Assembly: GCA_013286315.1 (NCBI GenBank)
Contig: JABDFX010000023.1
Coordinates: 1-34,048 of the forward strand
Length of the DNA stretch: 34,048 bases
Origin: Bacteroidota bacterium
GTDB lineage: Bacteria; Bacteroidota; Bacteroidia; Chitinophagales; Chitinophagaceae
Reading direction: 5' to 3'
A model generated the notes under the pieces. The model was not told the origin of the DNA, did not search any database, and was given only the letters and a program-made list of their open reading frames with translations. Made by a program: the position numbers and the translations under genes. Shown one piece after another: positions 1 to 34,048 of this stretch; within the stretch, counting starts at the first letter, position 1; each line of letters starts with the position of its first letter.

Positions 1-320
1 AGTAAAGCCTCGGTATCTTCCCAGGCATCTATAAAATAAATAGAAGGGGTTTGTTTCATCAGACTTTCGCGGTCAGTTGCCCACCAATTTTCAATGGATA
101 GCCTTACGATATGTTCTTCGCCTCTATCATCTATCGTATACTGCCGCATAGCTCCTTTTACAATGAAAGCCGTGTACTTGCACATGTCGCCTTCCTGTAA
201 AAAATATTGTCTCTTTCTGAATTTTTTTGATTGAAAAGCACTTTTAATCAACTCAATTTCAGCCTCATTGAGTGGTGTGGTTGTATAACTATTTAAGTAC
301 TTAATAAGGGCGTCGTGCAT
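1..320 (-). CDS. Crp/Fnr family transcriptional regulator (partial, C-terminus outside window)
   Basis: Reading the minus strand from the ATG at 320 gives about 106 residues running off the left edge. The visible part is a cyclic-nucleotide-binding (cupin-like) sensor domain of the Bacteroidota Crp/Fnr type: an N-terminal helix, then 'FLQEGDMCKYTAFIVKGAMR', then an 'RLSIENWWATDRESL' stretch that is characteristic of the family. The C-terminal winged-helix DNA-binding part would lie outside the window. It is divergent from the amidohydrolase gene at 481, and the 160 bp between them holds a Crp-like palindrome at 361-376, so it may control itself or its neighbour. Ligand and targets cannot be told from the sequence. 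Confidence 0.85.
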   Translation of the reverse strand, partial: MHDALIKYLNSYTTTPLNEAEIELIKSAFQSKKFRKRQYFLQEGDMCKYTAFIVKGAMRQYTIDDRGEEHIVRLSIENWWATDRESLMKQTPSIYFIDAWEDTEAL

Positions 321-360
321 TGGTCTAAAGGCTTCAACAAATATAGATTTTTTATGCGGT

Positions 361-376
361 TGTGACTTTTGTCACC
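361..376. promoter_or_regulatory. Crp/Fnr-like palindromic operator candidate
   Basis: The sequence TGTGACTTTTGTCACC contains perfect 5-base arms GTGAC/GTCAC around four Ts. It matches the classic Crp pattern TGTGA-N6-TCACA at all but the last base. It sits in the divergent spacer, about 40 bp upstream of the Crp/Fnr-like gene start (320) and about 105 bp upstream of the amidohydrolase start (481). Autoregulation is an inference; Bacteroidota Crp/Fnr proteins need not use the E. coli site. Confidence 0.4.
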
Positions 377-480
377 AGATTTCCGTACCAAAAATCATTG
401 GAATGCGCCCTCAGACGGAGAGAACTTTGGTTTAATAACTTTTAAAACGGAAAATTAATGTTAATTAAAAATAATGAACA

Positions 481-2283
481 ATGAAAAGCCTGATCAAATT
501 AATGACGGCAATTATGTTTATAGCCGTTGGTAAAGCCCAGTCTGATGACCATTATGTCGGTGCCGATCTGATTGTGTTTAATGCAAAAATTACCACTGGA
601 AGCCTCTCACAACCCGAAGCTTCGGCGTTGGCTGTAAAAAGAGGGAGGATTTATGCTGTGGGCACTGATGCCGAGATACTCAGTCTGAAAGATAACAACA
701 CCCGACTGATTGATGCAAGCCGCAGGCGATTGATACCCGGACTGAATGATGCGCATGTCCATGTGCTGAATGAAAGGAGTTATAATTATAATGTAAGGTG
801 GGACGGGGTACCCACGTTGCAGCGGGCATTGGAAATGCTGAGCGAACAAGCGAAACGAACCCCTGAAGGGCAATGGGTAAAAGTGATTGGTGGCTGGTCG
901 CCATACCAGTTTAAAGAAAACCGGTTCCCGACTTTGGAAGAGATCAGGAAGGCGGTCCCGGACAGACCTTTGATAGTACAGTACGCATATAACCGGGCTT
1001 ACTTAAATGAGTTGGCTATGAAAGCATTTGGTGTGGGAACCGAACGGTTTCCAGAAACGCCGGAAACTGAATTTGAAAAAGACAACGAAGGGCATTACTC
1101 CGGTATCATGTACAGCAATACATTCACGTTTGTTGGAATGGAAAACGTAACGCCTCAGGCGTCCTTCGATGAGCAGGTGAATTCACTTATTTATGTTATC
1201 AATGACCTGAATCGTTTTGGGATCACTATGGTTGTCGACGGAGGCAGCGTCAGTGGCTACCCTCAGGGACATACTCCATTAGAGATATTGGCCCGGGAAA
1301 ATCGTCTGAACATACGATTTCCCTTTATCGATCTCCAGTTCGGTGATGTGAGCAGCGCTACTTTGGTAGATGCAGAGATTACCGCTATAACAAAAAAGTT
1401 CCCCATAAGCCCGCGGGAAAATATTCATCCAACCATGGCGCATGGTCATGAGTATGAAGGTACCGGTGAATTGCTCAGGATGGCATTGCATGATCATGAA
1501 AATTTCGACAGACCGGCTATCATCATCAATAAGGATTCAATGCGTCAATATATCGAAGAGGACATCACCAAACTTGTGAAGAAAAGAATACCCTTTCGTA
1601 TGCATATCAGTTACAACGAAAATATCACGCCATTTCTGGATGCGTTGGAAAATGTAAATCGAAAGATACCCTTTGACGGACTGCGCTGGAGCATAGAACA
1701 TGCTGAAACTATAACTCCGGAAAATATAGAAAGGGTAAAAAAGCTCGGTGGCGGAATTGCTCTCGACGATAAAATGGCCTTACATGGCGATGGCTTTATA
1801 AAGACTTACGGCCGGGAAAAAGCATTGCAAACACCAGGATTGCGACGGCTAGTCGACAGCGGTATTCCTCTGTGTATGACGACGGACGGGTTCAGAGCCT
1901 CCTCATTCAATCCCTGGATAGGCATCAGCTGGATGATTACCGGTAAGTCCGTATCAGGCTCCGAAATACTGGCAAGAGACAACCGTTTGAGCCGGGACGA
2001 AGCGCTTAAATTATATACAACCGGACCCGCGTGGTTTGAGCAACAGGAATATGAAAATGGCAGGATCATTCCGGGCTACCTGGCAGATTTTGTATTGCTA
2101 AGTAAAGATTACTTTACCATACCTGACGACGAAATAAAAACCATCTCTTCCGTATTAACCATTGTCGATGGCAGAGTAGTTTTTGGCGCCCATGAGTACA
2201 ACAACCTGGCTCCGAAACTACCTGAGACGCTTCCTGTCTGGTCGTCTATAAAATATTTCGGTGGTTATTATGGTTCGAAATGA
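481..2283 (+). CDS. Secreted amidohydrolase family 3 protein (YtcJ-like)
   Basis: 600 residues. The first ~20 residues form a signal peptide ending near 'GKAQS', so the enzyme is probably periplasmic or lipid-free secreted. The amidohydrolase fold is shown by 'NDAHVHV' (metal-binding H92 and H94), 'WSIEHAETI' (a later metal His region), 'CMTTDGFRAS' (late Asp/Gly metal-loop region) and the closing beta-sandwich 'GYLADFVLLSKD ... VDGRVVF'. This arrangement is that of the metal-dependent amidohydrolases of the YtcJ/N-substituted formamide deformylase group, which cleave C-N bonds in amides. The substrate cannot be inferred. It is monocistronic or paired with the YceI-like gene 80 bp downstream. 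The ATG at 481 is supported by the signal peptide directly after it. Confidence 0.88.
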   Translation: MKSLIKLMTAIMFIAVGKAQSDDHYVGADLIVFNAKITTGSLSQPEASALAVKRGRIYAVGTDAEILSLKDNNTRLIDASRRRLIPGLNDAHVHVLNERSYNYNVRWDGVPTLQRALEMLSEQAKRTPEGQWVKVIGGWSPYQFKENRFPTLEEIRKAVPDRPLIVQYAYNRAYLNELAMKAFGVGTERFPETPETEFEKDNEGHYSGIMYSNTFTFVGMENVTPQASFDEQVNSLIYVINDLNRFGITMVVDGGSVSGYPQGHTPLEILARENRLNIRFPFIDLQFGDVSSATLVDAEITAITKKFPISPRENIHPTMAHGHEYEGTGELLRMALHDHENFDRPAIIINKDSMRQYIEEDITKLVKKRIPFRMHISYNENITPFLDALENVNRKIPFDGLRWSIEHAETITPENIERVKKLGGGIALDDKMALHGDGFIKTYGREKALQTPGLRRLVDSGIPLCMTTDGFRASSFNPWIGISWMITGKSVSGSEILARDNRLSRDEALKLYTTGPAWFEQQEYENGRIIPGYLADFVLLSKDYFTIPDDEIKTISSVLTIVDGRVVFGAHEYNNLAPKLPETLPVWSSIKYFGGYYGSK

Positions 2284-2364
2284 CAACTAAATCGCAGATA
2301 GTTAAATGCTGGATAAGCCATTTTTAAAAGTATTATATATCGGTAAACTTTTTAATTGCATATT

Positions 2365-2946
2365 ATGACAACAAAAATTAAAGGCACACTATTACTTGTT
2401 GCAGCTATTGCATTGGCTGCAACAAGTTTCGGGCAAAAGATGTGGACAACAGATAAGAATCATGCACAGCTTCATTTTTCTGCTGTTCATTTTGGTATTG
2501 CTCACATAGAAGGGGTATTCAGGGAATTCACAGTAACCATGACATCGGAAAAAGAAGATTTTTCGGATGCACAGATAGAAATGGCTGCCCAGGTAGCTTC
2601 TGTAAACACACAGGTGGAAATGCGGGACAACGACCTGAGGAGCAAGAATTGGTTTGATGCCGGACAGTTCCCGGTCATAACCTTCAAAAGCACTTCTTTT
2701 AAAAAGGTAGAAGGAAAGAACTACCAGCTTGGGGGAAACATCACTTTGCACGGGGTGACAATACCTGTTGTATTCAATGTTGTATTCAACGGGTGGGCTG
2801 TTACGATGACCAAAAAGAAAACAGCCGGATTCACGGTAACCGGGAAGCTGAAAAGAAGTGATTTTAATGTAGGAGGCACCCCCCCTGAAACGGGCGTCAG
2901 TGACGAAATAGAGGTATGGGCAAACGTTGAAATTGGTAAAAATTAA
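2365..2946 (+). CDS. YceI-like periplasmic lipocalin-fold protein
   Basis: 193 residues from the ATG at 2365. A longer reading with a TTG at 2356 is possible, but the signal peptide 'KGTLLLVAAIALAATSFGQ' fits the ATG. The mature protein follows the YceI pattern: 'WTTDKNHAQLHFSAVHFGIAHIEG' (first strand pair), 'VNTQVEMRDNDLRSKNWFDA' style mid-motif, 'FPVITFKSTSF', 'GNITLHGVTIPV', and a C-terminal 'GFTVTGKLKRSDFNVG'. YceI proteins are periplasmic beta-barrels that bind isoprenoid-type lipids; some are induced by base or osmotic stress. The length is normal for the family. The role here is unknown. Confidence 0.93.
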   Translation: MTTKIKGTLLLVAAIALAATSFGQKMWTTDKNHAQLHFSAVHFGIAHIEGVFREFTVTMTSEKEDFSDAQIEMAAQVASVNTQVEMRDNDLRSKNWFDAGQFPVITFKSTSFKKVEGKNYQLGGNITLHGVTIPVVFNVVFNGWAVTMTKKKTAGFTVTGKLKRSDFNVGGTPPETGVSDEIEVWANVEIGKN

Positions 2947-3279
2947 ACCACTAACTCATGGAGCGTCTGGCTTCAAAATTAGCTCAGACCAGGTCGAAAA
3001 ATAGAACTTAAATAACATTGATCTCCACTAATTTCTTTTCCCAAACAACAACGACTAAATGGTTGCCTTACCGGCAATATTTATTTTTATTCATTCATTC
3101 TTATTGAAAGTAATATTTAATTTTTCCAGTGTGGAATTATTTTCTCAGATTACGTTCAACTAAAAGAAAAAATTCCTTTCATACTGATTTATTGTGCAGG
3201 CTTGTATTTTGCTAGTTATAAGGCTTATGGCATAGATATAGTCAGGAATATCATTTATTGAATCAATTCAAGGTTATTA
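2947..3279. other. Gene-free spacer between the YceI-like and PAP2 genes
   Basis: 333 bp of AT-rich sequence with no convincing open frame. It starts with an imperfect hairpin near 2965-2990 (GTCTG and CAGAC arms) with no T-run after it, so it is a weak terminator candidate at best. At 3258-3271 there is a perfect inverted repeat, TTGAAT-CA-ATTCAA, ending 8 bp before the PAP2 start codon, which could be an operator or chance. Confidence 0.5.
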
Positions 3280-4269
3280 ATGAGTAAACAAAGCCGGTTA
3301 TTATTATTTCTTCTTTTACTGATTCCTTCGTTGTTAATGGCTCAACAAAAAGACACGCTGATTAAAAAACTTGACAGCCTGACCAAGAAAACCGATAGTG
3401 TTGGCGCCAAACAAAAAAATGTTATTGCTCCGCAAGCGTATAATGAAATCACTAAAATTACACCAAAGGTGTATGTTACCCTACTGATTAGTGACATAAA
3501 GCAACAGTGGACTGCTCCATTCAGGGCTACCGGTAGCGACTGGTTAAAAATAGGAGGTTTTGCGGTCGTGACTACAGCTGTTGCACTGTTTGCAGACAAA
3601 CCTATAAACAAATTTGCCGTGAAAATCCGAGGTGAAAGCAATACGGCGGTTTCAGTGAGTACCTATGTAACCAATTTCGGAGGCGCATACGAAGCATATA
3701 CCCTGGCCGGCTTTCTTGCCTATGGCTATATTTTCAAAAAGGAAAAAACAAAAACCACCACATGGCTTGCAACGCAGGCATATCTATCTGCGGCGTTGAT
3801 AGAGACCTCACTTAAGTATTTGACAGGCCGGCAACGCCCTTCTTATTACGATCCCGTTACCCATCAGAATAACAATATATTTCATGGTCCTTTTTATCAA
3901 TTTAAAACAGATAAAAACGGAACCAAGCCTCCGACAGATTCCTATACCTCGTTTCCGTCGGGTCATACTACAGTGGCTTTCGCGGCGGCAACCGTTTTTG
4001 CCATGGAATATAAGGACACCAAATGGGCACCTATACTTGCGTACTCAGTGTCTTCACTGATTGGTCTGAGCAGAATCATGCAAAATGCGCACTGGGCCTC
4101 AGACGTGATTGTGGGAGCAGCTCTTGGCTTCTTATGCGGAAGACAGGTAGTTAATAACTATCACCGGTACGCGAAATTGCAAAATGAAAAAAAGAAAAAT
4201 TCGCTTAGCTTCAGTTTACATTATATGGATGGCGTAATAATGCCGGGGATCGTTTATACGTTCAGGTAG
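3280..4269 (+). CDS. PAP2-superfamily membrane phosphatase
   Basis: 329 residues with an N-terminal signal sequence ('LLLFLLLLIPSLLMAQQ'). All three PAP2 phosphatase motifs are present and intact: K179-x6-R186-P187 ('KYLTGRQRP'), P226-S227-G228-H229 ('PSGHTT'), and S264-R265-x5-H271-x3-D275 ('SRIMQNAHWASD'). H229 and H271 are the expected catalytic histidines. Hydrophobic segments around 85-105, 135-150, 165-180, 225-240 and 270-290 fit a multi-pass inner-membrane enzyme acting on lipid phosphates such as phosphatidic acid, undecaprenyl pyrophosphate or lipid A. The extra ~80 residue N-terminal part is common in Bacteroidota members. It converges on the DUF3943 gene with only 8 bp between the stops. 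Confidence 0.92.
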   Translation: MSKQSRLLLFLLLLIPSLLMAQQKDTLIKKLDSLTKKTDSVGAKQKNVIAPQAYNEITKITPKVYVTLLISDIKQQWTAPFRATGSDWLKIGGFAVVTTAVALFADKPINKFAVKIRGESNTAVSVSTYVTNFGGAYEAYTLAGFLAYGYIFKKEKTKTTTWLATQAYLSAALIETSLKYLTGRQRPSYYDPVTHQNNNIFHGPFYQFKTDKNGTKPPTDSYTSFPSGHTTVAFAAATVFAMEYKDTKWAPILAYSVSSLIGLSRIMQNAHWASDVIVGAALGFLCGRQVVNNYHRYAKLQNEKKKNSLSFSLHYMDGVIMPGIVYTFR

Positions 4270-4277
4270 TTGCCATT

Positions 4278-5879
4278 TTAATTATAATGCCCCTTCCGCT
4301 GTGGGTCCTCCCAATAAAACATCAGAAATATTCTCTGTTCTGAGTGTACAAATCGTTCTGTTGCAAAACTGCGTTGGGAATGGTTATTAAAATACACGTC
4401 ATGTTCCATTCCGAAACTGAGATCCCTGAACAGATGTACCGTTATCCTGGGTTTTATCATCTGAATTACATTCGTACCGAGTGTCCCAACACGCTTCTCG
4501 TCATTGCCGGTATTGTCAAACGCGTGCATCAGATACCAATAATACCAGAAACTGAGGGTCGCGTATTTTCCAACATTGACACCTGTTTCGATTTTACCCT
4601 GTAATCCATAAGCAAAACGATAGTCACGGTACTGTGCAGTGTCAGACACAGGGCCGACGCTCGCGCCCCCGAAAGGCGCAACTGCCAGGTGAATATTTGT
4701 ATATAGATTGGTTTTCTTGCTCAACGGTATTTTCGTAAGCAATCCACCACCAAAAGATGTGGTTGCCAATTCAAATATTTTCGTGTCGAAGTAATCATAA
4801 TAGTGGAACAGACCGTAAAGCATCTCAATTTTACCCACTGTTGCATTCTTGGCAAATAAATTCCCGTAGCCGGTTACATTATCAACTATTTTTCTTCCCT
4901 CGCCAAAATTAAATTCAGTGCGAAACCTGAAAACATCAAAAGGCTTTCTTGGACGCACCTCAAATGGATTACCGTAATCAAGTTGCAGATTCATCATGTA
5001 CACATTTTGCCCTGAGAAAAGTTTTAAACTCTGGTTATTTACGGAATGAATGCCGGCGTAAAATGTAATATTAAGAGGTTCCGTTTGATAAACTTCTTTA
5101 TTGGTTCTCCTGAAAGATTTTCCCTGAAAAAGACGGTTTACACCTCTTACCGGATCTACCAGTCCGGCAAAGATTTCCCGAAAGACTCTTTCTGCACCTA
5201 TTGAACGGTCATCGAGGATATTTGAGCTTAGCCGGTACATGATTTCGCCCAAAGCGATTCCGTCGAAAGTTGTATTTATCAGGTCTTCGCGTTCCGGCTT
5301 ACCATTTTCGCCAAATATTTTCCACATATAACTTCCGGCAAGCACATAGGGGGCTGACTGCCAGTAGTTATACCCGTTAGAACGCGCCGTATTGAAGTAA
5401 AAACAACCTGTCATGGGATGTGAGAGAAAATTGTTGCCAAACCTGTCCTGATCCCATTCCCATCCACTTCCCCATGGAAAGCCGGCCGATGTGGTTCGCT
5501 TCCAGGTGCTAAAATCGACTTTTGCAAATTGGAGGTTGAATACGGTTCTATCCACTATGTTCAGGATTGCATTCAACGCAACGACCTGCAGGGCAGGTTT
5601 CCACCACGGAAGTTTTTTATTGTATTCAGGATCGTCGTCAAGAAGATCATTGTATCGGTTTTTTTTTGTTGAGTCGATATGATGCGATTTTTTGGGCAAA
5701 TTCCCTGCAACTGCAGAGTCGGAATAGAGGAGAATCTGACGTTTTCTGATGTCCTTTAATTGTTGTTCAATATTGCCTTTGGACGGAACTATGGTATCCG
5801 CATCGGGGTGAATCTGGGCGAAGAGGCGGGTTGAAAAAAAGGTGAGTGCCAGAAAAAAGATGATGGTTGTTGTTTTCAT
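4278..5879 (-). CDS. DUF3943 outer-membrane-associated protein
   Basis: 533 residues, starting with a clear signal peptide ('TTTIIFFLALTFFSTRLFAQ'). The middle holds the DUF3943 block: a 'PWWKPALQVVALNAILNIVD' start, then 'FPWGSGWEWDQDRFGNNFLS', then 'HPMTGCFYFNTARSNGYNYW', and the 'GALGEI'-like stretch 'FDGIALGEIMYRLSS'. The last ~250 residues have alternating aromatic/polar strands like an outer-membrane beta-barrel. The function of DUF3943 is not known; members are surface or outer-membrane proteins of Gram-negative bacteria. It is transcribed alone, convergent with the PAP2 gene. Confidence 0.85.
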   Translation of the reverse strand: MKTTTIIFFLALTFFSTRLFAQIHPDADTIVPSKGNIEQQLKDIRKRQILLYSDSAVAGNLPKKSHHIDSTKKNRYNDLLDDDPEYNKKLPWWKPALQVVALNAILNIVDRTVFNLQFAKVDFSTWKRTTSAGFPWGSGWEWDQDRFGNNFLSHPMTGCFYFNTARSNGYNYWQSAPYVLAGSYMWKIFGENGKPEREDLINTTFDGIALGEIMYRLSSNILDDRSIGAERVFREIFAGLVDPVRGVNRLFQGKSFRRTNKEVYQTEPLNITFYAGIHSVNNQSLKLFSGQNVYMMNLQLDYGNPFEVRPRKPFDVFRFRTEFNFGEGRKIVDNVTGYGNLFAKNATVGKIEMLYGLFHYYDYFDTKIFELATTSFGGGLLTKIPLSKKTNLYTNIHLAVAPFGGASVGPVSDTAQYRDYRFAYGLQGKIETGVNVGKYATLSFWYYWYLMHAFDNTGNDEKRVGTLGTNVIQMIKPRITVHLFRDLSFGMEHDVYFNNHSQRSFATERFVHSEQRIFLMFYWEDPQRKGHYN

Positions 5880-6306
5880 TTAATTCGGGTTCGGTTATAG
5901 AAACTTTTTACTATAACAGAATCAAAACGCAGGCCACCACTATAATATAAGGAAAAAGAGAATTATGGGGAGAATCTGTAACTAATGATAGTAAAAAACA
6001 CGATATTTTAATATGAAGACAGCTTTATTTGTGCCAATTCGTAAGTCTTCAACGTACAAATCTTTAACGAAGACCGATATGCGAATAAAAGGAAAGTACT
6101 CCCTCACGTTTCGATGATGGAAAGCCCACGCTAAAAGAGTTAATGCCTGGTGTTACGCTGGAATCTTTTCTTTTAGTTAATGGTGACTCATGACCATTCC
6201 TTCCATTGGCGTCGTTACGTGTCAAAAATGTATTCGCCATTAATAAGGTCGACACCACCGATAAAAACCTAGGCCGTGCTGTTTCGGAATATATGGGTCT
6301 TCATCT
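5880..6306. other. Gene-free spacer between DUF3943 and AraC genes
   Basis: 427 bp. Just upstream of the DUF3943 start there is a perfect 7-base inverted repeat, GTTATAG (5894-5900) and CTATAAC (5911-5917), a possible operator for that gene. From about 6060 to 6260 codon-like stretches occur in several frames on both strands, each broken after about 30 to 60 codons; this may be a decayed gene remnant, but I could not recognise a family. Confidence 0.4.
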
Positions 6307-7167
6307 TCATGAATGCTTACTTCGGTAATGATTGGCTGTTTGACCAAACTTCTTTTTAAAGGTTTTATTTAGATGGCTTTCATCTGAAAAGCCAAGCTCA
6401 GATGCTATTTCTGAAATTGTTAAATCGCTGTATACAAGACGGGTTTTTATTAATTCGAGTTTATAATTAATGATAAAATCTTTTATATTAATACCTGTCT
6501 GTTTTTTGAAATAAAGGCTGATGTAATCCTTGGTTTTGTGAAAATGAGCAGCGATTTTTTCCACCTTAATTAAGTCGTTATAGTAAACATTTTGCTGTAA
6601 ATAGTTAATAATTTCATGAATCATTTGTTGGGTACGCGCTCTCTTTAATGGATAGACGATTTGGTGGCGAATTGATCTCGTTATTAAATCAAGCAGTAAG
6701 AAAACGATATTTTGGACCAAATTATCCTGTTCTTTCAGGGGGTCTTGTTTTTCGGAAATTAAGCGTTCTATTAAAATCCTGGCGAATTCCTTATCCATTT
6801 CTCCGGTAATTACATCCCCTTTCAGACGTTCCTGATTGTGGAAAATATATTCCAGCTTTTCAAAAAGGTCAGAACCTGTTGTAAACCGTTGTTCTTTATT
6901 ACTTCTTTGCAGGAAGAAATTCTTCGTAAAATCGACGATGAAAAAGGCTGTTGCATTGAGTGGCCTGAATGTATGTATATCCTCCGGAGTTAGAAGAAAT
7001 AAATTCCCTCTTTCATATTTATAATTATTGGAATTAATAAGATGTATTCCGGATCCCTTCAGGACATATATTAATTCAAAATAATGATGGCGGTGCGGTG
7101 GAGAGGGATCAAATGTCAGTTCTTTTATAGTCGTTGTAAAATCCTGGTAAATCAGGGAGGCCCGCAT
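6307..7167 (-). CDS. AraC family transcriptional regulator
   Basis: 286 residues. The N-terminal ~120 residues form a cupin sensor ('PSPPHRHHYFELIYVLKGSG', then 'LLTPEDIHTF'), and residues ~190-285 form the double helix-turn-helix of the AraC/XylS family: 'VEKIAAHFHKTKDYISLYFK' followed by 'TISEIASELGFSDESHLNKT' and 'FKKKFGQTANHYR'. The first helix-turn-helix contacts DNA together with the second. The gene is divergent from the CzcA-TolC fusion at 7288, with 120 bp between the starts, so it is the likely local regulator of the metal-efflux genes. The effector is unknown; the His-rich 'HRHH' is normal for the cupin and not by itself evidence of metal sensing. Confidence 0.92.
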   Translation of the reverse strand: MRASLIYQDFTTTIKELTFDPSPPHRHHYFELIYVLKGSGIHLINSNNYKYERGNLFLLTPEDIHTFRPLNATAFFIVDFTKNFFLQRSNKEQRFTTGSDLFEKLEYIFHNQERLKGDVITGEMDKEFARILIERLISEKQDPLKEQDNLVQNIVFLLLDLITRSIRHQIVYPLKRARTQQMIHEIINYLQQNVYYNDLIKVEKIAAHFHKTKDYISLYFKKQTGINIKDFIINYKLELIKTRLVYSDLTISEIASELGFSDESHLNKTFKKKFGQTANHYRSKHS

Positions 7168-7229
7168 ATAAGAAATTTACTCTAAAATATCGTTTTTTTA
7201 CCTGCTCCACCAATATAATCTCCGTTAAG

Positions 7230-7239
7230 TTTGTACAAA
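7230..7239. promoter_or_regulatory. Palindrome in the divergent araC/czcA spacer
   Basis: TTTGTACAAA is a perfect 10-base palindrome about 50 bp upstream of the efflux fusion start and 63 bp upstream of the AraC gene start. It could be an operator or part of the promoter. AraC proteins usually bind direct repeats, so a link to this regulator is weak. Confidence 0.25.
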
Positions 7240-7287
7240 TGATTGAAAACAAACTTCTAATAACTATTCGCGACGATAAGTCATAGT

Positions 7288-10200
7288 ATGCTAAACAAGA
7301 TAATTGAGTTTTCAATTAAGAATAAGCTCATCATTGGACTGTTTATATTATTTCTCGTGAGCTACGGTATTTATGAAGTAACCAGGTTGCCAATTGACGC
7401 CGTTCCGGATATTACTAATAACCAGGTACAGGTAATTACTATTTCACCCTCTTTGGGTGCGCCGGACGTAGAGCGACTTATAACCTTTCCAATAGAACAG
7501 GTAAATAGTAATATCCCCGGCTTAAAGCAAATCAGGAGCTTTTCAAGGTACGGGTTATCAGTTGTAACGATCGTATTTGATGACGCCGTCGATGTCTATT
7601 GGGCAAGACAACAAGTTACCGAACGGTTGCAACAGGTGCAAACCCAATTGCCACTGCAATTTGGTAAACCTGAAATGGCGCCGGTTACTACTGGTTTGGG
7701 AGAAATATATCAATATGTGGTTCGGCCCAAAAAAGGATTCGAAGATAAATATGATGCGATGCAACTCCGTACCATCCAGGATTGGATCGTACGCAGGCAA
7801 CTTTTGGGAACGCCTGGCGTGGCAGATGTAGCGAGTTATGGCGGCTTATTAAAACAATATGAAATTGCTGTCAACCCCTCCAAATTAAATGCTAACCACC
7901 TTTCGATTAACGACGTATTCACGGCGCTGGAAAAAAATAACCAAAATACAGGAGGTGCCTATATTGAAAAAGGACCTACGCTACTTTTCATAAGAACAGA
8001 AGGATTGGTGACAAACCAAAAAGATTTGGGCAATATCGTGGTCAGGATGACAGATGGAAATGTCCCTGTCCGCATTCGGGACGTAGCAGATATCGGACTA
8101 GGGTATGCTACCCGCTATGGTGCGATGACCTACAATGATCAGGGAGAAGTGGCGGGTGCAGTGGTGATGATGTTAAAAGGAGAAAATTCTTCTGCAGTTA
8201 TTAAAAGGGTAAAAGAAAAAATTGCACAAATTCAGAAAACATTGCCAGAAGGTGTTATTGTAGAACCTTTTCTTGACAGGACAAAAATGGTTAATAATGC
8301 TATTTCTACGGTGAAGAAAAACCTGATAGAGGGCGCATTGATAGTCGTATTCGTACTAATATTGTTTTTAGGCAATCTACGTACAGGGCTACTCGTCGCT
8401 TCCGTCATTCCCTTATCAATGCTATTCGCTATTATACTCATGAATACTTTTGGGGTAAGTGGCAACCTGATGAGCCTGGGCGCAATTGATTTTGGATTAA
8501 TTGTGGATGGGGCAGTTATTATAGTTGAAGCCGTGATACATAAATTATCTGCTTCCGTGAATTCTGAAATCCTGGCAATAATTAGTCAGGGTGAAATGGA
8601 CAGTGAAGTACAGGAAAGTGCCTCACGAATGATGAACGTGGCCGTATTTGGTCAAATCATTATTCTAATCGTATATCTGCCCATATTCTCTTTGCAGGGT
8701 ATCGAAGGTAAAATGTTCCGGCCAATGGCTCAAACCGTGACTTTTGCTTTAATCGGCGCCTTTGTTCTTTCTGTCACTTATGTTCCCATGATGGCATCCC
8801 TTGTGATCAGTAAAAAGATTTCACCAGGGAAAAATATCAGCGAACAGATCATGGCCTCCCTGTGGAAAATATATCAAGGTTCGCTGCAAACTATATTCCG
8901 GTACACAAAAGCAGTTATTGCTTTATCTGTTATCCTGTTTGCAATAAGCATTTTTGTCCTGACAAGATTAGGAGGTGAATTTATACCCAAGCTGGAAGAA
9001 GGGGATTTTGCAACGGAAACCCGTGTACTCACCGGGAGTAATCTGCATACTTCTGTCAACACTTTGTTTAAAGCTGCCCATATTTTAAGACAAAACTTTC
9101 CGGAAGTTGAAAAGATAGTTGGGAAGAACGGCAGCAGTGAAATCCCTACCGATCCTATGCCTGTTGATGCCAGTGATATGATGATCATTCTGAAAGACAA
9201 GAGCCAGTGGACAAGCGCCAAAACTTTTGATGAACTCGCCGATAAAATGAACAGGGCCTTGCAGGACATACCAGGTGTCACTTTCGGGTTTCAATATCCT
9301 GTTCAAATGCGCTTCAACGAACTGATCAGCGGGGCAAGACAGGATGTGGTATGCAAAATTTTTGGAGAAGATCTGGATTCACTTGCTATGTATGCAAACA
9401 TGCTTGGTAGCATTGCCGGAAAAGTGAATGGCGCTTCAGATATTTATATAGAAAAAGTTACAGGCATGCCGCAGATCGTAGTAAGCTATAACCGCGATGC
9501 CATTGCGCAATATGGTTTGAATATCGAAGATATAAACTGGTCCGTTAACACGGCATTTGCAGGTCAGCGTGCGGGGCTGGTATTCGAAAACGAGCGAAGA
9601 TTTGACCTCGTTGTAAGGTTGGAATCTAGCCAGCGAAAAGATGTGAGTGACGTACAAAACCTGCTAATTCCCACACCAAATGGAACGCAGATACCATTAT
9701 CACAGGTGGCTGATGTGCAGCTTACAGAAGGCCCAAATCAAATACAGCGGGAAGACGCTAAAAGAAGAATTATTGTAGGATTTAATATTCGTGGGAGGGA
9801 TGTAAAAAGTGTAGTAAACGAATTACAGGCAAAAATACAAACACAATTAAAATTTGCGCCAGGGTATTTTATTGCTTACGGAGGCGCATTTGAAAACCTT
9901 GAAGCCGCACAAAAAAGATTAAACATAGCCGTTCCGGTTTCTCTTCTGTTAATTTTTTTAATGCTGTATTTTGCTTTTAAGAGTGTAAAACAAGGCTTAC
10001 TTATTTACTCTGCAATACCGCTTTCAGCTATTGGTGGTATTATGGCATTGGCCATCCGTGGGATGCCCTTCAGCATTTCAGCAGGAGTGGGCTTTATTGC
10101 TTTATTTGGCGTGGCTGTATTAAACGGTATTGTACTGCTTTCTGAATTTAACAGGTTGAGAGGGGATGGGATGGAGGATGCAAAACAGGCTGCATTGGAA

Positions 10201-11655
10201 GGAACAAAAAACCGTTTACGACCTGTACTTATGACCGCATCAGTTGCATCGCTTGGCTTTATCCCCATGGCGCTCAGTAATGGAGCAGGCGCAGAAGTTC
10301 AAAGGCCACTGGCAACCGTTGTGATTGGGGGATTGGTGACAGCCACCTTCCTCACATTATTTGTATTGCCCATGTTATATGTGTTGTTCCAAAAAAAGAA
10401 TAAGCCCATGCCTGCAACTATTTCAAAAAACATTTCCATCATTTTAATATGCGTTATTGGATGTGCAGATTCAATTAAGGCACAAAGACCAATTCAGATG
10501 CAGACTGCAATAGATACCGCAATGAAAAATAATTTGTCACTTAGGTCTTTCGGATTAAGTGTGCAACATAATCAGCAATTGGTTAGAAGCAGTACTGACA
10601 TACCGAAAACCAATATAACGGCTGACTATGGGCAAATAAATAGTATCAACAATGACACCCGCTTTGGCATTTCCCAAACTATAAACTTTCCAACTGTTTA
10701 TAGGAGGCAACGCTCGGTTTTTGAAGCTCAGGTTAATAAAAGTCAAAGTGAATTGGCGTTAAAACAGGTAGATATTAAAGGCAGAGTAAAACAGCTATTT
10801 TTTGAAATACTTGTGTTAAAGGAAAAAGAAAAATTATTGTCGTATGCGGATAGCGTATATGCTGAGTTTGTTCAAAAAGCATCCTTACGATTTCAAAGTG
10901 GAGAAGCCAATGTACTGGAAAAAACTTCTGCAGAGACGCAACGAAAACAAATCGGAATGCAATTGCAAATATTGCAAACGGACTTAAACATTGCGATACG
11001 TGATTTCAATATTTTGCTCAATGCAAGTCAAATATACGTTCCCTATTCGCAGGAAATAAAGCTCCCCATATTGTCATTGCCCGAATCATCATTGGTTGAT
11101 AAATCAGCTCTTTTACAAGTCCATCAGCAGGATATTGACCTTGTGCAGAAAAATTGGCAATACCAAAAATCAAGGTTATTGCCGGATTTAATGCTCGCCT
11201 ACAGCAATCAAAGTATTATCGGCTTTCAAAATGTGGATGGGATTGAAAAATATTTTAATGGAAGCAGTAGATTTAATAGTGTACAGGCTGGTGTGAGCGT
11301 GCCAATATTTGCCGGTGCACAAAACAGCCGGATAAAAGCTGCGAGAACAGCCTGGATACAGTCGCAGATTAATTATGACCTTGCGCGCCAGCAATTAACT
11401 TCTGAATATCGAAATGCCTTTCAGCAATACAATGCGCAATTACAAAACGTCCAGGTTTACGAAGGCAGCCTGCTTTCAAATTCCGAAACGATCATAAATA
11501 CTGCCAATTTACAATTTCTGAGTGGGGAAATTAATTATCTCGAATGGACAATACTTATCAACCAGGCCATTGCTATTAAGGCAAATTATTTTGATGCCAT
11601 CCAGACGATGAATAAAACATATATCCAGCTCGAAATTTTAACCGGCACTAATTAA
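7288..11655 (+). CDS. czcA: CzcA-type heavy-metal RND efflux pump fused to a TolC-like outer-membrane factor
   Basis: 1455 residues in one frame. Residues 1-~1035 are an HME-RND inner-membrane pump: first membrane helix at ~10-30, early signature 'RLPIDAVPDITNNQVQVIT', and proton-relay helix 'DFGLIVDGAVIIVEA' with D401, D407 and E414. The DFG..VDGAV..VE form is that of divalent-cation (Zn/Co/Cd) pumps, not of the Cu/Ag CusA type. After V1032 comes a linker, then residues ~1047-1065 ('NISIILICVIGCADSIKA') that look like a buried signal peptide ending AxA-like before Q1066. The remaining ~390 residues are a TolC/CzcC coiled-coil outer-membrane factor ('AIDTAMKNNLSLRSFGLSVQ'). Such fusions are known in Bacteroidota. 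The adaptor gene starts directly after the stop codon. Confidence 0.93.
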   Translation: MLNKIIEFSIKNKLIIGLFILFLVSYGIYEVTRLPIDAVPDITNNQVQVITISPSLGAPDVERLITFPIEQVNSNIPGLKQIRSFSRYGLSVVTIVFDDAVDVYWARQQVTERLQQVQTQLPLQFGKPEMAPVTTGLGEIYQYVVRPKKGFEDKYDAMQLRTIQDWIVRRQLLGTPGVADVASYGGLLKQYEIAVNPSKLNANHLSINDVFTALEKNNQNTGGAYIEKGPTLLFIRTEGLVTNQKDLGNIVVRMTDGNVPVRIRDVADIGLGYATRYGAMTYNDQGEVAGAVVMMLKGENSSAVIKRVKEKIAQIQKTLPEGVIVEPFLDRTKMVNNAISTVKKNLIEGALIVVFVLILFLGNLRTGLLVASVIPLSMLFAIILMNTFGVSGNLMSLGAIDFGLIVDGAVIIVEAVIHKLSASVNSEILAIISQGEMDSEVQESASRMMNVAVFGQIIILIVYLPIFSLQGIEGKMFRPMAQTVTFALIGAFVLSVTYVPMMASLVISKKISPGKNISEQIMASLWKIYQGSLQTIFRYTKAVIALSVILFAISIFVLTRLGGEFIPKLEEGDFATETRVLTGSNLHTSVNTLFKAAHILRQNFPEVEKIVGKNGSSEIPTDPMPVDASDMMIILKDKSQWTSAKTFDELADKMNRALQDIPGVTFGFQYPVQMRFNELISGARQDVVCKIFGEDLDSLAMYANMLGSIAGKVNGASDIYIEKVTGMPQIVVSYNRDAIAQYGLNIEDINWSVNTAFAGQRAGLVFENERRFDLVVRLESSQRKDVSDVQNLLIPTPNGTQIPLSQVADVQLTEGPNQIQREDAKRRIIVGFNIRGRDVKSVVNELQAKIQTQLKFAPGYFIAYGGAFENLEAAQKRLNIAVPVSLLLIFLMLYFAFKSVKQGLLIYSAIPLSAIGGIMALAIRGMPFSISAGVGFIALFGVAVLNGIVLLSEFNRLRGDGMEDAKQAALEGTKNRLRPVLMTASVASLGFIPMALSNGAGAEVQRPLATVVIGGLVTATFLTLFVLPMLYVLFQKKNKPMPATISKNISIILICVIGCADSIKAQRPIQMQTAIDTAMKNNLSLRSFGLSVQHNQQLVRSSTDIPKTNITADYGQINSINNDTRFGISQTINFPTVYRRQRSVFEAQVNKSQSELALKQVDIKGRVKQLFFEILVLKEKEKLLSYADSVYAEFVQKASLRFQSGEANVLEKTSAETQRKQIGMQLQILQTDLNIAIRDFNILLNASQIYVPYSQEIKLPILSLPESSLVDKSALLQVHQQDIDLVQKNWQYQKSRLLPDLMLAYSNQSIIGFQNVDGIEKYFNGSSRFNSVQAGVSVPIFAGAQNSRIKAARTAWIQSQINYDLARQQLTSEYRNAFQQYNAQLQNVQVYEGSLLSNSETIINTANLQFLSGEINYLEWTILINQAIAIKANYFDAIQTMNKTYIQLEILTGTN

Positions 11656-12811
11656 ATGGATACGGAAATGAAAAACATCATTATGTTATTGCCCATATTA
11701 TTAGCTTACTCTTGCTCATCTCATAACACGGATAATAAAACCAGTGATAAAAAAGGACAAAATCAAACAATTGTTGCACTTACGGCAGCGCAAGCTAAAA
11801 ATGCAAATATTATAGTAGGAAGAGCGGAAATGAAAACCATTTCGTCAATACTGAATGTGACCGGAAAAATAGATGCACCACCTCAAAACATCGTTTCTGT
11901 AAGTTTTCCATTAGGCGGATATTTAAAAACAACACAACTACTTCTGGGCATGCCAGTTAGTAAAGGAGAGATTATTGGCGTATTGGAAGATCCGCAATAT
12001 ATCCAATTACAACAGGATTATTTGTCCGCGAAGATAAGATCCGGGTTATTGCAGAGTGAATATGAAAGGCAGAAAGGATTAAATATCGCAAAAGCTGTTA
12101 GTGATAAAGTATTTCAGCAAACACAAAGCGATTTCATGAATCAGAAGGTGTTGGTAAAGGCATTAAGTCAAAAATTATCTTTAATTGGCCTCAATCCCGA
12201 AAAAATAGATGAGGATAATATTTCGAGGAGCGTAAACATTTATTCCCCGATCAATGGTTTTGTTTCTAAAATAAATGTCAATATCGGGAAATATGTCAGC
12301 CCGACAGACGTATTGTTTGAATTGATTAACCCGGACGATATCCATTTGGCACTTTTGGTATTTCAGAAAGACATTCCTCTTCTTAGCATTGGTCAAAGTG
12401 TAATCACATACACCCCAAACAATCCTGATAAAAAGTATATGGCTAAAATTATTTTATTCAGCCGGGATGTATCAGAAAACGGGAGCGTAGAAGTACATTG
12501 CCATTTCGAACATCATGATAAGACTCTTGTGCCAGGGATGTTTATGAATGCGGAGATAGAAACCCGGATTCAGAATGCAGTTACCGTGCCCGAAGATGCT
12601 ATAGTGCTGTACGAAAAAAAACAATATGTTTTCCTGTCAAAAGGAGATAACCAATATGAAATCGATGAAATAAAAAACCGGAGCTGTATACAATGGATTT
12701 GTAGTAATAGATTCTGAAAAAAGTGATCGATTGTTAAAGCAGGATATCGTAATAAAAAATGCTTATACACTGTTGATGAAAATAAAAAATACAGGTGAGG
12801 AGGATGAATAG
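11656..12811 (+). CDS. czcB: CzcB/CusB-type periplasmic adaptor (frameshifted near the C-terminus)
   Basis: Membrane-fusion protein that bridges the RND pump and the TolC-like domain. The start is the ATG right after the pump's stop; an in-frame Met five codons in leads into a lipoprotein signal ('KNIIMLLPILLAYSC', lipid-linked C20). The HlyD-type barrel-sandwich is seen at 'GKIDAPPQNIVSVSFPLGGY' and 'IYSPINGFVSKINVNIGKYV', the hairpin at ~130-180, and the beta-barrel at ~230-300. As read, the frame ends at 12717 with a non-family tail. The six As at 12672-12677 break it: with five As the frame reads on as 'TGAVYNGFVVIDSEKSDRLL' to a TAG at 12809-12811, which is exactly how these adaptors end (384 residues). 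It is either a sequencing indel or a true lesion. Confidence 0.85.
12672..12677 (+). other. Homopolymer frameshift site in czcB
   Basis: A run of six As in the adaptor gene. Removing one A restores a family-like C-terminus of about 45 residues, up to the stop at 12809-12811. The length from start to restored stop is 1156 bases, one more than a multiple of three. Confidence 0.75.
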
Positions 12812-12826
12812 AAATGAAATACTTTG

Positions 12827-13270
12827 CTACAAACTGGACAAAATAATTAATATAAATCCAAGTAGGGTAAGTACGGTTCTTGCAATGTGAAAGTGCCGCC
12901 ATTTATCCATGACATACTCCCACTTATTGGGCATGCGTTCCTTAGACCATCTCATTATTTGTTTATTTAGCGCCTGCATACCCTTTCGGGTGATGATCTC
13001 TGCGCCAAATAATAAAATGGCCGAGATGATAAGATAAATAGAAACAATATTACTCTGCAATAAGGCAGAACCCAAGGTCATTAATATAGTAGCGACGCCA
13101 AGAAATGGTAGCCTTTTTTGATATGTCTTTATAAATACCTGATGAGTCTCCAAATATATATCATAGGAAGGGTTTTGGCGATAGGACCCTATCCAGATGA
13201 TTATCATCATTCCGGATAATACTCCTGACAATAAGACATCAAAAAAACGAATGACGAATAATATCATCAT
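12827..13270 (-). CDS. DUF1772 small membrane protein
   Basis: 147 residues with four predicted membrane helices (~5-28, 53-72, 75-92, 128-147). The order of helices and the conserved stretch 'NKQIMRWSKERMPNKWEYVM' followed by 'KWRHFHIARTVLTLLGFIL' match DUF1772, a family that includes anthrone-oxygenase-like fungal proteins but is uncharacterised in most bacteria. It lies at the 3' end of the efflux operon, on the opposite strand, and just downstream of the terminator of the TonB receptor. It has no clear role in metal handling; its place in the cluster may be incidental. Confidence 0.72.
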   Translation of the reverse strand: MMILFVIRFFDVLLSGVLSGMMIIIWIGSYRQNPSYDIYLETHQVFIKTYQKRLPFLGVATILMTLGSALLQSNIVSIYLIISAILLFGAEIITRKGMQALNKQIMRWSKERMPNKWEYVMDKWRHFHIARTVLTLLGFILIILSSL

Positions 13271-13310
13271 TAGGCATTTTGTTTTATCGATTATAAGTTT
13301 GAATCATAGG

Positions 13311-13341
13311 AAAAAAGCGGGCCCCATACAGCAGCCCGCTT
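13311..13341 (-). terminator. Intrinsic terminator of the TonB receptor gene
   Basis: Read on the minus strand, the arms AAGCGGGC and GCCCGCTT (8 bp, perfect, 13334-13341 and 13315-13322) enclose an 11-base loop and are followed by a run of Ts. It lies 33 bp past the stop codon of the TonB receptor gene, which is on the same strand, and before the DUF1772 gene start, so the two genes are probably transcribed separately. Confidence 0.8.
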
Positions 13342-13373
13342 AATAATTAAGAATAAAACCCAGATCGGGGTAA

Positions 13374-15941
13374 TTAATTCTTTAAATCAAAATCCAGCGG
13401 GAAATCTATTTTAAAGGCGATGTTTCTGCCCATATTATAAATTCCAAGATGGCCATTTGGTGACGAAGTATACTGTTCAAAATATTTCAACCTGCTCAAA
13501 TGATCCTGGTATGCAACATCAAATAAATTATTCCCCATTATATAAATGTTGAAGATCGTTTTACCTTTACTATTTGTAATTCCACCACCGATTCCTGCAT
13601 TGAATAATGTATAGCCGGGAGTTGGTGTTTCGGTATTGTCAGTAAGGTAAACCCTGTTTTGCGCTGCATAGTATGCCAACTGTACTTTTACAAAGCCGTT
13701 GACAATATGACCAGACCTGCTCTCAAAATTATATCTCAGTTCAGATAAGCCGTGAAGAGGTGGAATAAATGGCAAATATTTATTACTGTCTGATTGCAAT
13801 TTAGGATCGACTCCCTTGTTTAGTGCATATACCGCTGACAAGCTGTTTTCAAAATGGAGGCCTTTCACTATGTGAATATCAACAGTTAATTCTCCACCAT
13901 ATAACAGTGCCTTCCCTTGCTGAAATTTGAATGTTTGAGTACCCGGTACAATAACAGAATCTGCCCCGGATGCAGTTACGACTTTTTGATTAAATATGTA
14001 ATTTGAAATACTATTGTTAAACAAACTCAGAGCTACTAAAAGATTATTTGAAGAATATTCTGCTCCAATATCTTCCTGGATATTAAATTCAGGTTTAAAC
14101 GCATCATTTCCAATTTGATAGCTATTTGTTCCCGGATGCACGCCGTTGGATGATATTTCCGCAATATTCGGCGCCCTGAATCCACGGGATAAATTTGCTT
14201 TTACAGAGAATTTTTCCGTGAAATTATAAGTAGCTCCTATACTTCCGGAAATGCCGGAAAAAATATGGTTGTAATTAGAAAATGGTTTACTGGCACCAAC
14301 CGTATCTGCGCCATATACAGGCATGTCAAATCCGGTGACGGGATTTGGACTTGTATATAGTTCGTCATTCTTGAAAGATCTGTTGTCGTACCTTAAACCA
14401 CCCGATATATCCAATTTTTCAAAAGTCTTTTTGATCATCGCAAAAGGACCGATATCGAATTGATGGTAAGAGGGAATTACAAAATCCGTTCCATTCGTTA
14501 CCGTATTTCCCTGGTACATCCCGTTAACTCCTGCGGTTAGATTCCAACCATCGAATTCGGGGAAGTAGTATTTCAAATCATAGGAATAGGTGTTGAGCTG
14601 CAGAAATAATCCGGGTGTGCCTGGAGCTTCAGGATGACTAAACTCGCGGCGCACACTTCTCTGGTATCCAAGGTTAACCGCTAACCTGCCGTTGCCAATG
14701 ATAAAGTTGTTATTGGTATATACCCTGTAATGCTGTATATGCTGATGTAAAACGCCGATTGTATAAGTGTTCAATTCCTGATTTGTTACAATTGGCCTCA
14801 CAGTATCAGCCTCCGTGATTTGCTTGGTAAATTGCCTGGTCGCTGAGTCCCGGCTTCCATCAGGTATTTCCTGAAGATCATCAAAAAGAGAAAAGCTCAG
14901 GTGAGAGTATCCCCATGAACGGTGAATGCCCACTGAGAAACCCGCATCAGATTCATTAAAAGCTGTGTTATAAACGCGTCCGTCAATCGGATCCTGGTAA
15001 TTTTTGGCTTGTTTATGAGATAGTCTTCCCATCCATTCAAAACCGTTTTTCGTAGATCCGAGCATAACAGATCCGCCGAATAAACCATTGTTTGTTTGAT
15101 ACTCTCCCAATATATCACCTATTAATTTTCCCTCCGGTGCAGGTTGGGTAGGTATCAGGTTTACTACACCCGCCAGGGCATCGGAGCCATATGTCAGACT
15201 TGCCGGCCCTTTAATTATTTCTATTTTTTCTACGCCGTATTGATCTACTTCTATCCCGTGTTCATCACCCCATTGTTGCCCTTCCTGTCTCAATCCATCA
15301 AATAAGGTCAGTACCCGGTTATAACCTAAGCCCCTGATAAATGGTTTAGACACATTGGGACCCGTCGTTAACGCACTGACACCGGGAACTTTCGCAATTG
15401 CATCTATAATATTTGTGCTAAGGTTAGTAACAATGTAATCGTGATTGACCGCAACAATGGGAACGGGACTTCTTTTTATCTGAGTTGCTTTTGACAATCC
15501 TGTCACTACAACAGGGCTTTCTTCCGTGGCAAATTCTGCTAATTCGAAGTTTTCTACTGTACTCCCGCTGATGATCACATTTTTTATTATTGTTTTAAAT
15601 CCGACGTAATGGACCTCAATCAGATAGGTTCCAAATGGTAAGGAATTGAAATGATACTGACCGCCTGCATCCGCAATCACGCCCAGTTTCAGATCAGGAA
15701 TATAAATAGTGGCTCCGGGTAAAACATTTCCCTTCCCCTTTTCAATTACTTTCCCGGATAATGTTCCGGCAGCTATGAATATTTTTTTTTGTTTGACAGA
15801 ATTGGTGCTTTGAGAAAATAAAGCATTGTTTATTGCAAGGCATAACGTAAAAAGCAACAAAGCTTTAGTTGGAGATGTTTTCACAACAATAATTTTAAGA
15901 TAATTATTAATTATTTGATACCGACGGCTGAATTGGTCCAT
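13374..15941 (-). CDS. ZnuD-like TonB-dependent outer-membrane receptor
   Basis: 855 residues. After a signal peptide ('TKALLLFTLCLAINNALFSQ') come a carboxypeptidase-regulatory-like domain ('LPGATIYIPDLKLGVIADAG', 'FGTYLIEVHYVGFKT'), a TonB plug ('FIRGLGYNRVLTLFDGLRQ', 'GIEVDQYGVEKIEIIKGPAS', 'LTYGSDALAGVVNLI') and a 22-strand-type barrel ending in the aromatic 'RNIAFKIDFPLDF'. The 'GDEHGIEVDQYGVEKIEI' plug variant resembles ZnuD and related metal receptors, so uptake of a metal or metal-chelate is likely; the substrate is an inference. The ATG at 15941 puts 19 residues before the signal peptide; the in-frame GTG at 15884 fits a signal peptide better. It is followed by a good terminator. The small secreted protein gene lies 106 bp upstream on the same strand. 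Confidence 0.9.
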   Translation of the reverse strand: MDQFSRRYQIINNYLKIIVVKTSPTKALLLFTLCLAINNALFSQSTNSVKQKKIFIAAGTLSGKVIEKGKGNVLPGATIYIPDLKLGVIADAGGQYHFNSLPFGTYLIEVHYVGFKTIIKNVIISGSTVENFELAEFATEESPVVVTGLSKATQIKRSPVPIVAVNHDYIVTNLSTNIIDAIAKVPGVSALTTGPNVSKPFIRGLGYNRVLTLFDGLRQEGQQWGDEHGIEVDQYGVEKIEIIKGPASLTYGSDALAGVVNLIPTQPAPEGKLIGDILGEYQTNNGLFGGSVMLGSTKNGFEWMGRLSHKQAKNYQDPIDGRVYNTAFNESDAGFSVGIHRSWGYSHLSFSLFDDLQEIPDGSRDSATRQFTKQITEADTVRPIVTNQELNTYTIGVLHQHIQHYRVYTNNNFIIGNGRLAVNLGYQRSVRREFSHPEAPGTPGLFLQLNTYSYDLKYYFPEFDGWNLTAGVNGMYQGNTVTNGTDFVIPSYHQFDIGPFAMIKKTFEKLDISGGLRYDNRSFKNDELYTSPNPVTGFDMPVYGADTVGASKPFSNYNHIFSGISGSIGATYNFTEKFSVKANLSRGFRAPNIAEISSNGVHPGTNSYQIGNDAFKPEFNIQEDIGAEYSSNNLLVALSLFNNSISNYIFNQKVVTASGADSVIVPGTQTFKFQQGKALLYGGELTVDIHIVKGLHFENSLSAVYALNKGVDPKLQSDSNKYLPFIPPLHGLSELRYNFESRSGHIVNGFVKVQLAYYAAQNRVYLTDNTETPTPGYTLFNAGIGGGITNSKGKTIFNIYIMGNNLFDVAYQDHLSRLKYFEQYTSSPNGHLGIYNMGRNIAFKIDFPLDFDLKN

Positions 15942-16047
15942 CCAGGAAACGGAGAGGAATTAGTAATTAAATCTACCAGCAAAAAATACAGGAATTAGAA
16001 ATTCCATGACAATAATTCTGTCGCGCTAACAAATTGAATTACTAATA

Positions 16048-16413
16048 CTAAGAGAGAGCAGGTGGCCCGCGAAGGCAGGAAATAATATTCTTTCTGCAAG
16101 TGAAATTGTATGTAAGCTTATTCCTGTATGAAGCAAAAACAAGAGGAATATGAAGGTTGACATTAATATTATTGGACAAAAAAGGAGCTTCTACAACCAA
16201 ATTCTCAATATCACAATGAAATCCTGAGGAGGTTAACTGTGCTTTTGTGCTATTTGAAATGGGAGAATCCTTGTGATTGGCTAATAACCGATGCAATAGG
16301 AATTTAGGGGTAATGCTGAAGCAAAACATCACCAACATGACGCCAGCTAAAAAAGCTCGTATAATTCCTTTTCTAAGCAACTGTAAATTTAACGTGCTTG
16401 CGCAATGTAACAT
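16048..16413 (-). CDS. Small secreted protein, partner of the TonB receptor
   Basis: 121 residues from an ATG at 16413. A hydrophobic segment at ~17-36 ('IIRAFLAGVMLVMFCFSITP') is a signal peptide or anchor. The mature part has His residues in 'LHRLLANHKDS', a conserved-looking 'GFHCDIENLVVEAPF' with a single Cys, and an unusual C-terminus 'LRGPPALS'. I recognise this as a type of short hypothetical protein that lies just before ZnuD-like receptors in Bacteroidota, but no function is assigned. The His/Cys residues may bind metal; that is an inference. It is probably co-transcribed with the receptor, though a 106 bp gap separates them. Confidence 0.6.
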   Translation of the reverse strand: MLHCASTLNLQLLRKGIIRAFLAGVMLVMFCFSITPKFLLHRLLANHKDSPISNSTKAQLTSSGFHCDIENLVVEAPFLSNNINVNLHIPLVFASYRNKLTYNFTCRKNIISCLRGPPALS

Positions 16414-16447
16414 TAATTATATACATATCCAATTCCTCAAAAATCGC

Positions 16448-16627
16448 TCACGATCTCGAGTATTCAGCGATCATAAAATCAAGAGTGATCTCCAGGCCGT
16501 CATAGTTGATGAAATGCAGTTCTCCTTCGATCTGTTCGGGAAAAAGACGGATCAGCTGGAGACCCAGGGAGTGGGGGTTTTCAGCATGTATATCTATACC
16601 TGGAGGCAGTCCTTTTCCATTGCCTGG
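16448..16627 (-). pseudogene. 3' remnant of a sensor histidine kinase gene
   Basis: On the minus strand an uninterrupted frame of about 60 codons ends in TGA at 16448-16450. It starts with 'GNGKGLPPG', the G1 box of an HATPase domain in which the usual first Asp is replaced by Gly, and continues 'HSLGLQLIRLFPEQIEGELH' to the terminal 'YDGLEITLDFMIAEY'. This is the end of a HisKA_2/HWE-type histidine kinase ATPase domain. There is no start codon or upstream kinase sequence; the frame hits a stop at 16637-16639, at the point where the next gene begins. The gene was evidently cut at about 16630. The cluster of similar codons in another frame on the plus strand (16277-16654) is its shadow. Confidence 0.72.
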
Positions 16628-16638
16628 AAGATTACATC

Positions 16639-16971
16639 ATGTATGAATCATTAATCCAGGATGAAAAACTAGATCCGATGATTAAGAAGATTAAAATAAT
16701 CGCTTTGCTAACGGGTACAACTGAAGATCATTTTAAAGATTGGTCATTAGAGGAAGTAGTTATGTTTTATAACTCATTTGAATTTCTAAATGAAGTACCT
16801 GAAGGAGATATTCAGCCATATTATACCATCAGAGGTAAAGAATACAAGCTAACGGATAGCCTTAAACGATTGAGAGGTGATCAATTCATTGATTTAAACA
16901 GTTTAATCAAAGATCCTAAGATGATTACCGACCAGTTACATATGATTTGCGCGGTTTTGCTCATCCTGTAG
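16639..16971 (+). CDS. Small hypothetical protein, possibly truncated by a frameshift
   Basis: 110 residues, soluble, with no recognised domain. The stretch 'IKIIALLTGTTEDHFKDWSL' looks like a genuine conserved N-terminus, so the Met at residue 14 (ATG 16678) may be the true start. It resembles small prophage-type proteins with a helical C-terminus, but this is only an impression. The frame ends at 16969-16971 in 'HMICAVLLIL'. In the +1 frame an open stretch continues to a TAA near 17083 ('VKSSDGKNISLAQLKWFHK'), and in the -1 frame to a TAG about 15 codons on, so a small indel may have clipped the end. The left edge abuts the histidine kinase remnant. Confidence 0.5.
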   Translation: MYESLIQDEKLDPMIKKIKIIALLTGTTEDHFKDWSLEEVVMFYNSFEFLNEVPEGDIQPYYTIRGKEYKLTDSLKRLRGDQFIDLNSLIKDPKMITDQLHMICAVLLIL

Positions 16972-17095
16972 TGCCTATTACGTTAAATCATCCGATGGGA
17001 AAAACATTAGTTTAGCCCAATTAAAATGGTTTCACAAGATGTTAACTAAAAAGTATAATAAGGATCTTCCAACCACGATAAAATAAACAAAAACA

Positions 17096-17299
17096 CTAAA
17101 TTCCAAAGAATCCTCCCTCAGTCTCCTTTATTAAAATCAAATCATTTAAAGGAATCCATAGTTCCCCTTCAGACCAAGTACACAAACCTAATTCATAATG
17201 CTCATTAATTTCAGATAAGGTAACTCCTAAACCGTTATAGATATCTGTTCTAGTTTTGCTTCTCACATCGTCTCCCAGATTTAATCTTACTGTATTCAT
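17096..17299 (-). CDS. Small hypothetical protein
   Basis: 67 residues starting at an ATG, with natural-looking composition and no recognised domain: 'GVTLSEINEHYELGLCTWSE', then 'GELWIPLNDLILIKETEGGF'. The two halves resemble short beta-strand repeats. It ends 3' to 3' with the preceding hypothetical gene. No Shine-Dalgarno sequence is seen, which is usual in this phylum. It could be a spurious frame, but the low stop density and the clean start favour a gene. Confidence 0.5.
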   Translation of the reverse strand: MNTVRLNLGDDVRSKTRTDIYNGLGVTLSEINEHYELGLCTWSEGELWIPLNDLILIKETEGGFFGI

Positions 17300-17486
17300 T
17301 TTTTACGGTTTTTATAAATTAATAGTAATAAACTGAAGTTATCAGTCTCCATCTATAATACCTGATCACTAAGGTTTCTTGCGAAAAGTTTTGCACATTT
17401 AGGCGGTAATGATCACTGTTGGTATAACAGTTTCACCCCGGAGGTGACAATATGATCTGGGTAACGACAGGAATTCTGTAATAGTA

Positions 17487-17593
17487 TAGGGTAATAGGTT
17501 AATATTAATCCAAAGTATATTGTCGAAAGTAGTTGTAGGTAATAAGATTACAAATAATCTAAGGTAAACGGTTAACAGTTATAGTAGGTAATA
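17487..17593. repeat. Three spaced TAGG(G)TAATA motifs
   Basis: TAGGGTAATA at 17487-17496, TAGGTAATA at 17536-17544 and TAGGTAATA at 17585-17593. The GTAATA cores are 48 and 49 bases apart. The even spacing could reflect a protein-binding array or a decayed tandem repeat; it could also be chance in AT-rich DNA. Confidence 0.35.
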
Positions 17594-17645
17594 GGTGCAG
17601 CGTTCAAATATGAAAAATGTTGCGACAATGATGTAAAAATCATCA

Positions 17646-17689
17646 ATTCGTAGACCTCAAAATCCCCACCTTGTTCCAGGTCTACGAAT
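17646..17689. repeat. 12-base perfect inverted repeat with 20-base loop
   Basis: ATTCGTAGACCT at 17646-17657 and AGGTCTACGAAT at 17678-17689 are exact reverse complements. The loop is 17658-17677. It has no T-run on either strand, so it is not a standard terminator. It may be a recombinase binding site, a structured RNA, or the end of a lost element. Confidence 0.6.
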
Positions 17690-17732
17690 AGGTCAGTTAC
17701 GTATAGAATTCTATGTTATCTTTTAAATACAA

Positions 17733-17800
17733 AAGCCCTGAAAATGTTACGTTTCAAGGCTTATGTTATCTATTCGTGATCCCGCTGTGAGTCAAACCTT
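17733..17800 (-). other. tRNA-3'-end-like sequence plus terminator hairpin, candidate attachment site
   Basis: On the minus strand a stretch ending GGTTTGACTCACAGCGGGAT-CAC (about 17774-17800) resembles a tRNA T-loop and acceptor 3' end. It is followed by the hairpin at 17733-17762 (arms TTTCAAGGCTT / AAGCCCTGAAA, 10 of 11 matching, 8-base loop) and then TTTTGTATTT, like the terminator after a tRNA. The T-stem does not pair and no tRNA body is present upstream. That pattern would fit an attachment site left by integration into a tRNA gene, with only the 3' part kept. No integrase is seen. Confidence 0.35.
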
Positions 17801-17973
17801 AGTAGATAATAGATTGGTCTTAAACAGATTAAATATGCAAATTTTCATTCCCCCCTCTTTTCCCCCCTCCTCATATTTAGTCTTGTATTTCGAAGAACTT
17901 TTGTCCTTACGAAGTTACGATTTTAATACAATTTGTGCTGAATAAAATGGGTAAATAGTTAATTATTTTATTC

Positions 17974-18633
17974 ATGTTTATTGAGATAAACCCTCGTCCG
18001 TTGTGGGTTTCAGCAGAAAATACAATTCAAATTCTTCTTGGATTTCTATCCTTGCCGAATTTTAAAGACCTTTGGAATAGCAAAAAGGGGTTTGGAAAAG
18101 AAAATTGGGTAACTCGTAGTCCAATGGCAACTAAAAAGCGAAGTATGAATTGGATGTCCATTATTGGATTGTGCCTGCTAATCGCCGGCACAGTTTTCAC
18201 TTACCTGGGTTCAGTTGCAAGTGACCGAAATATCAATTCGCTGCAAACTGAAGTCAGAAATGTGAAAGACTACAGTTATTATGCGACTTTGGATATGTAT
18301 GGCAGGCCATTTACGGCAAACAATGGACTAACCTTTAGCAATTCTCTTTCGGCCAAGATGGAGCACCTATTAGTCGTGAAAGACGGTAAAATATATCCGA
18401 GGGGTGATCCAGGTCTTATTCCTAATATTGATTCAGTAATTGCAGAATATCCGTACTTCCCATTTGGATATTGGGTGAAGTACAATTACCTAAAGGCACA
18501 AGGCGATCCCGGTTGGCAGGTGATTGCAAAAAAAGCCGTTGAAATATTTGAAAATACCACTTCAATAAAGGGGCACAATCCATCTCATGACGAAGCATTG
18601 AATATGACTAGGCGAGATCTGGAAATTCATTGA
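17974..18633 (+). CDS. Hypothetical single-pass membrane protein
   Basis: 219 residues. One clear membrane helix at about residues 61-83 ('MSIIGLCLLIAGTVFTYLGS'), preceded by a basic, partly hydrophobic N-terminal part and followed by a soluble ~135-residue domain with 'YGRPFTANNGLTFSNSLSAK' and 'YPYFPFGYWVKYNYLKAQGD'. Start choice is uncertain: Met51, near 18124, would give a short cytoplasmic tail and the same helix. No family recognised. It is the first gene to the right of the possible attachment site and faces the minus-strand defence operon. It could be an orphan defence accessory or a general membrane protein. Confidence 0.55.
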   Translation: MFIEINPRPLWVSAENTIQILLGFLSLPNFKDLWNSKKGFGKENWVTRSPMATKKRSMNWMSIIGLCLLIAGTVFTYLGSVASDRNINSLQTEVRNVKDYSYYATLDMYGRPFTANNGLTFSNSLSAKMEHLLVVKDGKIYPRGDPGLIPNIDSVIAEYPYFPFGYWVKYNYLKAQGDPGWQVIAKKAVEIFENTTSIKGHNPSHDEALNMTRRDLEIH

Positions 18634-18690
18634 GGGGACTCTTGAGATGTATAACAAAACCCTATCTATCACGATGGCGGATCCTTTAAG

Positions 18691-19515
18691 TTAGAATATT
18701 TGCATGGGAATCAACTCAAATTTCTCCTTCCCTAATGTCATTTCGAAAACCCGTACCTGGGGATATTTTTCCTTAATAATGTCCAATATTGCAAATTTTT
18801 CAGTTTGTGGCATATCGAATCCTAAATGAACAGTCTTAAATGCCACTGGATCCACAATTGCCTTTGCGTTTCTGGATAATACTGTAGTAAAGCGATACTC
18901 GTCTTCATATTTCCAAAAGCACGCCTTTGTATATACCAATTTATGCATTAATTCGTGATTCATTTCTAGGACACTTATTACAGGAATTTCATCCGAATAG
19001 TGAACTTTTGCAAATTTGCCGAAATTCTGCTTAACTAATTTTTCGGTATCAAATCCTATTACAAACCCCTTGTGACGGTCGGCATAATGGGACCACATTA
19101 AAAAATTTGCAGGATGAGGGGTCAGGCTGAGGACCCCATATATAGAACTTAGATCATTCCTTTTAAATCCATAATTATCATGAAAATAGCCTTCCGGATC
19201 TTGCATAATATATAATAATTGTTTGGTGACCTCTTCCTGGAGCGCAAACGGGTCATTTTTTATATGCTGAAATTTATAAGGGGCTAATTGTTCTAATTTA
19301 TTTTTGATCTTAATAGGATCTGAATCATCCTGATCATGTCTAAGTGGTAGTCCGCAATCATATGGATCGTTAAACTTTTTGGGATCCGGGAAAAATATTT
19401 CTAAATCCGTTAGGAGTCTTCTATGGTTGGGGTTAGTCCAGACCCTATATTTATATAAGCTTAAAGGCATTGTTGCAAAAAAATCTGCTTCAGTAGACGG
19501 AAAGTAGGTTACCAT
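18691..19515 (-). CDS. DUF2971 domain protein
   Basis: 274 residues, soluble. DUF2971 features are present: N-terminal 'LYKYRVWTNPNHRRLLTDLE', 'FFPDPKKFNDPYDCGLPL', then 'YGVLSLTPHPANFLMWSHYA', 'RHKGFVIGFDTEKLV', and the C-terminal 'CFWKYEDEYRFTTV'. DUF2971 proteins have no assigned activity but often sit in defence islands and mobile elements. This gene is the last of the seven minus-strand genes, 33 bp downstream of hamB, so it is probably co-transcribed with it. It may be a third component or a passenger. Confidence 0.85.
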   Translation of the reverse strand: MVTYFPSTEADFFATMPLSLYKYRVWTNPNHRRLLTDLEIFFPDPKKFNDPYDCGLPLRHDQDDSDPIKIKNKLEQLAPYKFQHIKNDPFALQEEVTKQLLYIMQDPEGYFHDNYGFKRNDLSSIYGVLSLTPHPANFLMWSHYADRHKGFVIGFDTEKLVKQNFGKFAKVHYSDEIPVISVLEMNHELMHKLVYTKACFWKYEDEYRFTTVLSRNAKAIVDPVAFKTVHLGFDMPQTEKFAILDIIKEKYPQVRVFEMTLGKEKFELIPMQIF

Positions 19516-19548
19516 ATAGCAATATTTATTTTAAGCCGTCACTTTAAG

Positions 19549-22080
19549 TCAAAAATCCTCGATAATGAGTTTGTGCCATTTATTTACTGACGGGCTTATC
19601 TTTACGCGCTGAATGTATAATTTCAATTCCCTTTCATTGATCTTTCCTTCGCTGTCTTTTAAATTGTCATTCGGCACGTTTTGTAAAATAGATATAGCCG
19701 TTTCTCGCGGGATGCCAATTTCAATTAATGCCCGCAAACGCACATCAAGTCCACCTACCTCGATAAAGGATAAAATCGAAGCCGCCTTCCCTTCAGTTAG
19801 TATATCGCTAATTTGAAAAAGTGGTTTGAGTAATTTTGGTATACCAAATACCACTTTTGTTTGTATGTCATTTATTCTGTCCTCAATATCATCACTCGTC
19901 TCGATGGGAAAACCCGGAGGATTTATTACGCTCATAAGGGGTACGCCGCGGCCATAATTTTCGGCGAAAATGGCTAGTGAAAGAACCTTGCCGACACTGT
20001 GGTCAGTAATCTCTAAATTTGGTAAATATCTGTTATAATACAAAGGCGAAAACGCTGCCATTCTAATAATGCAATCTCTTAACGTATCAGTTATATTTAT
20101 TATGCTATTTGGAATTAACCCCCATTCTCTATTTAGGAAACTAACATATAATTTATTTAAAATAAGGGGGTCCCAATAAAAATTATTCCGACATATAATT
20201 TTTGGAACTGCTAGGGTAGATAATTGTGATAGTGTTTCATTCAAAATTTTATCGGATATTGGAATTCCAACCTCTGCAAGACGACCTTGAGCATGAATCC
20301 CATAGCGAACGCACATATTTCGAATGTAAGTGACAAGATCATTGTGTTCCTGATCAGTCATTTCAATATTCTTACTTAAACAATTTTGAATACCTGATTT
20401 TTCCTCTTTAAATCTTTTAGCGTATCCCACAAACAATTCTTTTTGCTGTGACATATCCAATTTGATGCCTGCCTTTTCGCAGGATTTCTCATTAATAATC
20501 AAAGCCCTGCCAACAAAATCTTGCATTAATCTGCCAGCTCGACCTTTTAAATTCGAAAATTCGTATCCGGTTAAATTTTCACTACTGCCTACTTTAGGGG
20601 TTTTAATTATAATATTTTTTGCAGGAAGATTAACACCTTGCATTAAAGTTGTAGTCGCTACAATCGTACTCAAATGTCTGTATGCAAAAAGTTTTTCAAC
20701 AAGACATCGAATATGAGGGGGCATTTTACTGTGATGGTATGCTACACCCTTTTTTAGAGTTTGTAGAAGCGCATATTTAGGGTGTACCGTCGATTCAACA
20801 AAATCAGTGAAGCTATCAGTTTCGTCTGATAAATAGTTGTTGTCAAGCCTTTCAGCTATTCCAAGAGCAATATTTTTTGCCGGTTTTGTTTTGTCTGCAA
20901 AAATGATATTGCCATCTCTTTTGCTTCGATTTATTACTGATGCCACCAGATCATATTCATCATCATCAAATTTTTGCCGTTTCAATATTTTTTCCTTTAT
21001 GTGAAACTTATCATCGATTTCGATTGACTGGAATATGTTCTCTGATATATATTGGACGAAATCAACCCCCTTTCCCCTTGGCGTTTTAAAAGTGTATGTA
21101 ACATTTAGAACTGAGGGCAGATCCTCAGTAACGCTTTTGGCATCGTCGCCAAACCACTCTTTAATTATTGATTCCAGTTTATCTAGTCGAGGTCCGCTCA
21201 ATATAATTTTTTGTGGAGCAATATCATTCTTGAAAATTTGTATTACGTCAAAGAGTATCTTTGAACGCTCTTCATCTTCTAAGGGAACCTTTTCGATATT
21301 TTGTATTTCGTCAACAATTAGCATAAGTACGTCTGAAAAATTGGCCTCAGGATGATTTAGTGCAGAGAAGGCTCTTTCCTGAGTAAGTACATATACAATT
21401 TTTGGAGCCTTGAATAAAGAAATATCATTTACGGTTTGGGCAACCTCAATATTTGTCAGTTTCAAGTCTCTTATTTTCCTTTTAAAATCATTGGAAACTT
21501 GGGTGATTAAGCTATTTGTTGGAACAATAAAAAATATTTTTCCGTCCTGGTTCAATAATACTTGTATGGCTTTGTTAACCAATACAAAGGATTTACCTGC
21601 GGAAGTAGGGGCTGAGACGCCTAATCTGGAATACTTGTCGATTCCATCCCACATTCTTTTCTGGAAATCTGACAGTATAATTTTTTGATTGGAAATGGTT
21701 ACCTCATGCCCCGCCAAATCGACGGTTGAACACAATTCTTCGATTAAACTGCCTAAAGAATTAAATAATCCAAATTGATTATTCCAATTTACCATTTTAG
21801 CAGATGTGCCAAGACCTAACCTGATTAATATCCTAGAAATAAATGGCGGCAAACCAGACCACTGAGGTTGCCGGTTCTCCCAAAGAAGCGCTGTAATGAG
21901 TAGGCTTTTATACCTATCCTCATCCGCAGGATTAAAAGAATAATCTTCAGCGAGGTTCAATAATTGACATGCCTTAGATTCTGGAAAGGGTGAGATTTCT
22001 TCACTGATTAATCCGAATTTTTCCGCCACCTTTTTAAGATTGTACAGAAAAAGTTCGTTTTCTAGTGAAGAAAATGTCAT
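19549..22080 (-). CDS. hamB: HamB, superfamily 2 helicase of the Hachiman defence system
   Basis: 843 residues. It is a Ski2-like helicase: Walker A 'APTSAGKS' at 157-164, Ia 'IVPTNSLI' at ~185, DEIQ at 257-260, III-like 'ILSGPRLD', motif V 'VATTTLMQGVNLPAK', motif VI 'NLKGRAGR', and a helical C-terminal half of ~300 residues. In Hachiman, HamB surveys DNA ends or single strands and releases the nuclease HamA on sensing damage or infection. It overlaps hamA by 4 bp (ATGA), the normal translational coupling. The function is inferred from these motifs and the neighbour; both support each other. Length is typical of HamB. Confidence 0.9.
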   Translation of the reverse strand: MTFSSLENELFLYNLKKVAEKFGLISEEISPFPESKACQLLNLAEDYSFNPADEDRYKSLLITALLWENRQPQWSGLPPFISRILIRLGLGTSAKMVNWNNQFGLFNSLGSLIEELCSTVDLAGHEVTISNQKIILSDFQKRMWDGIDKYSRLGVSAPTSAGKSFVLVNKAIQVLLNQDGKIFFIVPTNSLITQVSNDFKRKIRDLKLTNIEVAQTVNDISLFKAPKIVYVLTQERAFSALNHPEANFSDVLMLIVDEIQNIEKVPLEDEERSKILFDVIQIFKNDIAPQKIILSGPRLDKLESIIKEWFGDDAKSVTEDLPSVLNVTYTFKTPRGKGVDFVQYISENIFQSIEIDDKFHIKEKILKRQKFDDDEYDLVASVINRSKRDGNIIFADKTKPAKNIALGIAERLDNNYLSDETDSFTDFVESTVHPKYALLQTLKKGVAYHHSKMPPHIRCLVEKLFAYRHLSTIVATTTLMQGVNLPAKNIIIKTPKVGSSENLTGYEFSNLKGRAGRLMQDFVGRALIINEKSCEKAGIKLDMSQQKELFVGYAKRFKEEKSGIQNCLSKNIEMTDQEHNDLVTYIRNMCVRYGIHAQGRLAEVGIPISDKILNETLSQLSTLAVPKIICRNNFYWDPLILNKLYVSFLNREWGLIPNSIINITDTLRDCIIRMAAFSPLYYNRYLPNLEITDHSVGKVLSLAIFAENYGRGVPLMSVINPPGFPIETSDDIEDRINDIQTKVVFGIPKLLKPLFQISDILTEGKAASILSFIEVGGLDVRLRALIEIGIPRETAISILQNVPNDNLKDSEGKINERELKLYIQRVKISPSVNKWHKLIIEDF

Positions 22081-22997
22081 TTAATACCTAGTTTAGTTTG
22101 AAAATCTTTTAGTAACTTATCCAATTCATTGACCGGAAAAAGAATATAGTGCAGTTCTTTTAGCAAGCCGGGATGTATTGCATTACCCTCAGCATCTTTA
22201 TAATGTGTGACAGTTATCTTTTTACATTCTGCTAATACTTGATCGATATAATGTTGAGTGTATTCTTCTTTTGTTGCTAAAGTTGGTGTTTCGCCGGTAC
22301 AATAACTAATGATTATTACAAGCTTTACAGGTAAATCAATTGCGCCACTCAAGTAATCTTTCATTATTGCCTTCACTTTTGGTTCCAGGAAATCTCCATA
22401 GCTGTGTAATTGCAATTCGTCTCTGTGTTCAGCATGCGCCTTAATAATACTTTGTACTGCGTTTTTAAAAGCAGGGACGAATCCGGAGGGGTACGTTTTT
22501 GCCTCTCCCAAGTATACACAATATTCCTTCGTGTCTAATTGGCCTAAATGGATCGCATCCGCACCATTTCTTTCTAATTCTGTGTTAGTTGTTATTTGCA
22601 TCTTCCTGACTACGGGTATAGCTTCAAAATAGTATTGGAGCAAATTAAATAGAAGCAGTTCGGAAAATTGGCCCTTAATATCGCTTTTCCTAAAATATCC
22701 ACTTGCCTGCTGAAATATTTCTGCTTCAGCATCGCTTTGATCAAACCCTTCTCCGCGAAGCACATCCTGGTTGGCCGCATACTTGGATTTTGAAAGAACA
22801 TATCGTACAATAGAACTTGTCAGCCTTTGAATGAATTCTTTGCGCATTTGAAGTAGTCCCTGGTATTTTATGGAGGTTACTACGTGTTCCCCAGCTGGAG
22901 AGAGGCCAATATTGGCTTTTCCGTAATGCATTGTATTAATCAATGGCTCGATGCTATCAAGTAGAGATTTTATATCCAGGTCGGTTTCGGTTGCCAT
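22077..22997 (-). CDS. hamA: HamA, DUF1837 nuclease of the Hachiman defence system
   Basis: 306 residues with the DUF1837 pattern: 'KGQFSELLLFNLLQYYFEAI' (E113 region), 'NGADAIHL' (D147) and 'LGEAKTY' (E165-A-K167). These are the residues of a PD-(D/E)XK nuclease core, so the active site looks intact. The long helical C-terminal part ends in 'LHYILFPVNELDKLLKDFQT'. Established role: HamA is held inactive by HamB and degrades DNA when activated, killing or arresting the cell. It starts 19 bp downstream of the compact helicase gene and overlaps hamB, so it sits mid-operon. Confidence 0.9.
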   Translation of the reverse strand: MATETDLDIKSLLDSIEPLINTMHYGKANIGLSPAGEHVVTSIKYQGLLQMRKEFIQRLTSSIVRYVLSKSKYAANQDVLRGEGFDQSDAEAEIFQQASGYFRKSDIKGQFSELLLFNLLQYYFEAIPVVRKMQITTNTELERNGADAIHLGQLDTKEYCVYLGEAKTYPSGFVPAFKNAVQSIIKAHAEHRDELQLHSYGDFLEPKVKAIMKDYLSGAIDLPVKLVIIISYCTGETPTLATKEEYTQHYIDQVLAECKKITVTHYKDAEGNAIHPGLLKELHYILFPVNELDKLLKDFQTKLGIK

Positions 22998-23016
22998 AAC
23001 ATTACCATTAAATTAT

Positions 23017-24045
23017 TCACTCACATTTCTGTGCTATAGTCGATAAAAAAGTATATGGAACAAAATACAAATTTTGTCTTGCCCTTGAACATGCCACATA
23101 GAATTTGTTTCTTGTTTGTGGAACAAGTGTTTTCAAACGACCAGAATTATAGCTTTCCAATACTGTTTTATTGAGGATAACGCATACGTTGTTATACTGA
23201 TCTTCACCTTTGCAATCGCCCCAATTTTTAGAAAAACAGCCATATTTATAATGTTCCTGGTAAAATAATTTTACAATTTGGTTATCGTTAAAAATATCTT
23301 GCGCTTCTGCGGTATTATTGACAAAGGTAATAAGCGTAGAATCTGTCCTATGTGATTGAATTTCGATTCCTATTTGATCGCTTATGAACTGACACAGAGT
23401 TGGACTACATCGGTAACTTTTTGAAAGTGTTGCGGAGTCAATTGCAAATCCAGCCTCGCGAAAGGTTCCTAAGTATTTTCTGAAATCGTCATGTAGGGAA
23501 TTATTTACCTTACCATCGCGGCTGGTATCAAAAGTATGCTGGTAGAAATCACCTACAAAAAGCATGTCGATGTCGGTTTGGGAAATATCCCTTAAAAAAT
23601 TGAAATCGTGACCGGCGAAATCCTGCACTTCATCAATATATAGAACATCAAAGTATTTTGAGAAACGGGGAATTATATCTTGCAGTATATTATTTTCGAC
23701 CACAAATTTTGCGATCCGATTACTGTATAGTCTTCCGAAGTTATCTATATACCTGCGATCACCACGAGCAAAAAAATTGGTGTTAGATTTCCAATTTATC
23801 CCTTTGGTACTGTGTTTACTGGCTAAAAATGGGCGGTAACAAAATGAGTAAAGAAAACTATAATAATTGACTAACTTGATTGTGGCTGGGAAATAGCCCC
23901 ATTTTCCTATTATTTTACGACGAAGATTGTCATAGTTGTTATTGGTATAGGTAATAATTAACGCTCGCTTTTCTAGCGTGAGTTGGTTGATAATATGGGT
24001 GGTTTTCCCCGAACCGGCAACAGCAAAAATTACTGTTTTATCCAT
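23017..24045 (-). CDS. gajB: Compact UvrD-like helicase (GajB-like)
   Basis: 342 residues. Superfamily 1 motifs are all recognisable: Walker A 'AVAGSGKTT' (8-16), II 'YIDEVQDF' (D138, E139), III 'FVGDFYQH' (~164), IV 'SYRCSPTLCQF' (~210), and VI 'FYVACSRARQNLYFV' (~315). It lacks the large 1B/2B insertions of UvrD and is much shorter than B. cereus GajB (about 490 residues). It overlaps the upstream OLD-family gene by 16 bp, and this pairing is that of Gabija. Its short size may mean it is a nucleotide hydrolase with limited helicase activity, which fits GajB's proposed role. It is also close to UvrD-type proteins found with other OLD nucleases. Confidence 0.8.
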   Translation of the reverse strand: MDKTVIFAVAGSGKTTHIINQLTLEKRALIITYTNNNYDNLRRKIIGKWGYFPATIKLVNYYSFLYSFCYRPFLASKHSTKGINWKSNTNFFARGDRRYIDNFGRLYSNRIAKFVVENNILQDIIPRFSKYFDVLYIDEVQDFAGHDFNFLRDISQTDIDMLFVGDFYQHTFDTSRDGKVNNSLHDDFRKYLGTFREAGFAIDSATLSKSYRCSPTLCQFISDQIGIEIQSHRTDSTLITFVNNTAEAQDIFNDNQIVKLFYQEHYKYGCFSKNWGDCKGEDQYNNVCVILNKTVLESYNSGRLKTLVPQTRNKFYVACSRARQNLYFVPYTFLSTIAQKCE

Positions 24046-25589
24046 TCTATGGCATTCTTGATATACTGAGGCACATGTAGCGATGACTCTTTTTTATCCA
24101 ATAGATCGAAAGCTACATCAGCCTTGTTGTGCAGCATATAATCCTGGACTGAAAGCGTTCTTCGGGATACAGCGAATAATTCTTCACAAAGAGTTTGATT
24201 TTCGAGATACAAGCAAATTTCAAAAGTAGAACGGTTATTGTCGGAATCACCAAAGATTTTGATCAAATCACTAGCATATTCGGAATACCTCTCCACACAA
24301 TTTTTCTGGTAATCTCCGTCGTTGTCCCTAATGACGGCGGTTTTGACGTTTAGAGTTTTTGCGAGTTCCAGGTATCTTTTAAAACTGGTCCCTCCAATGG
24401 AGATAATATGAATATCGAAATAATGAGGATCCCTTGTAGTTACTTTTTTAAAAAAAGATTCTAACAAAATGAATTCGGCGTCGCCTTCTACCAAAATAAC
24501 TTTCTTAGATAGAATAAACTCATTGACATTGTTATCAGGAGCTTTCATGAAAAATTTCGCCGTGTCTTCAGAAAGGAAATTAAGCCGCGAAACATTAGTG
24601 CTGTTGCTGTTAATCAGTATTGCCTTGCGTAGGTCCAATCTGGAGCTAATTAGGCTATTATGAGTGGTAATAAATAGTTGTTTTTCACCTGCATCCAGAA
24701 TTTTACCTACAATCTTTTTCATATTTACGTGACTTAGGTGATTTTCAGGCTCTTCAAGCAAAATCACATCTATCTTTCCACTACTTCTGTTTAATGCAAA
24801 TTCGGTTTTGATGAAACATTGCCGGCCTTTGCCTTTGTTTTCGATATTAATGTCAGCTTCAGTAAGAGTCAGATCGGTTTCCAAGTTGGCCTTAGAATTA
24901 TTTCTGATACCGAACGCATATCCGTCAAACCGGCTATTTAGATCTGTTAACGCGGATCTCTTAAATGCTTCCTTATGCTTTCGGTATTCATTTTTATGTT
25001 TGTTTTTCTCGGTATCCAAGGCATAGCTGCTATACATATTCTTTATATACTCTCTTGTTGCGTATTCATTGCTAATATGTGCGTTGTCGATAGATATATG
25101 TTTAAGGAACTTGGAATATCCAGTTACGCTTTGGTCTGAAAAGGTTTTAAACGTTATTGAATAATATTCAAAAGGAAAGCAAGGCTCCTCTTGTGAAAGG
25201 ATTTCTTTGATTTCTTTACTGAGTTCGTCTATTGGCGAACATTTCATGAATAACCCGTCACAAATGATATTGTCGGAATTATTTTTACCGTTCAAATCAG
25301 GGTTATTTTGCTCACTTAGGTAAATTTCAATAAAAAGTTCAGGAAGGTCCTTATATCTCTTGGATGAATTTAAAAATTCTTCTACAACCTCGTGGTTGAA
25401 CAAACTTTCTAACCCAATTGTTTCTGTTTTGCTTCTACTCGCGCTTAAGACCAGGTCGATTGCATTTAAAATAGAACTTTTGCCTGCTTCGTTATCCCCG
25501 ATAAGCATGTTCAGGGTTTTGTCAAAAGTAACTTCAAATGATTTGAATCGTCTGAAGTTCTTGAGTTTAATTTTTTGAATGTGTTTCAT
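24030..25589 (-). CDS. gajA: OLD-family ATPase with TOPRIM nuclease (GajA-like)
   Basis: 519 residues. N-terminal ATPase: Walker A 'GDNEAGKSS' at 31-39, Walker B 'VILLEEPENHL' at 275-285, H-loop 'FITTHN' at ~306. C-terminal TOPRIM: 'VILVEGDAEF' (E368, E372) and 'RDNDGD' (D422, D424), which are the metal-binding residues of the OLD nuclease. GajA of Gabija has this architecture; it cuts DNA when nucleotide is depleted. It overlaps both neighbours (4 bp and 16 bp), so it is part of one unit. It could belong to another OLD-based system, but the helicase partner fits Gabija. Confidence 0.85.
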   Translation of the reverse strand: MKHIQKIKLKNFRRFKSFEVTFDKTLNMLIGDNEAGKSSILNAIDLVLSASRSKTETIGLESLFNHEVVEEFLNSSKRYKDLPELFIEIYLSEQNNPDLNGKNNSDNIICDGLFMKCSPIDELSKEIKEILSQEEPCFPFEYYSITFKTFSDQSVTGYSKFLKHISIDNAHISNEYATREYIKNMYSSYALDTEKNKHKNEYRKHKEAFKRSALTDLNSRFDGYAFGIRNNSKANLETDLTLTEADINIENKGKGRQCFIKTEFALNRSSGKIDVILLEEPENHLSHVNMKKIVGKILDAGEKQLFITTHNSLISSRLDLRKAILINSNSTNVSRLNFLSEDTAKFFMKAPDNNVNEFILSKKVILVEGDAEFILLESFFKKVTTRDPHYFDIHIISIGGTSFKRYLELAKTLNVKTAVIRDNDGDYQKNCVERYSEYASDLIKIFGDSDNNRSTFEICLYLENQTLCEELFAVSRRTLSVQDYMLHNKADVAFDLLDKKESSLHVPQYIKNAIEWIKQ

Positions 25590-26332
25590 AGTTTGATTTG
25601 CTTGAGCGTATCCAGTTTTCGGAGCCTAACGATATTGTATTTCGAAAACGAAGCGTTTCCGATTGTGAATAAATCATAAAGAATATTAATATGGTATCTA
25701 CCTTCTAAGCTTTTTTTTATTCGGTCGGAATGTGCATTTGATTTTCCCGATATCAATAATGAAGCCGAAAGATGTTCTCGACCATTGGCCTTTTTAGGCT
25801 TAAGAAGTCGTGGCTTTAATTCGTTAATTATGCCTACGAAATTGAACAGGAGTTCTGGAAATGGATTGAAATTCTTTGCTTCGCAAAAAGTAATTAGGCT
25901 ATGATTTTCTACGAAATAATACTTCGTATTGGAATGATAAAAGTCTTCATCTTTCATAATAGTATTGGGATGGATGACCGAAATATCAGGCGTGGTAAAA
26001 ATATCCTTCTGAAAAGATGATTGCACATTCAGGTTATGTCTGATTTCATATAATTTGATTTGGTTACCTTGTGTTTTGCTAATCTCAAAAAAGGAAAAAT
26101 TATCAGGATTGCCGGCCGTCGAACATTTGTAGCGAAATTTCTGTTTTACCAGGTTCTTTATTTGCGTGACATATCCATTATTCTCATAAAAGCGAACTAT
26201 GTTATTGTAGCAGGCCATCTCAAAAAAATCGCTGATTCGTTTGGAATGATTGTAAATAACAGTTCTATGTCTTCGTAAGAAATTATCCAGGTCTCTATTT
26301 AACTCTTTTAAGTCTTTGAAGGGATTAGCCAT
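25586..26332 (-). CDS. Putative PD-(D/E)XK nuclease upstream of the GajA-like gene
   Basis: 248 residues. No named family recognised. Around 112-153 it reads 'TTPDISV' (D116) and, 34 residues later, 'ITFCEAKN' (E151-A-K153), the D...E-x-K layout of PD-(D/E)XK nucleases. A helical N-terminus with E38 in 'ISDFFEMACY' could supply the helix-1 residue. The part after the motif, 'LLFNFVGIINELKP', would be the next helix. The C-terminal third ('HLSASLLISGKSNAHSDRIK') has a beta-alpha pattern. It overlaps the small upstream gene by 8 bp and gajA by 4 bp, so it is tightly linked. The nuclease call rests on one motif. Confidence 0.6.
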   Translation of the reverse strand: MANPFKDLKELNRDLDNFLRRHRTVIYNHSKRISDFFEMACYNNIVRFYENNGYVTQIKNLVKQKFRYKCSTAGNPDNFSFFEISKTQGNQIKLYEIRHNLNVQSSFQKDIFTTPDISVIHPNTIMKDEDFYHSNTKYYFVENHSLITFCEAKNFNPFPELLFNFVGIINELKPRLLKPKKANGREHLSASLLISGKSNAHSDRIKKSLEGRYHINILYDLFTIGNASFSKYNIVRLRKLDTLKQIKL

Positions 26333-26763
26333 TATTTTCGTTTACACGCGCTTTGAAAGCTTTGATCTTTCGTAAGAGCTCTTTTGTTTCCAGGTAGTCA
26401 AATAAGTCGATTTCTATTGAATATTTAGCCAGTAGTTCCTGGTATTGTAAGATTACACGGGTCATTTTGTTTCTTTCTCCAGTAGTTAATTCATAGGTTC
26501 CTAATTGTACAGAGACTGCTTCACTATATTTAAAAACACGGTTGGTAAATTTGGTAGCGGCATCAAAATTGGAAATGATTCTTTTGTAAAAAATAGAGAG
26601 GGCCAAAATAAGGCTGATGGAGTCAAGGTCGCCTTGTAAAGGAGTGTAAAAAATCAAATCGTCCTGAAAGCAAATAGCGTATATCACTCAGACGATTATT
26701 ATACTCGCTCGTCAATTGTTCGGCTAGTTTGTAAGGCAGACTTCTTGTAAATTGTTCTATCAT
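26325..26763 (-). CDS. Small helical protein, first gene of the module, with a homopolymer frameshift
   Basis: The intact frame to 26687 begins at a GTG directly after a TGA and gives an odd start. Reading upstream in another frame gives an ATG at 26763 and 'IEQFTRSLPYKLAEQLTSEY', then 'NNRLSDIRYLLSGRFDF', which then falls into the first frame at 'TPLQGDLDSISLILALSIFY'. Both parts read as one natural protein if one base is removed from the T6 on the minus strand (As at 26648-26653). Total length, 439 bases, is one more than a multiple of three. The corrected protein would have 145 residues, mostly alpha-helical and without Cys-based sites. It starts the operon and overlaps the nuclease gene by 8 bp. 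Role unknown; a sensor, inhibitor or adaptor are guesses. Confidence 0.65.
26648..26653 (-). other. Homopolymer frameshift site in the small helical gene
   Basis: A run of six As on the plus strand (Ts on the coding strand). With five, the ATG at 26763 stays in frame to the stop at 26325-26327. It mirrors the A6 lesion in czcB, so a systematic indel error in the assembly is possible; phase variation is the other reading. Confidence 0.6.
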
Positions 26764-26968
26764 CCGGTTTAAGCTAGAAATCGTCAGTTTTGGGGTTGGT
26801 ATAAAGCTACAAATTAATTTACGACCTGATGATCTGCCCTTGATGTGACATAAGAAAGGGCGGAGTTCTAAGTATAAATACTTAGTCCAATGCGAGCTAA
26901 ATAAATACCCCCCTGGATCGGATTGCTTGTAGATCCGCTGAAAGCGAAGCTTATTTTTGAATTATGAC
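26764..26968. other. Spacer between the radC-like gene and the defence operon
   Basis: 205 bp. It should carry the promoter of the minus-strand operon. No confident -33/-7 pair of the Bacteroidota type was found; TAGCTTTA on the minus strand (near 26800) is one base off TAnnTTTG. A minus-strand frame is open here for about 60 codons ahead of the ATG at 26763 but has no start codon. Confidence 0.35.
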
Positions 26969-27430
26969 TTAGAGTAGCCCTTCATCAGCGAACGATAAAA
27001 AGCCGTCAGATGAAATAATTAAATGGTCGAGAACTTTTATATCGAAAAATTTAGAACCATTTTTTATTTTTTCAGTTAATTCAAGATCTGCGTGACTTGG
27101 AATAAGTGATCCGGATGGATGATTGTGACATAGGACAATGGATTTTGCAACGCCCACAATCGCCGTCAGCAATATTATTTCAGGATCGGCTACGGTTCCT
27201 GTAATACCTCCTTTAGAAATGGGATAGATGCCTTTTACACTGCCTCCCCTGGTGAAAAGCATGATCTTAAATTCTTCAACCAGGTGGATTGAGCCCCTAT
27301 CCCATTTTGCAAGGAATAGCTGGTAAACTTCCTGCGAATTTTTGGCTACGGGCATCTCTGAGATTTTCATCTTAGGATGATAGCTAACCTTTACATCTGA
27401 AACAATCGGGAGTTTTTTTAAGCTTACCAT
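26969..27430 (-). CDS. radC: RadC-like JAB-domain protein
   Basis: 153 residues, shorter than full RadC because the N-terminal helix-hairpin-helix region is missing. The JAB/MPN metalloprotease-like site is complete: 'CHNHPSGSLIPSHADLEL' with H102, H104 and D115, preceded by 'LFTRGGSVKG' and 'KGGITGTVADPEII'. The established link to DNA repair is poor. Short forms of this family are common on integrative elements and near restriction and anti-restriction genes in Bacteroidota. Same strand as the defence operon, 205 bp upstream, so independent or only loosely linked. The upstream GC-rich leader may control it. Confidence 0.93.
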   Translation of the reverse strand: MVSLKKLPIVSDVKVSYHPKMKISEMPVAKNSQEVYQLFLAKWDRGSIHLVEEFKIMLFTRGGSVKGIYPISKGGITGTVADPEIILLTAIVGVAKSIVLCHNHPSGSLIPSHADLELTEKIKNGSKFFDIKVLDHLIISSDGFLSFADEGLL

Positions 27431-27935
27431 AATTTAATTTTTTGTTGTTTTGAAATAATTATGGAAGCAGGCTCCGGCGCTGGAGCCGCATAAGACAATG
27501 GTGTTGGCCGCCTTTAATGCTGTGGGGACAAATGCCCCAAACCCCGACAATGCCCGTGCAGGCTACGATGACCAGGACATATTCAAATCCGTTCATGGCG
27601 GACATCCATTGGCCCATGCGGCTGCGCCGTACCTTTGCAGCAGTAATTATTTAAGAACAACGAGCTTAAAAGGAGTGTCAGTGACTTGTTTGGAGTCAAT
27701 TCAACAATGGTGAATCATAGGCGAGTAATGTTTGACTCCATTGGCGCATACAGTCATCTCGTAAACTTTGAAGGAAGAATTAACTAAAGAATCAATAATT
27801 GTAGCCGCCATAAGGTGATGTAAGGTTCATTGCATAGGCATTTCCACCTATAGTGTGCTATTCAATCTTGTGTACTGGGAAGCAAATTTGAAACGTATAA
27901 AAGGAACTAATATTAATTTTACTGATCAGATATCT
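27431..27935. other. 505 bp without a gene, with GC-rich leader-like block
   Basis: The part at about 27465-27650 is far richer in GC than its surroundings and lies upstream of radC on the minus strand. It starts with a hairpin (GGCTCC at 27470-27475, GGAGCC at 27482-27487, 6-base loop). Both strands hold short open frames: 71 codons on plus (27498-27713) and about 54 codons on minus from an ATG near 27615. Neither resembles a known protein. At 27691-27699 and 27732-27740 there is a perfect 9-base inverted repeat (TGGAGTCAA / TTGACTCCA) 32 bases apart. Confidence 0.45.
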
Positions 27936-28412
27936 ATGCCTAACATCGAACTGGAAATATTAAAGTTGCTGGAAGACCCTTTGGATGGTTACACAAATCT
28001 TTTTGATGTGCAGATTACAGCCAATTTAAAAATTCAGCATGATCGGGTTCTGAGAAGTACATTACAAAGCATTTCAGTTACGGGATATTATCCTGGCTAT
28101 GACAACCAACAAAAGGAAATTAGCCTTGAAGTATATGCAGATTTTAAAACCATTCTGGATTTTATTAATCGATATAAGATTGTGGAAGTAATGGACCTGG
28201 AATTCATTACTCCAGAGTTACTTCTTCAACATTATCAGGAGGGCAAAGGCGCCGTATTCTGCTCAGTAGACAGTAATTACCTATACTTTCGGATTGAAAA
28301 CGACGCCATGTTTGTATCTGACTACAGCAAACCTGAGCGTAAAATTGACAAGCTGCTTGTTGGAGTGGAAGAATTCATAGAATACACCCGAAAAACCTCA
28401 TATCTACCCTAA
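27936..28412 (+). CDS. Hypothetical soluble protein
   Basis: 158 residues from the ATG at 27936; a GTG at 27855 would add 27 residues of doubtful sense. No recognised domain. It begins 'NIELEILKLLEDPLDGYTNL', has 'TANLKIQHDRVLRSTLQSIS' in the middle and ends 'GVEEFIEYTRKTSYLP'. The layout suggests a small mixed alpha/beta protein; it is acidic, with aromatic residues near the C-terminus. It lies between radC and the sigma genes and has no obvious partner. Unsure of its role. Confidence 0.65.
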   Translation: MPNIELEILKLLEDPLDGYTNLFDVQITANLKIQHDRVLRSTLQSISVTGYYPGYDNQQKEISLEVYADFKTILDFINRYKIVEVMDLEFITPELLLQHYQEGKGAVFCSVDSNYLYFRIENDAMFVSDYSKPERKIDKLLVGVEEFIEYTRKTSYLP

Positions 28413-28625
28413 ATATATAAAGGCTTCGCATTATCTAAATAGGGTAGATTTCCTACAAAATCGTAAGTGTTTACATTTAGGCGCCATAATTACGAGAAAG
28501 GAATTTAAGCGACTTATAAATTGCAAAGTATTTTACTACGTCCGTTAATCGGCGACCGCTTTTATACTGATTACCAGGCCAGTTACACGAGGAAGGTTTT
28601 CCTTTCAACTCTTACTTTATCTTCT

Positions 28626-29315
28626 ATGAGGATTCGAAGAATTACAAAGTACTCAGAAAACGAGTTATTAAGAAGATTCCGTGAGCGCGAATCTTCGGTG
28701 ATCGAAGAAATTCACCGTCGTTACTATTATCAAATATTTTTCTTTGCAAAAAGAATCACCTGGGATGAAGCGGAATCACAGGATATCGTTTCAGAAGCCT
28801 TCATCCGATTAATCGAGTCGTCCGAAAAAATTACCAGTCTTAATCATGCTTGTAATTTCTTGTACCTGGTAGCTCGCAATTTATCTCTGGGTTACCTTCG
28901 AAGAAAAAAGACGCGGGATCTTGCTGAGGAACAGCTTCAGTTTCTATCTGGGCACGGAGAAGACTATCTTGACCAGGAGCGGATAACGGCAAAATATTTC
29001 GACCAATTACATAAAGAAATAGAGAATCTACCCAGCCAGCCAAGGAAAGTTGTTTTACATATTCTAAATAACAAAACAACAAAGGAAATTGCTGAAATTA
29101 TGGGGATTAGCACTAAAACCGTTGTAAATCACAAAAACTTCGCTGTCCATATTTTACGAAAAAAACTATTCATTTCCCAATTCACGATTCTTTCACTATT
29201 TGCATCATTTATGCAGATGAACGGCCATTCAAATTGGAATGATCATAGATCCCAAGTACAACACGGAACAGAGTATTTCCTTTCAAAGGTAAATTGTCAT
29301 GATTATGCCTATTAA
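28626..29315 (+). CDS. ECF-type RNA polymerase sigma factor, first of a pair
   Basis: 229 residues from the ATG at 28626; a TTG at 28521 would add 35 residues that do not belong to the family. Region 2: 'YYYQIFFFAKRITWDEAESQ' followed by 'DIVSEAFIRLIES'; region 4: 'LPSQPRKVVLHILNNKTTKE' then 'IAEIMGISTKTVVNHKNF'. It ends with a hydrophobic stretch 'FISQFTILSLFASFMQM', which is a common feature of the Bacteroidota ECF sigmas that end in a membrane-like tail. No FecR-like anti-sigma gene or SusC/SusD pair follows, unlike the usual setting. A second sigma gene overlaps its 3' end by 17 bp. Confidence 0.88.
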   Translation: MRIRRITKYSENELLRRFRERESSVIEEIHRRYYYQIFFFAKRITWDEAESQDIVSEAFIRLIESSEKITSLNHACNFLYLVARNLSLGYLRRKKTRDLAEEQLQFLSGHGEDYLDQERITAKYFDQLHKEIENLPSQPRKVVLHILNNKTTKEIAEIMGISTKTVVNHKNFAVHILRKKLFISQFTILSLFASFMQMNGHSNWNDHRSQVQHGTEYFLSKVNCHDYAY

Positions 29316-30075
29316 GGAAAATTTCGAGCGGGACCATAGTAAGGACTCTTTGACGAAATCTTTCTGGGTAAAATCCCGGAGGCAGGCCGCAGATCTAAAA
29401 AGGTTGGTTCACTTAACAATTGCGGGCAAGGATGACAAAGAAATTTCCCGTAGCCCGGATTTAAACCTAAATGGACAAGCGGGTTATATGCGCTATAAGG
29501 CGCAACGGGAGGAGATTTTACCAACTGGGTTTCAGTATGAAAACTGGCTAGAAAGCTTTATAAAGGGTGATAAATGGCTGTGGGATCAGGTTTATGTAAA
29601 GCATAACACAGCATTGTACTCCTATGCGCTAAGCCTCACCAAATACAATATCCAGGCCTCTGAGGATCTGACAGCCATCGCCTTCAGTAAGCTCTGGCAT
29701 TTTAGAGGTAGAATTCAGGATGAAAGCCATATAAGGCCCTGGCTTTACCGGGTATTAAAAAATGCCTTTTTAGATGACATGGATAAGGGCAGGCGTACCC
29801 AGGCTTTCCTGGATTCGTTAAACTATGAAAAGTTTGTGGAGGAAGATACGTCTGCCGGCCTGGAAATGATTCATGCGGAAATTATTGCTGATCTGATGGA
29901 TGAAGTCAGGCAATTACCTCCCAGAATTAAGTCGGTTTTTGAATTATTTTATTTTGAACATAAGGACAACAAGGAAATTGCTGATATATTGGGAATTAAA
30001 GAAGAAGCTGTGGCGCGATATAAATTAAGAGCGAAAGAATTGCTTAAATCGAAGTTTCTGAAGAAGACCCTCTAG
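29299..30075 (+). CDS. ECF-type RNA polymerase sigma factor, second of a pair
   Basis: 258 residues. An N-terminal ~85-residue extension ('FWVKSRRQAADLKRLVHLTI') is unlike usual ECF sigmas. Region 2 follows ('YVKHNTALYSYALSLTKYNI', then 'LTAIAFSKLWHF'), with 'IRPWLYRVLKNAFLDDM' typical of region 2.3/2.4, and region 4 is 'LPPRIKSVFELFYFEHKDNK' plus 'EIADILGIKEEAVARYKL'. Overlap with the first sigma gene is 17 bp. The stop TAG shares four bases (CTAG) with the stop of the convergent small gene. The extension could carry a regulator-binding helix. No cognate anti-sigma factor in the window. Confidence 0.87.
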   Translation: MIMPIKENFERDHSKDSLTKSFWVKSRRQAADLKRLVHLTIAGKDDKEISRSPDLNLNGQAGYMRYKAQREEILPTGFQYENWLESFIKGDKWLWDQVYVKHNTALYSYALSLTKYNIQASEDLTAIAFSKLWHFRGRIQDESHIRPWLYRVLKNAFLDDMDKGRRTQAFLDSLNYEKFVEEDTSAGLEMIHAEIIADLMDEVRQLPPRIKSVFELFYFEHKDNKEIADILGIKEEAVARYKLRAKELLKSKFLKKTL

Positions 30076-30356
30076 TCATTTATTTGATACTTTTTACGGT
30101 TAATGCGCTTGCGCTCTTGGATTTTACAAATGGTACTGATCGTTTCAGCGGACAAGCTGTAACAGATAGCGAGTTGAGAATATTTCATGCCCTTCAAATG
30201 AAGTTTGAAAATTTCTTTATTTCTCCTGGCAATGATCGAATGGCTGTCCATCCCCTTACGGCGTAGAAAGTCATTTATTTTACGAATTTCCGCGGTTATC
30301 TTTTCTCTGCGTATCCTTGCGAGTTTTAATTTGTGATTTGCCTGTTCTATGGTCAT
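30072..30356 (-). CDS. Small helix-turn-helix protein
   Basis: 94 residues from the ATG at 30356; a TTG at 30389 would add 11 residues. The N-terminal half is a long, basic helix ('KLKLARIRREKITAEIRKIN'), and the C-terminal half has a helix-turn-helix ('GMKYSQLAICYSLSAETIST'). Charge and layout suggest a DNA-binding protein of the type often found beside restriction genes and mobile elements. It ends 3' to 3' with the second sigma gene, overlapping by four bases, and is divergent from the MmeI-type gene, 143 bp away. It might control the restriction enzyme gene, which is an inference. Confidence 0.55.
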   Translation of the reverse strand: MTIEQANHKLKLARIRREKITAEIRKINDFLRRKGMDSHSIIARRNKEIFKLHLKGMKYSQLAICYSLSAETISTICKIQERKRINRKKYQIND

Positions 30357-30499
30357 AATTGATTGTTCATCTAATGTTCCTTCTGACAATTGTAGTTAGA
30401 AATTTAAGTGCGCCCACTTATTGGACTAAATAATACGAATCTGGTATTTCTTGGTAAATTACGGCATTTAACCCTAACAGATTGTAACCTAAAAGTATA

Positions 30500-33280
30500 A
30501 TGCCACTATCCTGGAACGAGATTAAAAGTAGGGCCATTGCCTTTAGTAATGAATGGAAAGACGAAGTAAGCGAGGACGCTGAAGCTAAAACCTTTTGGGA
30601 CGATTTCTTTCATGTATTTGGAATCAGTCGTCGGCGCGTCGCCACTTTTGAACAACAAGTAAAGAAACTGGATGCAAAGACCGGTTTTATTGACCTGCTA
30701 TGGAAGGGAGTGATATTAATTGAACATAAAAGCCGGGGGAAAGACTTAGATAAGGCTTTCACCCAGGCGAAAGATTATTTCCCAGGTTTAAAGGAGCAGG
30801 AACTTCCCCGATACATCCTTGTAAGCGACTTTGGCCGATTTAGGTTGTATGACCTTGACGGCAATACTCACAAGGAATTTACATTAGCAGATTTCATCAA
30901 TCACGTTCATTTATTTGGTTTTATAGCTGGTTACCAAAAACGGTTATTTAAAGAGCAGGATCCGGTCAATATTGAGGCGGCTCTTCTCATGGGCAAATTG
31001 CATGATAAATTAAAGAATATTGGATTCGACGGGCATCAGTTGGAACTGTACCTGGTACGGTTGCTGTTTTGTTTATTTGCCGATGATACCAGCATCTTCG
31101 AGAAAGGAATTTTTCAGGAATATATCGAACTGCGGACCAATGAGGACGGAAGTGACTTAGCAGCTCACATTGGCGAACTATTCCAAGTTTTAAATACCCC
31201 TGATCAGAAACGGTTCAAGAATCTGGATGAGGCCCTGATGGCATTTCCATATGTAAATGGAAAACTATTTGAGGAACATCTTTCGTTGGCTCACTTCGAT
31301 AGCGAAATGAGGCGTATTCTACTAGATTGCTGTCTTTTGGATTGGGGAAAAATATCGCCGGCCATATTCGGCTCTTTGTTTCAAAGCGTGATGGACGACA
31401 AGGCCAGAAGAAACCTCGGAGCTCATTACACCAGTGAAAAAAATATTCTTAAGCTTATTAAACCGCTTTTCCTGGATGATTTAAGGAATGAGTTTGAAAA
31501 GATAAGACGAGATAAAAACAAACTAAAAAGGTTTCACGAGCGGATAAGTAGGTTAAGGTTTCTTGATCCGGCTTGTGGTTGCGGCAATTTCTTAATCATA
31601 GCCTATCGCGAACTAAGGTTACTCGAACTCGATATCATTAAAGCGCTGCTTGAAGGTCAACAAGTGACCAGTATTAATGATTATTTTCTAGTAGATGTTG
31701 ACCAGTTTTATGGGATTGAATACGAGGAGTTCCCCAGTCAAATAGCTCAGGTTGCTATGTGGTTGATGGATCACCAAATGAACGAACACGCAAGCTTGTA
31801 CTTTGGAGAATATTATAAAAGAATTCCCCTAAAAAAGAGTGCAACGATCATTCATGGAAATGCGTTGCGCACTGACTGGCATGGAATACTTAAGCTAAAT
31901 TCTTCAGCAAACATCTTGAAAAAGTATCACTTTATTTTGGGCAACCCTCCATTCTTAGGAAAGCAATATCAGAATAAGGAGCAAAAAGAAGATATGGTCA
32001 TGGTCTTCCAAGACGTTAAAAGCGCCGGAGCACTCGACTACGTATCTGCCTGGTATATACGGGCTGCTCAATATTTGAAAAATTATGGCAGTGTTGAAGA
32101 AAAAGAGTTGCCTAAAACAAGGATAGCTTTTGTAAGTACAAATTCTATTACTCAGGGGGAGCAAGTGGCAATACTTTGGGGTGAACTCTTCAATTCCTAT
32201 AAAGTAAAAATCCATTTTTGTCATAGAACTTTTAAATGGGGAAATGAAGCCCGTGGAAATGCGGCTGTTCACGTAGTTATTATTGGGTTTTCCAATTTCG
32301 ACATCTCTGAAAAATTGATATATGCCTACGATGATATCAAGGGTGAGCCACATGAAATAAAGGCAAAGAATATTAACCCTTATTTGGTCGAAGGTAAAGA
32401 TGAATATGTTGTAAGGAGAAAACAGACCATCTCTAACGTCACAGAATTGATAAAAGGGAATCAACCGACAGATAATGGGTACTATTTATTTACAACTCAA
32501 GAAAAAGAATCGTTCTTGAAAGTTGAACCTGGCGCTCAAAAATGGTTTAGAAGATTTATAGGCTCAAGTGAATTCATAAATAATACGGAAAGATGGTGTT
32601 TATGGTTAAAGGGAATTACTCCCAACGAGTTAAAACACCTACCGAAAGTTTACGAACGAATTCAAAAGGTAAGGGCTTATAGGTTGGAAAGCCAAAAAGC
32701 TGCAACTGTAAAGAAGGCTGATACACCTTCTCTTTTTGATGAAATAAGGCATACAGATAAAACTTATATGGTCATACCAGAAGTTTCGTCAGAAAGGAGA
32801 AAGTATCTGCCGATGGGATTTGTTGATAAAAATGTCATTAGTAGTAATAAAAATTATATGCTGCCTAATGCTACACTTTATCAATTTGGAATTCTTAATT
32901 CAATAATGCATAATTTATGGACACATAGCGTTTCTGGAAGATTAAAAAGTGATATTCAGTATTCAAATGGGATTGTTTATAACAATTATCCCTGGCCAGA
33001 TAATCCCACTGACAAACAAAGGGAGTCCATAGAAAAAGCAGCTCAGGGAATCCTGGATGCGCGGGCGAGTTTTCCGGAAAGTAGTTTAGCTGATCTATAC
33101 GATCCTAATACGATGCCACCCTCACTAGTAAAGGCACATCAGGTACTTGATCGCGCAGTTGATCTTTGTTATCGCAGTCAGCCATTTCCATACGAAACTA
33201 AACGAATTGAATTCTTATTTGAGTTGTACGACCGATATACTTCTGGATTGTTTGTCAAACAAAAGAAAAGTAAAAAATGA
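30500..33280 (+). CDS. MmeI-type single-chain restriction-modification enzyme (type IIG/IIL)
   Basis: 926 residues. N-terminal PD-(D/E)XK nuclease: 'GFIDLLWKGVILIEHKSRGK' with D65, E75 and K77, the spacing seen in MmeI. A helical connector follows. The adenine-N6 methyltransferase core has motif I 'DPACGCGNF' at 356 and motif IV 'NPPF' at 482-485. The C-terminal ~300 residues form the target-recognition domain ('VIPEVSSERRKYLPMGFVDK', then 'GRLKSDIQYSNGIVYNNYPW'). Such enzymes both methylate one strand of their recognition site and cut at a distance, with no separate subunit. The specificity cannot be read from the sequence. Length is full. Confidence 0.92.
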   Translation: MPLSWNEIKSRAIAFSNEWKDEVSEDAEAKTFWDDFFHVFGISRRRVATFEQQVKKLDAKTGFIDLLWKGVILIEHKSRGKDLDKAFTQAKDYFPGLKEQELPRYILVSDFGRFRLYDLDGNTHKEFTLADFINHVHLFGFIAGYQKRLFKEQDPVNIEAALLMGKLHDKLKNIGFDGHQLELYLVRLLFCLFADDTSIFEKGIFQEYIELRTNEDGSDLAAHIGELFQVLNTPDQKRFKNLDEALMAFPYVNGKLFEEHLSLAHFDSEMRRILLDCCLLDWGKISPAIFGSLFQSVMDDKARRNLGAHYTSEKNILKLIKPLFLDDLRNEFEKIRRDKNKLKRFHERISRLRFLDPACGCGNFLIIAYRELRLLELDIIKALLEGQQVTSINDYFLVDVDQFYGIEYEEFPSQIAQVAMWLMDHQMNEHASLYFGEYYKRIPLKKSATIIHGNALRTDWHGILKLNSSANILKKYHFILGNPPFLGKQYQNKEQKEDMVMVFQDVKSAGALDYVSAWYIRAAQYLKNYGSVEEKELPKTRIAFVSTNSITQGEQVAILWGELFNSYKVKIHFCHRTFKWGNEARGNAAVHVVIIGFSNFDISEKLIYAYDDIKGEPHEIKAKNINPYLVEGKDEYVVRRKQTISNVTELIKGNQPTDNGYYLFTTQEKESFLKVEPGAQKWFRRFIGSSEFINNTERWCLWLKGITPNELKHLPKVYERIQKVRAYRLESQKAATVKKADTPSLFDEIRHTDKTYMVIPEVSSERRKYLPMGFVDKNVISSNKNYMLPNATLYQFGILNSIMHNLWTHSVSGRLKSDIQYSNGIVYNNYPWPDNPTDKQRESIEKAAQGILDARASFPESSLADLYDPNTMPPSLVKAHQVLDRAVDLCYRSQPFPYETKRIEFLFELYDRYTSGLFVKQKKSKK

Positions 33281-33303
33281 TATTTTATGATAAATTCTTA
33301 GTA

Positions 33304-33807
33304 ATGAGAAATTTATTAATTATCATACTGTTGATTGTTCTTTGTAGTAATGAGTGCAGTAAACCCTATAATGCAAAAGTCATTTGTGCGAGCGGTAAGA
33401 AAGAGTGCAAGGTGGAGATTCATAATTCTCTTGAATTTTCGGTTCATTGGGCGGATGTGAATTTGTGGAAACACAGGATCGAGGTCGCTGTTCGGTACAG
33501 AATTACTAATACCAGCAATACCCAAACGGATTCGATAAACTATAATGGTTTTTCCTTGGTATCTTCCAAAGGAATTAAGTTAAGTCCATGGCGCCGGAAA
33601 AACATTGGGAATACAGTTACTTCCTTCATGTATGGAGTTGCCCCCGCAGGAAAGGCAGATTCCATATTAATATTCTATTCAGCTGATAAATATTCAAAGG
33701 GCAAGGGGCTTGACTTACTAAAGAGTGACAGCTTCTACCTCGTTTATTTTGAGCACCAGGCTGACACGATATGTAAAATTGAGGCAGACGATAAACACCT
33801 GAGATAG
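33304..33807 (+). CDS. Hypothetical secreted protein
   Basis: 167 residues from the ATG at 33304. A start at 33277 overlaps the restriction gene's stop (ATGA) but adds residues before the signal peptide. The signal peptide is 'RNLLIIILLIVLCSNECS'; C-type lipobox is imperfect (LIVLC), so lipidation is uncertain. The mature domain looks like beta strands ('EFSVHWADVNLWKHRIEVAV', 'FSLVSSKGIKLSPWRRKN'), with paired Cys near the front. No family recognised. It lies just behind the restriction gene; the tight spacing may be accidental. Confidence 0.65.
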   Translation: MRNLLIIILLIVLCSNECSKPYNAKVICASGKKECKVEIHNSLEFSVHWADVNLWKHRIEVAVRYRITNTSNTQTDSINYNGFSLVSSKGIKLSPWRRKNIGNTVTSFMYGVAPAGKADSILIFYSADKYSKGKGLDLLKSDSFYLVYFEHQADTICKIEADDKHLR

Positions 33808-33867
33808 CTAAGTAATGTCAAATGGAATTTTAGAAACTATGCGGTTTGAAATAGGTTAATCAATGCT

Positions 33868-34048
33868 ATGACTGATGACATGGAGCCTTTTTTTAGTGAA
33901 AGCCCGAAATCTTACCCACCAAACTCGGATATTGAAGCGCGATCAATAAATACCTTGCGGGATTTGCTGAACTCAACGTTTGTAAGAGGTGAGATTCGGA
34001 GTCTTGATAAAATTCCAAATTTTGACGGCACGCTTGATGTGACAGACG
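33868..34048 (+). CDS. Partial gene, DUF4365-like protein
   Basis: 60 codons from an ATG at 33868 running off the right edge: 'NSDIEARSINTLRDLLNSTF', then 'VRGEIRSLDKIPNFDGTLDV'. The 'FDGTLDV' strand is where DUF4365-like proteins put the Asp of a PD-(D/E)XK fold, with the 'Q-V-K' part to follow outside the window. Assignment is tentative. If right, it is another nuclease-like gene of the accessory region. Confidence 0.5.
   Translation, partial: MTDDMEPFFSESPKSYPPNSDIEARSINTLRDLLNSTFVRGEIRSLDKIPNFDGTLDVTD

Follow-up and report, generated by a model that had tools for sequence, protein, structure and literature searches.

Gene organization of the locus

The window, i.e., the whole stretch of 34,048 nucleotides that was analysed, comes from a Bacteroidota bacterium of the Chitinophagaceae and carries a run of minus-strand genes. 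From the 3′ to the 5′ end of this run, the order is a gajB-like gene, a gajA-like gene, a gene for a 248-residue protein and a broken small gene. The features are as follows.

26325..26763, minus strand: small helical-protein gene, first gene of a two-gene module, broken in this assembly
25586..26332, minus strand: predicted PD-(D/E)XK nuclease, 248 residues, with P115-D116 and E151-x-K153, and with E38, H99 and E160 also invariant
24030..25589, minus strand: compact GajA, 519 residues, with Walker A GDNEAGKS at 31, E368 and DxD at 422/424
23017..24045, minus strand: compact GajB, 342 residues, UvrD-like, with a PADLOC match and helicase motifs
22077..22997, minus strand: HamA (Hachiman nuclease), PF08878 at 1.6e-27
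19549..22080, minus strand: HamB (Hachiman helicase), HamB model match at 7.8e-194
18691..19515, minus strand: DUF2971 protein, PADLOC candidate PDC-S31, 33 bp past hamB

The initial annotation described four overlapping genes. Three of them are exactly as claimed, whereas the fourth, given as a 145-residue protein, is not one open frame. The coordinates confirmed the overlaps of 8 bp (small gene/nuclease gene), 4 bp (nuclease gene/gajA) and 16 bp (gajA/gajB), and the translations confirmed the residues D116, E151 and K153 of the nuclease and E368 of GajA. The reading of the OLD-family/TOPRIM ATPase and the UvrD-like protein as Gabija also stood: GajA matches PF20469 (1.9e-19), AAA_15 (1.6e-18) and the PADLOC GajA model (2.9e-113), and the adjacent GajB matches its PADLOC model over residues 1–329 (7.2e-52), with no sequence match to the PDB at 0.001. 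Gabija is further characterized by a 4:4 complex and by phage protection. Past gajB, the run continues after a 19-bp gap with hamA, which overlaps hamB by 4 bp, so that a HamA–HamB Hachiman pair lies next to Gabija; hamA is possibly in the same transcript as gajB. Another gene of the window presumably encodes a sigma factor, as read by eye.

The small gene spans 439 bases, a length not divisible by three. Translation from the ATG at 26763 ends after 46 codons (26763–26623), and the remainder forms a 120-residue open reading frame in another frame with a GTG start (26687–26325). At the same position in 18 other loci there is one intact gene of 142–169 residues. Sixteen of these are recognizable relatives, which match one window frame in their first part and the other in their second; the small proteins of L046 and L048 were assigned by position only, and no homology of theirs to the main small family was established by hhalign (probability 7.5). 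The small gene is therefore frame-broken in this assembly, and the break may be a real mutation or an assembly error. A similar break next to a full-length nuclease gene was found in L009, whose sequence contains ambiguous bases and whose assembly may be poor; in L013 no small gene was found and the 5′ end of the nuclease gene is altered. The AF2 model of the small protein from L006 is mainly helical (pLDDT 80), and Foldseek with the small-protein model returned nothing useful. A PDB sequence search with the small-protein profile gave weak matches only, mostly to 14-3-3 proteins (best E 0.05), and no Pfam domain, DNA-binding or other, rose above chance level.

A probable PD-(D/E)XK nuclease

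PD-(D/E)XK enzymes share an alpha-beta-beta-beta-alpha-beta core and cleave DNA in a metal-dependent manner. Alignment of the non-redundant relatives of the 248-residue protein revealed that D116, E151 and K153 are kept in 21 of 21 and P115 in 18 of 21, together with the invariant E38, H99 and E160. In the predicted structure (pLDDT 73 on average, the C-terminus being poorly modelled), D116 lies just ahead of one core strand and E151-x-K153 in a later strand, followed by a helix. The best PDB match of this model in Foldseek is NucC (probability 0.97, E 0.015, TM-score 0.30). Further PDB matches include XisH, MspJI and MUS81, none at E ≤ 0.001 and with unrelated proteins interspersed; ranks 2–9 are the unrelated protease CtpA. 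XisH, MspJI, MUS81-EME1 and YaeQ are all PD-(D/E)XK proteins. A structural search of BFVD likewise gave no match at E ≤ 0.001, only weak ones, some restriction-enzyme-like, and the nuclease profile matched no PDB sequence and no Pfam family. Given the order of elements in the model, the residues conserved throughout the family and the Foldseek match to NucC, the protein is probably a PD-(D/E)XK nuclease, as originally annotated. Neither this family nor that of the small protein matches PADLOC or Pfam, and no description of either was found in the literature.

A two-gene module with changing partners

In all 18 loci with both genes intact, the small gene immediately precedes the nuclease gene on its 5′ side and either overlaps or touches it, a count in which the small proteins of L046 and L048 are set by position only. 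The 8-bp overlap of the window recurs in L006, L007, L008, L010 and L019. Since the nuclease and its position behind the small gene are conserved in several bacterial families, both are real genes; one of the searches behind this statement was a pattern scan, which finds pattern-matching copies only. The small gene and the nuclease gene are a conserved two-gene unit of Bacteroidota that is not part of Gabija.

The partners of this unit vary among the 21 non-redundant loci. Gabija adjoins it in seven, with the pair upstream in three and downstream in four; Lamassu genes lie directly upstream of it in two (L010 and L046), other defence genes accompany it in three and a lone UvrD in one. In the flanks examined at the remaining eight, no defence gene was recognized in seven, and one lies on a short contig. 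L006 and L008 are examples of copies that stand without Gabija. Transposase-type genes stand beside the pair in L006 (Y2_Tnp) and L011 (rve/HTH_38), and L043 has what we take by eye to be an IS21 element. The counts leave out near-copies (L005, L017 and G324 of L016; L047 and G906 of L046), G738 and G813, which are L015 and L016 by position, and L023 and L033, whose gene is cut by a contig edge. Two candidates were rejected as unrelated long proteins: L004 (E 2.7e-4), judged from its translation, and L024 (E 3.2e-5), judged on length and E-value alone. A further genome search returned two matches, both already known: the G692 copy and one that corresponds to L007, judging from genome size and position. 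No relatives of the nuclease were found in plasmids (0 of 72,556) or phages, and pattern scans of IMG/VR, able to detect pattern-matching copies only, gave none.

The association of the pair with Gabija is real and exceeds chance. In 348 Flavobacterium genomes, five of nine nuclease copies lie within 3 kb of GajA or a gajA fragment (four of seven when the near-copies G324/G813 and G1063/G906 are counted once). The chance of five in nine within such a 6-kb span is about 2e-15, or 6e-7 with an assumed 50-fold clustering in defence islands. In the nuclease tree, all seven Gabija-linked copies and four others fall into one 11-row clade (96/99), and none into the other ten rows. The window nuclease, up to 61% identical to the L006–L013 group, branches next to the ten rows among which the remaining Gabija-linked copies are found. 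The Gabija link could therefore be old in this clade. In favour of a movable module, parsimony on the nuclease tree requires at least five changes between Gabija and no-Gabija states.

Seen from Gabija, the pair is an occasional neighbour. It occurs at five of the 48 GajA-like places in the Flavobacterium genomes and, in the three other genomes that encode a window GajA relative (57, 32 and 32% identical), is absent within 17–18 kb. Plasmids often carry compact Gabija: 2280 plasmid records contain a relative of the window GajA. The GajA proteins beside the pair are of several types (PDLC00102, PDLC00080 and PDLC00083), in both gene orders. The pair also adjoins other systems, and no nuclease match was found on the plasmids that carry compact Gabija; the pair is therefore better described as a portable module than as the mark of the new Gabija subtype proposed in the initial annotation. 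Gabija and Lamassu can share one optional adjoining nuclease module.

SSB-like C-terminal tips

Single-stranded-DNA-binding proteins (SSBs) recruit partners by a C-terminal tail. One such SSB tail ends in DDDIPF (available text of PMC5872125). An SSB-like tip, acidic residues followed by [I/L]PF at the very C-terminus (e.g., DLPF or EIPF), ends one subunit, and never both, in eight of 18 intact pairs; it was found in none of 470 mechanical and none of 330 gene-like open reading frames used as controls. Host SSBs with such an ending are present in seven of the eight genomes examined, and 10 of 21 examined SSB-family proteins end in DDLPF, EDLPF or NDLPF. In G692 (L032), none of four does, which counts against a simple reading there. 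In four small proteins the tip is encoded in the overlap with the conserved PFK codons of the nuclease, and the overlap thereby favours their "-PF-stop" ending. The tip is lacking in the window nuclease, which ends in KQIKL, and in the L006–L013 group.

Discussion

The module resembles several known systems in part. NucC, the best structural match, has a similar D...E-x-K motif order and works with a signalling enzyme. The present nuclease differs in having no PDB or Pfam sequence match, a TM-score of only 0.30 and a small helical partner instead. Lamassu and Hachiman are neighbours, of the pair in L010 and L046 and of Gabija in the window, respectively, but the pair matches none of the PADLOC LmuA/B/C or HamA/B models. 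Gabija itself is represented in the window by both genes, with Walker A, the TOPRIM residues E368, D422 and D424, and helicase motifs; the Bacillus cereus GajA counterparts of these TOPRIM residues are E379, D432 and D434 (available text of PMC10781630). The window proteins are compact and match PADLOC compact models, hence this form is already known, whereas the two extra genes are not in the system as described in the available text of PMC10781630 and PMC10568477. AbpAB, Hna and Retron-Eco8 respond to a phage SSB (available text of PMC10732053, PMC13381803 and PMC10568477); a tie to ssDNA–protein complexes may be shared, but here some pair members themselves carry an SSB-like tip.

We slightly favour a model in which the small helical protein and the PD-(D/E)XK-type endonuclease constitute a Bacteroidota module able to stand alone, repeatedly placed beside or within DNA-targeting defence operons, most often Gabija. 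The two proteins would form one complex, with the small protein keeping the nuclease in place or guiding it. Sensing on behalf of the nuclease, as suggested in the initial annotation, may be another role of the small protein, whose gene is broken in the window. The complex might cut phage DNA, or host DNA abortively, at replication or repair intermediates, and in tip-bearing lineages SSB-tail-binding proteins would bring it there. Expression of the window nuclease would be joined to that of compact Gabija, and perhaps of Hachiman; next to a frame-broken small gene, however, this nuclease may lack activity or come under another form of control. A more specific version, to which we give rather little credence, has an SSB tail copied onto either subunit, by which the two-protein nuclease docks on host or phage SSB-binding proteins. 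The nuclease would be an interchangeable second cutter for Gabija, Lamassu and others, set free by loss of docking or by docking at phage forks.

The neighbourhood fits functional coupling and mere co-location in defence islands alike, and cannot separate them. If the pair belonged intrinsically to a Gabija subtype, the nuclease might complete double-strand cuts at GajA nicks, with the small protein as an adaptor of the GajAB ring. Tight gene coupling is in keeping with this: the 4-bp nuclease/gajA overlap in the window, a 4-bp overlap of the small gene with gajB in L014 and L016 (a 9-bp gap in L015) and a gap of 15 bp to gajA in L043, as is the rank of Gabija as the commonest partner, confined to one clade. 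Yet the pair stands without adjoining Gabija in 14 of 21 loci, including four of 11 in that very clade, an outcome that the initial annotation had itself named as refuting its proposal. Together with this, its gene orders, the diversity of GajA types and the many GajA relatives without the pair, in genomes and on plasmids, make this reading unlikely.

A toxin–antitoxin pair, in which the product of the first gene keeps a toxic nuclease in check and the defence neighbours reflect hitch-hiking in islands, would explain the overlapping, antitoxin-first order, the solo occurrences and the transposase-type neighbours. We consider it decidedly unlikely, as Gabija co-location exceeds chance, the small proteins show no above-chance Pfam domain of any kind, and the full-length nuclease genes beside broken small genes in the window and L009 should not be tolerated, if the breaks are real, by a strictly toxic nuclease. 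It seems quite improbable that this genome merely holds the remnant of a decaying defence cassette in which only GajAB and HamAB matter and the nuclease is a bystander. The broken small gene of the window, the state of L013 and a shortened gajA in L043 agree with decay, but the window nuclease retains the family-invariant residues and its 4-bp coupling to gajA, and the break could stem from misassembly.

In summary, the portable-module reading gives two protein families outside Pfam and PADLOC a testable role. It points to the copying of an SSB tail by a defence nuclease, and a defence protein that bears such a tail itself would follow a different logic from the systems that are reported to respond to a phage SSB (available text of PMC10732053).

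In the window, a small helical-protein gene and the gene of a 248-residue predicted PD-(D/E)XK nuclease, hereafter the pair, directly precede a Gabija pair of GajA (OLD-type ATPase/TOPRIM) and GajB (UvrD-like).

Genes of the defence run in the window, in transcription order
26763-26325, minus: small gene, first
26332-25586, minus: gene of the 248-residue protein, second
25589-24030, minus: GajA, 519 residues (PADLOC, 2.9e-113)
24045-23017, minus: GajB, 342 residues (PADLOC, 7.2e-52)
18691-22997, minus: HamA and HamB (Hachiman) and a PDC-S31/DUF2971 gene, downstream of the Gabija pair

Both Gabija proteins best match the compact PADLOC models, and the Walker A, TOPRIM and helicase motifs are all present. 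HamA begins 19 bp after the gajB gene and is followed by HamB, and the DUF2971 gene, a candidate PDC-S31 in PADLOC, lies 33 bp beyond Hachiman. Given these gaps, the Gabija pair, Hachiman and this gene possibly constitute one long defence operon. A short RadC/JAB protein (26969-27430, minus) is encoded just upstream of the run. On the plus strand are two overlapping ORFs, sigma-factor-like by eye (28521-30075), an MmeI-type restriction-modification enzyme with five of five MmeI domains some 4 kb past the small gene (30500-33280), and a 1455-residue RND efflux pump (ACR_tran) carrying an outer-membrane efflux (OEP) domain on the same chain (7288-11655). Neither tRNAs nor Rfam families at the gathering threshold were found in the window.

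The small protein had been read in the initial annotation as the 145-residue product of one gene; this did not hold, as a frame break lies inside those residues. The frame from the ATG at 26763 ends after 46 codons, and the remainder forms a 120-residue ORF in another frame with a GTG start (26687-26325). In the relatives the small gene is a single gene, the first and second halves of which match the two pieces in the window. In this assembly, 58.8% complete and in 202 contigs, the break may be either a mutation or an assembly error.

A single pattern scan covering a collection of genomes from 84,980 species found 15 loci, and additional genome searches, one of which brought nothing new, gave further ones. 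Once copies and one contig-edge gene had been set aside, the set comprised 21 loci, 18 of them with both genes intact; in each of these 18 the small gene sits immediately 5' of the nuclease gene, the two either abutting or sharing 1-74 bases. The pair is rare, being found in 2 of 395 phylum-sample genomes, the window's own included and a weak match dropped. At L046 (9008-9475) and L048 (7974-8435), a small protein is encoded at the equivalent position ahead of a divergent nuclease; its homology to the main small family was not demonstrable, and the partner of the nuclease has possibly been replaced.

Gabija adjoins the pair in 7 of the 21 loci (the window, L014, L015, L016, L020, L043 and L044), with gajA cut short in L043 and a 202-residue gene intervening in L044. 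Lamassu does so in two (L010 and L046), and other defence-type genes in three, namely a convergent PDC-S06 in L018, type II restriction-modification in L019 and a KAP/PtuA-like ATPase in L032. One locus, L007, has a lone UvrD by the pair and DUF262-type Orf5/HEC-06-like genes further upstream. In seven loci (L006, L008, L009, L011, L013, L045 and L048), no neighbour that was tested or read was recognised as a defence gene, the family search covering one to four neighbours each; the label is loose for L045, where a small HTH gene and an NsnC-like gene lie just downstream. The flanks of L012, a short contig, gave no PADLOC match. In the 4907-7631 region of L043, the gajA that follows the pair is shortened to 112 residues and has as neighbours two transposase-like genes that look IS21-like by eye. 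A 767-residue protein that PADLOC matches weakly to a caspase (3.2e-9) is encoded one gene past the pair's downstream neighbour in L014 (11767-14070).

The 248-residue protein has no significant match in Pfam, NCBIfam or PADLOC. Across the 21 aligned sequences of its family, window included, E38, H99, D116, E151, K153 and E160 are identical throughout, and 18 sequences retain P115. An AF2 model (mean pLDDT 73) contains helices 8-21, 23-51 and 160-172 and, among others, strands 81-88, 91-99, 117-120, 146-154 and 191-195. D116 sits immediately ahead of one strand and E151-x-K153 within a later one, a placement matching the expectation for PD-(D/E)XK enzymes. Foldseek matches were weak: the top one was NucC (probability 0.97, E 0.015), ranks 2-9 were an unrelated protease, and ranks 10-17 included MUS81-EME1, XisH, MspJI and YaeQ, among others. 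The protein is probably a PD-(D/E)XK nuclease.

In several lineages one pair member carries an SSB-like C-terminal tip, in which acidic residues precede I/L-P-F. It ends the nuclease in L014 and L015 (DDLPF), L016 (IDLPF) and L018 (FDLPF), and the small protein in L032, L043 and L045 (DDLPF) and L044 (DEIPF). The tip is on exactly one member, never both, and its carrier differs between lineages; it is absent from the window nuclease and the L006-L013 group. As controls, it occurred in 0 of 470 other six-frame ORFs of at least 100 residues from those loci plus three additional ones, and in 0 of 330 non-overlapping, gene-like ORFs. Fisher's test for enrichment gave 6e-10, treating proteins as independent, which they are not, since the tip state needs as few as three changes on the nuclease tree. 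Among SSB-family proteins of eight pair-bearing genomes, 10 of 21 examined, from seven genomes, end in DDLPF, EDLPF or NDLPF, the remainder being mostly short paralogues without the tip; none of the four examined (L075-L078) in G692, the genome of L032, has it.

The small-protein tips are coded within the overlap with the conserved PFK codons of the nuclease gene, so a PF-stop ending could arise more easily there. Yet the small gene of L020 stops at the same place and ends in NSI, and L045 retains LPF although the conserved proline is gone from its nuclease. The nuclease tips of L014, L015 and L016 have no such coding overlap; the L018 nuclease gene and its convergent neighbour share 4 bases. 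In our reading of these sequences, the complex would use one SSB-like tail, on either subunit, in tip-bearing lineages.

In the window, L043 and L044 the pair is positioned upstream of gajA; in L014, L015, L016 and L020 it is positioned downstream of gajB. There are 4-bp overlaps between nuclease gene and gajA in the window and between small gene and gajB in L014 and L016. On the nuclease tree, which leaves 11 of 18 inner branches open, all seven Gabija-linked copies fall in one 11-member clade (support 96/99) with L018, L019, L032 and L045, the window being sister to its other ten members; the ten copies outside it are without Gabija. The Gabija state requires at least five changes on the tree. 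The link may thus be old within this clade, with later losses, gains or order changes.

Among 348 Flavobacterium genomes, the nuclease occurs in nine and GajA-like proteins in at least 46, at 48 or more places, a lower bound with E <= 1e-20, as scoring stopped at three candidates in any one genome. By coordinates, five of the nine nuclease genes lie less than 3 kb from GajA (a gajA fragment in genome G773), or four of seven with near-copies counted once; the chance of such proximity is about 4e-4 per gene for 6 kb. No adjacent nuclease match was found at 43 of the 48 GajA places. Relatives of the compact window GajA were found in 4 of 395 phylum-sample genomes (E <= 1e-15, the window's own included), and the surrounding 17-18 kb in the other three (57, 32 and 32% identical) lacks the pair. 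On plasmids, 2280 records match this GajA, 1674 over at least 80% of its length, and 0 of 72,556 plasmids match the nuclease; the incomplete annotation of two inspected GajA plasmids places a 340-residue UvrD after GajA and no nuclease-like gene beside it. Gabija thus does not require the pair, nor does the pair require Gabija.

No description of the pair appeared in the titles and visible abstract beginnings of the matches listed from the open-access literature. Linear DNA without RecBCD is the proposed target of Gabija (PMC12407980), and Hachiman responds to DNA damage (PMC12278908). We propose that the small protein and the nuclease would form a complex acting on DNA intermediates that arise during infection, which may be of the kind proposed for Gabija and sensed by Hachiman. 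Beside such systems, a second nuclease could complete nicked DNA or serve as a backup against GajA inhibitors.
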